A DNA stretch of 64,000 nucleotides, taken from positions 1,057,163 through 1,121,162 of the forward strand of contig NZ_CP006270.1 in assembly GCF_000737575.1 (NCBI RefSeq), read 5' to 3'. The notes beneath the pieces are model-generated. The model did not search any database. It was not told the origin of the DNA and worked only from the letters and a program-made list of their open reading frames with translations. Source of the stretch: Synechococcus sp. KORDI-49 (GTDB taxonomy: Bacteria > Cyanobacteriota > Cyanobacteriia > PCC-6307 > Cyanobiaceae). Positions 1 through 64,000 of the stretch are shown here, in pieces (position 1 is the stretch's first letter; every line of letters starts with the position of its first letter). A program made the translations under genes and the position numbers.

Positions 1-2
1 TG

Positions 3-101
3 CTGTCGGGCCTGAACACGGTGCAGGGGGCCGTCTGCCACCCCGGCGTGGCCAGGGCCCTGGGGGTGCCGCCGCGCCACCCGATGGCCTGCCTGCGCTG
101 A
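3..101 (+). CDS. ald: Alanine dehydrogenase, C-terminal end (partial)
   Basis: Only the last 32 codons are inside the window; the gene enters from the left edge and stops with TGA at 99-101. The visible tail contains LSGLNTVQGAV followed by a short helix ending in VARALGV. This matches the C-terminal segment of alanine dehydrogenases, where a GLNTxxGxxT...VAEAxG stretch closes the protein. The enzyme would interconvert alanine with pyruvate and ammonia using NAD. The last residues are Arg-rich and diverge from the usual ending. Identification rests on a short stretch, so it is probable rather than certain. It converges on the next gene, with 50 bases between them. Confidence 0.5.
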   Translation: MSGLNTVQGAVCHPGVARALGVPPRHPMACLR

Positions 102-104
102 AGC

Positions 105-153
105 AGCACGATATTTACACTAAATCGGAACAATATACTCACGATATCGTGCT
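105..153. repeat. Inverted repeat containing a 12-bp palindrome
   Basis: AGCACGATAT at 105-114 is exactly inverted as ATATCGTGCT at 144-153, with a 29-base spacer. The right arm lies inside the perfect 12-bp palindrome CACGATATCGTG (140-151), so the CACGATAT half-site occurs three times, counting both strands. It lies in the AT-rich gap between two convergent genes and reaches the last codon of the downstream gene. No T-run follows on either strand, so it is not an obvious intrinsic terminator. A protein-binding site or mRNA 3' hairpin is possible. Confidence 0.6.
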
Positions 154-589
154 ACTCAAACGGTTCTTCGAGGGCGCGGATATACAGCCACGCGCCATCG
201 GAGCGACCGTCGCGCCGCTGAAACAGAGAGGTCTCCCGCAGCACACCCCCTTGATGACGCGCCTCGAATCGCACGATGCCCTCCAGATCCTGGGGCCCGC
301 CTGCGCGAACCTCCCGGATCGTCAATCCCAGCCAGCGCAGCTGGCGGCAGCTCCGCTGCAACTCCCGGCGGCGCCTGACCACCCCGAGCCCGGGCTCGGG
401 GTGGGTCGCCAGCAGATAGTCGACCTCTCCGCGCACAAAGGCGGAATAGCGGGAACGCATCAGCTGCTCTGCCGTCAGAGCCTGACGCTCGCCGCGGTGC
501 ATGGGGGCGCAGCAGCGCCCATAGCACCCTCCGCCGCAGGGACAGGGCTGCTGATCGCTGGCAGTGGCGTTGGCGAATCCTCCAGGCAT
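152..589 (-). CDS. YchJ-like (UPF0225) SEC-C/NTF2-like protein
   Basis: 145-residue protein of the YchJ/UPF0225 type. The N-terminus has a dense Cys cluster (residues 16, 18, 22, 26 and 27, in CPCGGGCYGRCC), the expected metal-binding SEC-C-like motif. It is followed by the family's LMRSRYSAFVRGEVDYLL segment and an NTF2-like core with FEARHQGG near the end. Biochemical function is unknown for the family. The reading frame is open further upstream, but the Met at 589 is chosen because it overlaps the stop codon of the preceding gene as TGATG (587-591), a typical translational coupling arrangement, and because the family begins there. It is the last gene of a minus-strand set starting near 2918. 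Confidence 0.8.
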   Translation of the reverse strand: MPGGFANATASDQQPCPCGGGCYGRCCAPMHRGERQALTAEQLMRSRYSAFVRGEVDYLLATHPEPGLGVVRRRRELQRSCRQLRWLGLTIREVRAGGPQDLEGIVRFEARHQGGVLRETSLFQRRDGRSDGAWLYIRALEEPFE

Positions 590-1653
590 CAGCGCAGCCG
601 GGGCAGCGGCCGCTGCAGCGACACCGGGGCCAGCCCCTCCCGCAGGGCCAGCACCAATCCGGCCGCCTCGCTGTAGCTGGCGGCCGGCAGCACAGCCTCC
701 GCCAGCCCCAGCGCCTGAGGGGTCACCGCCAGCACCGAGGGATTGGCCACCGCGATCACCGGAACGTTCCGCGCCACAGCGGCCAGCAGCGCCTCGCCGC
801 CGAGCGCCCCTTCCGGCACCACCACCGCCCCCAGTTGATCGGCAGCCACCTGATCGGCCTGCCGGCAACCGGCCGCCGCCGTCAACCGATCCGTCACCAG
901 ATCCGGCGCCCGGCTCAGGCCCACCAGCACACAGGCCAGAAACGTGTACCCCAGCTCCTCCGCGGCGGCGCGGGGATCCAGATGCGGATCCAGAGGCAAC
1001 GGCCCCAGGGCGGGTGCATGGGCGCAGGGGATCTGCAGGTGGCGCACCAGCAGATGGCTGATCACCGCTTCCGCTCCTGCCAGGGCATCCACGCCGCTCC
1101 CCTGGCGGTAGGCCGCCAGCTCAGCACTCTGCGGATCCTCGGGGAAACGGGCCACCACGGCGATCGCCGTCGCCCCGGCATCTCGCAGACGCTCGCCCGC
1201 CCGCAGCAGCGCATCGGGGCGCTCCAGGCTGCCCCAGCTGGCTCCGCTGGCGCCCTGCTCCAGATGCACTCCCAGTGGCACATCGGTGCTCAGCACCGGA
1301 CCGATGTCCAGCCCCAGCGTCGCCCGGCAGGCCTCCGCCACCTGGATCTGGCGCTGGGCCAGCTCCGGCTCGATGCCGGCATCCAGCAGCAGGCCGATGC
1401 GCTGCCGCCGGACCGGCCGCAACAGCCACTCCCCAGCCGCGAAACGATCCAGGCCATATCCCTCCACGTAATGGATGCGGGGATCGCTCCAGTAGAGCGA
1501 CGCACCGTTCAACACATTCGGGTGGGTGATCAGGCAACCGCTGGCGGCGGCCAGCAGCCGGGCACTGGGCAGCGCGTCACCGGCGTAGCCGCCGATGGCA
1601 CAGCCGATGCCCGTGGGCACCAGCATCAGCGTGGGCATGGGCGCTGCGGTCAT
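589..1653 (-). CDS. DUF3326-like conserved protein
   Basis: 354-residue protein that I assign to the DUF3326 family, found widely in cyanobacteria. It opens with a hydrophobic strand, a Gly-rich turn (VPTGIGCAIGGYAGDALP) and a conserved ITHPNVLNGASLYW segment. The middle contains a Rossmann-like stretch with TAIAVVARFPED, and the C-terminal third has GALGGEALLAAVARNVPVIAV. No membrane segment or signal peptide is apparent. Function is unknown. Its start overlaps the stop of the upstream 64-residue gene by 4 bases (1650-1653), and its stop overlaps the YchJ-like start, so the three genes are probably co-translated. The assignment comes from remembered family features, not a search. Confidence 0.7.
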   Translation of the reverse strand: MTAAPMPTLMLVPTGIGCAIGGYAGDALPSARLLAAASGCLITHPNVLNGASLYWSDPRIHYVEGYGLDRFAAGEWLLRPVRRQRIGLLLDAGIEPELAQRQIQVAEACRATLGLDIGPVLSTDVPLGVHLEQGASGASWGSLERPDALLRAGERLRDAGATAIAVVARFPEDPQSAELAAYRQGSGVDALAGAEAVISHLLVRHLQIPCAHAPALGPLPLDPHLDPRAAAEELGYTFLACVLVGLSRAPDLVTDRLTAAAGCRQADQVAADQLGAVVVPEGALGGEALLAAVARNVPVIAVANPSVLAVTPQALGLAEAVLPAASYSEAAGLVLALREGLAPVSLQRPLPRLR

Positions 1654-1844
1654 GGGCCAACCAGCAGAACAGCCTCCAGCTGCAGCCGCCGCGTCCCGTC
1701 GGGCAGGGTCTGAACAGCGGTGATGGCCCAGCGCAGCGGCTCTCCTTCCAACTCCAGCTGCTGCTTCAGCCAGCCGTGCAGCTGCCGCGGAGCCACGTCA
1801 GCGGGCCATGGCCGTTCCAGAGCAACGCGGCGCAGCCCGCTCAC
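1650..1844 (-). CDS. Small conserved hypothetical protein (64 aa)
   Basis: Short soluble protein of 64 residues with a likely helix (LHGWLKQQLELEGEPL) flanked by two beta strands (LRWAITAVQTL and RLQLEAVLLVGP). No known motif was recognised. It is supported as a real gene by its position: it overlaps the ferredoxin stop by 4 bases on one side and the DUF3326-like start by 4 bases on the other, exactly as expected inside a compact operon. Function unknown. Confidence 0.7.
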   Translation of the reverse strand: MSGLRRVALERPWPADVAPRQLHGWLKQQLELEGEPLRWAITAVQTLPDGTRRLQLEAVLLVGP

Positions 1845-2182
1845 TTCTGGTATTGACCGAACTGGGCTTCATAGAGGGCATCTTCCTGACCGGCCTTGAG
1901 GATCAGATCAGCCCTGGGGAACGACACGCACAGCAGCGCATACCCCTGCTGCTGCAGTTCCGCCTTCACCCCCATCGCATCCGACTGCTCGACGCTGCCT
2001 TCGCTGATCACCGCCGCGCAGGTGGTGCAGACCCCGGAACAGCAGGAACTGGGCAGGGTGACCCCAGCCGCTTCAGCGGCGTTGAGCACGGTCTGATCCG
2101 CCCGGCAGGGAAAGCTGTGGGTTGCGCCCTCAAACTCAGCGCTGACGTTGTACGTGGCCACAGCCGCTGCGGTGTCGGACAT
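1841..2182 (-). CDS. Plant-type [2Fe-2S] ferredoxin
   Basis: 113-residue soluble electron carrier of the plant and cyanobacterial ferredoxin family. The four cluster ligands are visible as Cys47-x4-Cys52-x2-Cys55-x29-Cys85, within SSCCSGVCTTC and ALLC; an extra Cys at 48 sits next to the first ligand. The family moves electrons from photosystem I or FNR to reductases. The C-terminal tail DALYEAQFGQY is longer than in petF-type ferredoxins, so this may be a specialised paralogue. The frame is open 81 codons further upstream, but that part is Arg-rich non-protein-like sequence, so the Met at 2182 is used. It overlaps the downstream 64-residue gene by 4 bases. Confidence 0.85.
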   Translation of the reverse strand: MSDTAAAVATYNVSAEFEGATHSFPCRADQTVLNAAEAAGVTLPSSCCSGVCTTCAAVISEGSVEQSDAMGVKAELQQQGYALLCVSFPRADLILKAGQEDALYEAQFGQYQK

Positions 2183-2210
2183 TGCGGGATCGCTGCTGTG
2201 GCGGATTCTC

Positions 2211-2918
2211 TCAGGTGGACTGCCGCGCGGCCTGCTCCCAGGTCGCCGGATGGGGTGAGAGATATTCCGGCGGATCCCCCTCCGCCGGTGCCGTGAGCAC
2301 GAAGTCGAAACTGATCGAACTGCGCAGCGCCTCGGGATCCGCGTTCGGGAGCACGCTGTGGTCCATCCGGGAGGGGAACAGCACCAGCAGACCGGGCTGC
2401 GGCGCCAGGTCCCAGTGGTCCGCATTCAAGGGATGTCCTTCCGCGATCGGTCCGCCATGCCCCACGGCCAGCCCAGGCACGAGCTCATTGGGACGCAGCG
2501 GCGCATGCAGCCGCAGCATCCCCTCCTCTCCTGACCCTGTACCACTCAGATACAGGACGGCACTGAGGTGCGCATTGGGATGGTGGTGACGTCCCACCAG
2601 CTGATCCCAGTCGCTTAGCACAGGCCAGCTGCGCTGCAGATGCAGCGCCACCCGGGTGCGATCGAAACCGACGGCATCCAGGTAGTGCCAGGCCGCCTCC
2701 ACCACCCGTCCGGCCAGGTCGCGGAACTCCGCCCGCTGATGCAGCTGCCAGATGCCGTTGAGATCACCGGTCCAGGCGCAGCCGGGCGATGGATTCCCCT
2801 CCGCCTCGCCGCGCAGGTTCAGCAGCGTCTGCAGATGGCCGGCCAGATCCAGGGGATCCAGCGGCAGCTGCACCGTCGCGACGGCGCTGGGGAAGAGCTG
2901 ATGGAGCTTCAGGGTCAT
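2211..2918 (-). CDS. Putative 2OG-Fe(II) oxygenase (TIGR02466-like)
   Basis: 235-residue protein resembling the TIGR02466 group of putative 2-oxoglutarate/Fe(II) oxygenases. It begins LKLHQLFPSAVATVQL, has a His-rich region HHHPNAHLSAVLYLSG, then LVLFPSRMDHSVLPN and a closing RSSISFDFVL strand. Candidate iron ligands are in HHHPNAH and in DHSV, consistent with a double-stranded beta-helix fold. The substrate is unknown. A GTG at 2921 directly precedes the ATG at 2918; the ATG is preferred. The start lies 8 bases from the T-run of the ATP synthase operon terminator, so expression may depend on read-through or on a promoter within that gap. Confidence 0.65.
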   Translation of the reverse strand: MTLKLHQLFPSAVATVQLPLDPLDLAGHLQTLLNLRGEAEGNPSPGCAWTGDLNGIWQLHQRAEFRDLAGRVVEAAWHYLDAVGFDRTRVALHLQRSWPVLSDWDQLVGRHHHPNAHLSAVLYLSGTGSGEEGMLRLHAPLRPNELVPGLAVGHGGPIAEGHPLNADHWDLAPQPGLLVLFPSRMDHSVLPNADPEALRSSISFDFVLTAPAEGDPPEYLSPHPATWEQAARQST

Positions 2919-2926
2919 CACTCCAT

Positions 2927-2954
2927 TAAAAAAGCCGGTCCCGCAGGACCGGCT
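2927..2954 (-). terminator. Intrinsic terminator of the ATP synthase operon
   Basis: On the minus strand a 9-bp perfect stem (AGCCGGTCC paired with GGACCGGCT, plus-strand 2933-2941 and 2946-2954) with a 4-base loop is followed by six T residues (plus-strand A run 2928-2933). It lies 21 bases after the gamma subunit stop, a textbook Rho-independent terminator closing the operon. Confidence 0.9.
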
Positions 2955-2975
2955 CGAACAACCTCCGGGGGAGGT

Positions 2976-3926
2976 TCAACCCATAGCGGCAGCACCGCCG
3001 ACCACTTCCAGGATCTCCTGGGTGATGGCGGCCTGACGGGCCTTGTTGTAATCCAAGGTCAGGGTCTTGGCGAGCGCCTTGGCGTTGTCGCTGGCGTTGT
3101 TCATGGCCGTCATCCGGCTGGCCAGCTCAGAGGCGGCAGCCTCCTGCAGCGAACGCAGCAGCTGGTTCTGCAGATACAGGGGCAGCAGGGCATTGAGCAA
3201 CTGCTCCGGGCTCTGCTCGAACACGATGTCGGAGGCCAGCTTGGGCTCGGTGTTGACAGGACCGGCACCGGGCTCGACGGTCAGGCGGCCGTCCTTGGTG
3301 GTGAGACGGAAGATCTCATCCTCGGGATCGGCGATGTCCTGGGGGTCGAGGGGCAGCAGGGTCTGCACCACCGGCTTGCAGCTCACCAGGTTGATGAACT
3401 TGGTGAAGATCAGTTCCACGCGGTCGGTGGCCGCCGCCAGGAACTCAGCCAGGAGATCGGTGGCGATCCCGTTGGCCTCATCAGCCGTGGGCACCTGTTC
3501 CAGGCCGGAGAAGGTGGCCTGAATCGGATAGCTGCGGTTGGTGAAGTAGTTGATCGCCTTGTTGCCGATCAGCACCAGCTTCACCTCGAAGCCCTTGCCC
3601 TTGAGCTCAGCGAACCGCTGTTCGGTGCGCTTGATGATGTTGGCGTTGTAGCCGCCGCAGAGACCGCGGTCGCCGGTGACCGACACCAGGGTGATGGTCT
3701 CGACGTCGCGCTGCTCCATCAGAGGTGCATCGGCATCCTCGAAGCGCATGCGGGACTGGAGATTCTCCAGCACCCGAGCCAGCCGATCCGCGAAGGGACG
3801 GCTGCGTAGCACCTGTTCCTGAGCTCGTCGCACCTTGGCCGCAGCCACGAGGCGCATGGCCTCGGTGATCTTGCGGGTGTTCTTGACCGATTTGATCCGG
3901 TCTCGGATTTCCTTGAGATTCGCCAT
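2976..3926 (-). CDS. atpG: ATP synthase F1 gamma subunit
   Basis: 316-residue central stalk subunit of the thylakoid F1Fo ATP synthase. The N-terminal helix ([20 protein letters not shown]) and the C-terminal helix ([20 protein letters not shown]) form the coiled coil that rotates inside the alpha3beta3 head. The central Rossmann-like domain carries [13 protein letters not shown]. The protein is longer than in non-photosynthetic bacteria because of an insertion around residues 195-235, which is normal in cyanobacteria and chloroplasts. It is the last gene of the operon; beta and epsilon are absent here, as is usual in cyanobacteria, where they sit in a separate operon. Also named atpC in cyanobacteria. 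Confidence 0.97.
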
Positions 3927-3939
3927 GTCGGCTGGCCCC

Positions 3940-5508
<1,569 letters not shown>

Positions 5509-6057
5509 TCAGCTCGCCTTGGCGAGCGCCAGACCGAGGCGACGCACCTGTCCGGCCAGGCTGGCGTCGATCACCTGGGATCCGAGGCTCACGACGAAAC
5601 CGCCGATGAGACTGGGATCAACACTGAGGTCGATGTCGACCTTGCCGGTGCCGGCCATGGCCTGCACCTTGCCGGCCAGAGCGGCCTGCTGGGCGTCCGA
5701 AAGCTCCTTGGCGGAGCGGACGTGGGCCAGGGTGATGCCCTGCTGTTCCCGGTAGAGCTCCAGGAAGCGCTGCATCACGGCATCAAAGGCCTGCAGGCGC
5801 TGGCGATCGGCCAGCACCTTGAGCAGGTTGAGAACGGAGGGGGTCACCTGGTCGCCGACCAGGGTCTTCAGAGCCTTCTTCTTGGCTTCAGGCTCCAGAA
5901 CCGGCGACATCATGGCCTCGCGGAACTCCTTGGAGCTCTGCCAGATCACGAGCAGCTGCTTGCACTGTTCGGCGACGGTCTCGGACTCGCCGCGGGCCTC
6001 GGTCACCTGAAGCAGAGCTTCGGCGTAGGGCGTGGCCAGGGAATTGAGAAGAGGCAT
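5509..6057 (-). CDS. atpH: ATP synthase F1 delta subunit
   Basis: 182-residue delta (OSCP-type) subunit that links the F1 head to the peripheral stalk. It starts MPLLNSLATPYAEALLQVTE, with the conserved YAEAL helix. It ends with the typical SVDPSLIGGFVVSLGSQVID signature followed by a short helix. Its start codon overlaps the b subunit stop by one base (6057), indicating coupled translation with its direct stalk partner. Also named atpD in some cyanobacterial literature. Confidence 0.95.
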   Translation of the reverse strand: MPLLNSLATPYAEALLQVTEARGESETVAEQCKQLLVIWQSSKEFREAMMSPVLEPEAKKKALKTLVGDQVTPSVLNLLKVLADRQRLQAFDAVMQRFLELYREQQGITLAHVRSAKELSDAQQAALAGKVQAMAGTGKVDIDLSVDPSLIGGFVVSLGSQVIDASLAGQVRRLGLALAKAS

Positions 6058-6539
6058 CAGCTGTCCTCCAGGTTGGCGATGGAGGCATCGATCAACCGGG
6101 CCTGAGCCTGGTCATCGAGCCGTCCGGGCAGATCATTGAGCACCTTGCTGACCGCTTCGAGGGCGGCTTCACGGCGCAGAGCCTCCCGCAGGCGGTTGGC
6201 TTCGGAATCCGCATCAGCGACGGCACCCTGCTTCACAGCCGCCATGGCGGAGATGGTGCGTTGCTCACCCTCGGCGCGAATGGACGCGGCGCGGGTCTTG
6301 CCGTCGAGGCGGATCTTGTCGGCCTTCTGCTGAGCTTCAGCCAGATCGGCCTGAGCTTTGGTCAGCTCGGCCGTGGCCGCCTTAAGACGGGTTTCGGCAT
6401 CCTGCAGGTCCTGAAGGATGGCGGTGCGGCGACTCTCGAGGATGCCGCCCAGGAAACCGCGCAGGAACCAGACCAGCACCGCAATGACGATGGCCAGGTT
6501 GACCAGGTTGGTCTCGAGAGGATTGAAGTTCAGAGTCAT
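6057..6539 (-). CDS. atpF: ATP synthase Fo b subunit
   Basis: 160 residues. One N-terminal membrane helix (LVNLAIVIAVLVWFLRGFLGG) is followed by a long charged, Ala-rich coiled coil, the architecture of the peripheral stalk. It pairs with the divergent b' subunit encoded just upstream, giving the b/b' heterodimer typical of photosynthetic organisms. The ATG follows directly on the b' stop (6539 is shared), so the two are likely made in equal amounts. Confidence 0.95.
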   Translation of the reverse strand: MTLNFNPLETNLVNLAIVIAVLVWFLRGFLGGILESRRTAILQDLQDAETRLKAATAELTKAQADLAEAQQKADKIRLDGKTRAASIRAEGEQRTISAMAAVKQGAVADADSEANRLREALRREAALEAVSKVLNDLPGRLDDQAQARLIDASIANLEDS

Positions 6540-7003
6540 CAGGCAGCCAGCAGACGGTCAATGATCTTGTTGCTGAGCTGATCCACCTGCCCCTTGAGCT
6601 GGGATCGGGCGGATTCGCGTTCGGCTTCGATCACGCGTCGACTCTCCTCCTTGGTGCGGTTGGCTTCGGCTTCAGCCGCAGCCAGCGCTTCGCGGTAGAG
6701 ACGGTCGACCTCCTGCTCCGCTTCAACGACCAGGGTCTGGGCCGCCTGTCGCGCACCCTTCAGCTGTTCAGCCAGATCGGCTTCAAGCCGTTCCACCTGG
6801 GCCAGCTTCTGCTTGGCGTCGGCGCGGCTGGTGGAGATGTAGCCCTCTCGGTCTTCCACGACCTTGCCGACCGGACGGAAGAAGAGGACATTGAGCAGGA
6901 AGGTGAGGAGAACCACCTGAACCGCCATCAGCGGCAGGGTGGCATCGAGGTCGAAGAGACCTCCCTCCGGAACACCTGCTTCAGCGAGCAGAAGCCAGGT
7001 CAT
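6539..7003 (-). CDS. atpF2: ATP synthase Fo b' subunit
   Basis: 154-residue second peripheral stalk subunit. A short lumenal N-terminus ([21 protein letters not shown]) leads into a membrane helix ([17 protein letters not shown]), then [15 protein letters not shown] and a long coiled coil ending [15 protein letters not shown]...R is the recognisable b' junction. The presence of separate b and b' genes is a photosynthetic trait. Also called atpG in cyanobacteria. Confidence 0.95.
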
Positions 7004-7045
7004 GGAAGGGTGCGCTGGAAAAGGATCGAAACGTGGAGTTCAGAT

Positions 7046-7065
7046 GGAGGGGCCGGAGCCCCTCC
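7046..7065 (-). other. Stem-loop after atpE, probable mRNA stability element
   Basis: A perfect 8-bp GC-rich stem (plus-strand 7046-7053 with 7058-7065) with a 4-base loop lies 6 bases beyond the c subunit stop codon and 42 bases before b'. No T-run follows on the minus strand, so it should not terminate. Such a hairpin could protect the atpE segment of the transcript from 3' decay, which would fit the many copies of c needed per complex. Confidence 0.6.
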
Positions 7066-7071
7066 CGCTGA

Positions 7072-7449
<378 letters not shown>

Positions 7450-7490
7450 TTAGCAGATCGCCCTCAAAAGGCGAAAGGCATGGGAGGCAA

Positions 7491-8216
7491 TTAGTGCGCC
7501 TCGTGCAGACCTTCACCGATGTAAAAAGCGGTGAGGGTTGCGAAAATCAGAGCCTGAATGGCGCTGGTGAACAGACCCAGCAGCATCACCGGCAGGGGCA
7601 CGATCAGAGGCACCAGATACACCAGAACGCCCACGGCCAGTTCGTCGGCCAGGATGTTTCCGAACAGACGGAACGAGAGCGAAAGCGGCTTGGTGAATTC
7701 CTCGATGATCTTGAACGGGAGCATGATCGGAGTCGGCTCCACGTACAGCTCGAAGAAGCGCAGTCCCTTGCGGCTCAGGCCGGCATAGAAGTAGGCCAGC
7801 GACACCAGCAGGGCCATGGCCACGGTGGTGTTGATGTCGGCCGTCGGTGCGCCGAGCTCACCCTCCGGCAGTTCGACGATCTTCCACGGGATCAGCGCAC
7901 CACCCCAGTTGCTCACGAAGATGAACAGGAACAGAGTGCCGATGAACGGCAGCCAGTCGCGGTAGTACTTCTCGCCGATGTTGTCGCGGGCGATATCGCG
8001 AATGAAGTTCCAGAGGAACTCCAGCAGGTTCTGCAGACCCAGCGGGTCGCGCTGCATGTTGCGGGTACCGGCCAGAACGAGTGCCAGCAGGATGCCGATC
8101 AGGATCCAGGAGCTCAGGAACACCTGGCCATGCAGGTACAGATCGCCGATCTGCCAGTACAGGTGGTGGCCCACTTCCAGTTCAGCGAACGGCAGTGGGA
8201 AGGGCAGCAAAGCCAT
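7491..8216 (-). CDS. atpB: ATP synthase Fo a subunit
   Basis: 241-residue integral membrane subunit that forms the proton half-channels against the c ring. The first helix lies in [18 protein letters not shown]; the conserved C-terminal helices include [18 protein letters not shown], with the essential Arg in SFRLFGN, and the last helix [18 protein letters not shown]. Length and motifs match cyanobacterial subunit a. The stop is separated from atpE by a structured 170-base gap. Also named atpI in cyanobacteria. Confidence 0.97.
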
Positions 8217-8240
8217 GGGTGCAGAGAGGAGTGCTCAGCT

Positions 8241-8612
8241 TCAGCGGTCGTCGAAGACGTGCTGAAGAATCAGGGCGGGCTTGTAGAGAAGGAATCCCAG
8301 GAAGGCAGGCAGAAGATCGAGCTGGGGGAGCTTGGCAGCGCCGACCACAAGCAGAGTCGGAACCACGAGTTGAAAGCGCCCCAGTCCGCGGGACTGGTCA
8401 CTGAGCCTGGCCACACTGCGGGCAAGCAGACGCACGTACAGAAGTCCGGCGCAGGCACCCACGAGCACACTGCCGGCCACCGAGAGATTCATGGTGAAGG
8501 CCACGATCGGAACCGTGACCAGGGACACCAGAACGGTGGCCAGCAGCAGGCGACGCTGAAGACGGTAGAAATCCTCCAAGCGACGCCTGAAATGGCGCGC
8601 GGAATCTATCAC
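8241..8612 (-). CDS. atp1: ATP synthase protein I (Atp1-like assembly factor)
   Basis: 123-residue hydrophobic protein at the standard atp1/atpI position ahead of subunit a. Four membrane segments can be drawn, including LLLATVLVSLVTVPIVAF, SVAGSVLVGACAGLLYVRLL and LLPAFLGFLLYKPALILQ. The family assists c-ring assembly in other bacteria and is not part of the final complex. Sequence conservation is low, so the call depends on position, size and hydrophobic pattern. It starts 13 bases after the upstream methyltransferase stop. Confidence 0.85.
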   Translation of the reverse strand: MIDSARHFRRRLEDFYRLQRRLLLATVLVSLVTVPIVAFTMNLSVAGSVLVGACAGLLYVRLLARSVARLSDQSRGLGRFQLVVPTLLVVGAAKLPQLDLLPAFLGFLLYKPALILQHVFDDR

Positions 8613-8625
8613 GCGTCTTCGGCGC

Positions 8626-9795
8626 TCAGATTCGCGGCAGCAGCAGCTGGCGATCGATGAGATCCCTGATCACAGCAGGATCGGCCAGCTGTCCCAGGGG
8701 AGTCTCGGGTTGTTCGCTCACGGCGCGAAGCAGCCTGAGGCCGGCTTCGCTGAGCTGAATCGGCTCCAGGTTGCGGCCCAGGATCGGATCGGGATCCCCC
8801 CAGAGACAGGGTTGCCGAAGTGCCGTCGCCGCACGGAGGGCGTCATCGGTCCACAGCGTGCGGTGCAGCGGAGCGGCGGAGAGAAAGAACTCGAAATGGC
8901 TGATGTCGGGATCCAGCTGTTCCACCAGAGCCCACTGCTGCCGCTGCGGCAGGGAACGGGCCCGTTCCAGCAGCTCTCCCTGCAGCAGGCGGCCGGGATC
9001 CCAGACCTCCGGGTTGGAGAAGCCGGCGAACTGCAGACCAGCGGTCTCAATGAAGGCGAACAGACGATCGAGGTTGTAACTGGTCTCCTGCGGATGCAGG
9101 TACATGTCAGCGAAATTCGCGTCGGCGGCACAGTCCACCGCCCAGCGCTCCAGGTGATGGCGGGCCAGGCGGTTGCCCTCCGGGAGCGTCTCCAGCAGCT
9201 GCCGTCCCAGCCGCAGGCCCTCGGCCCCGGTGCCGGCATTCAACAGTTCAAGCGCGGTCTGGGTGCGGTGAATCTCCCAGCGCCCTGCATCCGCATACAG
9301 AAAGAGGTGGAGCAGACCATCGGGCGCCAGCAGAGCGGCCAGGGAGCGCAACCCCGCCTCCGGTTGATCGAGATGGTGCAGCACCCCAACGGAATTGATG
9401 TAGTCGAAGGGGCCTTCCCCTGACAGATCCAGAAGGCTGCGCTGCTCCTGGCGAAGGGACGCGACCTGCGCCTCGGCACCGGAACGCTGCAGCCGTTCCC
9501 GAGCCACCGCGAGGGCGCCGTCGCTGATGTCGATGCCGAGCACCTGGGCACCGGGGTTGAGGTGGCAGAGGTAATCGGTGCTCACACCGGTGCCGCAACC
9601 GGCGTCCAGGATCCGCGGGGCCTCGCTGCCTGCCGGAATGCCCCCATGGACGGCTGCCAGCACACTGCGGTGGCACCAGCGCCAGTTGTATCCCGGAGGT
9701 GGACCGTCCTGCAGCGGATCCCCGGGGAAGGGAAAGCGGTCGTAGAAAGCGCTCACCATCGGGGTGGCGGCATCACTGGGCCCGGAGTCGGCCAT
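8626..9795 (-). CDS. Class I SAM-dependent methyltransferase
   Basis: 389 residues. The N-terminus has FYDRFPFPGDPL and GPPPGYNWRW, a pattern of a cyanobacterial methyltransferase group. Motif I is LDAGCGTG (residues 63-70), followed by LGIDISDGALAVA and the post-motif NSVGVLHHLDQPEAGLRSL. A roughly 200-residue C-terminal region of unknown role follows. The substrate is unknown. Its stop is only 13 bases before atp1 on the same strand, and the only sizeable upstream gap is the region shared with apcE, so it is probably the first gene of the ATP synthase transcript. Confidence 0.8.
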   Translation of the reverse strand: MADSGPSDAATPMVSAFYDRFPFPGDPLQDGPPPGYNWRWCHRSVLAAVHGGIPAGSEAPRILDAGCGTGVSTDYLCHLNPGAQVLGIDISDGALAVARERLQRSGAEAQVASLRQEQRSLLDLSGEGPFDYINSVGVLHHLDQPEAGLRSLAALLAPDGLLHLFLYADAGRWEIHRTQTALELLNAGTGAEGLRLGRQLLETLPEGNRLARHHLERWAVDCAADANFADMYLHPQETSYNLDRLFAFIETAGLQFAGFSNPEVWDPGRLLQGELLERARSLPQRQQWALVEQLDPDISHFEFFLSAAPLHRTLWTDDALRAATALRQPCLWGDPDPILGRNLEPIQLSEAGLRLLRAVSEQPETPLGQLADPAVIRDLIDRQLLLPRI

Positions 9796-9901
9796 GCCTG
9801 GTCATTCGCGTGATCCAGAGCTTTTCACAACTTTTGTTCATAGGTCCGCAGGCCTTCATCCCGACAGCCGTAACGTGGCCCGATCCGGCTTGCATCCGTC
9901 G
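9796..9901. promoter_or_regulatory. Divergent promoter region, methyltransferase/ATP synthase versus apcE
   Basis: This 106-base gap separates two divergently read transcription units. It is AT-rich in its left part. On the minus strand a TATGAAC hexamer-like element (plus-strand GTTCATA, 9836-9842 area) lies some 40 bases before the methyltransferase start and could be a -10 box. No convincing -35 or operator was seen for either direction. Having both operons fire from the same gap would allow shared control of light harvesting and ATP synthesis. Confidence 0.4.
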
Positions 9902-12802
9902 ATGACAGTGACCGCCAGCAGCGGCAGCCCGCGCGTGTCTCCCCAGCTGTTCGACACCCTGCCGCTCTCCAGCGTCCGTCAGGCCGAGCAGCAGGACCGC
10001 TTCCCCGAGCGGGTTGAGCTCGAGAACCTGGTCAATTTCTTCCGCAGCGGTCAGGACCGGATCGAGGCCTCGCGGATCATTGCCGCCAACGCCGAAACGA
10101 TCGTGGCCCGCGCGGCCAACAGAATCTTTGTGGGCGGAACGCCGCTGTCGTTCCTGGAGGCTCCCCTGAGCACCGGCGAGATCGGCGGACGTCCCAGTGG
10201 AGAGGAGGGAACACCACTGGCGGCCGACCAGGTGGCGTTCGAGCAGTCGGTACGCACCTTCACCGGCGACGGCGGCACCACCAAGCGCGGCAATTTCCTC
10301 ACCCGCCTGCTGGACGGCGCCGGCGGCGACGCAGACGTGCGGGTGGTGCTGCCCACAGGCTTCAACGCCATCAGTGTGGCCAAGTACGGCCCTGCCTTCA
10401 TGCGCAAGTCCGTGCGCGACATGGGCTGGTTCCTGCGCTACGTCGGCTACGCCCTGGTGGCCGGCGATCCCAGCATCCTGGCGGTGAACACCCGGGGGCT
10501 GCGGGACATCCTTCTGGAGAACTGCTCCCTGGCCGCCACCAATGTGGCGCTGCAGGAGATGCGAGCCGCCTCCGCTCAGCTGCTGCGGGACCGCCCTGAA
10601 GCCCGGCAGCTGACGATCGACTGCTTCAACGTGCTGCTCCAGGAGCTGGCGATCCCCACCCCCAGCACCAAGCAGCGGCAGGGCAGCAGCGTGCAGCAGG
10701 GTCTGCAGCTGCCGGCCATCTATGCCCTCGCCGCCGAAGGCCGCCAGCTGTTCGAGATGCGTCCCGGCCTGTCCGGTGCCGAAAAGGGCGAGATCATCCG
10801 CGCCGCCTACCGCCAGGTGTTCGAGCGCGACATCGTCAAGGGTTATTCCCAGAGCCCCTGCCCCGACAAGGCCAGCCAGGTGACCCAGGGGCAGATCTCC
10901 ATGCGCGAATTCATCCGCGCTCTCGGCCGCAGCAAGGAATACCGCCAGCAGTTCCACGACGGATTCGTGAACAGTCGGGTGGTGGAGCTGGCCTATCGCC
11001 ACTTCCTCGGCCGCGGCATCAGCTCGCTGGAGGAATTCCGCAAATCCTTCGCCATCCTCAGCGACCAGGGCCTCAACGGTCTGGTGGATGTGCTGGTGAA
11101 CTCCGCCGAATACGCCCAGACCTTCGGTGAAGAAACCGTTCCCTTCCTGCGGGACCTGGGCACCGAAGCCCAGGAAAGCGCCGGCTGGGGCTCCAACCGC
11201 AAGCTGTTCAACTTCAGCGCCCCCTTCGACGGAGCGCCGCAGTACGTCACGCTTTACGCCTCCTACCGGCAACCCTTCGCCGATCAGCACGTCTACGGCG
11301 GTGGCAACGATCCGGTGGCCAATCAGTACGGCGCGATCTTCCCCAGTGCCACGGCGTCGGTGAGCACCCGTCCGGCTCCCTACGGCTACGACAGCCGTCG
11401 CCTGCTGGTGAGCAACGGTCTGAACAGCCCGGGACAGCTGGACAGCGCCAGCTTCCGCAGCAGCCGTCCCCGCAAGGTGGGGCCACGGGTGGTGCGCCTG
11501 CAGCAGATCGCCACCGGCGGCAACGTCAATCCGAGCCGCGGCGGCCAACCGAGCGTTCGCAACACCGAATCCAGCACCCAGGCGGTGATCAATGCCGTCT
11601 ACGTGCAGGTGCTGGGCAACGCCGGCTACGCCGGTGAGCGCATGGGCTCGGACGAGGCGCGGCTGGAGAACGGCGACATCTCCCTGCGCGACTTCGTGCG
11701 CTGCGTCGCCCGCTCCGATGCGTTCCGCCGCCGTTACTGGAGCGGCCTCTACATCGTCAAGGCAATCGAGGTGATGCATCGCCGCCTGCTGGGCCGGCCC
11801 ACCTTCGGCCGCTGGGAAATCGATTCCCTGTTCGATACCGCTGCCCGAAAGGGCTTCTACGGCGTGGTCGATGCCCTGATCAACAGCCAGGAATACAACG
11901 AAAGCTTCGGTGAGGACACCGTTCCCTTCGAACGTTTCATCACCCCCGGAGATCTTTCCGTCCGCCGGACGCCCACCTTCAAGCAGGAGGTGAAGACCTT
12001 CGGTTACGACAGCTCCGGCCTGGTGCTTGGCAATCGCCCGGAACCGACGGCAGCCACTCAGTTCCGCAGCAGCGGCAGCGTCACCAAGCGCAACCTCAAG
12101 GGTCGTTCCCAGGGGGCTCCTCAGGGCTGGTCCACCATGGCGAGCCGCTTCAGCCAGGGCCCCGATCTGGCGAAGAGCCTGCGGCAGATCCGCCTGGGCG
12201 AATCCATCCCTAGCCGAGCGTCCCGCAGCCGCAGCAAGGCTGCCGCTCCGCTGACGCCGATGACCGGGGCGCTGGCCATGCAGGGAGCGGAGGGTTACAA
12301 GCTGCGCGGCGGTCTTCCCGCCAACCTGACCCTGACCAGGCCCTGCGATGAAAGCGAGCTGCTCACGGTGATCGACGCGACCTACCGGCAGCTGCTCAAT
12401 CGCGTCCCGCTGGACAGCGAACGACTCCGGGAGGCCGAATCGCGACTGCGCAATGACGACATCAACCTGAATGGCTTCATCGAGGCGGTCGCCCTGAGTG
12501 AATCCTTCCAGGACCGCCTGTACCGCATGGCCCCGCTGAGGGCGGCATCGGCAGCCAGCCTGGCCCTGCTCGGACGGGCCGCCACCCCCTCGGAAGTCAG
12601 CCGCTTCCTCACGGTTCGCGCCGAATCCGGCCAACCCACTGCCGTGATGGAGCTGGTGGAGCAACGGCCTGATGGGGACGAGGTTCCTCGCACCGACGGC
12701 ATGAACACCCGATCCGGCGTCAGCCAGGCCACCCTTCAGCGCACTGCCGCACTGTATCGGGGCAGCGCCGGCATGACCCCTCCCACCGATGGCGCGATCT
12801 GA
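9902..12802 (+). CDS. apcE: Phycobilisome core-membrane linker ApcE (LCM)
   Basis: 966 residues. The N-terminal phycobilin-like domain (about 1-250) carries the chromophore Cys208 in ENCSLAATN, with the conserved RDMGWFLRYVGYALVAGDPSI ahead of it. Three linker (REP) repeats follow at about 293-418, 558-683 and 817-925, each with the FVR/FIRALGRSxxYR and LGRxxxxxEE type signatures, joined by Ser/Arg/Gly-rich arms. Three repeats imply a tricylindrical core. The protein anchors the core on the thylakoid and is a terminal energy emitter. The frame is open 46 codons upstream, but MTVTASSGSPR at 9902 matches the family start. The opposite strand is open for 963 codons by codon bias. Confidence 0.97.
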   Translation: MTVTASSGSPRVSPQLFDTLPLSSVRQAEQQDRFPERVELENLVNFFRSGQDRIEASRIIAANAETIVARAANRIFVGGTPLSFLEAPLSTGEIGGRPSGEEGTPLAADQVAFEQSVRTFTGDGGTTKRGNFLTRLLDGAGGDADVRVVLPTGFNAISVAKYGPAFMRKSVRDMGWFLRYVGYALVAGDPSILAVNTRGLRDILLENCSLAATNVALQEMRAASAQLLRDRPEARQLTIDCFNVLLQELAIPTPSTKQRQGSSVQQGLQLPAIYALAAEGRQLFEMRPGLSGAEKGEIIRAAYRQVFERDIVKGYSQSPCPDKASQVTQGQISMREFIRALGRSKEYRQQFHDGFVNSRVVELAYRHFLGRGISSLEEFRKSFAILSDQGLNGLVDVLVNSAEYAQTFGEETVPFLRDLGTEAQESAGWGSNRKLFNFSAPFDGAPQYVTLYASYRQPFADQHVYGGGNDPVANQYGAIFPSATASVSTRPAPYGYDSRRLLVSNGLNSPGQLDSASFRSSRPRKVGPRVVRLQQIATGGNVNPSRGGQPSVRNTESSTQAVINAVYVQVLGNAGYAGERMGSDEARLENGDISLRDFVRCVARSDAFRRRYWSGLYIVKAIEVMHRRLLGRPTFGRWEIDSLFDTAARKGFYGVVDALINSQEYNESFGEDTVPFERFITPGDLSVRRTPTFKQEVKTFGYDSSGLVLGNRPEPTAATQFRSSGSVTKRNLKGRSQGAPQGWSTMASRFSQGPDLAKSLRQIRLGESIPSRASRSRSKAAAPLTPMTGALAMQGAEGYKLRGGLPANLTLTRPCDESELLTVIDATYRQLLNRVPLDSERLREAESRLRNDDINLNGFIEAVALSESFQDRLYRMAPLRAASAASLALLGRAATPSEVSRFLTVRAESGQPTAVMELVEQRPDGDEVPRTDGMNTRSGVSQATLQRTAALYRGSAGMTPPTDGAI

Positions 12803-13210
12803 ACACAGCCCGACGCGTGACTGATACTTAATGCCGCCAATCAGGCGGCCGTTGTTCTCAACTTTCCCGGATGAAGTTTCACTTCGCCGGGTTACTCTTT
12901 ATGCTGCGGATCCGGCCGCAAGGGCCCAGCAAGACTGCTGCTGCAGCAATGGATCTGTTCACGCCGAAGCCGCCGTGAAGAACTGTTACCCGAGCAAAAA
13001 TACCGGGGCGTTGGCAGCGCAGAATGCCACAGCCGACTCCGACGGAACGAGCTCACGACAGTCAGTGTTGACCGTTGTGAACAACTCTCGCTCCTGACGC
13101 TTCGCTCCCCAGTCTCAGCCTTTAGTCTGTGACGCGATCCTTCGGGATCACCCCTTATTCACCGGATACCGGTCTCCTACGGGCGGCCGCTTGTTTCGAG
13201 GCAGAACTGC
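12803..13210 (+). promoter_or_regulatory. apcE-apcA intergenic region
   Basis: 408 bases without a gene. Two hairpins follow the apcE stop: GCCGCC/GGCGGC at 12833-12849 with a 5-base loop, and an imperfect stem from CCCGG to CCGGG at 12866-12891, followed by a T-containing stretch (GTTACTCTTT). They could end or attenuate the apcE message. Nearer apcA, TTGACC at about 13068 could be a -35 element, but no good -10 box is spaced from it. A GAGG at about -13 precedes the apcA start. The long leader suggests apcA-apcB-apcC is made from its own, much stronger promoter, as is usual. An 88-codon open frame here has no coding character. Confidence 0.5.
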
Positions 13211-13696
13211 ATGAGCATCGTCTCCAACTCGATCATCAACGCGGACGCCGAAGCCCGCTATCTCAGCCCTGGCGAACTCGACCAGATCAAGGCCTTCGTG
13301 ACCGGCGGACAACGTCGTCTTCGCGTCGCCCAGGTTCTGAGCGAGAGCCGTGAGCGCATCGTGAAGCAGGCCGGCGGCCAGCTGTTCCAGAAGCGCCCTG
13401 ACGTCATCTCTCCCGGCGGCAACGCCTACGGCGAAGAGATGACCGCCACCTGCCTGCGCGACATGGATTACTACCTGCGCCTGGTGACCTACGGCATCGT
13501 TGCCGGCGACGTGACCCCGATCGAAGAGATCGGCGTGATCGGCGCCAAGGAGCTCTACCGCTCCCTGGGCACTCCCCTCGAAGCCATGGCCGAAGCCGTG
13601 CGTGAGATGAAGACCGCCGCCATGGGTCTGCTGACCGGCGCCGACGCCGAGGAAGCCGGCACCTACTTCGATTACGTGGTGGGCGCTCTGTCCTGA
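13211..13696 (+). CDS. apcA: Allophycocyanin alpha subunit
   Basis: 161 residues, the full family length. The phycocyanobilin attachment Cys is Cys81 in [14 protein letters not shown], preceded by the conserved [11 protein letters not shown] loop. It forms the alpha-beta monomer with ApcB, building the trimeric discs of the phycobilisome core. The start [18 protein letters not shown] is identical in form to known ApcA. Only 42 bases separate it from apcB, and codon choice is strongly biased to C-ending codons, consistent with a very highly expressed gene. Confidence 0.99.
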
Positions 13697-13738
13697 TCGC
13701 AAGCCCTTCTCCCGACTTCCCGCCCCTCACACGGATCC

Positions 13739-14227
13739 ATGCAAGACGCCATCACCAACGTCATCAACAAGTCCGACGTCCAGGGCCTGTACCTGGACAC
13801 GGCTTCGATGAGCAATCTCGAGTCCTACTTCGCCAGCGGTGAACTGCGCGTGCGCGCCGCCGCCACCATCAGCGCCAACGCCTCCGCGATCATCCGCGAC
13901 GCCGTGGCCAAGGCTCTGCTGTACTCGGACATCACCCGTCCGGGCGGCAACATGTACACCACCCGCCGCTACGCCGCCTGCATCCGCGACCTGGACTACT
14001 ACCTGCGGTATTCCACCTACGCGATGCTCGCCGGCGACACCTCGATCCTCGACGAACGTGTGCTGAACGGCCTCAAGGAGACCTACAACTCCCTGGGTGT
14101 GCCCATCGGCGCCACCGTTCAGGCCATCCAGGCCATGAAGGAAGTCACCGCTGGCCTGGTCGGCCCTGACGCCGGCAAGGAAATGGGCGTGTATTTCGAC
14201 TACATCTGCTCCGGCCTCGGCAATTGA
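13739..14227 (+). CDS. apcB: Allophycocyanin beta subunit
   Basis: 162 residues. The chromophore Cys is Cys81 in [14 protein letters not shown]. Asn71 in [10 protein letters not shown] is the position that becomes gamma-N-methylasparagine in phycobiliprotein beta subunits. It ends [10 protein letters not shown]. It pairs with ApcA in the core. The gene lies 42 bases after apcA and 5 bases before apcC, giving the standard apcABC operon order. Confidence 0.99.
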
Positions 14228-14232
14228 GGCCC

Positions 14233-14433
14233 ATGCGGTTGTTCAAAGTCACCGCCTGCATCCCCAGCCCTGAAAAGGTGCGGACGCAGCGCGAATTGCA
14301 GAACACCTTCTTCACCAAGTGGGTGCCTTACGACAGCTGGTTTGCTGAGCAACAGCGCATTCAGAAGCAGGGAGGCCGCATCATCAAGGTCGAGCTCTGC
14401 ACCGGCGGCCGTCAGGTCAACGTCGGCAACTGA
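14233..14433 (+). CDS. apcC: Phycobilisome small core linker ApcC (LC7.8)
   Basis: 66 residues beginning MRLFKVTACIPS and containing RTQRELQNTFFTKWVPYDSWF and RIQKQGGRIIKVEL, the hallmarks of the allophycocyanin-associated CpcD-like linker. It caps the core cylinders. An in-frame TTG at 14224 overlaps the apcB stop, but the ATG at 14233 gives the family N-terminus and is used. A strong hairpin terminator follows 19 bases after the stop. Confidence 0.97.
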   Translation: MRLFKVTACIPSPEKVRTQRELQNTFFTKWVPYDSWFAEQQRIQKQGGRIIKVELCTGGRQVNVGN

Positions 14434-14452
14434 TCACCACAACGATCACCTG

Positions 14453-14484
14453 AAAAGCCCGGCCCCTGTGGTCGGGCTTTTTTG
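14453..14484. terminator. Intrinsic terminator after apcC, possibly bidirectional
   Basis: AAAAGCCCG at 14453-14461 pairs perfectly with CGGGCTTTT at 14473-14481, and the T-run extends to 14484 on the plus strand. The A-run at the left arm gives a U-tract on the minus strand too, so the same hairpin can end both apcABC and the convergent tlyA-like gene, whose stop is at 14503. Confidence 0.9.
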
Positions 14485-14502
14485 TTGGCACCCAGGCCAT
14501 CG

Positions 14503-15321
14503 TCAGTGCTTGGCGAGCGTGCCCTCAACGAGCGCATCAAGATCCGGCAACGGCGGTGCCTCCGCTTCCGCCAGCCAGAGCACGTACTCGTGGTTGCCGG
14601 CCGGGCCAGTGAGCGGCGAGGCAACGATCCCTTGGGGGTGCCAGCCCAGCTCTGTGGCTGCGGCCATCACCAGCTCAATCGCATCGCGGTGGGCCGCCGG
14701 GTCGCGCACCACCCCGCCCTTGCCCACACGCTCCTTACCCACCTCGAACTGAGGTTTCACGAGCACCAGTGCCTCCGGTGCCCGCTCGGCTGCGGGCCTC
14801 AGCAACCGCCGCAGGGCCGGAAGGATCAACCGCAGCGAAATGAACGACACATCGGTCACCGCCAAGGAAGGCCAGGGATCGGTCTCGCCATAGAGCTGCG
14901 GCGGCTCCAGATGGCGCAGGTTGGTGCGCTCCCGCAGCACCACCCGTGGATCGGTGCGCAAGCTCCAGGCGGTTTGGCCATAACCCACATCAACGCCGTA
15001 GACCCGGCTGGCTCCGTGCTGCAGCAGGCAATCGGTGAAGCCGCCGGTGGAGATGCCGCCATCCAGGCACACGCGCCCATCCACCACGATCGGGAAAGCC
15101 TCCAGCCCGGCCAGCAGTTTTTCGCCGCCGCGGGAGACGAACCGGGGCGGCTGCTCCACCTGCAGCTCCAGGTCGTCCGAGACCTCCACTCCAGGCTTGT
15201 CGAGCAGCTGTCCGGCTCCATCGCGCACCTTGCCGGCGCGGATCAGCTGCTGCGCCTGCTGACGCGAGACCGCCAGACCGCGCGTCAGGAGCTGCAGATC
15301 AAGCCGCTGTTTTGACGCCAT
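14503..15321 (-). CDS. TlyA-family rRNA 2'-O-methyltransferase
   Basis: 272 residues. An N-terminal S4 RNA-binding domain (LDLQLLTRGLAVSRQQAQQLIRAGKV) is joined to an FtsJ/RrmJ-type methyltransferase domain (RFVSRGGEKLLAGLEAF, VCLDGGISTGGFTDCLLQ, LVKPQFEVGKE). This is the TlyA/hemolysin A architecture, which methylates 2'-OH groups of cytidine in rRNA. The S4 motif fixes the start at MASKQRLDLQ (15321), although the frame is open 51 codons further upstream. It converges on apcC with a shared terminator. Confidence 0.88.
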   Translation of the reverse strand: MASKQRLDLQLLTRGLAVSRQQAQQLIRAGKVRDGAGQLLDKPGVEVSDDLELQVEQPPRFVSRGGEKLLAGLEAFPIVVDGRVCLDGGISTGGFTDCLLQHGASRVYGVDVGYGQTAWSLRTDPRVVLRERTNLRHLEPPQLYGETDPWPSLAVTDVSFISLRLILPALRRLLRPAAERAPEALVLVKPQFEVGKERVGKGGVVRDPAAHRDAIELVMAAATELGWHPQGIVASPLTGPAGNHEYVLWLAEAEAPPLPDLDALVEGTLAKH

Positions 15322-15418
15322 TCCGTCATACAAGCAGAGCCGATCCCGAAGAAAACCGGGGATCCGGCCGGCGGATCCGTTTCTGCCGGGAGGATCTTTC
15401 CAACTCGCCCGACAGGAC

Positions 15419-15619
15419 GTGTCCGACCACCTTCCAACTTCAGCCAAGGTGGTGCCGCTGCTGCGGCCGGGCACCTTCGTGACCCTGGAGAACCAACCCG
15501 CCGACCTGCCGCCGTTTCAGTTGATTCAATGCCGAGGTGGACGCTGCTGGGTGCGCCAGCAAGCCTGGGGCCAGTACGTGCACTGGGAAGTGGAACACGA
15601 ACGCCTCAGAGCTGCCTGA
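15419..15619 (+). CDS. Small conserved hypothetical protein (66 aa)
   Basis: 66 residues with a GTG start at 15419. The sequence is predicted mostly beta (VVPLLRPGTFVTLENQP, PFQLIQCRGGRCWVRQQAWG, QYVHWEVEHERL), suggesting a small barrel. I believe similar short proteins exist in other picocyanobacteria, but no family name comes to mind and function is unknown. It lies between tlyA (divergent) and ftsW (same strand, 88 bases downstream). Confidence 0.6.
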   Translation: MSDHLPTSAKVVPLLRPGTFVTLENQPADLPPFQLIQCRGGRCWVRQQAWGQYVHWEVEHERLRAA

Positions 15620-15707
15620 GAGCTGCTCCACCAAGGGTTGAACGCGGTTCATTCTCTTCACTCAATGGCTTGGCAAAGCGACATTCACGCGGCTCAATAG
15701 GGCAGCG

Positions 15708-16931
15708 ATGATGCAGCAGGAGCCCTTGGTCACGGCCACCGTTTCACGCCGACGTTCCGCCCGTGATCGGGTGCGACAGCGTCCGGGGCTGTTCGAACGC
15801 CTGATGCCGCTGCCGTGGGAGTTATGGCCGGCGGAAGCCCGGCTGCTGATCGGTCTGGCCGCCTGCTGGAGCCTGGCTGGACTGGTGATTCTCGGTTCCG
15901 CCAGCTGGTGGGTGGCCCTGCGGGAGATGGGGGATGGCGCCTTTTATGTGAAGCGGCAGGCGGTGTGGCTGATCGCCAGCTGGAGTCTGCTGAGCCTCGC
16001 CCTCACCACCAACCTGCGTCGCTGCCTGAAATGGTCCGGCCCTGCCCTCTGGATCGGCTGCGTGATGATCGCCGCCACGCTGGTGATGGGCACCACGGTG
16101 AACGGAGCCAGCCGCTGGCTGGTGCTCGGTCCGCTGCAGATTCAGCCCTCGGAGCTGGTGAAGCCCTTTGTGGTGCTGCAGGCCGCCAATCTGTTCGCCC
16201 CCTGGAAACGGATCGGCCTGGATCAGAAGCTGCTCTGGCTGGCGAGCTTCGGCGCGCTGCTGCTGCTCATTCTCAAACAGCCGAACCTGTCCACCGCCGC
16301 CCTGATGGGCCTCACCCTCTGGATGGTTGCCCTGGCAGCCGGTCTGCGCTGGCGCAGTCTGCTGGGGACGGCCATCGCCGGCGGCGCACTCGGCACCGCC
16401 AGCATCCTGATCAACGAATACCAGCGCCTGCGGGTGGTGTCGTTCCTCGACCCCTGGAAGGACCCGATGGGGGATGGCTACCAGCTGGTGCAGAGCCTGC
16501 TGGCGATCGGCTCCGGCGGTCTGATGGGTCAGGGCTACGGCCTCTCGACCCAGAAGCTGCAGTACCTGCCGATCCAGAGCACGGACTTCATCTACGCCGT
16601 GTTCGCCGAGGAATTCGGCTTCGTGGGATCGCTGATGCTGCTGCTGTTCCTGATGCTGATGGCCTGGCTGGGGCTGCGGGTGGCGCTGCGCTGCCGCAGC
16701 AACCAGGCGCGGCTGGTGGCGATCGGCTGCTGCACGATCCTCGTCGGCCAGTCGATCCTGAACATCGCTGTCGCTTCCGGCGCCATGCCCACCACCGGCC
16801 TGCCCCTGCCGCTGATCAGCTATGGCGGTAACTCGCTGATGTCGAGCCTGGTGATCCTGGGGCTGCTGATCCGCTGCTCCCTGGAATCCACCGGCCTGAT
16901 CGGCGGCCGGGCCAGCGGTGCTCCTCGATAG
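15708..16931 (+). CDS. ftsW: Cell-division SEDS protein FtsW
   Basis: 407 residues with about ten membrane segments. SEDS-family signatures are present: NGASRWLVLGPLQIQPSELVKP, the acidic LPIQSTDFIYAVFAEEFGF region and the closing PTTGLPLPLISYGGNS. The protein is a lipid II peptidoglycan polymerase that works with a class B PBP at the septum. FtsW is preferred over RodA because of the PLPLISYGGNS ending and overall pattern, but the two are similar. The cytosolic N-terminus is Arg-rich. ATGATG at the start gives a double Met; either may be used. Confidence 0.88.
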   Translation: MMQQEPLVTATVSRRRSARDRVRQRPGLFERLMPLPWELWPAEARLLIGLAACWSLAGLVILGSASWWVALREMGDGAFYVKRQAVWLIASWSLLSLALTTNLRRCLKWSGPALWIGCVMIAATLVMGTTVNGASRWLVLGPLQIQPSELVKPFVVLQAANLFAPWKRIGLDQKLLWLASFGALLLLILKQPNLSTAALMGLTLWMVALAAGLRWRSLLGTAIAGGALGTASILINEYQRLRVVSFLDPWKDPMGDGYQLVQSLLAIGSGGLMGQGYGLSTQKLQYLPIQSTDFIYAVFAEEFGFVGSLMLLLFLMLMAWLGLRVALRCRSNQARLVAIGCCTILVGQSILNIAVASGAMPTTGLPLPLISYGGNSLMSSLVILGLLIRCSLESTGLIGGRASGAPR

Positions 16932-17051
16932 GCTGAACCTCCTAACAACACGGCCCCCCTGGACCTGCTGCTGCTCTCGGATCTGGCGCAACGCAGTGAG
17001 CAGCTGCTGAGCAGTGCCCTGGCGCAGCCCGGTCCACTCACCCTGGCCCTG

Positions 17052-17672
17052 GTGTTCGCCGGCGGCGCGCTCACCAGCCTGGGGCCCTGTTCCCTGTCTT
17101 TGCTGCCAGTGACCCTGGCCTACCTGGCGGGCTTCGAAGATGGTCAGACCCCCCTGCGGCGCAGCCTGGCCTTCTGCGGCGGCATCGTCGGCGCCCTGGT
17201 GCTGCTGGGGAGCCTCAGCGGCCTGCTGGGCCGCATCTACGGCCAGGTGCCGGCCCTGGTGCCCACCCTGGTGGCCGTGCTGGCGGTGGTGATGGGCCTC
17301 AACCTGCTGGGGGTGCTGAAGATCCCCCTGCCCGCGGGCCCCGATCCCGACAGCTGGCGCCAGAAGGTGCCCGCCCCGCTTGCGCCGGTGGCCGCCGGCC
17401 TGGCCTTCGGGCTGGCGGCATCCCCCTGCACCACCCCGGTGCTGGCGGTGCTGCTGGGCTGGATCGCCCAGAGCGGCCGGCCGCTGGTGGGCATCGTGCT
17501 GCTGAGCAGCTTCGGGTTCGGACAGGTGCTGCCCTTGCTGATGGCCGGCACCTTCGCCGCCAGCGTCCCCAAGCTGCTGGCGCTGCGGCCGATCGGCCGC
17601 TGGGTGCCGCCGGTGAGTGGCGTGGTGCTGCTGGCCACCGGGCTGGTGATGCTGCTGGCGCGCTGGAGCTGA
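17052..17672 (+). CDS. ccdA: CcdA-type cytochrome c biogenesis protein
   Basis: 206 residues from the GTG at 17052, with six membrane segments. The two redox Cys are in [11 protein letters not shown] and [11 protein letters not shown]. The protein carries reducing power across the thylakoid membrane to keep apocytochrome c haem-binding Cys reduced. The frame is open and protein-like back to 16932, just after the ftsW stop (translating LDLLLLSDLAQRSEQLL from a CTG at 16959), yet there is no ATG, GTG or TTG there, so the true start may be an unusual codon upstream. It is followed 13 bases later by ccs1, its system II partner. Confidence 0.88.
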
Positions 17673-17685
17673 TGCAGAGGCGCCG

Positions 17686-18954
17686 ATGAGACGTCTGGCC
17701 GGCTGGCTCTCGGATCTGCGGGTGGCGATCGTGCTGCTGCTGCTGATCGCCCTGGCCAGCGCCGTGGGCACAGGCATTCCCCAGGGGGATCCACCCGCCA
17801 GTTACGTAGAGGCCTACGGCGACACGCCGTGGCTGGGCCTGCTGAACGGCGAGCAGGTACTGCAGCTGCAGCTGGATCACGTGTATTCCAGCGGCTGGTT
17901 CCTGGCACTGCTGGCCTGGCTGGGGCTGGCTCTGATCCTCTGCAGCTGGCGGCGGCAATGGCCGGCGCTGCAGGCCGCACGCCGCTGGATCGATTACCGA
18001 ACGCCGCGGCAACTGAGCAAGCTGGCGATCGCCGAGAGCCGCCCCTGCCCGGACCCTGCGGCGTCCCTCGAGCGGTTGCGGGCGGTGCTGAGCGCGCGGG
18101 GCTGGCAGTTGCAGCCAGGAGATCAGCGCCTGGCGGCCCGCAAGGGGGTGGCCGGTCGGGTGGGCCCGTTGCTGGTGCACACCGGCATGGTGCTGCTGAT
18201 GCTGGGGGCCGTCTGGGGCGCCCTGGCCGGCAACCGGCTGGAGCGCTTCCTGGCGCCGGAGCGCTCCCTGGATCTGCTGGCCCGCAACGGCGACAACCAG
18301 CTCACGATCACCCTGCAGAACTTCCAGGTGGAGCGGGATACAGCCGGACGGCCCGAACAGTTCCGATCCGATCTGCTGCTGGAAGGGCCCGGCGAACGGC
18401 TGGAACGGGAGATCAGCGTGAACCACCCGCTGCGGCACCGCGGCATCACCATCTATCAGGCGGACTGGTCGCTGGCGGCGATCGATCTGCAGATCGGCGG
18501 CAGCCCGGTGCTGCAACTGCCGCTGCAAACCTTCCCGCAACTGGGGGATCAGGTGTGGGGCATCGTGCTGCCCACCCGCCCGGACGGCACGGCCCCGGTG
18601 CTGCTGAGCCTCGAGAGCGAGCAGGGGCCGGTGCAGGTGTTCGGGGAGAACGGCGAGCGGATTGCGCTGCTGCGGCCTGGCGGCCCGGCAGAGGAGGTGC
18701 GCGGGCTGCCGCTGCGAGTGGCCTCGGTGCTGCCGGCCAGCGGTCTTCTGCTCAAGCGTGATCCCGGCGTGCCACTGGTGTATCTGGGCTTTGCCGTGAC
18801 GCTGCTGGGAGGTGGCCTCAGCCTGGTGGCCACCCGTCAGCTGTGGGCCATCGCCGACGACGGCCAGCTGCATGTGGGCGGCCTGTGCAACCGCAACCTG
18901 GCGGCATTCGCCCAGGAGCTACCCGGGCTGCTGGCGGAGGCTCAGCAGGGCTGA
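17686..18954 (+). CDS. ccs1: Cytochrome c biogenesis protein Ccs1/ResB
   Basis: 422 residues. The N-terminal helix [22 protein letters not shown] is followed by a second helix near 65-88, a third containing the conserved His ([17 protein letters not shown]), a large lumenal domain, and a last helix [20 protein letters not shown] near the C-terminus. This is the Ccs1/ResB layout of the system II haem lyase, which works with CcsA (not in this window). Its 3' end overlaps the convergent queF by 13 bases. Confidence 0.92.
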
Positions 18955-19349
18955 CGGCTGCCGTGGCTGACCCGCACCACGGTGTGGACATTGCCGCGGG
19001 GATTGAAATCCGCCTCCAGCTGCATCCACACCGGGTCCGTCGCCGCCACCAGGTCATCGAGGATGCGGTTGGTCACCTCCTCATGGGAGATGGACTGATC
19101 GCGGTAGCTGTTCACATACAGCTTGATCGCCTTCAGCTCCACCACCCGGGGACCGGGCTGATAGATCAGGCGCAGCACGGCGAAATCGGGATAGCCCGAG
19201 AAGGGACACTTGCAGGTGAACTCCGGCAACTCGATCGACACCTCATAGGGGCGGCCGGGCCTGGGATTGTCAAAGCAGATCAGTTCCGCCTCCGCGATCG
19301 CCCGCTCGCCGTAGAGCGGAGTGAGGGTCTGTTGATCGGTGGCGGTCAA
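18942..19349 (-). CDS. queF: NADPH-dependent 7-cyano-7-deazaguanine reductase QueF
   Basis: 135 residues, the short unimodular (type I) QueF. It reduces the nitrile of preQ0 to the amine preQ1 in queuosine synthesis. The nucleophile is Cys48 in CPFSGYPD. The NADPH/substrate signature [15 protein letters not shown]...HEE is intact, with the substrate-binding Glu in SHEEVTN. Full length for the family. It is divergent from glnB across a 119-base gap and overlaps ccs1 tail to tail. Confidence 0.95.
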
Positions 19350-19807
<458 letters not shown>

Positions 19808-19862
19808 TCGGAACCCTTCGGCTCTTCGGATAGGTTTCAAGGAGATGGGGTGGTGTCCCGAG

Positions 19863-20300
19863 ATGACTGCGACGCAACCGGCTCCACGCCGCAACCGCCG
19901 TCCCAAGAAACGGGAGCTGTTCTGTCCGGCCCACCCTGAGCAACGCATCCAGGGCAACGGCAAGAAGTACTACCTGCACCTCCTGCAGCCGGAACAGCTG
20001 GAGCAGCGGGGCATTTCAGCCAAGAAGGCGCAGCTGATCATCAACGCCTATCCGGTGCTGGTGCTCAGCAACGAATGGCTCGAGGAGCTGTTCTGCCCGG
20101 AGTGCGGCACCAGCCGTTGGTGCCACGTGATCAAACACGACCGCATCGAGCACACGGTGCGCTGGGCGCCGAGGGAGCTCTGGGAACAGGTCGCCCATGT
20201 GGACCCCAGCGTGGCCAATCCCACCGTGAGTGAATACACCCGCCGCGAAGCACGACGGCATCAGCACAAGCGGGCCGACGGCAAACGCTTCTACGGCTGA
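19863..20300 (+). CDS. Conserved hypothetical protein with Cys/His motifs
   Basis: 145 residues. A basic N-terminus (RRNRRPKKRE) precedes a possible zinc-binding set: CPAHPEQ, then CPECGTSRWCHV about 60 residues later. The rest is charged with aromatic residues. It looks like one of the conserved cyanobacterial proteins of unknown function, possibly nucleic-acid-binding because of the basic start and Cys pairs, but this is inference. The start at 19863 is preferred; an AAGGAG at 19839-19844 abuts an alternative ATG at 19845 and is spaced poorly for either. It ends 11 bases before a convergent gene. Confidence 0.6.
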   Translation: MTATQPAPRRNRRPKKRELFCPAHPEQRIQGNGKKYYLHLLQPEQLEQRGISAKKAQLIINAYPVLVLSNEWLEELFCPECGTSRWCHVIKHDRIEHTVRWAPRELWEQVAHVDPSVANPTVSEYTRREARRHQHKRADGKRFYG

Positions 20301-20311
20301 CGCTCCTGTCG

Positions 20312-21388
20312 CTACCCGACGCAGGCGTTGAGCTCGTCGATCACTTCGAGGCCTGCATCATCCGCGCAGGGCACGTAACAACCGATGAGCCCCTGGGCGC
20401 GGAACTGCAGCAGCAGGTCCAGCGACGGGCGTGTCCCCAGCAACAGCAGCTGCGGCCCTTGATCCGGCGGCAGCTCTCCCAGCCAGGCCAGGGCATGCAG
20501 CGCTTCTCCTCCGAAGCCGGCGATCGTCTCAGCCGCTCGGATGGCCGCCACCTGCACGGGCAACGGCTGGGCCAGCAGCTCCAGCACCGCCCAGCCGTTC
20601 TCGGCCAGGACAGGTGCCAACGGGTCGTCATCACTGCGGGCCAGGTACAAGCGCTCGATCGGTTCAGCGACAGCCCCCTGAGACAGACGATCAGCCAGGG
20701 CCGTAGCAGCCTGCAGAAACAACGGTGTGCAAGCGGCATGCAGACGGAAGCCGGGCTCTGGGATCAGCACCCGTTCGAGGTGGAGGGCCTCCGGCAGGTG
20801 CTGCTCCAGCAGAGGAAAGGTGTGGCCCTCCCGCAGCAGCTGATGCAGCACAGCGCTGTAGGCGTCCTGCGGATCACAACCCGGCAGCAGCACCGGCCAA
20901 CCCAGCAGCGACTCGGCAGGCTCCAGCAGAAACGGCCAGAGAAACCCGAGCACCTCGCTGAACAACTCCCCGAACAGTGAGGAGCCTGCCGTGGGCAACC
21001 AGACCACCTGCTCCAAACGGGGGAAACGGCCCAGGGGCTGGCTCAATTCGATGCGGTGCCGACGCAGAAACGGCAACTGACGCTGGCGCAGGAAACGGCT
21101 AACGCAGCTGGCCTGGACCACGCGGCCGCTGCGGCCATCAAACAGACCGCCGCTGCCCTTGAGCCAGAGCAGGTCACGGAACTCCAGCAGCTGCGGTGGA
21201 GGCAGCAGATCCGTGGGGTAAAGACCCTGCAGCTGATCGAACAGGGCGCTGAGGGGCTGGCGCTGGTGGGCGGTTTCGGCAAAACGGCCGTGCCAGGCCA
21301 CCAACTCATCCTGATGGTCTGCCTCCAGCGGATCCCGCAGCCAGGAGGCGGCCGCCAGCTCGGAGTCCTGGCGCAGGGCGTCGCTCAT
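20312..21388 (-). CDS. GT61-like glycosyltransferase (DUF563 type)
   Basis: 358 residues. The C-terminal half follows the GT61/DUF563 pattern: RLYLARSDD, then NGWAVLELLAQPLPVQVAAIRAAE and AGFGGEALHALAWLGEL, which corresponds to the family's vigpHGaGL acceptor segment, although the His is replaced here. The N-terminal half has Trp/Leu-rich elements including FRDLLWLKGSGGLFDG. It probably adds a sugar to a surface glycan. The start at 21388 overlaps the stop of the preceding large glycosyltransferase by 4 bases (ATGA), supporting it over upstream in-frame Mets. It is the last gene of the minus-strand polysaccharide locus. Confidence 0.6.
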   Translation of the reverse strand: MSDALRQDSELAAASWLRDPLEADHQDELVAWHGRFAETAHQRQPLSALFDQLQGLYPTDLLPPPQLLEFRDLLWLKGSGGLFDGRSGRVVQASCVSRFLRQRQLPFLRRHRIELSQPLGRFPRLEQVVWLPTAGSSLFGELFSEVLGFLWPFLLEPAESLLGWPVLLPGCDPQDAYSAVLHQLLREGHTFPLLEQHLPEALHLERVLIPEPGFRLHAACTPLFLQAATALADRLSQGAVAEPIERLYLARSDDDPLAPVLAENGWAVLELLAQPLPVQVAAIRAAETIAGFGGEALHALAWLGELPPDQGPQLLLLGTRPSLDLLLQFRAQGLIGCYVPCADDAGLEVIDELNACVG

Positions 21389-24300
21389 GCGTTCAGCAGA
21401 CTCCTGTACAGCTGATCCAATTCCTGGTGCAGCGGTGGCCGCTCGCCGCTGAAGGCGATCAGGGGCTGGGGCGTGGGGTGATCGGCCGCCAACTGCTCCA
21501 GCACAGCGGCCAGAGCCTGGGCATCGCCAGCTGCAACCCGATGGCCGTTCTGCCCGTGCCGGATCGGTTCGGCCATGGCGCCAGCGTCGCTGGCCACCAC
21601 CCAGAGGCCCGCAGACAAAGCTTCTCGCGACACCAGGCCATAGCTTTCCGGCCAGATCGAGGGGGCGATCAGCACATCGTGCTTGCCGTAGAAATCCGCC
21701 ATCGCCTGCATCGGCAGGCCTGGCCGCACCTCCACCGGCGTTGAGCCCCACTGCAAGCGGTAGCCCTGATCGTTCTCCAGGCTGCCGTCGAGCACGGTGA
21801 GTTCCAGGCCGGGTGCGGCCGGTTGAGCCTGCAGCAGTGCTGCCTGAAGAACGTGATAGCCCTTGTGCAGACAGAGGCCTCCCACGTAGCAGCAGCGCAG
21901 CGGCTGATCAATAGGACGGCGCTGGCGAGGGCTACCAGGAGGCATCGGCTGCCAGCGGTTCTCCATCACCGTGACCGCTTCGATGCCGGCCTGACGATGC
22001 AGCTCCGCGAAAGAGTCCGACACGGCAATCCGTGCCGCAGCCCCCCGCAACAGCTGCTCCAGATCCAGGCGGCGCTGGCGTTCGCCCTCCAGCTGTTCCG
22101 GTGAAATGCGCTCAGGCACATCGTGATGACCGATCGGATCGCGCACATCCACCTGCCGGCCCATGGGCGTGAGCAGAAACTGGCGGGGGGAGAGCCACCA
22201 GCCGTCGTGGAGAGTGACGGCGTAGGGGACACCCAGCTCAGCGGCGACGCGCAAGGGGCCCACACCCAGCACCTGGATGGCATGGGCGTGGACCAGATCA
22301 AAGCCCTCTTGGGCGAACCACCAGCGGCAGAGCTGCTCGACGCGTGGGTCGTAGTGCTCGCTCCAGGGGCGTTCCGGCAGTGCCAAGCGCACCACACGCA
22401 CGCCGTTCCAACTGTGGATCTGCAAGGGGATCGGCCCCGGCTGCAACCAAGCCTCTGGATCGTGAGGAGATTCCGGCAACTGCCAGGGCTCATCTTCCGA
22501 GCAGAGCACGGTGATCTCCCACTGATCGCCCAGTTGTTCGGCCAGGGCCTTCACCTGATCCTGCGCCACTCGGGTGGCACCACCGATGGACTGGGGAGCA
22601 AAAAAGACGTTGAGCACCAGCAGCTTGTTGCGCTGTGGTGATGGGTGGGGGGTATCAGTCGGCTCGATCAGAGGCCCCCAGAAGCGCGCCGCCTGATGGG
22701 AACCGAACAGCTCTTGCGCGTGCTGCTGAGCCCGCTTGGCCATGGCGCGGCGGCCAGATGGATCGGCCAACAGCTGCTCAACCTCCTCCACCCACTGGTC
22801 TGTCCCTCGGGCAAAACGGGCATGGATACCGTCCTCCAGCAGCTCGGTATAAGTCGCGGTGGGGCTGAGCACACTGGCCAGACCACAGAGGCTGAACTCC
22901 ATCCAGCGAATGGCGCTCTTGGCATCGGTGTGCAGACCAGGCTCCAGGGCAGCCAGGCCGATGTCGGCCTCCCCCACCCGCTGCACATAGGTGGCGTAGT
23001 CGCTGAAGGGATGGCAGCGAATGCGCTCAGCGAAGGGCAGCAACACGAGCGGCAACTGCAGCTCCCCGAGCAGATCCAGCTGCAGCTGGGGGTGGGAACG
23101 CAACAACTCCGCCACAGCAGGGGCCAACTCCTCAATCCAGATCTGCTTGTGGGCGCTGGTGCCGCTGGCCACCACCAGGCGGGGAGTGCGGGGGTTGCGG
23201 CGGGGGGAGCGCTGGGCGGCTTGAAGATCTGGAGGGATCAGATTGGCGAGCTGCAGCACCGGCTGCCCGGGGTTCAACTGCCGCCAGCGATCCGCCAGCG
23301 ATGCCGTGCTGACGATCGCCCCATCGCAAGCGCGCATCGCTGCCGCGAACAGAGGCACATCCAACTGCAACAGGCGGTGCTGCAGTGGCGAGACCGTGCC
23401 GCCGTAGCTGGCCAGAGGAGGGATGCCGTGCTCGGGATCAACGACCAGATCGTCGAGGTCGTACCAGCTCGGGATGCCGGCCTGACGTGCCGCCGCGATG
23501 GACCCGAGCACCGGTGCGGTGGCGGGGAGGCGGCAGACGATCAGGGCATCAGCCCAGAGCATCGCCTCGCTCCAGGCCTGATCCTCTAGAGCATCCAGCA
23601 GGACGATGCGGACACCACAGCCGAGAGCTTCCAGCTGCTGACGCTTCTGCTCCACCCGGTAGAGGAAACACTGAGGCAGGTCGTCGCTCGCCAGCAGCAG
23701 CCACCGGCGCCGGGGCCGCTGATGCAGCGGCAAAGGATCAGCGATCGCCGTGAGCCGCTGGGTGTCCCGCCATAACTGATCGAGACCCTGATATCGCTTT
23801 TGCTGGGCTTCGGCCAGCAACTCGGCAGCAGGATGGACCACCAACAGCGGCAGGTGGTTCAGCAGGGCATCGCTGGCTTGCTGCAGGCGCGCCCTCGCAG
23901 CACGGTCGCTACCACCGTCACTGTCAACGAAGGGCCGGGGGCCATCCCGACACTGCTCCAATCGCTTGACGAGGGACGACTGGCGCTGCTGAGCGGGCAA
24001 CAACGACAGCAGGGCGGAAATGATCTCTGTTAACAGCTGACCGCAACGTTGCTGATCGGGATAGGGCTGACGCTCAAGGCGGGATGCGAGCTGCTTTAGG
24101 AACGGCTCCAACCAGCTGCCCCAGAGACTGCGCTCGGTGAGGGAAACCTGCTGCCAGTGCAGATTCTGGAGCTCCGGCAGATTGGCGTGAAATTGGAAAT
24201 TGAGAGGAGTGAGGGGTGGCTCGATCAACTCCAGCCCCACCAGGGCAATCCAGGCGATGCGGCGAGGGATCGGATTGGCCAGAGCCGCAGGATCCGGGAT

Positions 24301-24951
24301 GACGGTGGTGAGAGCCTGCAACCAAGCACGGGCTGCCATGAACTTCTCGGCCAGCAGCAAGCCGCCAGCGATCTGCAGCCACTCCCGTAACAGCGATTCG
24401 GGAAGGCGAACTGGCGCCTGAAGGGCGAGGGCTGCAACTAGGGCTGCAGCTGAACCGTATTCAGCGAGCTGAACTTGAATCTGTGCACGCTTGGCAATCA
24501 GAGGGGGATTTGAGCCATGCTGCAGTGGCTGCAACACCGACAACGCTGAGGCCGATTCGCCGGTGGCCAGCAACACCGTCGACAACTCAAGCCGCGCTGA
24601 TTCGAGGCCCGGTTGCAACTTCACAGCTCGCTCGAGGCAGGTTCGGGCATCGAGCCACTGCTTCTGGCGCACCAGTGCCGCGCCGAGCAGGTAATGGTTG
24701 GCAGCACGCTCCGACTCCAAGGAGACAGCAAGCGCCAGCGGCGGGATCGCTTCAGCGATTACGTTATATAGGAGCGCAACCTTGCCGCGCCAGTGGGCGA
24801 CCACAGCCCGATGCGCATCTGGTACTTCAGGGGGGAGAGCCTTGAGCGCCATGTCCAGCTCTGCAAAGGCATGGCTGCGGTCCAGATCCGCCAGCCGTTC
24901 GATCGTGGCCGCCCAATGGGGGGCCATCCCAGCAATCATGAACCAGGCCAT
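21385..24951 (-). CDS. Large TPR protein with two glycosyltransferase (GT-B) domains
   Basis: 1188 residues in three parts. The first 200 or so are TPR-like helices (ANHYLLGAALVRQKQWLDARTCLERAVKLQP). A GT1/GT4-type domain follows (about 410-770), with SWYDLDDLVVDP, VVASGTSAHKQIW, the DIGLAALEPG motif and an SAIRWMEFSLCG glycosyltransferase signature. A second GT4 domain (about 790-1180) has NVFFAPQSIGGATRVA, VHAHAIQVLGVGPLR, YVGGLCLHKGYH and APSIWPESYGLVSREALSAG, with E-x7-E in that last segment. It likely extends the surface polysaccharide by two linkages. It is the first gene of a pair with the GT61-like gene, 100 bases after the dehydratase gene. Confidence 0.85.
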   Translation of the reverse strand: MAWFMIAGMAPHWAATIERLADLDRSHAFAELDMALKALPPEVPDAHRAVVAHWRGKVALLYNVIAEAIPPLALAVSLESERAANHYLLGAALVRQKQWLDARTCLERAVKLQPGLESARLELSTVLLATGESASALSVLQPLQHGSNPPLIAKRAQIQVQLAEYGSAAALVAALALQAPVRLPESLLREWLQIAGGLLLAEKFMAARAWLQALTTVIPDPAALANPIPRRIAWIALVGLELIEPPLTPLNFQFHANLPELQNLHWQQVSLTERSLWGSWLEPFLKQLASRLERQPYPDQQRCGQLLTEIISALLSLLPAQQRQSSLVKRLEQCRDGPRPFVDSDGGSDRAARARLQQASDALLNHLPLLVVHPAAELLAEAQQKRYQGLDQLWRDTQRLTAIADPLPLHQRPRRRWLLLASDDLPQCFLYRVEQKRQQLEALGCGVRIVLLDALEDQAWSEAMLWADALIVCRLPATAPVLGSIAAARQAGIPSWYDLDDLVVDPEHGIPPLASYGGTVSPLQHRLLQLDVPLFAAAMRACDGAIVSTASLADRWRQLNPGQPVLQLANLIPPDLQAAQRSPRRNPRTPRLVVASGTSAHKQIWIEELAPAVAELLRSHPQLQLDLLGELQLPLVLLPFAERIRCHPFSDYATYVQRVGEADIGLAALEPGLHTDAKSAIRWMEFSLCGLASVLSPTATYTELLEDGIHARFARGTDQWVEEVEQLLADPSGRRAMAKRAQQHAQELFGSHQAARFWGPLIEPTDTPHPSPQRNKLLVLNVFFAPQSIGGATRVAQDQVKALAEQLGDQWEITVLCSEDEPWQLPESPHDPEAWLQPGPIPLQIHSWNGVRVVRLALPERPWSEHYDPRVEQLCRWWFAQEGFDLVHAHAIQVLGVGPLRVAAELGVPYAVTLHDGWWLSPRQFLLTPMGRQVDVRDPIGHHDVPERISPEQLEGERQRRLDLEQLLRGAAARIAVSDSFAELHRQAGIEAVTVMENRWQPMPPGSPRQRRPIDQPLRCCYVGGLCLHKGYHVLQAALLQAQPAAPGLELTVLDGSLENDQGYRLQWGSTPVEVRPGLPMQAMADFYGKHDVLIAPSIWPESYGLVSREALSAGLWVVASDAGAMAEPIRHGQNGHRVAAGDAQALAAVLEQLAADHPTPQPLIAFSGERPPLHQELDQLYRSLLNA

Positions 24952-25051
24952 GGCTTCAAACCATCACCACAATGGCGTCATGAGCGTGCATGGGCAGCAG
25001 ACTTTGCACGCGCGCTTTGTGGCAGACCGTGAGCTACTGGAGTAACTGGTT

Positions 25052-27004
25052 TCACTGAGCAGCAGCGCTGGAATTCTCTGAAGACGCAGGCTTTGCATGA
25101 GAGCCGTCCCGCTGCCACTCCGGCACCAACTCCGTTAGCAACTCCAAAGCAACATTGACGTCCTGTACGACGATTGCCTCTTCCAAGGCATCAAGTTGTG
25201 GCCAAAGCTCGTGAGGTGGGAGCGATCGTTCTTGAGCTCGATAGATCAAAGGATGGGGAGTGGCTTCACTCTCAGCTTCGATCAACAGCTCCTCATACAA
25301 TTTTTCACCCGGCCGAAGACCAGTACAAACAATTTCAATATCGCCGATGGGATTGCGGGCATCGCGGAGTGATAGTCCACTAAGGCGCACCATCTGTTCG
25401 GCCAAGTCTTTAATACGCACCGGCTCTCCCATATCCAACAGGAACACATCGCCACCCTTGGCGAGGGTTGAAGCCTGGAGCACCAGCTGGGCCGCCTCCG
25501 GAATCGTCATGAAGTAGCGAATGATCTCGGGGTGGGTGAGGGTGATCGGACCACCAGCAGCGATCTGGCGGCGGAACAGGGGCACCACCGAGCCCGACGA
25601 GCCCAACACATTGCCGAAACGCACCATTGCCAGTCGGGTGCAGGGCTGGCCAGCGCCCTTTGTGCTCTGGGACAGCTCCAGTGCCGACGCCTGCACCACC
25701 AGCTCCGCCAGGCGCTTGCTGGCCCCCATCACATTGGTGGGACGCACCGCCTTATCGGTGGAAATCAGCACCAATTCGCTCACGCCAACCGCCGTGGCGG
25801 CCTGACACACCACCCGGGTGGAGCCCACGTTGTTGGCCAGACCCGCAAGAGGATTGGCCTCCACCAAAGGCACGTGCTTGTAGGCGGCGGCATGGAACAC
25901 CGTCTGCACGCCATGATTTGCAAACAGCCGTTGCACCAGCGCCGGATCGGCGGCGCTACCGAGCACCGGGACCAGCGTCACCGAGGCGGGCAGTTGCTGG
26001 CTCAGCTCCTGCTCCACGGCATAGAGCGACGGTTCGCTGCTCTCCAGCAGGATCAGCGTTTTGGGAGACAGCTGCAGGATCTGCCGGCAGAGTTCCGAGC
26101 CGATCGAGCCTCCGGCGCCGGTGACGCACACCACCGCATCATGCAGGCCAGGACCGAGCAGCTCCGGCACAGGCGGCACGGGATCACGGCCGAGCAGGTC
26201 TTCAATGGCCACAGGGCGGAGCGCATCGATGCGGGCCCGGCCGGAGGTGAGGTCATCCACCGAGGGGATCTGCAACACCGGGATCGCCTGGTGTTGCAAC
26301 TCAGCCACGATGCGGCGGCGTTCACTGCGGGGCAGCGAGGGAATCGCCAGCAGCACCTGATCGAGCTGACCTTGGATCTCACTCAGCACCTGGGGCGGCT
26401 GGATCGGAATCCCGTTGATCGTGCGCCGCCAGAGACTCGGCGCATCATCGAGAAAGGTGACGATCTGATGGTTGCCGGCCAAACGCAGGGCAGCCGCGAG
26501 CTGGGCACCGGCCTCACCGCCGCCATAGATGGCCACACGCACGATCTGCTTTTGGCTCACCGACCGCAGCGACAGGAGCAGATCCCGCAGGGCAAACCGC
26601 ACCGCTCCGGTGAAACCGGTGAGCAGCAACCAGAGCAGAATCCAACTGCTGCGGGGTGGCATCGGCAGGCGCAACATGAGGCCGATACCAGCGAGGAGCA
26701 GCACCAACAGGCCATTGCGGCCGGCGAGGCGATAGATAGCCCGGCTGCCGACGTAGCGCGTGAGACCTTTGTATTGCCCGGTGAGTGCATACAGCGGCAG
26801 ACCAATGAGCAGCACCGCTGGCAGCAACCACAGTCCGGCAGCCTGAAAGCTGGGATGTAGCGGATGGGCCAGTCGCAGCCAAAAGCTGAGCCACACCGCT
26901 ACTGGGAGAAGCAGGGCGTCGATGCCGATCAGCAACAGACGGCGGCACCTGGGCGAAAAGAGAACAGCTCGCTCAACGACTTTGATCAGATAGGAATGCG
27001 ACAC
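25052..27004 (-). CDS. WbpM/CapD-type nucleotide-sugar 4,6-dehydratase, membrane form
   Basis: 650 residues. Four N-terminal membrane helices (about 22-140) lead to a first Rossmann fold (VAIYGGGEAGAQLAAAL) and then the catalytic SDR domain starting VTGAGGSIGSE (294-304). The active-site stretch reads STDKAVRPTNVMGASKR. This is the long WbpM/PglF/CapD class that converts UDP-GlcNAc to a 4-keto-6-deoxy sugar, the entry to QuiNAc, FucNAc or diamino sugars. It lies directly after the WecA/WbpL-type transferase gene (6-base gap), a typical pairing for starting O-unit synthesis. Confidence 0.92.
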   Translation of the reverse strand: MSHSYLIKVVERAVLFSPRCRRLLLIGIDALLLPVAVWLSFWLRLAHPLHPSFQAAGLWLLPAVLLIGLPLYALTGQYKGLTRYVGSRAIYRLAGRNGLLVLLLAGIGLMLRLPMPPRSSWILLWLLLTGFTGAVRFALRDLLLSLRSVSQKQIVRVAIYGGGEAGAQLAAALRLAGNHQIVTFLDDAPSLWRRTINGIPIQPPQVLSEIQGQLDQVLLAIPSLPRSERRRIVAELQHQAIPVLQIPSVDDLTSGRARIDALRPVAIEDLLGRDPVPPVPELLGPGLHDAVVCVTGAGGSIGSELCRQILQLSPKTLILLESSEPSLYAVEQELSQQLPASVTLVPVLGSAADPALVQRLFANHGVQTVFHAAAYKHVPLVEANPLAGLANNVGSTRVVCQAATAVGVSELVLISTDKAVRPTNVMGASKRLAELVVQASALELSQSTKGAGQPCTRLAMVRFGNVLGSSGSVVPLFRRQIAAGGPITLTHPEIIRYFMTIPEAAQLVLQASTLAKGGDVFLLDMGEPVRIKDLAEQMVRLSGLSLRDARNPIGDIEIVCTGLRPGEKLYEELLIEAESEATPHPLIYRAQERSLPPHELWPQLDALEEAIVVQDVNVALELLTELVPEWQRDGSHAKPASSENSSAAAQ

Positions 27005-27010
27005 CTGGTT

Positions 27011-28018
27011 TCAAGAGCGAGATGCCACAACAAAGGGAACAGCCACCTGTTGATCCAACCAGATGCCCAACAACAACTCAAGGGCAGAAAGAGCGATCAC
27101 CCAGGTCAAGCCACCCCACATGAGGGCAAAGGCAAGCAAAGCGGTGGCGGCGATGTAGAGACTGGAGACGCGGGCATGGGGCCAGCCTGCCTGATGCAAT
27201 CGCTGAAACAAGTGAAGGCGATGGGCCTGCAAGACCCGTTGACCAGCAATAAATCTCCGCGGCACACACAAACAGGCATCGCCCATCAGTGGAGTGGCGA
27301 CCAGCAGCAAGGCGAGCGCTTCAGTCCATGAGGACGACTGAAGCACGAGGACGGCAAACACGGCACCTAGAAAGGTGCTGCCCACATCACCCATGAACAC
27401 CTTGGCGGGGCTCCAATTCCAGAGCAGGAAACCCAGCAAGGCACCCACCAGAGCCCAGATGGGCCAGGGAGCCGCAAGCTGGATGGCAGCCGAAGTGATT
27501 GCGACGACCATGCAACCAGCCACCAGGCCATCGAGGCCGTCCATGAAGTTCGTGAAGTTGATCACCGCAGTGACGGCAATGACCAACAACACCACTACGG
27601 GCAAAAATCCGACAGACAAAGCAACCAACGGACTTACCAGTATCAACAAGAAAGCAGTGGCGAGCTGCACGCCGTAACGCCAACTTGCCGGAAGGTTGTC
27701 GCGATCGTCGAGAAAACCCACCACAGCAAGGGGCAAGGCCAACAAGGGCGCGGCAACCAAGGGCAAAGGCAAGGAAGCGGAGCTGGCGCTCATAACCCAA
27801 GCCAGAACATTGGCAACGCAGGACACCAACACAAAGGCCACACCTCCACCGCGAGGCGTGGGGAGGCTGTGGGAGCTGCGGGCGTTGGGTTGATCGAGCA
27901 GGCGGCGACGCAGCTGAGGGATCAAAGCAGCGAGCAGAAGCCAGCAACACATGCCGGCGAGTGACATCGCCAAGGCTGCATTGGTGGGGAACGAAGGCAT
28001 GGGTGCAGCGACAGGCAT
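27011..28018 (-). CDS. WecA/WbpL-type polyprenyl-phosphate sugar-1-phosphate transferase
   Basis: 335 residues, about ten membrane helices. Family motifs are GFLDDRDNLPA (Mg/substrate Asp pair), NFTNFMDGLDGL, VFMGDVGSTFLG and HRLHLFQRL in the cytosolic loop. The enzyme transfers HexNAc-1-phosphate to undecaprenyl phosphate and so starts assembly of the glycan repeat unit. WbpL-like rather than WecA-like because of its shortness and its WbpM-type neighbour. Its start overlaps the epimerase stop (TGATG at 28016-28020). Confidence 0.92.
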   Translation of the reverse strand: MPVAAPMPSFPTNAALAMSLAGMCCWLLLAALIPQLRRRLLDQPNARSSHSLPTPRGGGVAFVLVSCVANVLAWVMSASSASLPLPLVAAPLLALPLAVVGFLDDRDNLPASWRYGVQLATAFLLILVSPLVALSVGFLPVVVLLVIAVTAVINFTNFMDGLDGLVAGCMVVAITSAAIQLAAPWPIWALVGALLGFLLWNWSPAKVFMGDVGSTFLGAVFAVLVLQSSSWTEALALLLVATPLMGDACLCVPRRFIAGQRVLQAHRLHLFQRLHQAGWPHARVSSLYIAATALLAFALMWGGLTWVIALSALELLLGIWLDQQVAVPFVVASRS

Positions 28019-28905
28019 CAGTCGCTCAATCCGTCGCGGCCCGCTCTAAATAAAGACACTTCTTGGCGTATTCCCTCCTGAAAAGCAATAGGGGCATAAC
28101 CGAAGGTCTCCTGGGCCTCAGCATGCCTGAAGGCCTTGTCCTCATTCAGGCGAAGAATCTGCTCAGCCTTGACTGGAAGAGTGATACCCAAACCTTCAGT
28201 GAAGTTCAGCAGGCTCACCACCGGTTGAGCGGGAATATGCAGACGCCTGGTGCGGCGGCCCAGAGCTTGCGCAGTGATGCGCACCACTTCGTTGTAAGTG
28301 AGTGGTTCAGCACCAGAAATGTTGAATTGACGTTGGATCGTGGCTGGCGACTCAAGGGCCTGCACTACGGACCAGGCAACATCTGTCACATGGACGGGTT
28401 GCTGAAACGATCGGCCATTTCCGAACACCGGCAAAACAGGCCAGCGATTGATCCACTGCACCAGACGAATCATGTTGCGATCGCCTGGAGTGCCGTAAAT
28501 CATCGTGGGGCGCAGGATGGTGGTCTGGAGGCCACTGGCGAGGATTGCTGCTTCTGCTGCTTGGCGAACGGTCTTGGAGCCGGCATTCAGCTGGGTGAAG
28601 ATCGCTGTAGTGCTCACAAACACGGCACGGCGCACTCCGGCGGAATGACACGCCTGGAGAATGGAGGGAGCGGCGCCAAACCCGATCGAAGCCACATTGA
28701 GCAGGGCCCGGCAACCACGGAGATGCTCAGCTAACTGGTGCGACTCCGTGAGGTCAGCAAAACGGACCGGGATTTCACGCGCCGCCATCCAAGATACATC
28801 ACTCCCTGGACGCAACAAGGCAACAAAAGGGATCTTGCGACGTTGCAGCTCGGCGCAAACAAACCGACCCGTGAATCCATTGGCACCGGAGACAGCTACC
28901 GTCAT
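28018..28905 (-). CDS. NAD-dependent sugar epimerase/reductase (extended SDR)
   Basis: 295 residues. The N-terminal VSGANGFTGRFVCAEL binds the dinucleotide. The usual Tyr-x3-Lys is not clear: the site after STTAIF is followed by KTVRQAAEAAI, and ILRPTMIYG is typical of the family. It may act as the 4-reductase of the keto sugar made by the neighbouring dehydratase, as WbpV does beside WbpL and WbpM; this is inference from context. It is short compared with 310-320 for related proteins. Overlaps the upstream glycosyltransferase stop as TAATG (28903-28907). Confidence 0.75.
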   Translation of the reverse strand: MTVAVSGANGFTGRFVCAELQRRKIPFVALLRPGSDVSWMAAREIPVRFADLTESHQLAEHLRGCRALLNVASIGFGAAPSILQACHSAGVRRAVFVSTTAIFTQLNAGSKTVRQAAEAAILASGLQTTILRPTMIYGTPGDRNMIRLVQWINRWPVLPVFGNGRSFQQPVHVTDVAWSVVQALESPATIQRQFNISGAEPLTYNEVVRITAQALGRRTRRLHIPAQPVVSLLNFTEGLGITLPVKAEQILRLNEDKAFRHAEAQETFGYAPIAFQEGIRQEVSLFRAGRDGLSD

Positions 28906-30128
28906 TAAGCATTCACCTCATGCAAAAGGTTGTTGTATTCAGCAATGATGCGCTGACGCGAATAGGTGGAGTGAGCCAATTGAGTAGCGCGTACAGCCAT
29001 TGCCTCGCGCTCCGGTCGCGGGGTTTCGGCCAAGCGAAGGATCGCATCCGCAAGAGCCTGAGGATCGCTAGGATCGGCTGTAACGCCTAGGCGGTGTGTT
29101 TCAACTTCTGCATTGATCGAACCAGCCACTGTGGTGACCACAGGACGGCCGATGGCATAAGCGTCGTAGAGCTTGTTGGGTGAGACCCCGTAGCGAAAGA
29201 GAGGAACATCCCGCAAAGAGAGAAGAATGGCATCGGCTTGAGCCATGCGATCTGGGATCTCAGCTTTGGAAACTGGGTCGTTGAAGACAACCGTCTTGAG
29301 ACCTGCAGCCAGTTGGATCAAGGAGTGCTTTTCAGGACCATCACCAATGAACTGAAAGCGCACCGGGCTATTGCGCTGCTCCAACAGCCGAGCCGCTTCA
29401 ATCACATTCTCAAGAGCATTGGCATCCCCATGGGCGCCGGCATACAGCACGGTGAACGAGGGTTGATCGGGGGGGAGGGGCTGAGGTGAAAACATCTCCA
29501 GATCTGGGCCATTTGGTAGCCAGGCGGTGCGGCGGGCGCCACGCTCGCGCACATAGCGCTCCGCTCCCTTGGCCAGGACCACCACCGTATGAGCGTTGCT
29601 GTAGAGCTGGCGTTCCATCCATCCGAGCAGCCGCACCATCGGACTGTCGGGTGTTTTTCCGCCCTGATCAATCAGCACCTGGGGCCAAAGATCCCGCACT
29701 TCCAGCACGAAGGGAAGACCGCTCAGACGGGCGATCAATAGACAGGTAAAAGCCGCGGGCAACTGCGGTGAGCTGGCCAGGATGACATTGGGAGCCCGAC
29801 TTGTCAGTCGGCCGAATAGAGCGGCCGGCATTAGGCGAAGCAGGAGGTGAAGGCAAAAGCTCAGCATGTTGAGCTGGCGCCTCCAATTGTTCTGGCGGTA
29901 AGGGGATACCCAGAGCCAGGTCCAATGGATGCCGACTGGGCGTTCGCTTGAGGAAAGCGATGGGAAGTGCAGACGGCGGTATCGCCGTTGGGTGAGATTG
30001 AAATCAGAGGCGAAAACACCAACACGCCAACCCAGACGCACCAAACCGGCAGCCACCTCGAATTGACGAGTATGACCAGGCAGATCAGGGGTATTCGCGA
30101 ACTGATTGATCAGCCAGAGGCGGGGCAT
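28905..30128 (-). CDS. GT4 glycosyltransferase (WbuB-like)
   Basis: 407 residues, GT-B fold. N-terminal LWLINQFANTPDLPGHTRQFEVA, the donor region FTVLYAGAHGDANALENVI, GDGPEKHSLIQLAAGL and the C-terminal VSPNKLYDAYAIGRPVV match the WbuB/GT4 group, which acts early in repeat-unit assembly with FucNAc or QuiNAc donors. The Met at 30128 (MPRLWLINQ) is chosen since it begins 2 bases after the heparinase-like stop; a more upstream Met would overlap that gene by 34 bases. Confidence 0.85.
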   Translation of the reverse strand: MPRLWLINQFANTPDLPGHTRQFEVAAGLVRLGWRVGVFASDFNLTQRRYRRLHFPSLSSSERPVGIHWTWLWVSPYRQNNWRRQLNMLSFCLHLLLRLMPAALFGRLTSRAPNVILASSPQLPAAFTCLLIARLSGLPFVLEVRDLWPQVLIDQGGKTPDSPMVRLLGWMERQLYSNAHTVVVLAKGAERYVRERGARRTAWLPNGPDLEMFSPQPLPPDQPSFTVLYAGAHGDANALENVIEAARLLEQRNSPVRFQFIGDGPEKHSLIQLAAGLKTVVFNDPVSKAEIPDRMAQADAILLSLRDVPLFRYGVSPNKLYDAYAIGRPVVTTVAGSINAEVETHRLGVTADPSDPQALADAILRLAETPRPEREAMAVRATQLAHSTYSRQRIIAEYNNLLHEVNA

Positions 30129-30130
30129 AC

Positions 30131-31906
30131 TTATCGAACGCGATGGGAAAGAGGAAGAGAGCAACGCAGCTGATGCTCACCTGCAGCCAAACGGCCTGAA
30201 ATACAGAAGCTCTCTCTTGGCAACCGCTGGCCGAAGCCCGTGGAAAACCAGGTGGAATGCCAAGTGAATTCAGCACCCAAGACGGTGGGTGCATTCAGCA
30301 CAAGCTGATCGAGCAGCTCACGATTGATCGTCGGCCCGAGATGCCACCACTGGCGCACGTGCAACGGAATACGCGTGATCACCGTGTCGCTTACATCGAG
30401 ATTGATTCGACTGTGCTGAGGATCGCTGAGAGTGACGCGGCGGTGGTGGTTCGCGCCGATGTGATCAAAGCCGTTATGACTGCCACCAGCAAAGCAGATG
30501 CCCTGGGCTATTTGGCCGAAAGTGCGGTCGCGCGGCTGAGCCTTGCGGCCTGCGCGGAAACCACCCCAAACATCAACTGGTTCGATCCAACGAATGGCAC
30601 CAGGTGTGCTTTCCAATCCCAGCTGTAACACGTTATGAGCAGCTCCTGAACGTTCGTAGGCACGCTCAGGGCCATTGCCATAGATGCTGGTGCCGGCTTC
30701 GCTGAGGAGCCAGCGGCCATGACGGCATAGCTCGAAGCTCAGTTGGTCGGAATGGACGTGGGGCGGCAGATGGTTAGGGCAGGGAACGCCGCATTTGAAC
30801 ATGAGTTCCCAACCGTGCCCAGGCCGCAACAAGGTCCAACCTGTGTCGGGCAGGTCCGTCACAACTGCTTGCGCCCGCCGATGCTCGGCCGATGGGGTGA
30901 GCTGTGGCACCACAGCTGTGGCGAAAGCCAACACCGCATCGAGGGGTGGTGCTGCATCGGCGGCACTGTCGTTGAAGCGTGGGGACGCCCCGGTTTCGAG
31001 GCGAATCATTTCGGCCCAGTGGGCCATAGCGCCGATCGCCTCCATCAACCATGAAGGCTGATCACCAGTGATAGTTTGCAAAGTCTGGGCTAGTTCAGCC
31101 AGGCGATCGAGCATGAGCAGGTGGTAGCTGGCGCTGCGCTCCTCATGCCCGCCATCGCCAAGCACCTGTTGGCTGAGCTCACGCTGCAGCTGGCGCATCG
31201 CTCGGTGATGCATGCGAATGGCCTTGGGGCCATCAAACTGCACCCCGCCAACGGCCAGGGCTGTGAGGTTTTCGAGCCAGTGATTGCCGCCATGGCAGTG
31301 CTCGGAATGGGCTTGCAGCCAACACAACTGCTGCCAGAGCGACTGCAGCCGCTCGGGTGTTGCTAACGATGGACACCGCTGGAAGAGAGCAATCCAGTTC
31401 CGGGTCCTTAGCGAGAGGGTGTAGCTGTGCCAGCCATCACCTCGGCCTGGTGGATTAGAGGCAATCCAAGAATCCAAAAGAGGCTGGAGGACTGCTGCCT
31501 GATCAGGCCAATCCCCAGTTTTCAAGGCCTCATTAAGCCATTCGCGAGTCCAGCCGAAGTAGTGGAGATTAAATTGCCAGAGGCGGGGCCACTGTGGATC
31601 GTTCCATTCGATCGGCCATGGCAGTTGGCGCTCCTGATTGAGGAAGTTGAAGCTGATGACTTGCAGGCTGGAAGCCGCAAGAGGCAGCGCCAGCACATCA
31701 TCACCAGATGCCGGCGGGTGAATCGTGCGCCACCTGGGAGTGTGCCCCTGGGCTCCGGCCCAGGCCAAAGAGATCCTGGGCGGTAAAAGACGGTCGATCC
31801 TCTGCCTTAGTTCGTAGCGGAACCTCCGCTGCAACCGGATTGGGCCGATGTCAGCAAGCGTGCGGCTCATTCGACCAAGTGAAACCAGCTTGCTGGCCAA
31901 GCTCAT
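30131..31906 (-). CDS. Heparinase II/III-like protein
   Basis: 591 residues. An (alpha/alpha) toroid-like N-terminal domain contains WQFNLHYFGWTREWL and HGGNHWLENLTALAVG; the C-terminal beta region has HVHSDQLSFEL, RWLLSEAGTSIYGNG and RSGAAHNVLQL, the heparinase II/III family core. The family cleaves uronic-acid polysaccharides by beta-elimination. Here it has no signal peptide and sits inside a biosynthesis operon, between WecC (4-base overlap) and a glycosyltransferase, so it may trim or release uronate-containing polymer, or have lost lyase activity and act in assembly. Confidence 0.85.
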   Translation of the reverse strand: MSLASKLVSLGRMSRTLADIGPIRLQRRFRYELRQRIDRLLPPRISLAWAGAQGHTPRWRTIHPPASGDDVLALPLAASSLQVISFNFLNQERQLPWPIEWNDPQWPRLWQFNLHYFGWTREWLNEALKTGDWPDQAAVLQPLLDSWIASNPPGRGDGWHSYTLSLRTRNWIALFQRCPSLATPERLQSLWQQLCWLQAHSEHCHGGNHWLENLTALAVGGVQFDGPKAIRMHHRAMRQLQRELSQQVLGDGGHEERSASYHLLMLDRLAELAQTLQTITGDQPSWLMEAIGAMAHWAEMIRLETGASPRFNDSAADAAPPLDAVLAFATAVVPQLTPSAEHRRAQAVVTDLPDTGWTLLRPGHGWELMFKCGVPCPNHLPPHVHSDQLSFELCRHGRWLLSEAGTSIYGNGPERAYERSGAAHNVLQLGLESTPGAIRWIEPVDVWGGFRAGRKAQPRDRTFGQIAQGICFAGGSHNGFDHIGANHHRRVTLSDPQHSRINLDVSDTVITRIPLHVRQWWHLGPTINRELLDQLVLNAPTVLGAEFTWHSTWFSTGFGQRLPRESFCISGRLAAGEHQLRCSLPLSHRVR

Positions 31907-33120
31907 GTCGGTTCAGTCACACCGCAAAGGTCAAACACCATGCGCCCGGTGAGAACCAGGCTGCGGAAGGGGCTGTGGGCCACGAGGAAGACCAACAGAT
32001 CGGCATCGGCGAGCACCTGCTCGAGGCTGTGGAGCTTGATGGTGGCGTGGTCTTGGAGATTGGGTTCGCAAGCGAGCACATCCAGGCCGGCCACCAGAAG
32101 CTCAGTGGTGATGTGGAGGGCTGGGGACTCACGCAAATCATCAACATCGGGCTTGAAGGCCAGGCCCAAGCAGCCGATACGGGCAGGTCGGCCGAGCTGG
32201 TCTTCCAAGGCCATAGCACGAGCCTGCACCTGCTCAATCACCCAGCGGCTCTTGCCGTCGTTCACGCGGCGGGCCGTTTGGATCAGGGGTGTGCAGTCGG
32301 GTGCTTCTGCAGCAATGAACCAGGGATCGACGGCGATGCAATGGCCACCCACACCGCAGCCAGGTTGCAACACACTCACACGGGGGTGGTGATTGGCGAG
32401 GCGGATCAGCTCGCGGACGTTAATCCCAAGGCGATCACACACAAGCGAAAGCTCGTTGGCGAAGGCGATGTTGACATCGCGGAAACTGTTTTCAGTGAGC
32501 TTGACCAGCTCAGCGGTGCGGGCAGTGGTGGTATGCAATTCGCCCTGACAGAAGCTGGAATAGAAAGCCTTGCCTACTTCTGCCGCCATAGGAGTGAGTC
32601 CACCAATCACACGATCGTTGCTCACCAATTCCTGCAGAATGCGGCCGGGCAGAACTCGCTCGGGGCAGTAGGCAATATGCAGCTGCTCGATGCTGAGACC
32701 AGAAAGCTCTGCGATGACCTGGGCGAGCCTCTCGGTCGTGCCCACAGGTGAGGTTGATTCGAGCAGTACAAGATTACCCGGCCGCAGAACCGGAGCAATC
32801 GCGCGAGACGCCGCCAGTACATAGTCGATGTTGGGCTGGGGGATGCCATCTATGCCGCTGCGAAAGGGCGTTGGCACAGCGATCAGGAAGACATCTGCCG
32901 GCACAGGTGTGGTAAAAGCAGCTAGATGACCAGAAGCGACAGCCTCGGCTACGGCTAGCTCAAGATCGGGCTCCACAATGTGGATCTGGCCCTGGCTCAC
33001 GGTGGCTACAACCTGAGCATTGACATCAATACCCGCTACAACGTGACCGGATCGAGCGAGCATCGCCGCAGTGGGGAGGCCGATGTAACCGAGCCCTATA
33101 ACGCAACAAGTAAAAGTCAA
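31903..33120 (-). CDS. wecC: UDP-N-acetyl-D-mannosaminuronate dehydrogenase
   Basis: 405 residues. N-terminal VIGLGYIGLPTAAML binds NAD. The WecC-type signature AYCPERVLPGRILQELV and the catalytic Cys in GVGGHCIAVDPWF are present. It would oxidise UDP-ManNAc (or a relative) to the uronate, fitting the adjacent heparinase-like gene. The start codon is TTG at 33120: the family N-terminus begins there, and the frame upstream meets a TGA within six codons with no ATG or GTG. It marks the edge of the AT-rich cassette; sequence upstream is compositionally different. Confidence 0.9.
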   Translation of the reverse strand: MTFTCCVIGLGYIGLPTAAMLARSGHVVAGIDVNAQVVATVSQGQIHIVEPDLELAVAEAVASGHLAAFTTPVPADVFLIAVPTPFRSGIDGIPQPNIDYVLAASRAIAPVLRPGNLVLLESTSPVGTTERLAQVIAELSGLSIEQLHIAYCPERVLPGRILQELVSNDRVIGGLTPMAAEVGKAFYSSFCQGELHTTTARTAELVKLTENSFRDVNIAFANELSLVCDRLGINVRELIRLANHHPRVSVLQPGCGVGGHCIAVDPWFIAAEAPDCTPLIQTARRVNDGKSRWVIEQVQARAMALEDQLGRPARIGCLGLAFKPDVDDLRESPALHITTELLVAGLDVLACEPNLQDHATIKLHSLEQVLADADLLVFLVAHSPFRSLVLTGRMVFDLCGVTEPT

Positions 33121-33361
33121 ATCAAAAAACGAAGTTCAGGGAAGACAAAGCAAATGGGAAACAAAACTCAAAAAGCGAGACAAATTACCCCACCGACCAA
33201 TACACATCAACAATTAAGAAAATAAACACTAAGTCGAGCGGAGGAAGGGCGAGAGAGAAAGAAGCTGAAAAGACCGCAAAAAGGCAAAGCTTCTTTACGC
33301 TAACATCACAGACAGTTACCGCAAATGTCGAGAAATTTGAAGAGAATGGGAAAATTCAAAA

Positions 33362-34108
33362 TCAAACAAGGTCGATAGGAGGCAAAGAGGAAAGGGGAAT
33401 TGAATTCCCAGAGAACAAATCAACATCTGCCAAACTGGCAAATTGGGGATCAGTTGTCAACAACTCTGGACGGGACGAACGCCTCCACAATCTCATTAAC
33501 CATCTATCAGACCGAGAACGAATTTCAGAATATTGAAGTGATCCACCATAAAAATGCCCACCTTTTCTTAAGCCTATACCAGACACTATAATGTTCGCAT
33601 TAGGGTGCTGATCCATCGCCAGACAAAGTGCAGCGAGACCAGTACTAGAGTGACACCAATGCATTGATCGCTTAAAGAGCAAATCTTTTAATGCAACCTT
33701 AAGCTTACGCAACCCACCTAAACCCACAAACGGGGCAAAAAGGCCAACTCTTCGGTAAAGCAACATATAACGCTCAAAAAATGAGTAACACACTAATTGC
33801 GGGACAGGATTCAAGCCAATAATATCAGAACAGAATTCGACAGGATTCTCTGCTTTCTCGCCCATCAGGCAGATAACATCTGGACAAGATAAACGTAAAG
33901 CTCGATGTATTTGAGCACGATCAAGGAACTCGCCACTTCCGATGACAGATTGAACCTTTTGAGGAGGATTGAGAGACAGCGAATACCTGGAATCGGAATA
34001 ATAAATGGAGAGTGCAATTGCAGCATTAGCACAATAAACATAGGAAGGCTCTACACATGGGAGAAGAGCATCAGGCTTTGCACCAAGAACCAGAACGTTA
34101 TAAGTCAT
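33362..34108 (-). CDS. Putative glycosyltransferase, sialyltransferase-like fold
   Basis: 248 residues. The N-terminus YNVLVLGAKPDALLP followed by VYCANAAIAL resembles the nucleotide-binding start of GT42/MAF-type sialyltransferase-like proteins. The segment HSSTGLAALCLAM...NIIVSGIGL..GGHFYG matches their T/S-S-G...AIALG..xIYLSGIDF motif in order and spacing. This would fit a CMP-sugar donor, as made by the cytidylyltransferase at 37611. Similarity is by eye and moderate. It is the last gene of the cassette, overlapping the previous gene by 4 bases; 241 bases of purine-rich sequence with no gene follow before wecC. Confidence 0.45.
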   Translation of the reverse strand: MTYNVLVLGAKPDALLPCVEPSYVYCANAAIALSIYYSDSRYSLSLNPPQKVQSVIGSGEFLDRAQIHRALRLSCPDVICLMGEKAENPVEFCSDIIGLNPVPQLVCYSFFERYMLLYRRVGLFAPFVGLGGLRKLKVALKDLLFKRSMHWCHSSTGLAALCLAMDQHPNANIIVSGIGLRKGGHFYGGSLQYSEIRSRSDRWLMRLWRRSSRPELLTTDPQFASLADVDLFSGNSIPLSSLPPIDLV

Positions 34109-35277
34109 TGATGATCCAACAGCAAATGGGAAAGGAATTGGGTAGAGAGGAAAAATGATGAAGGTAGTTGATGAATGCCAGGATGAGACAGATAGCCAAA
34201 CACATCAAAAGGGGAATTATCAAGCCAATTGACATATAGGACAGGAATATTAAACAAGGCACACTCCAAGGTTGATGCTGAATTGCCAGATATAAGCAAA
34301 TCTACCCCACACAGAAACTCTTCAAAGGTTCCAGAAGAATCGATACTAAAACAGATGCTATGAGCTCGAGAAGCTTCTACCAAAAGAGGAATATAACTTG
34401 ACCTAGAATGGGTTGGGTGCAGGCGCACAGAAAAACAAAGAGGCAGATCAGATTTAATTTGTGCAATATTCGAGAAAAGCTGACTCAAGACAGCCAAATC
34501 GGAAGGCAAGGCTATACCAACTGTAAGTGACAGAGGAAGGCTGATGCGATTTCTCTTAAGGGAGACATTAACCGGGAAGAGTATTGAAGAACAAAACTTA
34601 GAATGAAAATCCAAACAACATTTATCTAGAATCAGAAGAGATTTATACCAAGAAATAGCAGGCAACCAAGATTGCTCAAAGCTGAGCCTAAACAGATGTA
34701 CATTTGCACCTAATGAAGAACAGCGAAGAAGCAGAGCAAGGTGAATGGGCATCTGATCTTCGGGCAAAAAGAGATCATCAGCAGAAAAAGCAGATCGAGG
34801 CAATGAGTACAGAAAAGACACGTAGAGAATAAAGTCCCCAACAACAGCGGGATATCGGAGAAGAGATACAGGGGAAGTTATAGAGACATACAAAAATAAA
34901 GCACAAAAGTATAGCCTAAACAACATATTATGCCGTAAACTCAAAGAAAAGTCGCACTGAAAAGAAGCATTACAACAAGCACTATAAGTATTTTTAAACT
35001 TAAAGCAATGGTCGAAAACTAAGGCAATATTGCGATCAATACTATATCTAGAAAGAGAAATATTAAGCCTATTAGGCAAGACTACAGCCCTTGCGAAAAT
35101 ATATAAATGTGGCGAGAGCCTAGAAAGGAGAATTTTGTTCGATGACGAACCATACCACTTCTTGCGGCGCAAATTATAACCATAAATACGTTGTTTTTTT
35201 TCTTCTTGCGAAGCAGAATAAACAAGTAATTGCCTAAAAAGCGAAAATGAAAAAAATTTTAGAGTAAAGAAAGACAT
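34105..35277 (-). CDS. Putative glycosyltransferase or glycan phosphotransferase (GT-B-like)
   Basis: 390 residues, very rich in Leu, Ser and Phe. The C-terminal third has VRLHPTHSRSSYIP, then FEEFLCGVDLLISGNSAS and TLECALFNIPVLYVNW. This order resembles the donor-binding half of CDP-glycerol transferases and capsule polysaccharide (KpsC/S-like) transferases, where an HP motif and a G-x-S-S...E pair bind the nucleotide. The N-terminal half is unlike anything recognised. The start overlaps the methyltransferase by 19 bases. Exact activity unknown. Confidence 0.5.
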   Translation of the reverse strand: MSFFTLKFFSFSLFRQLLVYSASQEEKKQRIYGYNLRRKKWYGSSSNKILLSRLSPHLYIFARAVVLPNRLNISLSRYSIDRNIALVFDHCFKFKNTYSACCNASFQCDFSLSLRHNMLFRLYFCALFLYVSITSPVSLLRYPAVVGDFILYVSFLYSLPRSAFSADDLFLPEDQMPIHLALLLRCSSLGANVHLFRLSFEQSWLPAISWYKSLLILDKCCLDFHSKFCSSILFPVNVSLKRNRISLPLSLTVGIALPSDLAVLSQLFSNIAQIKSDLPLCFSVRLHPTHSRSSYIPLLVEASRAHSICFSIDSSGTFEEFLCGVDLLISGNSASTLECALFNIPVLYVNWLDNSPFDVFGYLSHPGIHQLPSSFFLSTQFLSHLLLDHQ

Positions 35278-36008
35278 GCAATCAACCTACCACATTTATC
35301 ACAAGAAGCAGGATAAAGCCGGAGGCATGAGTCATAAAGAAAAGAATTAAAAACAGGAATATCGAGTCGGAATAACTTATTGTTAAAAATTTTTTTGATA
35401 ACTGAATACCCAAAAGGATAACGCTCGAAACCCATAATGGATACTATATTAAAATATGGCTCAAGCAGAGAAACCAATGATGACTCTGAGAAGTGTTGAA
35501 AATGCTTATTCTCAAGGGGCTTATTAATGGAAGGTACGGTTAATATTAACAAACCGTCCTTGGATAAAGAATTGGAAAGCTTGCTTAAGAAAGAAAGGAT
35601 TTGATCAGGAGGTATATGCTCTAGAACTTCAATGCATGTAATCACATCATAAGGTGCACAAGAAATAAAATCTTGATTGCTAAAGAAGGTTCCAGGAGAA
35701 AAAAGAGATGCCCACCTTAATGCATTGGAATCATAGTCAAATCCATAGGGGTCGACATCAAAAGGAGTATCTTGACTAAGCAAAAAGTTTAAAAGAGCAC
35801 CATCTCCGCAACCAACGTCAGCATATTTTAAAAATGAAGACTCTCCAAAGAATGAAGTGAAATAATTAAGGATAAGGGTGCAGGCCGCATGATAAGAAGG
35901 TGCAAAAGGATAGAATTTAGCATACCTAAACGAAGAATCGAGCGAGGGAATATAATGATAAGGGAAAGAGTACTGCAGATGTTGCTTCTGCTGAGACTTG
36001 ATAGGCAT
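35259..36008 (-). CDS. Class I SAM-dependent methyltransferase
   Basis: 249 residues. Motif I is YADVGCGDGALLNFLL, followed by GFDYDSNALRWA (motif II acid), ITCIEVLEHIPP (motif IV/post I) and SLSKDGLLILTVPS. This is the Methyltransf_23/UbiG-like pattern. The C-terminus holds Cys-x2-Cys (SCDKCGRL), unusual for the group and possibly metal-binding. It probably methylates a sugar or lipid-linked intermediate of this glycan. It lies 2 bases after the preceding glycosyltransferase. Confidence 0.8.
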   Translation of the reverse strand: MPIKSQQKQHLQYSFPYHYIPSLDSSFRYAKFYPFAPSYHAACTLILNYFTSFFGESSFLKYADVGCGDGALLNFLLSQDTPFDVDPYGFDYDSNALRWASLFSPGTFFSNQDFISCAPYDVITCIEVLEHIPPDQILSFLSKLSNSLSKDGLLILTVPSINKPLENKHFQHFSESSLVSLLEPYFNIVSIMGFERYPFGYSVIKKIFNNKLFRLDIPVFNSFLYDSCLRLYPASCDKCGRLIACLSLL

Positions 36009-36010
36009 AA

Positions 36011-36958
36011 TCAGGAAAACCTAGAAAGGAAAGAATTAATATAATAAAAAAGAACACGGGGAACGTTTCGGCGCTCAAATGAAAGCTTAAAAACTGTCAA
36101 GATAGAGAGCAATCGTGAAGGGCGGGATAATTTGCAATAATAAGGATAACCAACTACATTAAGGTGCAAATGAATGGAGGAGGCGATAATAATTTGAATT
36201 TGATCCAGCGTGAGTGATGATGGAGGCGAAGAAGGCTCCATAAAAAAATTAGACTCTGCGGCAACAACTTTTGCAACTTGGGAGTTTATTAATGGAGGCA
36301 TTGGATTGGTGAACCCTGCAGCAAACCCATGCATAATTGCTTTAAAGTCAGAATCGCTTTTTGAGGATTCACGCCAATAATTTATGTAATGAGGAGTTCC
36401 TGAATCAAGATATTTATAAGAATGAATCCATGCTTTACGAAATAAATCAGCGGGGGCTTGAAAATAATCATGCAAACCAATTATAGCCGGTGAAACAAGT
36501 AATTGATGATTCTTATGCTTAAGCCTGTTGATGACATAGCTTTCAGGCCGAATATCCAAGCCTTCTTCTGGTATGAATGATAATGCATCTCCTACGCACG
36601 ACCTACGATACAAATGGTTGCCAGCAACGCGAACTTGGCCAAGGATTTTGTCGGCAACAAAAGCTAGAGCTACTGCAATCTTGCCATTCCAACGAGTACG
36701 ACTTACAAGAAATTGACGTGCATAAGTAGAATGAAATATGATGTCGGCATCAACACAGAAAAGCCATTGATAGCTGATATTTTCAATCAGCAACTCAAAT
36801 CCTTTTCTAAGAGTTAATGAAAAAGGAACCTCGGAAACAGTTTTAATTTGATCAGACGAAAAACCGATTTGGAGCAAACTATCAACACATAAATCATAAG
36901 ACTGTTCGTTGGTGTAACGAACTACAACTAACACATCCGAAAGAGATGAAAATGGCAT
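36011..36958 (-). CDS. Putative GT-A glycosyltransferase
   Basis: 315 residues. VLVVVRYTNEQSYDLCVDSLL begins like a GT-A enzyme and the metal-binding DxD is in WLFCVDADIIF. A His-containing later segment (IIGLHDYFQAPADLF) may be acceptor-side. Donor and acceptor are unknown. It overlaps the short-chain dehydrogenase stop by one base (36958), tying it to the cyclase-cytidylyltransferase block. Confidence 0.6.
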   Translation of the reverse strand: MPFSSLSDVLVVVRYTNEQSYDLCVDSLLQIGFSSDQIKTVSEVPFSLTLRKGFELLIENISYQWLFCVDADIIFHSTYARQFLVSRTRWNGKIAVALAFVADKILGQVRVAGNHLYRRSCVGDALSFIPEEGLDIRPESYVINRLKHKNHQLLVSPAIIGLHDYFQAPADLFRKAWIHSYKYLDSGTPHYINYWRESSKSDSDFKAIMHGFAAGFTNPMPPLINSQVAKVVAAESNFFMEPSSPPSSLTLDQIQIIIASSIHLHLNVVGYPYYCKLSRPSRLLSILTVFKLSFERRNVPRVLFYYINSFLSRFS

Positions 36959-37605
36959 TATTTATAAATCCTTGACGTACTAAATCCACCGTCAACTACT
37001 AATGTTTGACCTGTAATAAACGTATTATGCGGACCGCATAAAGAAAAGACAGCATTGGCTACATCTAAAGTAGTGGCTAAACGGCAAAGAGGAGTTTGCT
37101 CGAGAACATTATTGCGCTGGTCTGGTGACATATTTTGTCGACTCATAGGAGTATCTACAACACCTGGAGCCACCAAGTTAACCTTGATATCAAAAGAACC
37201 AAGATCAATCGCCAACGAATTTACCAATCCAGAAAGAGATGATTTAGAAATAGTATAAGAAAGCTTTTCAGTGCGAGACAGAAACTGCCATATAGAACTT
37301 AGTATACACAACTTAGCGCCATTTTTTATCGATTTATTGGCTAAAAGGAAATTTAAAGAATCTAAGACATAAACAACATTTGCATTTATAACGGAAAGAC
37401 AATCTGATCTAGAGTAATCTAATATTGAATCTTTTAAATTAACACCTTGAGCCCAGACGACAACATCAAGAGAACTTGGGGGAAGGGACAATGAATCTAG
37501 GGGAGAATCATGAGGATGAGTAAATACCCTATATTTATTCTCTTGAAAAACGGAACAAATTTGAGATCCAAGGGCTCCACTAGAGCCAAAAATTAGAACA
37601 TTCAC
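36958..37605 (-). CDS. Short-chain dehydrogenase/reductase
   Basis: 215 residues from a GTG start. The dinucleotide motif is FGSSGALGSQI, the catalytic Ser lies in CILSSIWQFLS, and the catalytic pair is Tyr-x3-Lys in SYTISKSS. The closing VAPGVVDTPMS and GQTLVVDGGFS are classical SDR features. An earlier Met in the frame (37653) would overlap the cytidylyltransferase by 43 bases; the GTG 5 bases after that stop gives the family N-terminus VNVLIFG. Probably reduces a keto group of the sugar or cyclitol made by the genes just upstream. Confidence 0.88.
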   Translation of the reverse strand: MNVLIFGSSGALGSQICSVFQENKYRVFTHPHDSPLDSLSLPPSSLDVVVWAQGVNLKDSILDYSRSDCLSVINANVVYVLDSLNFLLANKSIKNGAKLCILSSIWQFLSRTEKLSYTISKSSLSGLVNSLAIDLGSFDIKVNLVAPGVVDTPMSRQNMSPDQRNNVLEQTPLCRLATTLDVANAVFSLCGPHNTFITGQTLVVDGGFSTSRIYK

Positions 37606-37610
37606 AGCCC

Positions 37611-38333
37611 TTAATAAGTAAAGGAAGTGGGAGTATTTTTTAAGTGATCCCAATTTGAATGAAAGGGGACATCAAAAGGGCCATTAATATCACGACCAGT
37701 AATCCAAGGCCTCACAATAGGTAGAACCTTAGGACCCATCCAGGTCCAAGGAGATGGTCCCTCATGTAGAAAGATATATTCAGATCTGACCAACCAAACA
37801 CCCTGATCATAAAAATAAGCAGGTTCATAAGTATGCCTATCAGTATTAACATTTCTCGGAGAAAATTCCTCAAGAGAACCATCTACAATCTTTAAAGCCC
37901 TAAAAGGGTGATCATCAGCTGCTTCCCAGACAGTCATTAAACCAGAAAAATCGGGTTGATCAATGAGACTGTCCAAACATTGATTAATTAATTGGCCATC
38001 GATCATAACCGTGTTACCAATTAGTACTATAAAGAAATCAGGGGTGCCAAACTTATTACAATACTGCAATGCAGCATCTCTAATAGCATCACCATGATTA
38101 ACGGTGTCACCTGCCAAGAAGTCAGGTCTTGGCAAATTTTGTACACCTAACTTAAGCGCAGAGGAAGCTATCTGAGGGCAATCAGTGTTGACAAAAGTAT
38201 CGATATCATATTTACTCTCAGCAAGTGCGGTCAATGGATAATGAAGAAGAGGTATATTATTAATCAATATTATATTTTTTTTAAGAATAGATTTGCTGCC
38301 ACCACGTGCAGTAACAATAGCGCAAATTTTCAT
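37611..38333 (-). CDS. CMP-sugar-type cytidylyltransferase (NeuA/KdsB-like)
   Basis: 240 residues. The N-terminal AIVTARGGSKSILKKNI is the nucleotide-binding signature of acylneuraminate and Kdo cytidylyltransferases. Later conserved pieces include RPDFLAGDTVNHGDAI and the acidic DINGPFDVPFHSNWD end that would bind metal. It would activate a sugar or sugar-like acid as a cytidine nucleotide. No NeuB- or KdsA-like synthase is nearby, but a cyclase and an isomerase are, so the substrate may not be a normal ulosonic acid. Overlaps the cyclase by 4 bases. Confidence 0.85.
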   Translation of the reverse strand: MKICAIVTARGGSKSILKKNIILINNIPLLHYPLTALAESKYDIDTFVNTDCPQIASSALKLGVQNLPRPDFLAGDTVNHGDAIRDAALQYCNKFGTPDFFIVLIGNTVMIDGQLINQCLDSLIDQPDFSGLMTVWEAADDHPFRALKIVDGSLEEFSPRNVNTDRHTYEPAYFYDQGVWLVRSEYIFLHEGPSPWTWMGPKVLPIVRPWITGRDINGPFDVPFHSNWDHLKNTPTSFTY

Positions 38334-39454
38334 GGCTGGAGGTTCAAAATAGTGCTAGAGTTAAAATAGTTTGTTGCAAAATTGGCTACTGCTAGAGTCT
38401 CAGTTGGCAGTAAAGCCATATCTGTTAAGCTTGAATTTAAAGACATTGAAGGAGAAAACAGAATAAGACCTACTTGAGACATACTACGATTTTTCTTGTC
38501 GCTCTGAATAGAGGATTTAAATTTAGAAAAACTTATATTAACTCCAGACAAATTTATATTTGACGGAATAGAGGCGAGCAAAGTTTGAATAATTTCCGAA
38601 AGAAGCTGGGATGTATTTTCTAATAGAATAGAAGAACTAAATTGAAGTGACATCTCCATTCCGATCAATACTGCAACACCATGAGAGATCTTGAAATCTG
38701 TAGCCATTTCAATTGCATGGCCAAAAGTATGCCCGAAATTCAAACATTTTCTTAAAGCTGAGTCAAATTCATCAATCTCTATGAATTTTTTTTTGATATT
38801 GAGAGAGGCAAGAATTAAACCTGAGATGACATCATTTGAAGGCACTTTTTTAGAAACTAGATTAGACGAAAATAATCTCAACAGATCTACAACAGAAGGG
38901 TCCAAACTATTAAATTTTTGGGCAAGATAATGGATAATTTCACCTGCACCAGTATAAAACTCATAGTAAGGAAGAGTTTGGAGAAACGAAGTATCAATAA
39001 AAACATCATTAGGTGGATAAAAGAATCCAAGTTGATTCTTTAGGCCATTTAGATTAATCGAAACTTTACTACCAATACAACTATCCGCTTGTGCAGCGAA
39101 AGTAGTTGGAACGAGTACAAAATGAATTCCTCTTCTTATCAGACCAGCGATAAAACTTGCAGTATCTTGGACAACTCCACCACCAATAGCCACGACTGTT
39201 GTCGGAGGCATAGAAAAAAGTGATTGGATTTGCCGAAAATAATCAACAAAAGAACCAAACTCTTTTGCCTCTTCAGTAGAGTAAACGTATATTACTTTAC
39301 TATTTGGAGGAGCGACTTGAGAGGATTTGAAATAACTATCTATAACAAATAAAGTTGAATCAAGAGAATAACCAACAAATAAATTAGATTTTACACTTGA
39401 AAAGCGAACATTGGTTTGATGTCTGTGAGTTGTTATACTTAACAATTCATTCAT
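38330..39454 (-). CDS. Dehydroquinate-synthase-like sugar-phosphate cyclase
   Basis: 374 residues, AroB superfamily. Visible active-site elements: GGGVVQD (Asp97), RRGIHFVLVPTTFAAQADSCIGSK in two parts with Asp124 and Lys130, Asn140, Zn ligands Glu172, His242 and His258, LNFGHTFGHAIE (239-249), and SDKK (Lys320/321). Position 175 is His (GEIIHYL) where dehydroquinate synthases have Lys. The NAD and Zn sites look intact, so it should be an active cyclase. Its setting with SIS isomerase, cytidylyltransferase and SDR argues for cyclitol or carbasugar synthesis and against a role in the shikimate pathway. Overlaps both neighbours by 4 bases. Confidence 0.85.
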   Translation of the reverse strand: MNELLSITTHRHQTNVRFSSVKSNLFVGYSLDSTLFVIDSYFKSSQVAPPNSKVIYVYSTEEAKEFGSFVDYFRQIQSLFSMPPTTVVAIGGGVVQDTASFIAGLIRRGIHFVLVPTTFAAQADSCIGSKVSINLNGLKNQLGFFYPPNDVFIDTSFLQTLPYYEFYTGAGEIIHYLAQKFNSLDPSVVDLLRLFSSNLVSKKVPSNDVISGLILASLNIKKKFIEIDEFDSALRKCLNFGHTFGHAIEMATDFKISHGVAVLIGMEMSLQFSSSILLENTSQLLSEIIQTLLASIPSNINLSGVNISFSKFKSSIQSDKKNRSMSQVGLILFSPSMSLNSSLTDMALLPTETLAVANFATNYFNSSTILNLQP

Positions 39455-40089
39455 ACGCGCAAAGGTGAATTAACATTTCTCAAATTTTCAGCCTTAATAC
39501 TTGGACAGTCGTGGCCAACTCTATGAATCAACTCATAAAGAAGAAACATACACGCAACCTCAACAGTATGAAAATAATCAAAACCCATTTGTAAGCCAGG
39601 AATATCTTCGGGTTTTTTATTTGCTCCAGCAATCATAAATGCGTTACCACCCTTATTGATAGACCACCTCAACGCATCAACAACATTTTTTGAAGACCCT
39701 GAGCAACTCAGACCTAATACTAATGTTCGGGAAAGATCCTTGTGGCCAACAGTTGCTTCTAACCAACGGACAAAAACTTGTTCGTAGCCATAATCATTCG
39801 CGGAAGAAGTAATAAAACCGAAGCTATCAAAAGAATAAAAAGATTTATTAGGTATTAACCTGCACATGTCGGTTGCCAAATGACTACCGACGTAATGCAA
39901 ACCACCGTTAGCAACAACGAAAACGTCCTCCGCTTCTTGGACGGACTCAACTAAAGCGTTGTATTTGGGAGAATCACAGATGTGCTCAATTCGAGACTCT
40001 ACCTTTTCAAAATCAATTAACATGGGTCGAGACATCGTTACATCAATATTATAGCCAATGGACGCGCTACGCGCGTGAGCCGAGCTCAT
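39451..40089 (-). CDS. SIS-domain sugar-phosphate isomerase (GmhA-like)
   Basis: 212 residues. VVANGGLHYVGSHLATDMCR and LGLSCSGSSKNVVDALRWSI correspond to the two phosphate-binding loops of GmhA/SIS proteins, and TVEVACMFLLYELIHRVGHD to the closing active-site helix with Glu. GmhA isomerises sedoheptulose 7-phosphate. Here Asn-Gly-Gly replaces the usual N-G-G/S with normal spacing. In-frame Mets at 40035 and 40023 are alternative starts. It is the first gene of a block with 4-base overlaps to the cyclase; 162 bases upstream without a gene could hold a promoter. Confidence 0.8.
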   Translation of the reverse strand: MSSAHARSASIGYNIDVTMSRPMLIDFEKVESRIEHICDSPKYNALVESVQEAEDVFVVANGGLHYVGSHLATDMCRLIPNKSFYSFDSFGFITSSANDYGYEQVFVRWLEATVGHKDLSRTLVLGLSCSGSSKNVVDALRWSINKGGNAFMIAGANKKPEDIPGLQMGFDYFHTVEVACMFLLYELIHRVGHDCPSIKAENLRNVNSPLRV

Positions 40090-40251
40090 AAGTCAGACTG
40101 GCACAGGGACTTCTATAGTTAAGATAGAGGTAAAGTACTGAAATAAGTTATTGCATGATGAGCTAGGTGAAAGCCCTTCATTTTTAATTCCAGTACTACC
40201 AAATCAAATCGACACACTACCTAATAAGCTGAGTATTCAGACTAATTGCTG

Positions 40252-41169
40252 TCATTTACGGGCAACAATTGTCATTGACTCGGTCAGTAAATCTTGGATT
40301 GATATGCCGGACCCTAAGGCATTTTCTGAAATATCTGATACTTCAAAAGAAGAATCTAGGTACTCGCGATGCTGATATTCAATTTCAAAGGATTCTGACA
40401 AGGCAATTTTAAGATGCTGCGTGGGAGTTACACCATTGATCCATTGATATACATGAGAGGATTTACTTAGATTTCGAACATGCTCCGCTGTATTTCGATA
40501 GTGTCCATTCCAGAGACGAGATAAGCCATGAGATTTGAAATCTATTTGTGTAAGAAGAACTCCATTAGGCTTTAAAGCCCTATAGATACTAGCGTATAAT
40601 TCATCTAAATCTCCAACGTGTTCAAAGCAGGCTTGTGAATATATAATGTCATAGGAGTTAGCTTGAATCTGATCAAAAGAATAGGGAGCTTGGTAAGAGA
40701 TATGCTTCTCAAAAGTATGATCGAAGGACAGTCTCTTGAGTAAAGGATTTATTGTGGGCGAAAATGAGCGTAAATTACGCACAGTATATGGCAACACCGG
40801 GCTCTTGGAATAATTGTCAATTAAATAATTCACGACTGAATTCGCATGCTCTCTGCTTTTATCAATACTTGCATAAGGGAATGCATCAAAAGCATCGTAT
40901 GAAGAAAACCCCATGGCTAACCATAAATAACCAAGTGCAACAGAATCACCGGGACCAATTTCACAAACAGCCAAAGATTTAGGATCATCTATATCCATAT
41001 GCAAAGAGATAAGATTAAGGTTCCGATTAATAAGCTCTAGTGCATACCTCTCTCCAGAAATACCTCCAGTACGATTTGGCCTAAAAAAGGTACGATATAA
41101 GAGTTTGATCCTTGAGAGTAAAAAGTCGGCTTTTTGACTTTTTGCAGCGAGGGAGGTAGTAAAATTCAT
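40252..41169 (-). CDS. Class I SAM-dependent methyltransferase
   Basis: 305 residues. AVCEIGPGDSVALGYL is motif I, with the acidic FDAF region next and the downstream IIYSQACFEHVGDLDELY and RALKPNGVLLTQID typical of the fold. The N-terminal 60 residues are helical. The sequence pattern resembles glycan-cluster methyltransferases. Target unknown. It is 30 bases downstream of the GT2 gene, and precedes the SIS gene by 162 bases. Confidence 0.75.
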   Translation of the reverse strand: MNFTTSLAAKSQKADFLLSRIKLLYRTFFRPNRTGGISGERYALELINRNLNLISLHMDIDDPKSLAVCEIGPGDSVALGYLWLAMGFSSYDAFDAFPYASIDKSREHANSVVNYLIDNYSKSPVLPYTVRNLRSFSPTINPLLKRLSFDHTFEKHISYQAPYSFDQIQANSYDIIYSQACFEHVGDLDELYASIYRALKPNGVLLTQIDFKSHGLSRLWNGHYRNTAEHVRNLSKSSHVYQWINGVTPTQHLKIALSESFEIEYQHREYLDSSFEVSDISENALGSGISIQDLLTESMTIVARK

Positions 41170-41199
41170 TATGAAAGGAAGGTGGTGGGTAAAATACGA

Positions 41200-42054
41200 C
41201 TAATAATAAAGCTTAAGAATATGACTGCACGCGTAGAACTGATGCCTAACTATGCGTGAATCACGTATAACTGATCCAGTAGAAGCATGGCGTGAATGAA
41301 AAACTCTGAGGCGGGAGATGTGATAAATAGGGACGCCAAAATTTAAGCATTTCTCAGCAAGCATAATAGTCTCACCAAAAAGGAAAGAGAAATGTTTAAA
41401 ATCTATACCATGCTGCAGTGCGCATTTATTAACTATAACACAAGAGCCATGTGGAGCATAGATAGGCGTAGCAACATCCGTATTAAGTAAAGCATTTGTT
41501 TGAGATTTAAGATTCAAGGCTTTTGGGCAATTATTAGAACAAAAGCCCACCATCCAAGACTTGATCTTGGAAAGTAAATCATAGACAGCATAAAACATAT
41601 TGAAGGCATAGATAATTTTCATGAATTCATGATAGGTCTTCGATGGTCTTTTAAGTATTTGGGGATTTTGGTCTGCTCCGCCTGAATAAATTGAAGGGCC
41701 AATTACTATTGGATTATCAAGAAGGGGATTAGATATTAAATTACGAACGAAATCAGAGGCATATTCTATGTCTGGATTGGCTACCACTGTAAAATCAGCA
41801 ACGAGTGAAGAAGACACAACTTGATGCGCAGAATTATAGAATCCCAGATTAAACACAGGTTTAATGTGTCTTATGAAAATATTTGATTTTTTGTTATTCT
41901 TGGGGATTGACTCAGGATCAAAAGATCTGCTGTTATCGACAATATCAATATATAAGCTGGCATTGTCAGGAAAATCGTTAAAAAACAAGGATTCTATGCT
42001 TTTAATAACATAGGAATCACTATGAAAATTCACGATAATAATGCGTATCAACAT
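41200..42054 (-). CDS. GT2 family glycosyltransferase (rhamnosyltransferase-like)
   Basis: 284 residues. RIIIVNFHSDSYVIKSIES opens the GT-A fold, followed by FNLGFYNSAHQVV and FTVVANPDIEY, the NxD-type metal site of rhamnosyltransferase-like GT2 enzymes. HGSCVIVNKCAL and FGETIMLAEKC form the acceptor side. It overlaps the preceding gene by 7 bases. A deoxyhexosyl donor is plausible but unproven. Confidence 0.8.
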   Translation of the reverse strand: MLIRIIIVNFHSDSYVIKSIESLFFNDFPDNASLYIDIVDNSRSFDPESIPKNNKKSNIFIRHIKPVFNLGFYNSAHQVVSSSLVADFTVVANPDIEYASDFVRNLISNPLLDNPIVIGPSIYSGGADQNPQILKRPSKTYHEFMKIIYAFNMFYAVYDLLSKIKSWMVGFCSNNCPKALNLKSQTNALLNTDVATPIYAPHGSCVIVNKCALQHGIDFKHFSFLFGETIMLAEKCLNFGVPIYHISRLRVFHSRHASTGSVIRDSRIVRHQFYACSHILKLYY

Positions 42055-42782
42055 TTAATTCTCCTAAAAAAACCAATGATAGAAGCAAGTGATTTTTTCG
42101 ACTTGTTATTATGAGGTGTATATTCTATACAGTCGAATACATTGCTAAAATCTTTGATGCATATCTTTCTTTGATATTTTTCAATTACCATTGAAAGAGC
42201 AAGTTGATCTCGCCCCAAAAAGATTGGATCAGAAAGCAGGTGATACCAATCACTTAATAACGAGTTGACTGCACCATTATTAATGTCAAAGCCAAAAACC
42301 CCTCCTAATGTTAAACTTCTATTTGATATGAGACATGGATATTTTAAAAGTATTTTTAAAGCCCTTAATATAGAATATTTACCATTGTAGATTAAATAAA
42401 ACACCTCCAACAATGCGCTTCGCCTTTTCGGGTGATCGCAAGCATAAAAGATATCCTTCATATTATCGCAGGCTGGTATGGATTTGAACGAAATGGAAGT
42501 GTCGTGATAGACAATTTTATTGTCTTCAGCGTCACAATCAAGTATTTGAGACAAATGCGTTTTAATATAACGGCTGTGCTTAACAGGATTAAAACCATCA
42601 GGGCTCGATATGATGTGAACTTGATTTTCTAATAAAGCCTCCGTAATAGAGTGTCGGGATAAAGACTCAGGCACCACTAATACCCTCTTAAAGGTCAGAT
42701 TGATGCCTGACAGACTAACTAAATTTGAAAGGTATTCCCTCAGATAGGGTAAAGATGTTGCCGCAGATACTAGATGGAGCAT
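42048..42782 (-). CDS. Putative GT-A-like glycosyltransferase
   Basis: 244 residues, not assigned with certainty. IVYHDTSISF sits where a DxD-like metal motif would be. FYACDHPKRRSALLEV and the later FGFDINNGAVNSLLSDWYHL...GRDQLALSMVI recall plant TOD1/DUF616-type and related glycosyltransferases, in which a Trp helix and RDQ segment follow the acceptor loop. Its position between a propeller-like gene and a GT2 gene fits. Overlaps of 13 and 7 bases with neighbours show it is part of the operon. Confidence 0.45.
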   Translation of the reverse strand: MLHLVSAATSLPYLREYLSNLVSLSGINLTFKRVLVVPESLSRHSITEALLENQVHIISSPDGFNPVKHSRYIKTHLSQILDCDAEDNKIVYHDTSISFKSIPACDNMKDIFYACDHPKRRSALLEVFYLIYNGKYSILRALKILLKYPCLISNRSLTLGGVFGFDINNGAVNSLLSDWYHLLSDPIFLGRDQLALSMVIEKYQRKICIKDFSNVFDCIEYTPHNNKSKKSLASIIGFFRRIKC

Positions 42783-43858
42783 TGGGCTAGAGCAAAAGCT
42801 TTATTGAGATGAAAATAATAAGACGATGAATTTGTGATGACTTTCGTTGTGTGCAAGTTACGGAGGGTAGCAAGAAAAAATGATTCCTGAAGTGGAGGTA
42901 TAATTAAATCATGAAATAAATACTGCATATACTTAAGGTTGTAGTATTGACTAGGCCTTGATGAATCCAGCATAGTCAAAGTATGGGAACTAATGTCATA
43001 TAGAAGAAGACTGGCAAAAGGATATAGTCTAAAGCTAGATGGTTCAACTGCAATTGAAATGAGAAGTTGTTGTGCTAAGCGCTCAATCCGAAAAACAGGG
43101 CCAGGCAAATCAAGAATCTCACGAGGAGACTTATGTTTATCAAGCGAATGATGAACCAAGAAATTTTGATTGCAAGGCGCATCGGTGCCATAGAAAAAAT
43201 TCACATCATCAACAAAACTTAAAGCTATGCACCTGTGTAACTGTGAACCGTGAGCCAAAGTAATTAAGGAATGATGTTTAGAAGTGCGGTGATCGAGTTT
43301 ATATATAGAACAATCTTCGTCCATATCTCCTGTACAGATAAGTAAATCCCGCGCGTTAGGTACAGGATGTATTGAGTGAATATGCCTACAACAAGGAACA
43401 TCAATAAGTTTATAAAGCATTAGCTCGCCGCTTAGGGGTTGCACATCAAGCTGAAATGAAGAGCGAAGGCCTCGAGAGGAAGAAGATGTATACTCACCAA
43501 ACAACAGAGATATTGGATTGCTAGAAGAACGAACGACTAATAATGGTGCCTTAAAATATAGCTTTTGAGAAGAAACTATTTGCAATGTTTTCAGGCATAA
43601 TGACAAAATCTGAAATGGCAGAAAAACAATAAGATACTTATTGCAGATTCGAGCATGTAGCACTTCTAGCCTCAAAACTCGATTAATCACAGGGAGAGAA
43701 AAGTGGATTGAATCCTTAAGACTTCTTGTGATTAAAGTCGAAGTATTAGAGGCATAAACAAATAAACGTCGACCTCTCGAGAATATTATATGCGAATTAC
43801 TTGCATCAAGAAGCTTATAATCTCTTTTTATCTGTATTTCAAGTAGGTCAAAATCCAT
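42770..43858 (-). CDS. Hypothetical protein, predicted beta-propeller-like
   Basis: 362 residues, no close family recognised. The sequence is mostly short beta strands with repeated turns: HIHSIHPVPNARDLLICTGDMDEDCSIYKLDH, then TLAHGSQLHRCIALSFVDDVNFFYGTDA and later FASLLLYDISS. The G-D..D..I pattern recalls BNR/propeller proteins. No signal peptide. It overlaps the sulfotransferase by 31 bases and the next gene by 13, so it belongs to the glycan operon. Binding of, or acting on, glycan is an inference from context. Confidence 0.4.
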   Translation of the reverse strand: MDFDLLEIQIKRDYKLLDASNSHIIFSRGRRLFVYASNTSTLITRSLKDSIHFSLPVINRVLRLEVLHARICNKYLIVFLPFQILSLCLKTLQIVSSQKLYFKAPLLVVRSSSNPISLLFGEYTSSSSRGLRSSFQLDVQPLSGELMLYKLIDVPCCRHIHSIHPVPNARDLLICTGDMDEDCSIYKLDHRTSKHHSLITLAHGSQLHRCIALSFVDDVNFFYGTDAPCNQNFLVHHSLDKHKSPREILDLPGPVFRIERLAQQLLISIAVEPSSFRLYPFASLLLYDISSHTLTMLDSSRPSQYYNLKYMQYLFHDLIIPPLQESFFLATLRNLHTTKVITNSSSYYFHLNKAFALAQCSI

Positions 43859-44637
43859 GTTATGAAAATGTATGGAAAGAAGAGGCAGGACCAGGCAGTA
43901 GTCATAAGGCCGTGATTTTTTGGAAACAAGATAAAAATCAACGCCTTTTTTAATTTTAACATATTTTGCTCTAGCCTGTTATCAGAATTTTTTTCGCACT
44001 GTGGAGTACAGCGAAAAGTCTGATCATTAGTCCCAAAGCTCTTGATTTGCGATGAAATATTTTTTTTCCATTGCAATTCATCTACTCGTGGCCGCAGCTG
44101 CTCGGGGAAATGTTGATGATGACAAAAACACTTCGGATCAAAATCAAGATTAAGATCTAGTAATATTTGTTTTATTGTATCTTCAGGCTTTTCAATTAGA
44201 TGCTCATATTTTACAGACGTCATAAGATGTGGAAAGAAAAATCTATTCATATAGTGGGCAGAATATTGAGAATATATGGCAATAAAATGGCGCATCAAAT
44301 GCTGACTACGCGACCAGTCTGCGCGTATTCTGGAATTATATACATTGCAGGGATTCCTTATTGTTTGGACAATAGAGATTTTAAACCCTTTTGAAGAAGC
44401 TAACAGCGTTGGTATGCAACTTATTAATAGGGGTGACTTAATGACAAAATTATCTGGAGTGGAACCATTGATATCAATATATTTGCCAAGATATACCGGC
44501 AATCCTTTAGTTAATAATTTATCTTTAGTAAATTTCTCCTCAGGTATTCCATAAAAATCATTATGGCAGGATAAAATTACATGTAGGAGCGATGTGCCGG
44601 ATCGACCTTGACCAACAACATAAATAACGTGGCTCAT
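43828..44637 (-). CDS. Sulfotransferase family protein
   Basis: 269 residues. The 5'-phosphosulfate loop is GQGRSGTSLLHVIL near the N-terminus, and the 3'-phosphate site is VQTIRNPCNVYNSRI, the usual R-N/D-P...S-R pattern of PAPS-dependent enzymes. VKYEHLIEKPEDTIKQIL matches the later family helix. It should transfer sulfate from PAPS to a sugar of this polysaccharide, giving a negatively charged surface. A C-terminal hydrophobic segment (SCLFFPYIFITWILTYL) may anchor it in the membrane. Overlaps the polymerase stop by 4 bases. Confidence 0.85.
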   Translation of the reverse strand: MSHVIYVVGQGRSGTSLLHVILSCHNDFYGIPEEKFTKDKLLTKGLPVYLGKYIDINGSTPDNFVIKSPLLISCIPTLLASSKGFKISIVQTIRNPCNVYNSRIRADWSRSQHLMRHFIAIYSQYSAHYMNRFFFPHLMTSVKYEHLIEKPEDTIKQILLDLNLDFDPKCFCHHQHFPEQLRPRVDELQWKKNISSQIKSFGTNDQTFRCTPQCEKNSDNRLEQNMLKLKKALIFILFPKNHGLMTTAWSCLFFPYIFITWILTYLKYR

Positions 44638-45851
44638 GAATAAAAGAAGCGATTTTGACAGTTATTATTGATGCGTAAGACTATCAAAATAAACGGTATT
44701 AAAACTGAGGGTTTAGAAAGCATGCTTACAAAGCAAGATGAAATAAGAAGCATAATAATAATGCCCACCATAAACTCGGAAAAATAAGAATATTCTAACC
44801 TGTTATTATGGTAAAAGACATGTGCCGTAAGAATTAGAAGAAATGCCACATATATCGTTCCAATTAATCCATAATTTGCGATTGAAAAGAGGTAATCATT
44901 ATCAAATGAAGGAAAGACGTCCATAATTCGAGGCGCAACACCAGAAAATAGTGCTAAAAGATTTCTTTCAAATGAAGAAAGTATTGTATTCCAATTTTCA
45001 ATTCTAGCGTAAACAGAAGAATCTACTTTTTGTAAGACTACTAAAGTTGAAAGCCGAGTATAGAGACCAATCATAGATGAACTGGAAAATCTAAAGAATG
45101 ATACGATGGCAGTTGTAAGGCTAAGAAAAGCTAACAAGCTTTTGTAATTTAAAATATTTTTTTTCTTGATTGTAGACCTTAGATTTAAATATTTAAGTGA
45201 AATGAGAATGAATACAACAGCGAAAGAGGCGAAAACTGCTAATATAATGGATTTAGAGATAGTCAAAAGAAGGAGAGCTGTGCTCACAAAAATCATAAAA
45301 GCATCAAATTTTTTATTAGAATTAAATTTCGAAGAGTTCAGAATTCTAAATCCATAATAAAAAGTAAATAATGATGCTGCACCAGCTAGTGCAGAGTGAT
45401 CCGGATAAAGTCCGGCGACTCTAACGATAATTCTATTAAAGTTTTCAGAATGATTCGAATTATTGTAAATTGAACTTAGTGCATCTGAGAAGCCTAATTT
45501 TATTCTTAAAAGTTGTAGAGACGCTACGGTAAAGTTTAACAATATCCATCCGCTTAGGATTCTATCACTGTATCTAGCGAAAGTTGCACTCTGCGTTGAC
45601 AAACAAGGATAGAGCAGCAACAGTGGCAAAATTCTTATGATGTTATCATTGAAATCTTGGTAGCTAATGAGTTGAAAAACTATCACTAACAATAGCAATA
45701 TAGACATTACAAGTAAGTTATCGTAAGCGATACGACGAAGATATTTTCTGCTATTAATTAAGTGGTAAGCTTCAAAAACAAGAATTACGAAGTAGGGAAC
45801 AACATAGGAAGTAGTAGGGATAAATAATGTGAACATCTGCCTTTTTACCAA
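44634..45851 (-). CDS. Wzy-like O-antigen/polysaccharide polymerase
   Basis: 405 residues with about eleven hydrophobic segments, for instance NLLVMSILLLLVIVFQLIS, FMIFVSTALLLLTISKSIIL and FMVGIIIMLLISSCFVSML. A larger periplasmic loop lies around 140-165 and another near 270-310 with YARIENW. Low sequence conservation, many helices, and location next to a flippase are typical of Wzy proteins, which join repeat units on the periplasmic face. The assignment depends on topology and context, not on a firm motif. Confidence 0.7.
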   Translation of the reverse strand: MVKRQMFTLFIPTTSYVVPYFVILVFEAYHLINSRKYLRRIAYDNLLVMSILLLLVIVFQLISYQDFNDNIIRILPLLLLYPCLSTQSATFARYSDRILSGWILLNFTVASLQLLRIKLGFSDALSSIYNNSNHSENFNRIIVRVAGLYPDHSALAGAASLFTFYYGFRILNSSKFNSNKKFDAFMIFVSTALLLLTISKSIILAVFASFAVVFILISLKYLNLRSTIKKKNILNYKSLLAFLSLTTAIVSFFRFSSSSMIGLYTRLSTLVVLQKVDSSVYARIENWNTILSSFERNLLALFSGVAPRIMDVFPSFDNDYLFSIANYGLIGTIYVAFLLILTAHVFYHNNRLEYSYFSEFMVGIIIMLLISSCFVSMLSKPSVLIPFILIVLRINNNCQNRFFYS

Positions 45852-46017
45852 CCAAAGAACTTAGGTGAGATGAGAAACAAATGAAAAAAGAAGCAATTAA
45901 CTACTTAGAACAAGGGAAAGTTGAAAAGGGCATCCGCCAATAACTGTTAAAGCTTAAAATTACAATATTTGGAAATCAGAGATTCTTGGATTAAAAAGAT
46001 CAACCAACCAAGTAAAG

Positions 46018-47829
46018 TCATTGGAGATAATTATAGTCAGTTAGCTTTATTTGATTGTCAGAGGATTGTAGCAAAACCTTACCGTCTTTTAGCTCAAGAA
46101 TGCGATCACATTTTTCAAGAGTAGTTAATCTATGAGCGATCATAATGATAGTGGTATCCTTGCTCAAGGAATCCAGAGAAGCCATAACAGACTCTTCAGT
46201 TGCAGTGTCTAACGCACTAGTTGCCTCATCAAGAACTAGGAGTTGAGCTTGATCGTAGAGAGCTCTAGCTATACCTAGACGTTGACACTGACCTCCACTG
46301 AGTCGTACACCTCGCTCACCAACAAAAGTGTTATAACTATTAGGAGTAGATTCTATATAATCAGCAATCATTGCACTCTTGGCAGCCTGTTGAACTTTGG
46401 AAATATCAATACGTTGAGTCTCGATGCCAAAAGCAATATTCTCTGAGAATGAACTATCAGCTAAATAAATATTTTGTGGTACGTGTTCAATTGCAGAACG
46501 CCATTCAGCAAGACGCTCTGGATGATCAGGATCGTGCAAATCCATTCCATCTATTAAAATTTTTCCGCGAGTAGGTGCAATCAAACCCATCAAGAGATCC
46601 AAAATTGTACTTTTGCCAGCGCCAGTCATGCCGACCAAGCCAATGCGCTCACCTCGCATTATTTCAAAATTAACACCATCAAGTATGCTAACTTGATCTG
46701 AAGAATAACTAAAATGAACATCCTCGAAACAAATATTGTATTTTAAAGGAAGTGATTTAACTGGTGCCAGAATCTGAGGTAATTCCTGATTGAGCATAGA
46801 AAGAACTGCTGAGATGCTGGCGTTTGCACCTTTTAAAACTGCCCAACCGCTGTAGACCTGTTGCAAGGCAGGTAACAACCTCTGCGCACCAAGAGCTAAT
46901 GCCCCCAGAAGCGGGATCACTACACCACCAGATCCCTGCTGAAAAACAAGCAAAGCTGCAAGAAAAGCAATCGCTACCATTGCTAGCGATTCAACGGCAT
47001 ATCTTGGAAAAGCTGCAAGAAACTGATTCTTAGCTAAGAGTTGTCGCTGAGGCAGGTCTGCTTGTCTATACACCATTACATAAGTACTTTGTGTTCCTTT
47101 CAGCAAAACATCGCGAATTGCGCCAAGACCTTCTTGCAACGCCTTAATCTGAAGCTTTGCAAACACAGCTATTCTCTGACTGTTTCTTTGCAGATCTCGT
47201 TTTGCAGTAATAGCAAGCAATGAATAAATTGCACTAAACAAGGCAATAGTACCGAGAGCCACTTTCCAATCAATTAGGAGAAGACCGATAAAAAGGCTTA
47301 ACGCAACTACTGCTGATGTGAGCATCTGGAGGAAAGATGTAAGAGCCCGAACAGTTCTACTGATCTCAGTAGTAATACTCGTAATTACAGCTGCGCTATT
47401 ACGTTGTAAATGTACTATATAATTTTGATATAGAGTTCGCCGATAAGCCTCGCAACTCAAATCAGATCCTACTCGAGCTGCAAATTGACCATTGAGCCAA
47501 AGATTGAAGAGCCTAATGAGCGCGGACATTAAAGCTGCCAAAGCAAAGCTCAAGGTTGCGGGTAATAGCAACTGACTGGAGTCAGTTAAGCCAAATTTGC
47601 CAGCGAAGAGCTGAACTATCGGATACTTCCAGGCTCGATCAGTGTCACTAATGACTGCCAGAAAGGGAAGCACTGAGCCCAAAGAGAGAAGCTCAGATGC
47701 ACCACTAAAAAGCATCACCATCAAGAGAAAGACAAACTGAAATCGTCGGCGTTTACTTAGATGCAGCCAGATACCGCTTAGCAAGTACCATGTTGAGGAA
47801 TCAGATGTTGGTTTTAATTGTGCAGACAT
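46018..47829 (-). CDS. ABC exporter half-transporter, lipid-linked glycan flippase type (PglK/MsbA-like)
   Basis: 603 residues. A six-helix membrane domain (about 25-330) is joined to an ATPase domain: Walker A GMTGAGKST, signature RLSGGQCQR, Walker B LLVLDEATSALD, and H-loop IAHRL. It works as a homodimer. MsbA-type proteins flip lipid A, and PglK flips lipid-linked oligosaccharides. Since no Wzx-type flippase was found in the locus, this protein may fill that role. It lies 30 bases after the tviB-type gene. Confidence 0.85.
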   Translation of the reverse strand: MSAQLKPTSDSSTWYLLSGIWLHLSKRRRFQFVFLLMVMLFSGASELLSLGSVLPFLAVISDTDRAWKYPIVQLFAGKFGLTDSSQLLLPATLSFALAALMSALIRLFNLWLNGQFAARVGSDLSCEAYRRTLYQNYIVHLQRNSAAVITSITTEISRTVRALTSFLQMLTSAVVALSLFIGLLLIDWKVALGTIALFSAIYSLLAITAKRDLQRNSQRIAVFAKLQIKALQEGLGAIRDVLLKGTQSTYVMVYRQADLPQRQLLAKNQFLAAFPRYAVESLAMVAIAFLAALLVFQQGSGGVVIPLLGALALGAQRLLPALQQVYSGWAVLKGANASISAVLSMLNQELPQILAPVKSLPLKYNICFEDVHFSYSSDQVSILDGVNFEIMRGERIGLVGMTGAGKSTILDLLMGLIAPTRGKILIDGMDLHDPDHPERLAEWRSAIEHVPQNIYLADSSFSENIAFGIETQRIDISKVQQAAKSAMIADYIESTPNSYNTFVGERGVRLSGGQCQRLGIARALYDQAQLLVLDEATSALDTATEESVMASLDSLSKDTTIIMIAHRLTTLEKCDRILELKDGKVLLQSSDNQIKLTDYNYLQ

Positions 47830-47859
47830 AAAAAATTAATTCAATGGAAATCAATACAT

Positions 47860-49203
47860 TCAAATACGCAGAGGTTGCAATGAACGGGGGATTACTCCCT
47901 TAAGGTCAAGCAAAATACCCTCATCTCCAATAAAAGACTGCCATCTCTCAACTGGAAACTCTATAAACTGCTTGTGTGCCACAGCTGCAATAACAGCACT
48001 GTATCGTTCATCCGATGGAATTGAATCAGAAACAAAAAGCCCGTATTCATGCTGTGCCTCCTCCGCATTCACCCATGGATCAACAAGAATTGGCTCCATA
48101 CCATAACAATTGAGAGCCCTGACAACGTCAACTACACGAGTATTACGCAGATCCGGACAATTTTGCTTAAAGCTAAATCCCAAAACCAATATCTTAGCAC
48201 CGGCAATTACCTTAGCCCTACGAGCCATTTCTAAAACGAGCTGTTCTACAATCCAACGACCCATACCATCATTGATTCGGCGACCAGCTAAAACCACTTG
48301 GGGGTGGTAACCCAACTGTTCCGCTTTATAAGTGAGGTAATAAGGATCTACACCGATACAATGACCACCCACTAAGCCAGGGGTAAATGGTAAAAAATTC
48401 CACTTAGTTCCTGCAGCTTTCAGTACATCAAGAGTATCTATTCCCATTTGACGAAACATAATTGCTAACTCATTGACCAAGGCAATATTCAAGTCGCGCT
48501 GAGTGTTTTCAATCACCTTCGCAGCCTCCGCCACCTTCAAAGTCGAAGTCAAGTGGGTACCTGCCTCGATGATCGAACCATATAAGCCATCAACCCAGAC
48601 CGCAGCCTCTTTTGTGCTGCCGCTGGTCACTTTAGTGATCATGGTGAGTCGATGCTCTTTATCACCCGGATTAATTCGCTCAGGGCTATAGCCGCAAGAA
48701 AAACCCTGATTAAAAACAAGGCCTGATTCACGCTCCAAGATTGGCACACACACCTCTTCAGTCGCCCCTGGATATACCGTGCTTTCGTAAATAACCACTG
48801 GCATGCTGGCTGAGAAGCGTTGCATCAGTGCTCGACCAACAGTTGCACTAGCTTTCTCTAGTGGTGTGAGATCTGGTCGTTTAGCACTATCGATCGGCGT
48901 AGGCACCGTCACAATAAAAACATCTGCTTCTGCCAACTGAGCAGGATCGTTGGTGAACTGAAGATACTGCGACGCTTTCAGCTCCGCAGCACAAATTTCG
49001 TTTGTGCTGTCAACCCCCTGGCGAAGCTGCTCTAGCCGCCGAATATTGATATCAAAGCCAATAACCCGACGGTTCAGTGAATAACCAGTACGACGGCAAG
49101 CCTGAGGCTTTGCAAATTCCACTGCAAGCGGCAAGCCGACATAACCCAAGCCAATGACCGCGACCGTGCAATTATTGAGAGAAGGAAGGTTTGTCGTCAT
49201 CAA
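47860..49203 (-). CDS. tviB: UDP-sugar 6-dehydrogenase, TviB/WbpA type
   Basis: 447 residues. VAVIGLGYVGLPLAVEFAK binds NAD, followed by VYPGATEEVCVPILE, CGYSPERINPGDKEHRLT and the catalytic Cys in GGHCIGVDPYYL. The SPERINPGDK form and the length are typical of TviB/WbpO-type enzymes that oxidise UDP-GalNAc or UDP-GlcNAc to the uronate. A second uronate enzyme, WecC, is at 31903, so the glycan is likely to hold more than one uronic acid. It is the first gene of the cassette proper after the epimerase gene (47-base gap). Confidence 0.9.
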   Translation of the reverse strand: MMTTNLPSLNNCTVAVIGLGYVGLPLAVEFAKPQACRRTGYSLNRRVIGFDINIRRLEQLRQGVDSTNEICAAELKASQYLQFTNDPAQLAEADVFIVTVPTPIDSAKRPDLTPLEKASATVGRALMQRFSASMPVVIYESTVYPGATEEVCVPILERESGLVFNQGFSCGYSPERINPGDKEHRLTMITKVTSGSTKEAAVWVDGLYGSIIEAGTHLTSTLKVAEAAKVIENTQRDLNIALVNELAIMFRQMGIDTLDVLKAAGTKWNFLPFTPGLVGGHCIGVDPYYLTYKAEQLGYHPQVVLAGRRINDGMGRWIVEQLVLEMARRAKVIAGAKILVLGFSFKQNCPDLRNTRVVDVVRALNCYGMEPILVDPWVNAEEAQHEYGLFVSDSIPSDERYSAVIAAVAHKQFIEFPVERWQSFIGDEGILLDLKGVIPRSLQPLRI

Positions 49204-49250
49204 AAGGGCCCGATCAGAAGCTGAGAAATGGATTATTCATGGTGGAACAT

Positions 49251-50273
49251 CTAGGCCCCGTAAAATTCGCGGTACCAGCTCACAAAATGCGAGACGCCTA
49301 CTTTCACAGGAGTGTTTGGCTTGAAGCCCGTCCAAGCTTCGAGAGCTGAGGTATCGGCTGCTGTAGCGGGCACATCACCAGGCTGCATGGGCAAAAACTC
49401 TTTAATTGCGTTAACACCCAACGCATTCTCGACTGCCTCGATGTAATCCATCAGCGGAGTTGGGGTGGAGTTACCGATATTGAACACGCGATGCGGTGCC
49501 CAACTGGTGGACGGATCTGGATGGAAGGGATCAAAGCCAGTCTCAGCTCTCGCAGGCTTATCAAGCAAGCGCACCAGGCTTTCTACAATGTCATCTACAT
49601 AGGTGAAATCACGAACCATCTCACCGTTGTTGAACACTTGAATCGGCTCACCAGCCAGCATCGCCTTGGTGAACAAAAACAACGCCATATCTGGCCGGCC
49701 CCACGGACCATAAACCGTAAAAAAGCGAAGACCAGTAGCCGGGAGACCATAGAGATGGCTATAGGTGTGAGCCATTAATTCGTTAGCCTTCTTGCTGGCT
49801 GCATACAGACTCACTGGATGATCAACGCTGTGGTGCTCCGAGAAGGGCATCCGCGTGTTGCCGCCATACACAGAGCTGCTGCTGGCATACACAAGATGCT
49901 CCACGCCATGGTGGCGGCAGCCCTCCAGGATGTGGCCAAAGCCCACCAGGTTGCTCTGTATATAGGCCGCAGGATTCTCGATTGAGTAACGAACCCCGGC
50001 TTGGGCCGCAAGGTTCACTACCTTCTGAGGCATGTGCTGCTGGAAGGCATATTCCACAGCCTCCCGATCTTCCAGGTCAGCCTCGATCAGCTGGAAAGCA
50101 GTACCGGCTGCTGAGGCTGCAGCCTCCAACTGGGCGATGCGCGCGCGCTTAAGGAATGGGTCGTAGTAGGGGTTGACGTTGTCAAAGCCCACCACAGGTG
50201 TTCCCTGCTTCAGAATCCGACGGCTTAGGTGATAGCCGATGAAGCCGGCGGCGCCGGTTACCAAAACAGTCAT
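49251..50273 (-). CDS. UDP-glucuronate 4-epimerase-like SDR
   Basis: 340 residues, near the family's usual 335. TGAAGFIGYHLSRRIL is the NAD motif, NVNPYYDPFLKRARIAQL is diagnostic of the UDP-glucuronate 4-epimerase group, the catalytic Ser-Tyr-Lys are in YASSSSVYG and LYAASKKANE. It makes UDP-galacturonate from UDP-glucuronate. GC content is higher than in the cassette, so it belongs to the flank. It is the most upstream intact gene of the minus-strand locus; the promoter should lie in the 545 bases to its right. Confidence 0.9.
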   Translation of the reverse strand: MTVLVTGAAGFIGYHLSRRILKQGTPVVGFDNVNPYYDPFLKRARIAQLEAAASAAGTAFQLIEADLEDREAVEYAFQQHMPQKVVNLAAQAGVRYSIENPAAYIQSNLVGFGHILEGCRHHGVEHLVYASSSSVYGGNTRMPFSEHHSVDHPVSLYAASKKANELMAHTYSHLYGLPATGLRFFTVYGPWGRPDMALFLFTKAMLAGEPIQVFNNGEMVRDFTYVDDIVESLVRLLDKPARAETGFDPFHPDPSTSWAPHRVFNIGNSTPTPLMDYIEAVENALGVNAIKEFLPMQPGDVPATAADTSALEAWTGFKPNTPVKVGVSHFVSWYREFYGA

Positions 50274-50818
50274 TCAGAGCTGGAAGATAGAGAAACGTAG
50301 GATGAAAAACGGTCAAAACCTGTACAACTTATAAAGGAGCTTCTTACGAAGGATCTGCATAGTGATCGTTTGGGCTTCACCAACCCAATCAATCCGGATG
50401 GTGTTGTTTGCGAAGCGGACCGGAGGCACTAACTGCTGCCCCTGCGATTGATGCCATGCACCACATTGCTTTCCGAAAGGAGGAACTCCCCTAATTCGCC
50501 AGCATCATGCCAGGTGTTTGAAGCTAATTCTACTGGGATTACCGATGGAGTGTCGTTATGCACTTAGAACGTTGCTTAGCACAAAAAGTTCTTCCAGCTG
50601 TCAGAGCGAACGGGAGCAGGGCTCAACCGTCTCGGCTATGACAAGTTTATGGTTGATTGTGCCATGGAAGTCGTTCTGCTCGCCAAGGCGTCTAATGCTA
50701 CAGCCAGTAAGGTCCAGAGTTCTCTCACTCAGGGAAGGAGAGTCAATCCTATGGAAGGAGTTGTCGCAACACGCTGATCAACCCGTTGGATGATGGGTGC
50801 TCACTGTCTGCGAATCCG
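50274..50818. other. Gene-poor, apparently decayed region
   Basis: 545 bases without an intact gene. On the minus strand an open run of 63 codons (50313-50504) ends in TITMQILRKKLL and reads like a protein tail but has no clear start. On the plus strand 66 codons are open at 50580-50777, with LSERTGAGLNRLGYDKF and QGRRVNPMEGVV, also protein-like and lacking a suitable start. Neither was identified. A 91-codon frame at 50518-50793 is not convincing. The region may be remnant DNA left by cassette exchange; it should also hold promoters for both sides. Confidence 0.45.
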
Positions 50819-51858
50819 GTGGCACAACTGTTGATAACCGGTGGGGCAGGCTTTATCGGTAACAACACAGCGCTGTTACTGCTGGGGGCAGGCGGGCCAC
50901 GAGCTACTAGTGTTCGATGATTTCAGCAACAGCAGCCCGATCGCTTGACCGTGTGCGCGAGCTCGCTGGGCCTGCTGCCGCGCCTCGGTTGCGGCAGATG
51001 CAAGGCGACATCCGCAACCCCATGGATCTTGAGCAAGCCTTCACCAATGCGCCGTCCGGGGTTGATGCGGTGATCCATTTCGCTGGCCTCAAGGCTGTTG
51101 GAGAGTCTGTGGCGAAGCCGCTGCAATACTGGGATGTGAATGTGAATGGCAGTCGCTGCCTGCTGGAGGCCATGCAGACCCATGGCTGCCTCACCCTTGT
51201 GTTTAGCAGCAGCGCCACGCTCTACGGCTATCCAGAAGCCGTTCCGATCCCAGAGACAGCTCCGATCAATCCGATCAATCCCTACGGCCACAACAAAGCC
51301 GCTGTGGAGCAGATGCTGGCCGACCTGCATGTCAGTGCCCAGGACTCATGGCGGATCGCTTGCCTCAGCTATTTCAACCCGGTTGGCGCCCATCCGTCCG
51401 GCCGCATTGGAGAACACCCACTGGGCATCCCCAACAACCTCTTTCCATTCGTGAGTCAGGTGGCCGTTGTCCGCAGAGCACAGCTCCAGGTACTCGGCGG
51501 AGACTGGCCCACCCCCGACGAAACGGGCGTGAGTGATTACATCCACGTGATGGATCTCGCCGAAGGCCACCGTGCAGCCCTGAACTGCCTGCTGGCGGAA
51601 GCACCGCAGCTGCTCACCCTCAACCTGGGCAGCGGCCAGGGACAGTCCGTCCTGGAGGTGGTGCAGGCCATGGAAGCTGCCAGCGGTCTTTCGATCCCTT
51701 ACGCGATCACTAAGCGCAGGTCTGGCGATGCCGCCATCAGCGTCGCCGATCCAAGCAAAGCCGCTCAGCGCTTGGGCTGGCGCACCCAGCGCAGCCCCGA
51801 AGTCATCTGCCGAGACGGCTGGGCCTGGCAGCAGCAAAACCGCGAGGGATACATGTGA
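50819..51858 (+). pseudogene. galE: UDP-glucose 4-epimerase, frameshifted
   Basis: The downstream frame (from 50917) gives a good GalE: VDAVIHFAGLKAVGES, SSSATLYG, Tyr-x3-Lys in NPYGHNKAAVE, and VSDYIHVMDLAEGH. The missing N-terminus is found just upstream in other frames. GTG at 50819 starts AQLLITGGAGFIGNN, the NAD-binding Gly motif. Near 50893-50897 the reading passes to a second frame giving GHELLVFDDFSNSSPIA, which stops at 50946. Near 50944 it passes to the third frame, SLDRVRELAG. So two +1 shifts interrupt the first 45 or so codons. A product from ATG 50917 would lack the NAD motif. Sequencing error is possible. Confidence 0.8.
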
Positions 51859-51864
51859 GCAGAT

Positions 51865-52935
51865 TCAGTTGGTGTTGATCAAGCGGAACAAGGTCCAGAT
51901 CTGCACCAGCCCGCCCAGGGGCTGACTCACCGCGTTGATCGCATCACTAGCTCGAGCCAATGGGCTGCGATTCACCTTCACCGAATCCCCATCCCGCAGC
52001 GGCGGATTCTTCTCATTCGATGCCCCTTCCCCCAAGTTGATCTTGAATTTTTTGAGCGTGGCACTGCCATTGCGGTTGATCCGCACCAGCTCCACATTGC
52101 CTTTGCTCGCACGCCAGTTCTTCGGGCCACCAGCAGCTAGCACCGCCTGAACCAAAGGCGTGTTGGCCTGCAATTCCACCCGACCTGGTTTGAGCACCTC
52201 GCCGATGACATTCACCGTGATCACCTGGGGCGAAAGATTCACCGCGGCCAACTCAACCGCCTCTTTTGGGGTCTCCTCCGCCTGGGTGATCCGGATCGTG
52301 TCGCCATCAAACAGAAATGGGTTCTGGCTCTGGTTGCCCTCTAGCACCAGATCCAGCAAATCCAGCTCCGCCTGCTTATAGCTGAGCGGCTTGTCCATGC
52401 CAGGCAGGCGCCGCTGCAGCACCACACCGCGCAGGTTGGCCTGCTGCGTGATGCCCCCCGCCTTCTGGATCGCATCCACCACCGTTGGTAAGCCGCTCAA
52501 CCGAATTGCAGGACCACCCTCGGTTTGACCTGTTTCGCTGGAGGTGAGCGAATAAATCCCCGGGCGCTCCACCTGCCCCACCAAGGCCACCCGAATCGGG
52601 CGGGGCTTCACCACCCGCAGTTGCAGATCCGGCCGCAGCAGTTCCTTGCTCATCAGCTGCTGCACCCACACAGTGGCCTGCTGCAAGGTCAGCCCGCTGA
52701 GCCGCACACTTCCCACCAGTGGCAACGGCACACTTCCGTCGTTCAGCACCTCCAGAGGGCCGGACAACTCAGCCGCATCAAACAATTTCAAATCAAGTAC
52801 ATCACCGGGTCCAATGATGTAAACGTCCTCCTGTAGGGGCTCTTCGGGTGAGAGAACCGTCTCGGCCGACAGCGCTGGAACCGCTGCCGCCCATCCAAAT
52901 GCCAGTGACAACGCAAGAGAACGCAACAGGGGCAT
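51865..52935 (-). CDS. Wza-like polysaccharide export protein (SLBB domains)
   Basis: 356 residues. The signal peptide LLRSLALSLAFGWAAAVPALSA ends in an AxA-type site, with no lipobox Cys, unlike E. coli Wza. The polysaccharide export domain follows: YIIGPGDVLDLKLFDAAELSG, GSVPLPLVGSV and GLTLQQA. Two SLBB-type regions are IRVALVGQVERPGIYSL and VITVNVIGEVLKPGRVEL. It forms or feeds the outer-membrane export channel together with the divergent Wzc-like kinase. The Met at 52935 is chosen because the signal peptide begins there; 43 upstream in-frame codons are not protein-like. Convergent with galE (6-base gap). Confidence 0.9.
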   Translation of the reverse strand: MPLLRSLALSLAFGWAAAVPALSAETVLSPEEPLQEDVYIIGPGDVLDLKLFDAAELSGPLEVLNDGSVPLPLVGSVRLSGLTLQQATVWVQQLMSKELLRPDLQLRVVKPRPIRVALVGQVERPGIYSLTSSETGQTEGGPAIRLSGLPTVVDAIQKAGGITQQANLRGVVLQRRLPGMDKPLSYKQAELDLLDLVLEGNQSQNPFLFDGDTIRITQAEETPKEAVELAAVNLSPQVITVNVIGEVLKPGRVELQANTPLVQAVLAAGGPKNWRASKGNVELVRINRNGSATLKKFKINLGEGASNEKNPPLRDGDSVKVNRSPLARASDAINAVSQPLGGLVQIWTLFRLINTN

Positions 52936-53034
52936 CGGAGCGACGCACGGACCGAAACAAGGTCGCAAGTGTCCCACGCGTCTCTGGTCAGTCTGGCGCT
53001 GGCATTTAAGTTGCTGTTCTGTCACGGGGGGTGA
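52936..53034. promoter_or_regulatory. Divergent promoter region, wza-like versus wzc-like genes
   Basis: 99 bases separate the two divergently read export genes, so both promoters must lie here or within coding ends. GGGGGGTGAATG directly before the Wzc-like start supplies a G-rich ribosome-binding segment. No distinct -10/-35 pair or operator was identified. Confidence 0.35.
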
Positions 53035-55569
53035 ATGTCGAATCTGGTGGCCGCGCCGGGGCAATCACCGGATTTTGATGCCCGCAACGTTCAGACGGTG
53101 CGAGTGCACGAGGTCGGCACCAACGAACCCATTGGTACCGAAGACGAAATTGATCTACGCGAACTGTGGCGAGCCCTACAACGCCGCAAAAAGCTCGTCG
53201 GGGTGACCGCCGGCAGCATCATCGTGCTGGCAGCCCTGTTCACGACCTATCAACGCCTGTTCCGGCCCGTCTATGAGGGCTCTTTCTCCCTGCTGATCAC
53301 AGACCCGATCAGCAATGAAGGTGGCGGTCGATCAGGCATGGCCAACGTGGAAGGCACGATGTTCGAACAGCTGGCCCGTAATACCACCAGCAACGACATC
53401 CCCACCCTGATCGAAGTGCTGCAAAGCCCAGTGCTGCTTCAACCGGTTGCCGACAAGTTTGAGCTCACTACTGATGCACTGAGGTCGCGCGTCGACATCA
53501 GCACGGGTGGCGCCAAACGCAAGGAAGCTGAAGGCGTTCTGAACGTGCGTCTCACCGGCCGCAACCCGATTGAAGACGAGAGGCTGCTCAATGCATTGAG
53601 CAACACCTACTTACAGGCAGCCCTGCAGCAGCGCCAGCAACGCCTCGCTGATGGCCTCGCATTCCTCAACAAACAAGCCCCTTCGCTGCAGACCAGGCTC
53701 GATCAACTGCAGGGCGAACTGGCGGACTTCCGCACCCGTTATTCGCTGCTGGAGCCCACAGCAGAAGGTGGAGCGCTGAAGAAACGCGAAACCGCCATGG
53801 CTGCCCAGGTGCTTGGACTGGAGGCTGATCGCAACCGGCTTCTGAAAGTGCGCGGGGAGATCGCCAGCGGCACCCTCACTGCCCGTGGCTTTCAGGAAGC
53901 CATCGGCCAGAACAATGGTGGCGGGCAGGCCAACAGCGGCCTGACCGTGAGCGATGTGGACCAAAGCCTGCTGCAACAACTGCTCAAGGTGGAAACGGAG
54001 CTGGCGGAAGCCCGCTCCCGCTACAACCCCGGCTCCTCGATGGTGCTGGGTCTGGAGGAACGGCTCAACCAACTCAGGCCGCTGCTCCGACAAAACCAAT
54101 TGGAGGCTGCCGATGCGGCCCTAAGCCTCAATGCCGGCCGCTTAGCCACCGCCCGCATGCAACAGGCCACCCTCAACCAGCAGTTCCTGCAGCAGCCGGG
54201 CCTGATCAAGCAATACGAAGCCCTTCAGCAACGCCTGGAGATCGCCAAGCAGAACCTCGCTGGTTTGGTGTCGGCCCGCGAGAAATTTCAACTGGAGATC
54301 GCCCAGCGCAGCGTGCCCTGGCGCGTGATTGCCGAGCCCACGATCAACCCCAAACCGATCAAACCATCGGTTCCCCGCAACCTGGCCCTCGGCACCGTTC
54401 TTGGCTTGGTCGCCGGCGCAGCTGCCGGGCTGCTGCGCGACCGCATGGACCATGTGTTCCACCACGCCGGTGAAGTCAAAGACGACCTCGGCCTGCCCCT
54501 GCTTGGTCACATCCCGCACGTGGAGTTTTTCAAAGGCGTCCGGGAAGACAAACGCTTCCTGCTTCAAGAACTGGACAGGTCCGTAACCGGCGAAGACGAC
54601 CCCGAAGCCGCCAAACAGCGTCGCTACCAGCGATTTTTATATCAGGAAGCCTTCCGCAACTTGTTCACATCCATCCGCTTCCTCAACAGCGACCAGCCGT
54701 TGCGCTCCATCGCCCTGACCAGTTCATTGCCGGCAGAAGGCAAGTCCCTCGTGAATGTACTGCTGGCCAAGACCCTCTCGGAAATGGGCCAGCGAATCCT
54801 TCTGATTGACGCTGACCTGCGCAAGCCGCAGATGCACGTGCGCCTCGGCCTCAACAACCTCAGTGGCCTCAGCAACGTGCTCACAGAAGACGACCAGACC
54901 TGGCGTGATGCCGTTCAGACCGTTCCCGGTTACCAGAACTGGAGCGTATTGACCGCCGGCAGGAGGCCACCGGACCCCACCCGCCTGCTCAGCTCCAACC
55001 GCATGCGCTCGCTGGTGAACGAACTTGAGGCATCAGGCCAGTTCGATCTGGTGCTGTTTGACACGCCACCTGTGCTCGGCCTGGCTGATGCCGCCCTGGT
55101 GGCTGAGCACTGCGACGGTCTCATGCTGCTTGTCAGCCTGGATCGCGTGGATCGCTCCCTTCCGAAGGAATCCGTCTCACGCATCCGCAGCAGCGGCGCG
55201 CCGCTGCTGGGCATCGTCACCAACGCCCTCAAGCCTGAAAAGCAAAGCGCTGCCTATGGCTACGGCAAATACGGCTATGGCAAGTACGGCTACGGCAAAT
55301 ACGGCTATGGCGGTTACGGGGGTTATGGCTACGGCGGCTATGGCTACGCCGCTTACGACACCTCCGCCGCCTACGCCTATTACGCCAATGATGAGGACGA
55401 CACCCAGTCCAGTGACAACGGCGATTCACCCGCAGCCGTGACAACCCGCAAACGCCGCAGCCTGCAGCCATCCAGCAATGGCAATGGAAAAGTCAACGAC
55501 AAAGCGCCAAACCTGCGCGATCGTTGGCGGGCCCAGCGTCAGCGGCTGATGAAGTGGCTGGACAACTGA
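53035..55569 (+). CDS. Wzc-like polysaccharide co-polymerase and tyrosine autokinase
   Basis: 844 residues. Wzz domain with membrane helices at about 60-78 (LVGVTAGSIIVLAALFTTY) and 450-470 (LALGTVLGLVAGAAAGLL), enclosing a long periplasmic coiled coil. The cytosolic BY-kinase has Walker A SSLPAEGKSLV, Walker A' ILLIDADLRKPQ and Walker B DLVLFDTPPVLG. The tail holds about 17 Tyr in Gly-Tyr repeats (GYGKYGYGKYGYGG), followed by an acidic and then a basic end. It controls chain length and export. The stop codon overlaps the start of the phosphatase gene. Confidence 0.95.
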   Translation: MSNLVAAPGQSPDFDARNVQTVRVHEVGTNEPIGTEDEIDLRELWRALQRRKKLVGVTAGSIIVLAALFTTYQRLFRPVYEGSFSLLITDPISNEGGGRSGMANVEGTMFEQLARNTTSNDIPTLIEVLQSPVLLQPVADKFELTTDALRSRVDISTGGAKRKEAEGVLNVRLTGRNPIEDERLLNALSNTYLQAALQQRQQRLADGLAFLNKQAPSLQTRLDQLQGELADFRTRYSLLEPTAEGGALKKRETAMAAQVLGLEADRNRLLKVRGEIASGTLTARGFQEAIGQNNGGGQANSGLTVSDVDQSLLQQLLKVETELAEARSRYNPGSSMVLGLEERLNQLRPLLRQNQLEAADAALSLNAGRLATARMQQATLNQQFLQQPGLIKQYEALQQRLEIAKQNLAGLVSAREKFQLEIAQRSVPWRVIAEPTINPKPIKPSVPRNLALGTVLGLVAGAAAGLLRDRMDHVFHHAGEVKDDLGLPLLGHIPHVEFFKGVREDKRFLLQELDRSVTGEDDPEAAKQRRYQRFLYQEAFRNLFTSIRFLNSDQPLRSIALTSSLPAEGKSLVNVLLAKTLSEMGQRILLIDADLRKPQMHVRLGLNNLSGLSNVLTEDDQTWRDAVQTVPGYQNWSVLTAGRRPPDPTRLLSSNRMRSLVNELEASGQFDLVLFDTPPVLGLADAALVAEHCDGLMLLVSLDRVDRSLPKESVSRIRSSGAPLLGIVTNALKPEKQSAAYGYGKYGYGKYGYGKYGYGGYGGYGYGGYGYAAYDTSAAYAYYANDEDDTQSSDNGDSPAAVTTRKRRSLQPSSNGNGKVNDKAPNLRDRWRAQRQRLMKWLDN
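55255..55380 (+). repeat. Tandem Gly-Tyr coding repeat in the Wzc-like tail
   Basis: Degenerate 12-base units of the form TACGGCAAATAC / GGCTATGGCAAG repeat and encode GYGK, later turning into GYGG and AY units. Synonymous third bases differ between units (TAC/TAT, AAA/AAG), so it is not a recent perfect expansion. It is the predicted autophosphorylation tail. Confidence 0.8.
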
Positions 55570-56042
55570 TGCAACGCTCCCGTTATTTCCGCATCAACTG
55601 GGTGCTGGTCGATCAACTCGCCATTGGCCCAGCCCCTCGAGCCGAACGCCACCTTGATCGCCTGCGTGAAGCCGGCATCCAATGTGTGCTCAGCCTCTGC
55701 GCCCCCGACGAAGCCTCACCACCTGCAGGCTTGGACGACGGGTTCCGCACCAGTCGTTACGTTTTGCCGGATCACCGTGCCGGCCGTCTTCCCACTCTGG
55801 CTGAACTGGAAACAGCACTGGGTCATCTGGCCGAGCTGCAGCAGCACGGTCCGGTCTTCGTTCACTGCGTAGCAGCGATGGAGCGATCGCCCCTGGTCTG
55901 CCTGGCCTGGTTGGTGCGCCAGCACCGCATGAGCCCAGAACGAGCCCTCGATTACCTAATGCAGCAGCATCCCGGCACGAACCCCTTGCCGGGCCAGTTG
56001 GCCTTGCTGCATGAGCTGCGGGTTCAACCAACTGCAGCCTGA
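55569..56042 (+). CDS. Dual-specificity-type protein phosphatase
   Basis: 157 residues. The catalytic loop is VHCVAAMERSP, matching the Cys-x5-Arg signature (HC-VAAME-RS) of the DSP/PTP superfamily, and the general acid may be Asp in YVLPDHRAGRLP. Size and the RINWVLVDQLAIGPAPRAE start agree with small DSP-like proteins. The ATG shares a base with the Wzc-like stop (TGATG, 55567-55571), so the two are translationally coupled. It probably dephosphorylates the Tyr tail of the kinase, the role of Wzb, which is from a different phosphatase fold. Upstream Met at 55524 is unlikely as it lies inside the kinase gene. Confidence 0.85.
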   Translation: MQRSRYFRINWVLVDQLAIGPAPRAERHLDRLREAGIQCVLSLCAPDEASPPAGLDDGFRTSRYVLPDHRAGRLPTLAELETALGHLAELQQHGPVFVHCVAAMERSPLVCLAWLVRQHRMSPERALDYLMQQHPGTNPLPGQLALLHELRVQPTAA

Positions 56043-56046
56043 TTTC

Positions 56047-57429
56047 ATGAGTGAAGGCCGCAGGTTGAACAAAACCGGGATTCGCTGTGCCTTGGCAGCA
56101 CTGGCTCTGTTCGGCGGGCTGCTTGAGATGCGCAGTACCGGAGCGCTGGAGTGGGAACCGGTGGAGGGTGCCCAGCAAAACATCAGCGAACCTGAGCCGA
56201 TCAAGCAAGACACTCAGCACGGCACTGCATTGACCTGGACATCAGTTGACTCATCAGACGCAACGACCCAAGAGCAGCAGGGGTTGAACTGGACAGCCGT
56301 ATCTGAGACAGACCAAACCGAATCCGACTCCATCAATAGTGCGGTCGTCTGGGAGCCGATTCAGCCGGGAGAGGTCATCACGGCCGAGGAACTTGAAGTA
56401 GAAGAAGACCCTGATGAGGTTTTGGTAACGACCGAACCAAGCGGACCCACCTTTGCTAACGACAAAGCCATCTGGAGGGACGACACTTGGCATCCCCAGA
56501 TCAGCAGCTTGGTCCCCGTTGGCTTCGGTCCTAAAGGCACCATGGTGTCTTTTGGGATGTATGGCTGGGATTGCATCCCAACCACTGCTGGACCGTGCAG
56601 GCAGCCAAGTGACCTAAATGACTATTTAGAGGAAGTAGAGCAACGGGGCGAAGCAGAATGGGAGGGATCCATCGGTATAGGAGACACAAGACAATTGCTA
56701 GGCCTAACAGTGACGGGAATGTTTGAAGAAACAAATCTACCATTGGGAGGCAGAAATGATTACGAAACTGAAAATCCGCGTGGAATTTTAGACAACTATT
56801 ACGTTGGCATGCACCTCTCCAGAAGCATCGGCGACGATACATCAGTACGGGTTGGAATCAAGAACTGGATCGATGTACGAGACGAAGATCAATCGGGCAT
56901 GCGTCCCAAAAGTAGTTATGGCGTAATCAGCCAACGCTTTCGATTAAGAGAAAAGCAATCCAACTGGTTCCCGAACCTTTACCTCACAGCCGGCCTGGGC
57001 AATGGTGAATTTCGACCCGTCGATAAAAAGTTCAAAGCCGTCATTGCAGGGCAACGTGCTCAGGGTTGCATCACCTATGGAGCACCCAAAGGGAAAGCGT
57101 GCTCTACAGAAACCTTGAACAAAATCGGAGGACGATACTTCAGCTATGGTGAATTAGTCCCCATTGGCGCCCTTGCGCTTGAAGTTTATCCCGGCTTCAA
57201 TCTAATTGGGGAATGGAACGAAGGCAATCTTAAGGCTGGGTTTAGCGTTCGCCCCTTTAAAAATGCTGGACTCATCTTCACATCTATGTGGGGCTCGCTA
57301 CTGAAAAACTGTGACTGGGGGTGCAATGTTTCCATACCAGGACTAAAAGGCGGCGCACCAATCGACGAAGACCTGACTACAGATAGAATTAAGTGGTCGT
57401 TCAATCTTACCTATAATCTTTCCTTTTAA
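56047..57429 (+). CDS. Predicted outer-membrane beta-barrel protein with W-motif repeats
   Basis: 460 residues. The Met at 56047 begins a signal peptide (IRCALAALALFGGLLEM). Residues about 30-125 contain four spaced short motifs, LEWEPVEG, LTWTSVDS, LNWTAVSE and VVWEPIQP, in acidic, Ser/Thr-rich spacers. The rest has alternating aromatic beta strands (YYVGMHLSRSIGDDTSVRVG, YLTAGLGNGEF, LKAGFSVRPF) and ends FNLTYNLSF, with the terminal Phe expected of an outer-membrane barrel. Four Cys occur in two close pairs. The similarity in style to YjbH-type exopolysaccharide proteins is an inference. It overlaps no neighbour but follows the phosphatase by 4 bases. Confidence 0.6.
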   Translation: MSEGRRLNKTGIRCALAALALFGGLLEMRSTGALEWEPVEGAQQNISEPEPIKQDTQHGTALTWTSVDSSDATTQEQQGLNWTAVSETDQTESDSINSAVVWEPIQPGEVITAEELEVEEDPDEVLVTTEPSGPTFANDKAIWRDDTWHPQISSLVPVGFGPKGTMVSFGMYGWDCIPTTAGPCRQPSDLNDYLEEVEQRGEAEWEGSIGIGDTRQLLGLTVTGMFEETNLPLGGRNDYETENPRGILDNYYVGMHLSRSIGDDTSVRVGIKNWIDVRDEDQSGMRPKSSYGVISQRFRLREKQSNWFPNLYLTAGLGNGEFRPVDKKFKAVIAGQRAQGCITYGAPKGKACSTETLNKIGGRYFSYGELVPIGALALEVYPGFNLIGEWNEGNLKAGFSVRPFKNAGLIFTSMWGSLLKNCDWGCNVSIPGLKGGAPIDEDLTTDRIKWSFNLTYNLSF

Positions 57430-57631
57430 GACTAGAGAGCAATCCCAAAAATCCTTAACTCTGAACAAGTGACATAATGGAAGCACAATCTTACCTCTAT
57501 TCTGCCCTTAATCCATCCAATCAATGCTATTAAACTATCACACCAGGTATCGGCAGTCGACATTTAGGCTGAGAGACACAATATCCTCGCTCCACAGAAC
57601 GAATGCAGCGACAACTCACAACAAGCATGGG

Positions 57632-57650
57632 CTTTTAGCCAACTAAAAAG
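57632..57650 (+). promoter_or_regulatory. Hairpin covering the ribosome-binding site
   Basis: CTTTTAG (57632-57638), loop CCAA, and CTAAAAAG (57643-57650) form a 7-bp stem with one bulge immediately before the ATG at 57653. The right arm contains the A-rich, AAAAGG-like ribosome-binding segment, so folding could restrict translation. The 223-base gap (57430-57652) otherwise shows nothing recognisable. Confidence 0.35.
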
Positions 57651-57652
57651 GC

Positions 57653-59563
57653 ATGGCCAACCTTCTCGAGCTGATGGGGCAATCAGTTGAATCACTCAAT
57701 CAAAAGCTGGAAGACCAGCTCAGCTCGCCACTTGATCAAGATCTCTACCTTTCGGTCCAGACACCGAGCTGGAGCATTACCGAGATCACTGTCAAGACAT
57801 CAGCCTTGCGGGCTGATCAGATCAGTTGCTCAATGTATGTCGAAGGAGCAAGCACAAATGGAGTCGCCATCTTTGACAATAAGTCACAGACTTACAACAT
57901 TCAGTACAGACTCTTCTGGCAAGATTCCGTCATTCCAGAACTGATCAACCTGGCAATCCACCCAGGCGCTAGCTGTAAAATAACAAAAATATCAGCGTCA
58001 GAACATATATCGCCATGGCAAATCATGAAAACAATAAGAAAAGACGTACCGATGAAAAATCGCGACGACGCCCTGCAATGGGCATGCATTCATGGATTCC
58101 AAGAATATAACTACCTTCACCAAGACGAAGAAGCTATTCACTCTTTGAATCAGCTCATCGGCACAATACAAAAGCATCGTCGATTTGAATGTTATCTATG
58201 GAACGCACGATCGGATGTGCAAAGCAGCTTTTCGACAATCAACAATCCAGACTTCGACCGCTGGGTAAGCAACCACAGCCATGAAGATCATAGGCTCCCA
58301 ATCAGGCCACAAAAAAATATTCTTCAAATTCGATCACCAAATTGCAAATTGTGGAGCCAACGAATGTTTGGCGTTAATTTATTTGGCTACTACAGTGAAG
58401 CTTTAGGCATTGGAGAGGACTGCCGCACTGCTCATGCGGCGCTTGAAATGGCTGGCATCCCCACCAAAATCAATGACATCCCTACAAAGCAATGTCCAAA
58501 AGAATTAAAACAAGCCTTTTTAGATCAGCCTGACGACATAGCCCCCTTTGCATTCAATCTCTTTTGCATAAACTGCGAAGAACATGCGCGGATTCTTCTT
58601 GAGCTTGGCAAAGGGGTGTCTGCCAATCGTTACAATATTGGGTATTGGCCTTGGGAATTAGAACGCTGGCCCAAGCAATGGCGACCAATGATCAGCCTGG
58701 TTGATGAAATTTGGTCATCAAGCCTTCACACATACAACAGCCTTGAACCTGAGATCAAGTTCAGAAGCAGACCTGCATTACAGCATCTCCCACTGAGCGT
58801 TATTGCAGATAAACCACAATCACAGCAAGAGAAGGCGAAATGGCGACAATTATTCAATATAAATACCGATACTGTGGTCTTTATCTGTTCTTTTGATGGT
58901 CGCTCAGGATTTTGGCGCAAAAACCCCTGGGGGTCTGTCAAAGCATTTCAACTGGCCTTCCCAACCAATCAACAATCACTAGAAGGTGCTCAAAATAATG
59001 TTCAGCTTGTGATTAAGTGCATGCATGGTAAAATTGACCAAAATGCTTTAAGAGAGCTAGGAAGAATCTGCGCATCCGACTCTCGCATTCTGTTAATTAA
59101 CTCCAAGCTTTCCAGAGAAAATCTTCTTGGATTATACGGATGCTGTGACGCGCTAATTTCTCTTCATCGTGCAGAAGGATTTGGACGCAACCTTGCTGAG
59201 GCTTTTCTTGCTGGCCTCGATGTGATTGCTACTAATTACTCTGGAAATCTAGACTTTTGCGATGGGCCTCTATATCATCCAATTAATTTCAAAAAAACCG
59301 AATTACTTAGAAGTCATTACCCTCATGGCGAAGGCCAGATCTGGGCTGAACCGAGTTTACATGATGCCGCGATTGCGATGCAGAAAGTTTATCAGAAGCG
59401 ATCAAAATCTTTGGCAACTACAAGTTCACTCCACAGAGACAGAGAAACCTACAGAGAGCGCTTTTCAATCCAGCGAATTGGACGGCTGTATGCAGAGCGA
59501 CTTGAACAGATCTGGAGCAAAAAGAAATCCCTAGAAGAAACTCTTTACTGGCAAGACAATTAG
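57653..59563 (+). CDS. Glycosyltransferase with N-terminal extra domain (GT4-like)
   Basis: 636 residues. The first 230 are a beta-rich domain followed by a helical linker, not recognised. The GT-B part begins FGVNLFGYYSEALGIGEDCRTAH and contains FNLFCINCEEHARIL, NIGYWPWELERWPKQW, FICSFDGRSGFWRKNPWG and HRAEGFGRNLAEAFLAG, where Glu-x7-Glu and the Gly-rich turn bind the donor nucleotide. GC content is lower than in the wza-wzc genes, so it may be acquired. It likely adds a sugar to the exported glycan. Confidence 0.8.
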   Translation: MANLLELMGQSVESLNQKLEDQLSSPLDQDLYLSVQTPSWSITEITVKTSALRADQISCSMYVEGASTNGVAIFDNKSQTYNIQYRLFWQDSVIPELINLAIHPGASCKITKISASEHISPWQIMKTIRKDVPMKNRDDALQWACIHGFQEYNYLHQDEEAIHSLNQLIGTIQKHRRFECYLWNARSDVQSSFSTINNPDFDRWVSNHSHEDHRLPIRPQKNILQIRSPNCKLWSQRMFGVNLFGYYSEALGIGEDCRTAHAALEMAGIPTKINDIPTKQCPKELKQAFLDQPDDIAPFAFNLFCINCEEHARILLELGKGVSANRYNIGYWPWELERWPKQWRPMISLVDEIWSSSLHTYNSLEPEIKFRSRPALQHLPLSVIADKPQSQQEKAKWRQLFNINTDTVVFICSFDGRSGFWRKNPWGSVKAFQLAFPTNQQSLEGAQNNVQLVIKCMHGKIDQNALRELGRICASDSRILLINSKLSRENLLGLYGCCDALISLHRAEGFGRNLAEAFLAGLDVIATNYSGNLDFCDGPLYHPINFKKTELLRSHYPHGEGQIWAEPSLHDAAIAMQKVYQKRSKSLATTSSLHRDRETYRERFSIQRIGRLYAERLEQIWSKKKSLEETLYWQDN

Positions 59564-59585
59564 ATCTAATTCATCATTTAGCTTC

Positions 59586-60755
59586 TCACAAAGTAACCAG
59601 CATAGGTGTGCTTCCAAGATGGCCAAACCAACAAACATCTTCTGAGACAAGATCAATTCGCAACAATCTTGAGCCATGATCGGCCGGCAAAGGAATTTCA
59701 AGCTCAATGAATAACTGCTGACCCGGGGAAACGTCTTGACCTAAATCAAACCGCTTATAGGAATCATTGATAAGCAACTGATCGAGGCTTAAGAGCTGAA
59801 CTCCAACCTTGACAATTCCAATATCCGCAAAATTTCTACAGAGCCATTTAGAGGAACCTGTATTTAAGATCTTCATCGACAGCTTTAATTTGTATTCGAA
59901 CTCCTCCCTGCGCAATAGCTCAATAGCGCAAGCCAGACCTTCTGCCGAACGACTATCCGGAACAAACTCCCCCTTTGAAAGAAAGAATATTGTTTTATTC
60001 GACATTGTCTGGGTACAGCTTTTCAGTATTTGACCTGAAGTTTCAATACTCATTGCATTGTTTAAAATCTGCCGATGCTGATCAGGCTGTACGTATCCAT
60101 CACTGAGAATAGCTGTATTTAAATCACCAAACCCAACCGATTTAGCGACATCATTGATTTCCTGAAGATTGATATCATTCTCCAGAACGCTGTAGCTGCT
60201 CATCTCAATTTGAGACTGGGCAGAGCGGGAGTGATGACGACCAGGTTCAGCGAAACCTGCAATGCCTCCAGGCTTTAAGACTCGATAAATCTCGGATAAA
60301 ACCTGATGAATGTTTGGAACATGATGAAAACCGTCATTAAATATCACACGATCAATTGAATCACTCTCAAGCTCAAGTTGGTGACCATCAAAAAGTAAAA
60401 AGCTTGGTTCTGCGATCGGCTGCCTAACCAATGGTAGCTTTTGAAATAATTGCTTCCCAATTTCTAGAGCAGCTGGCGAAACATCACAAGCAATCACGTG
60501 ACAGCGCAACTCACAAAGATAACGACTAAGCCAACACGATCCAGCTGCCATTTCTAAAACAGTCATTGATTTCCCAAGGCGCAGCCCCTTGATCAAAAGA
60601 CCTATATTCATTAACAAATCAGGAACCTCCCGAATATCACTGAATGGTTTACTCAACAGATGCGTCAAGTCTGTTACCGAGGAAAAATAATTATCTGCCG
60701 ATTGATTCAATCTTTCGACTGACGTGTGTCGAATAACATCCTTGGGATCAATCAC
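59586..60755 (-). CDS. SAM-dependent methyltransferase with C-terminal beta-sandwich domain
   Basis: 389 residues. Residues about 60-180 carry MTVLEMAAGSCWLSRYL, VIACDVSPAALEIG, VIFNDGFHHVPN and YRVLKPGGIAGFAEPG, a class I methyltransferase. The last 110 form a separate Ig-like domain with NTGSSKW, RFDLGQDVSPGQQLFIELEIPLP and LVSEDVCWFGHLGS, a layout also found at the C-termini of some glycan-cluster transferases and in Wzt-like carbohydrate-binding domains. It may bind the growing chain while the methyl group is added. It converges on the preceding gene with 22 bases between, and no clear terminator. Confidence 0.8.
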   Translation of the reverse strand: MIDPKDVIRHTSVERLNQSADNYFSSVTDLTHLLSKPFSDIREVPDLLMNIGLLIKGLRLGKSMTVLEMAAGSCWLSRYLCELRCHVIACDVSPAALEIGKQLFQKLPLVRQPIAEPSFLLFDGHQLELESDSIDRVIFNDGFHHVPNIHQVLSEIYRVLKPGGIAGFAEPGRHHSRSAQSQIEMSSYSVLENDINLQEINDVAKSVGFGDLNTAILSDGYVQPDQHRQILNNAMSIETSGQILKSCTQTMSNKTIFFLSKGEFVPDSRSAEGLACAIELLRREEFEYKLKLSMKILNTGSSKWLCRNFADIGIVKVGVQLLSLDQLLINDSYKRFDLGQDVSPGQQLFIELEIPLPADHGSRLLRIDLVSEDVCWFGHLGSTPMLVTL

Positions 60756-60791
60756 GACAGATTATTTTGATAGTAGAAGGTGATAATAGCC

Positions 60792-62351
60792 CTAATCAAT
60801 TGATCTGGACCTATATCCAAATTCTGGCACAGCATGGGGATCCCCTGGGAGTTCCTCTAGGAAGTAGCCCTGTTGAGTCACAACCATGCCAATCCAACGT
60901 TCCATGGCGTGCGCCATCGTCCCATCGGTTTGACCACTCTCAGGCTCGAAAGAATTGAGCGTTAATCCAAGATCTAATAAAGGACTCAGCGAAGCTAAGC
61001 GACCACAAAACATACTCCCAGCAATGAATCGACTTGACAAAATGCTTTTCCCATTCAATCCCGACTGACGTTGTAAATCAAGCAAATGTTTTCCATTATT
61101 TTGTAGCAGCAAACTCATCGGAACCAAAGTTCCTGCAGGTGCTTGTAGCCCAAGAGTTGGTTCTTGAGCAAGCCTCGACGGCAGAGCTTCCAACTGCTCT
61201 AAATTGATGAGGGATGAAATTAAATGTTCCCCCCAGTCACCGCCATCAACGAGATGAGGTGATGACTTCGTGTGCAGCTTGATGAAGGCCTGGTGCTCAT
61301 GACGCAAAGCCTCAGGGAGCAGTTGAAGTATGAACGGAGCCAAATCACGCCCTCTGTTCGGAACGCCAAATAGGCGAACGCATGGCCAGCTCTGACGGCG
61401 TAACAACTCGACGACTGCAGGAAGTTGCCAGATCGGCGTACTCACATAGAGATCGAGGCCCGAGCTCATGTCAGGACGTAATCGCTTTAACAAAGCAGCC
61501 AGGCCATCTAAATAGTAACCATGGAGAAAAAGAGCCACATGGTGATTGACTGGTTGTCCCCATTTGCGTGCCTGAATTGGTAACACTTTTATGTCTTGAT
61601 CAATCTTGAATGCTGCCTTGCTTTGAGGTTCCCACCAGTCGCAATGACCAGCCCAGCTTTCAAGAATCACCAGCGCATCAGAGGCACCATTTCGCTGCAA
61701 GTCAGCCCAATGACTTAAGTGCTGCAGCCACTCTCTATAACGCAGAGCGTTGGCGTTGATGTATCTACTGCGTTCTTCTGCGCTCAGAGCCCGAACGGCA
61801 GGAATTTGCCAATCAACTCCACTATCCCGCCAATGCGCATCATGGAGATGAATCTCGTAATTGACACGATGCTCTATCGAGGAAAAATTGGGCAATAAAA
61901 CTCGCTCATAACATCCATCGAACTGGTTAGGGGAATGACCAACCAGACCAAATAACAAGGGAATCTGAGAACAACCAAGCTGTTCAAAACACTCTCGCAG
62001 CATGGAGCAGCAGCTAGTCTCAGAATCAAGGCCTAAACATTCACGCACAAACAGAAGCGTTCTTGTGTTGAGTCGGAAAGCTTTGGGGTGAAGCAACCAA
62101 GGCAAGAGATCCTGAATGATTTGCTTAAGCTGCTCTTTATGAACAGAGGTTGTGATCTCCAACTCGAGTGCCACAGGCAAACCTGCGTCAATCGCAAATA
62201 GTGAGGATGCCTCGTCCAAAGGAATGGATCCATCCGACTGGATCCTCAATGAAACCAACCAGCCAGCGACCCCAAGGCATCTTGCGGCCTCGAGCGACTC
62301 AGAGGCCTGAGCAACCTCCACAAGGGGCAGACGACAAAGCCAACGTGCCAT
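60792..62351 (-). CDS. RgpF-like rhamnan synthesis protein fused to a degenerate WbsX-like domain
   Basis: 519 residues. The C-terminal 240 match the rhamnan synthesis F type: VALFLHGYYLDGLAALLKRL, LYVSTPIWQLPAVVELL, FGVPNRGRDLAPFILQLLP, FIKLHTKSSPH and FIAGSMFCGRLASLSPLL, ending with ESGQTDGTMAHAMERWIG. The N-terminal half resembles the glycosyltransferase WbsX family only loosely: RYREWLQHLSHWADL and ILESWAGHCDWWEPQ, where WbsX has an NxWNEWxEG segment, now altered. It probably builds or displays a deoxyhexose-rich polymer. Confidence 0.75.
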   Translation of the reverse strand: MARWLCRLPLVEVAQASESLEAARCLGVAGWLVSLRIQSDGSIPLDEASSLFAIDAGLPVALELEITTSVHKEQLKQIIQDLLPWLLHPKAFRLNTRTLLFVRECLGLDSETSCCSMLRECFEQLGCSQIPLLFGLVGHSPNQFDGCYERVLLPNFSSIEHRVNYEIHLHDAHWRDSGVDWQIPAVRALSAEERSRYINANALRYREWLQHLSHWADLQRNGASDALVILESWAGHCDWWEPQSKAAFKIDQDIKVLPIQARKWGQPVNHHVALFLHGYYLDGLAALLKRLRPDMSSGLDLYVSTPIWQLPAVVELLRRQSWPCVRLFGVPNRGRDLAPFILQLLPEALRHEHQAFIKLHTKSSPHLVDGGDWGEHLISSLINLEQLEALPSRLAQEPTLGLQAPAGTLVPMSLLLQNNGKHLLDLQRQSGLNGKSILSSRFIAGSMFCGRLASLSPLLDLGLTLNSFEPESGQTDGTMAHAMERWIGMVVTQQGYFLEELPGDPHAVPEFGYRSRSID

Positions 62352-62400
62352 GCCCTGACATTAGGCCGATCATGATGCCAGAACCGGTCGACGCCCCTAC

Positions 62401-62961
62401 ATGACCTCTTGGAGTTCACCCTTCCCCTGCAACCAGCTGATCAGACAGCAGCTTGAAGATGCTGATATACAAAATATTGAATTTCCAGGGCCTCCGAATT
62501 CCCTGATCGTGGTACCCAGACCGGATGATGTCTTAAGAATTTGGGCAGACGAGACAAAGGTTACAACTGACTTGCTGCAACAACTCGAACAAGGACTGGA
62601 CCAGGTTCGCGTAATTCAACAGGCTGGAAGACACAAGGTTCTAGCTGAATGTCAAATACCAAATCACCTCGGCAAGCAAACCAAAAATGCCAAGGAACCT
62701 GATAGCTATATCGCCTTTCTCCTGCTTCAATTGCCCGAACTGATCAAGACCTATTTAGACATTGATCCGGCCTATTATCAGCGACTCAAACAAGCATCAG
62801 CAAGCACCAAATCCGTACTGCAGCAGTGGCTTTCCGTACAAAGCCAACTCGAGAAACAGCGATCAATCCATTCAAGGATTGAGTCGCTGATGGAACAACA
62901 AAGAGATCAGCAACGCCGTATCCTTCGACTGCTTATTTCACTGAAGGGAAACGGCCAGTAG
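62401..62961 (+). CDS. Hypothetical protein with C-terminal coiled coil
   Basis: 186 residues, not recognised. An N-terminal globular part (DADIQNIEFPGPPNSLIVVPRPDDVL) is followed by helices with LDQVRVIQQAGRHKVL and a Gln/Arg-rich coiled coil to the end (QWLSVQSQLEKQRSIHSRIESL). No signal peptide or membrane segment. It overlaps the convergent TPR gene by 29 bases. Gene neighbours are all glycan-related, so a role there is possible but not shown. Confidence 0.5.
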   Translation: MTSWSSPFPCNQLIRQQLEDADIQNIEFPGPPNSLIVVPRPDDVLRIWADETKVTTDLLQQLEQGLDQVRVIQQAGRHKVLAECQIPNHLGKQTKNAKEPDSYIAFLLLQLPELIKTYLDIDPAYYQRLKQASASTKSVLQQWLSVQSQLEKQRSIHSRIESLMEQQRDQQRRILRLLISLKGNGQ

Positions 62962-64000
62962 GAGTTGCACCAAGTTGTGCGCTGATTTCTGAAAAAACGA
63001 TTTCTGATATCTCTACGGACAATTCCTGGTACTGCAACCAATCTGGAATAGCCCCCCAGGAAGAATCCTCCAAGCTCCGCCGCTTCTGCAAGACAGACAA
63101 CAAACCCATTTCGATCACATCACTGTCGGGATCCATCAGAAGCGCGTCACGTAACGAGCTCACGGCTTGATTCAGCTGACCAGACCGAGCCATCGCCTCT
63201 GCTTGCCGCACCCGTTCCAGCGCCAGACGTTGATTCCGCTGACGTTCCGCTGCGTAGTAGTAGTGCCCCAAAAGCCCCTCCACCATCGATTGGATCTCAG
63301 TGTCATCACTCGCCGCGGCCATCCCCCGCCAGGCGTCACAGGCTTCCTCTGCGCGCTCCAGCTGCACCAACGCTCGAGCCCGGTTGTCCTGCAGCCATGG
63401 AGATTGATACCCCTTCTCCAGAGCCAGATCCATCAACGCCAGAGAGAACTCAGCCTGATCCGCCTCCCGAGCCGCAATCGCTTCTTCCAGGAGAGCGTGT
63501 TCAAAAGCCGGTGAAGGCTGCTGCTCAGCAGTCAGCCGCTGCAGCCGCAAATCAAAGCTTGCCGCCAGCTGCTGCGCTGCTGCCAGAAAGGCAGGCTGTT
63601 GAGCCTCCAACTGCAGCCGCTTGAGCATGGCCTGAGCAGCTGTCTTCAAAGCGTCGTCCTGGCCAGCAGCCAGCTGCTGCCAGATCGCCTCGGCCTCCTC
63701 ACGCCGCTGCAGCTGCAGCAGGCACCGCGCCCGGTGGTCAGCAATCCAGCCGTGACGAAGCCCCCGAGCCTCAACAGCCTCCAGAAGTTGCAGAGCCAGC
63801 TCCGCCCGCCCCTCCTGCCAGAGCCCCTGGGCCTCCTTCAGCAGACCCTTCACGGGAGCGGCCTCTGCACCGGCGTCCTGTAGGTGCCGCGGCGCAATTC
63901 CCAGCCGATGGCAGTCCTCCAGCAGCTGCTCCAGCAGATCCATGGCCTCAAGACACTGCGGGTACTTTGGGACGACGCGATCGCGAGGCGCACGCAGCAA
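62933..64000 (-). CDS. TPR-like helical repeat protein (5' end at window edge)
   Basis: At least 355 residues of Ala/Leu/Gln-rich helical pairs of TPR type, for example LWQEGRAELALQLLEAVEARGL, WIADHRARCLLQLQRREEAEAIWQQL and SPWLQDNRARALVQLERAEEACDAW, which repeat with about 34-residue spacing. A short C-terminal segment lacks repeats. The frame runs to the last base of the window. An in-frame ATG at 63943 (MDLLEQLLEDC) is a plausible start, so the gene may be nearly complete or may extend beyond the edge. Its function is likely as a protein scaffold, of unknown partners. Confidence 0.65.
   Translation of the reverse strand: MLRAPRDRVVPKYPQCLEAMDLLEQLLEDCHRLGIAPRHLQDAGAEAAPVKGLLKEAQGLWQEGRAELALQLLEAVEARGLRHGWIADHRARCLLQLQRREEAEAIWQQLAAGQDDALKTAAQAMLKRLQLEAQQPAFLAAAQQLAASFDLRLQRLTAEQQPSPAFEHALLEEAIAAREADQAEFSLALMDLALEKGYQSPWLQDNRARALVQLERAEEACDAWRGMAAASDDTEIQSMVEGLLGHYYYAAERQRNQRLALERVRQAEAMARSGQLNQAVSSLRDALLMDPDSDVIEMGLLSVLQKRRSLEDSSWGAIPDWLQYQELSVEISEIVFSEISAQLGATPTGRFPSVK

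Follow-up and report, generated by a model that had tools for sequence, protein, structure and literature searches.

The gene block and its island

The window, meaning the whole stretch of 64,000 nucleotides of Synechococcus sp. KORDI-49 that was analysed here, carries four translationally coupled genes in a row on the minus strand. They encode a SIS-fold, sugar phosphate isomerase-like protein that is a remote relative of GmhA (39451-40089; 212 aa), an AroB-type sugar phosphate cyclase related to TIGR04425 (38330-39454; 374 aa), a CMP-sugar synthetase of the NeuA/KdsB (CTP_transf_3) family (37611-38333; 240 aa; CTP enzyme below), and an SDR oxidoreductase that is closest to the SDRs adjoining TIGR04425-type cyclases (36958-37605). 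The SIS and cyclase frames, and likewise the cyclase and CTP frames, overlap by 4 bases. The ORF finder started the SDR at a TTG (37653), which gives the longest frame; the probable start is a GTG at 37605, just before the glycine motif and 5 bases after the stop of the CTP gene. The four genes are thus real and coupled, as the original prediction had it.

The coupling continues past the SDR, whose stop overlaps by 1 base with the ATG (36958) of a 315-aa protein (36011-36958), and runs on through three further ORFs on the same strand, namely a methyltransferase recognised by its family match (35259-36008), a 390-aa protein (34105-35277), and a 248-aa protein (33362-34108). The 315-, 390-, and 248-aa proteins have no assigned function, although a DAD motif seen by eye suggests that the first may be a GT-A glycosyltransferase. 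The window ORFs without an assigned function gave only weak Pfam matches, and three flanking ORFs had no match in sequenced phages. Upstream of the block, across a 162-base gap, lies another methyltransferase gene (40252-41169, minus strand), and the block is held by a low-GC (35-40%) island (33001-48000) that also has a sulfotransferase and an ABC transporter, as well as a match to O-antigen ligase below the threshold. Judged by these genes, the block sits in a polysaccharide island of a marine picocyanobacterium, which agrees with the surface-polysaccharide setting proposed earlier.

The isomerase-like protein, the SDR, and the cyclase

The SIS protein shares the fold of the phosphoheptose isomerase GmhA and a remote sequence similarity to it, but it scored only 53 bits against the gmhA equivalog profile (cut-off 209.45) and has other partners, with no HddA, GmhB, or HddC seen. 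It matched no Pfam family at E 0.001 and one PHROGs family, of unassigned function; PHROGs gave no match for the cyclase or the CTP enzyme. His174 and Glu177 are invariant among 11 relatives, and Asp74 stands at the place of a catalytic Glu of GmhA. The SDR matched PF13561 with 103.5 bits.

The cyclase matched PF01761 (101.5 bits) and PF24621 (89 bits), and its best fold matches were structures of dehydroquinate synthase (DHQS). The nearest named family was TIGR04425, "AroB-related putative sugar phosphate phospholyase" (267.2 bits, under the 400-bit cut-off). In a 67-row tree, in which long branches are present, the window cyclase and ten TIGR04425-type proteins fell within a 12-row split (support 100/99), and a single group of the window cyclase with 26 cyanobacterial AroBs was rejected (AU p 0.000277). 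The cyclase tree therefore agrees with the earlier claim that this protein is not AroB. We also considered whether it is the genome's AroB, and this was rejected because the genome has a separate AroB gene and the cyclase is placed outside the cyanobacterial AroB group. In a quick 61-row tree, the window cyclase fell outside the group of viral SIS-linked cyclases. Searches with the cyclase gave six partial matches in plasmids and partial matches of the AroB type in sequenced phages. A BFVD fold search gave no match at E 0.001.

Three of the listed DHQS positions are changed in the window cyclase (K197 to His, which is His175 here; E260 to Asp; and the Glu after HG to Val), and the other 13 are kept. 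K250, N268, H275, and K356 are retained, whereas four DDGS relatives and ValA (read by eye), which the comparison with sedoheptulose 7-phosphate (S7P) cyclases covered, differ at K250, N268, and H275. The absence of the changes of S7P cyclases weakens the case for a heptulose substrate. The TIGR04425 proteins likewise have E260D, a lost Glu after HG, and an SDR neighbour, but their high scorers differ in having a TPP enzyme and CDP-dideoxyhexose genes as neighbours, no SIS gene, and Lys at 175. Among SIS-linked cyclases, 21 of 25 have His at residue 175, against none of 27 TPP-linked ones. EboD is also a non-AroB cyclase clade in cyanobacteria, and the neighbours of the ebo operon, as described in the available part of PMC5133447, differ from those of the window block. 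The putative EboD group of the tree carries R264S and N268D and lacks Lys250, unlike the window cyclase.

The CMP-sugar synthetase and the other ulosonate genes of the genome

The CTP enzyme passed the PF02348 cut-off (39.9 bits against 22.6), and its best NCBIfam match was PseF (62.8 bits, cut-off 205.7); it had no match in plasmids or in IMG/VR. A tblastn search with proteins of this genome found no NeuB-, KdsA-, or DAHP-synthase-like gene in the window, so that the synthetase has no ulosonate synthase of its own there, as had been predicted, although the NeuB and KdsA families are both present elsewhere in the genome. At a distance of about 48 kb is a NeuB-family gene (PF03102, 274 bits), which has a PF02348 gene 5 kb off, and another PF02348 gene lies 6 kb from a KdsA-like gene; the idea that the window enzyme is the genome's sole CMP enzyme was rejected on these grounds. 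An Arg common to all six aligned CTP enzymes that neighbour NeuB or KdsA is also present in the window enzyme, in an alignment with 16 viral SIS-neighbour CTP enzymes (a subset) from which the row own_NeuA, translated in the wrong frame, was left out. An HpcH/HpaI aldolase feeding the cyclase was also considered and dropped, with none over the cut-off in the genome (one match of 16.5 bits), in 37 SIS-type loci, or in the 30 SIS-type IMG/VR contigs described below.

Recurrence of the gene set and exchange of cyclase for phosphatase

The original prediction called for a search for the four families in other loci, and the set does recur among 30 distinct IMG/VR contigs that carry the SIS type of the window. 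These were counted after near copies (L160, L162, L173, and L174) and duplicates (L200 and L203, equal to L159 and L160; L165, L169, L178, and L179, equal to L186, L189, L194, and L192) had been left out, and locus proteins were clustered as single-linkage BLAST groups. A CTP_transf_3-type gene was found in 29 of the 30 (in the remaining one, L185, the locus starts at the contig end), a cyclase in 23, an SDR in 18, and a class-III aminotransferase in 18. All four partners occurred together in 14 contigs, and three more lacked the aminotransferase only. Five of the 23 cyclase contigs have no SDR. NeuB or KdsA is present in three contigs, where it adjoins a second CTP gene, and the other 27 had no matches to them in the contig DNA examined. 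In 13 of the 30, a gene like GT29, a sialyltransferase family, stands directly before the CTP gene (one member checked in Pfam, 26.8 bits against 23). This recurrence speaks for more than chance.

All 26 viral cyclase loci found were linked, 19 to SIS and 7 to a TPP enzyme, and in the TPP-type loci, an SDR accompanies the cyclase in the absence of SIS and CTP genes. The order SIS-cyclase-CTP-SDR of the window occurs in no other locus of the SIS-type comparison. A single scan of genome contigs gave two loci. Contig G473 (L107) has a SIS-SDR-cyclase run and a HAD gene, and its only CTP gene adjoins a NeuB-like gene; G462 has SIS and CTP without the cyclase; and G007 has a second, non-orthologous SDR-CTP-cyclase run whose CTP enzyme scores over a KdsB subfamily cut-off and may therefore serve Kdo.

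Of the seven SIS-type contigs without a cyclase, one has a KdsC-like phosphatase and six have a small protein whose motifs are like those of phosphatases. For the phosphatase types searched, 23 contigs have the cyclase only, seven the HAD-like gene only, and none has both or neither. The HAD profiles were built from the cyclase-less loci and L089 and L107 only, so that other HAD types adjoining cyclases could be missed. An HAD_2 gene in G417 was not picked up by them. The small HAD-like protein, called from its motifs, had no Pfam family in the member checked and reached E 0.043 in a PDB profile search, from which it might perhaps be a phosphatase. On the SIS tree, the cyclase and phosphatase states require at least six changes. 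The contig pair L200/L201 is 94.2% identical over 6,248 columns and 88.5-88.9% over 1,470 and 5,340 columns, and a 1.7-kb SDR-cyclase block in L200 stands at the site where L201 has a 0.5-kb KdsC-like gene. The L201 phosphatase resembles KdsC and related ulosonate-phosphate phosphatases, and the KdsC type acts on ulosonic acid phosphates.

Discussion

The mutual exclusion, the alternation of states, and the L200/L201 exchange make the cyclase-SDR pair and the phosphatase look like alternative finishes of one sugar phosphate before it receives CMP, and CMP-linked carbocyclic sugar analogues are predicted from this. On balance, we think that the genes of the block probably work in a single pathway, by which a carbocyclic sugar analogue is made and activated with CMP for use in a surface glycan. 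A sugar phosphate would be isomerised by the SIS protein; the AroB-type cyclase with NAD would expel phosphate and close a carbon ring, standing where the sister cassettes have a phosphatase; the SDR would reduce or otherwise adjust the ring ketone; the NeuA/KdsB-type enzyme would link the product to CMP; and a glycosyltransferase would place it onto the glycan. We infer every one of these reactions, the order of the SDR and CMP steps, the substrate, and the transfer step. Candidates for the substrate are the phosphates of a DAHP-like 3-deoxy acid, of a heptulose, or of a hexose; a 3-deoxy acid could be supplied by a DAHP synthase or a host enzyme. That CMP would be put on the cyclised product itself and not on a side branch is suggested by the cassette swaps. 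The sequences show the gene set with its coupling and recurrence, the L200/L201 exchange, and the genomic partners of the two other synthetases. Known CTP_transf_3 members put CMP on a free hydroxyl. A chemical argument against transfer of a CMP-carbasugar is that C1 of a quinate-like ring lacks the ring oxygen that would assist its transfer from CMP. Also counted against the pathway were the NeuB-like neighbour of the G473 synthetase, the missing SDRs, the gene order of the window, not seen in the other loci compared, the 61-row tree, the possible Kdo role of the G007 synthetase, and the weak match of the HAD-like protein.

The strongest competitor has two branches, in which an ordinary CMP-sugar comes from SIS and CTP, helped by a phosphatase encoded elsewhere, while the cyclase and SDR yield a cyclitol or cyclitol acid that stays free and is used without CMP, and the operon is shared because both serve one glycan. 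The SDR-cyclase pairs of the TPP-type loci, the NeuB-neighbouring synthetase of G473, and the SIS-CTP pairs without a cyclase in G462 and seven contigs all fit it, but it does not account well for the mutual exclusion of the cyclase and the searched phosphatase types or for the exchange at one site, and we consider it unlikely. That the CTP enzyme serves a ulosonic acid from the genome's NeuB-family or KdsA-like enzyme, the cyclase compound being unrelated, is improbable: both synthases exist, and the shared Arg and the PseF match are consistent with it, but a separate PF02348 gene stands within 6 kb of each synthase, and the virus contigs either lack NeuB and KdsA matches or pair them with a second CTP gene. 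Least probable is a spare AroB gained with the island to supply 3-dehydroquinate for aromatic acids; the DHQS-like fold and the largely conserved substrate region would agree, but the separate AroB gene, the tree placement, and the glycan-gene neighbours speak against it.

Within the preferred reading of a CMP-activated carbocycle, it is doubtful that the cyclase takes S7P or another heptulose 7-phosphate to form a valiolone-like ring. The GmhA-like SIS protein and the absence from the block of any enzyme that adds pyruvate or PEP favour this substrate, as does the occurrence of S7P in the Calvin cycle (PMC5133447, in the part available), but the conserved K250, N268, and H275 and the KdsC-like nature of the swapped phosphatase point away from it. 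Thus, the original prediction stood in its glycan setting, non-AroB cyclase, CMP-type synthetase, and recurring set, and was weakened in its heptulose phosphate substrate.

A sugar phosphate cyclase and a nucleotidyltransferase in one coupled cluster are also what nucleotide-activated cyclitol pathways have. According to the available part of PMC9200736, GDP-valienol is a precedent for a nucleotide-activated cyclitol in the acarbose and validamycin pathways (AcbR/VldB), where a sugar phosphate cyclase is likewise followed by nucleotide activation and transfer of the cyclitol, but there kinase and phosphatase steps come first, and a GTP-type nucleotidyltransferase then uses a cyclitol 1-phosphate. 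The window block has instead a CTP_transf_3 enzyme, no kinase, and none of the S7P-cyclase residues. With the Kdo and sialic-acid pathways (KdsD/KdsA/KdsC/KdsB; NeuB/NeuA) it shares an isomerase, a CTP_transf_3 enzyme, and, in L201, a KdsC-like phosphatase, whereas it has no KdsA or NeuB and a cyclase in the phosphatase's place. No such system was found in the literature searched, which included the available parts of PMC5133447, PMC4426668, PMC7144000, and PMC9200736; most subscription journals were out of reach.

The natural exchange of cyclase and phosphatase offers a ready experiment, in which a single isomerase product is given to either enzyme. The broader proposal, to which we hold only tentatively, is that CMP-carbasugars may be a new class of sugar nucleotides and that aquatic phages and marine cyanobacteria may convert a CMP-sugar pathway into one for CMP-carbasugars by taking up a cyclase-SDR pair where a single phosphatase gene had been, with a carbocycle replacing the sugar in the surface glycan. 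If true, this would explain the AroB-like gene adjoining a CMP-sugar synthetase in aquatic virus contigs and provide a set of enzymes with which carbasugar donors could be made. Antibiotic-type pathways already supply nucleotide-activated cyclitols such as GDP-valienol; a CMP cyclitol used by bacteria and phages in their surface glycans would enlarge the sugar alphabet.

Gene block and genomic context

The original prediction of four adjacent, coupled genes was confirmed by the open reading frames on the minus strand at 36958-40089. These encode a remotely GmhA-like, isomerase-like protein (SIS, 39451-40089), an AroB-like cyclase (38330-39454), a CMP-sugar synthetase of the NeuA/KdsB family (CTP gene, PF02348, 37611-38333) and an SDR (from 36958), with 4-base overlaps at both the SIS/cyclase and cyclase/CTP junctions; the probable start of the SDR is GTG 37605, 5 bases past the CTP stop. 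Beyond the SDR, four more ORFs continue the coupled run as far as 33362: one unknown, a methyltransferase, and then two more of unknown kind. The genome is a single contig of 2.59 Mb, and the block sits within a stretch of 35-40% GC (33-48 kb of the window), flanked by 58-69% GC in the 33 kb to the left and 51-61% in the 9 kb to the right. Genes for a methyltransferase, a sulfotransferase and an ABC transporter are among its neighbours, as is an O-antigen-ligase match below threshold. A heparinase II/III-like protein (30131-31906) and a sulfotransferase (43828-44637) are encoded in the same polysaccharide region, which suggests an acidic, sulfated glycan.

Recurrence of the gene set

The set is rare among the sampled Cyanobacteria: at E 1e-15, 3 of the 386 genomes from the phylum have a relative of the window SIS, and at E 1e-10, 12 of the 400 from the family have a relative of the SIS of another compared genome, G462. 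The G462 locus holds SIS, CTP and HAD_2 genes, that of G417 SIS, HAD_2 and a CTP-type ORF, and that of G473 SIS, SDR, cyclase and cupin. At E 1e-38, a profile of the window and G473 cyclases had matches in 15 of the 380 genomes from the family; besides these two queries, a TPP enzyme and an SDR adjoin the cyclase in 12 of 13 family loci (one SDR is weak), and locus L144 has neither within its 3.9 kb. IMG/VR yielded 71 SIS loci and 26 cyclase loci, every cyclase being linked to SIS (19) or a TPP enzyme (7). The set recurs: the 30 distinct contigs with the window's SIS type carry a CTP-type gene (29), a cyclase (23), an SDR (18) and a class-III aminotransferase (18), all four in 14 contigs. The CTP ORF exceeds 330 aa in 19 of the 30, and the single member tested has a cupin; in locus L187 (3938-5062) and similar ones, the CMP-sugar synthetase domain is fused with a C-terminal cupin domain. 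A GT29-like gene immediately precedes the CTP gene in 13/30 contigs, one member scoring 26.8 bits against the Pfam cut-off of 23.

One gene family, in 14/30 contigs, matches six phage records, including Immutovirus and Microcystis phage Mel-JY01, in a search of phages only, and in those records its gene precedes a baseplate or tail-lysozyme gene by five genes. A UvsX-like recombinase was matched by 1 of 24 flanking ORFs, and for the remaining contigs the viral assignment is IMG/VR's own. No sequenced phage had matches to both the SIS and the cyclase of L187.

Related gene arrangements were also observed. Genome G007, of the same genus, has an SDR, a KdsB-like CTP gene (KdsB subfamily, 211 bits against a cut-off of 193) and an AroB-like cyclase in one overlapping run (L067, 9053-11675); this cyclase is nearer AroB, with H275Q. 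In a second IMG/VR SIS group (L204-L253), 46/50 loci have a small HAD-like domain, mostly in an SIS-fused frame, and 26/50 an HpcH/HpaI aldolase match, usually immediately upstream, which looks like an isomerase-phosphatase-pyruvate aldolase route toward an ulosonic acid. Two Cyanobiaceae genomes have coupled SIS, HAD-like and HpcH/HpaI aldolase genes (L106, 973-3719; L109, 3076-5753), each run adjoined by a convergent CTP_transf_3 gene. Loci of the TIGR04425 type (AroB-related putative sugar phosphate phospholyase) combine SDR, cyclase and TPP enzyme (L055-L064, L145-L156, L168, L170, L171, L176, L177, L180 and L182); HpcH/HpaI aldolase is frequent in them (8/10 of L055-L064), L060 has RfbF- and RfbH-type CDP-sugar genes, and they are probably a branched CDP-sugar pathway. 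A Prochlorococcus contig (L089, 5408-6472) encodes a 354-aa protein with the pyruvate kinase barrel only (PF00224) beside SIS-CTP-HAD genes.

Identity of the cyclase

The possibility that the window cyclase is the genome's AroB was ruled out: a second PF01761 gene clusters with the genus AroBs, and constraining the window and G473 cyclases with 26 cyanobacterial AroBs was rejected (AU p 0.000277). In a 67-row tree, whose long branches were flagged by the program's warning, the two pair at 99/94 and, with ten TIGR04425-type proteins, split from 55 others at 100/99. A quick tree of 61 rows that included viral members left the window cyclase unplaced and put the G473 cyclase among viral SIS-linked ones. 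Across 34 genus genomes, two TIGR04425 matches (E up to 1e-40) occurred only in the window genome and G007, and two incomplete genomes had no match at that threshold. The best structure matches of the AlphaFold model (mean pLDDT 76.5, pTM 0.80) were DHQS, with DOIS at ranks 36-40.

Numbered by alignment to A. nidulans DHQS, the window cyclase retains D119, R130, D146, K152, N162, E194, K250, R264, N268, H271, H275, H287 and K356, His275 being described in PMC7144000 as the proton acceptor. At three places it has another residue: His for K197, Asp for E260, and Val for the Glu that follows HG. Residues K250, R264, N268, H275 and K356 are kept in 52/52 SIS- or TPP-linked cyclases. Four DDGS relatives have K250M, R264D, N268A and H275P (one, L136, matches 5tpr at 672 bits), ValA reads M, R, D, P by eye at 250/264/268/275, and a cyanobacterial group taken for EboD has R264S and N268D; the K250/K356 columns of these groups differ between two alignments, with Lys250 lost in both. 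Residue 175 is Lys in 26/27 TPP-linked cyclases (Arg in one), and His in 21/25 and Lys in 4/25 SIS-linked ones. All four Lys175 loci (L158, L169, L178, L179) are without SDR; L163 is without SDR too, yet has His175.

Substrate and product

Seven of the 30 contigs have no cyclase. L201 instead encodes a protein of 178 aa that resembles KdsC and its related phosphatases (E 9e-9). The other six encode one of 126-140 aa that shows HAD-like motifs, with DFDGV, S, K and DD invariant. For these small proteins, Pfam gave no family in the one tested, the PDB profile search reached a best E of 0.043 and hhalign found no match to the HAD_2 proteins of this data set, so that the motifs only tentatively suggest a HAD-like nature. 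None of the 23 cyclase contigs matched the phosphatase-type profiles within 5 kb of SIS (Fisher 4.9e-7, ignoring kinship and with profiles biased in being mainly from cyclase-less loci). On a 34-row SIS tree the state switches 7 times, at least 6 of them forced by starred branches. The cleanest exchange case is L200 (the same contig as L159) and L201, which are 94.2% identical over 6,248 columns and, in two further stretches of 1,470 and 5,340 columns, 88.5% and 88.9% identical; SDR and cyclase in L200 (6246-7981) stand where L201 has the KdsC-like gene (7473-7982). G473 is an exception, having a cyclase plus HAD and HMGL-like genes, the latter pair on the opposite strand. We read hydrolysis and phosphate-expelling ring closure as alternative ways in which one sugar phosphate may be finished. 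Because the replacing phosphatase is KdsC-type, the substrate would lean to a 3-deoxy ulosonic acid phosphate. Cyclase chemistry requires a carbonyl five carbons away from the phosphate carbon; thus, a C7 acid resembling DAHP would be suitable, unlike Kdo 8-phosphate.

The gene set appears to lack a dedicated ulosonate synthase. Among the 37 SIS-type loci (copies included), 32 had no match to NeuB, KdsA or DAHP-synthase and none matched HpcH/HpaI, the locus DNA being at most ~16.6 kb, so that genes farther off escape detection. Where a synthase adjoins a CTP gene, that CTP gene is a second one in L169/L189 (KdsA), L197 and L198 (NeuB), and the sole one in L107, the G473 locus (NeuB). The window genome has three PF02348 genes, the window's being the third; the others lie 6 kb from a KdsA-like gene (1800681) and 5 kb from NeuB (1143415), the KdsA and KdsB names being presumptive, from Pfam and motifs. 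The NeuB match (L114, G000:C1:1143415-1144122) lies inside an open frame of 765 residues that may be a fusion. An Arg common to six CTPs neighbouring NeuB/KdsA is also present in the window and G462 CTPs; the 16 viral SIS-neighbour CTPs compared have Lys, Ser or Thr in its place.

The original prediction, a cyclised heptulose phosphate activated with CMP, is partly supported. A heptulose phosphate would be one candidate substrate among others, and the window cyclase does not show the changes at K250, N268 and H275 of the sedoheptulose 7-phosphate cyclases compared. GDP-valienol is a precedent of a nucleotide-activated cyclitol (PMC9200736), and we consider, with moderate confidence, that the block product would best be read as a CMP-linked carbocyclic sugar analogue.
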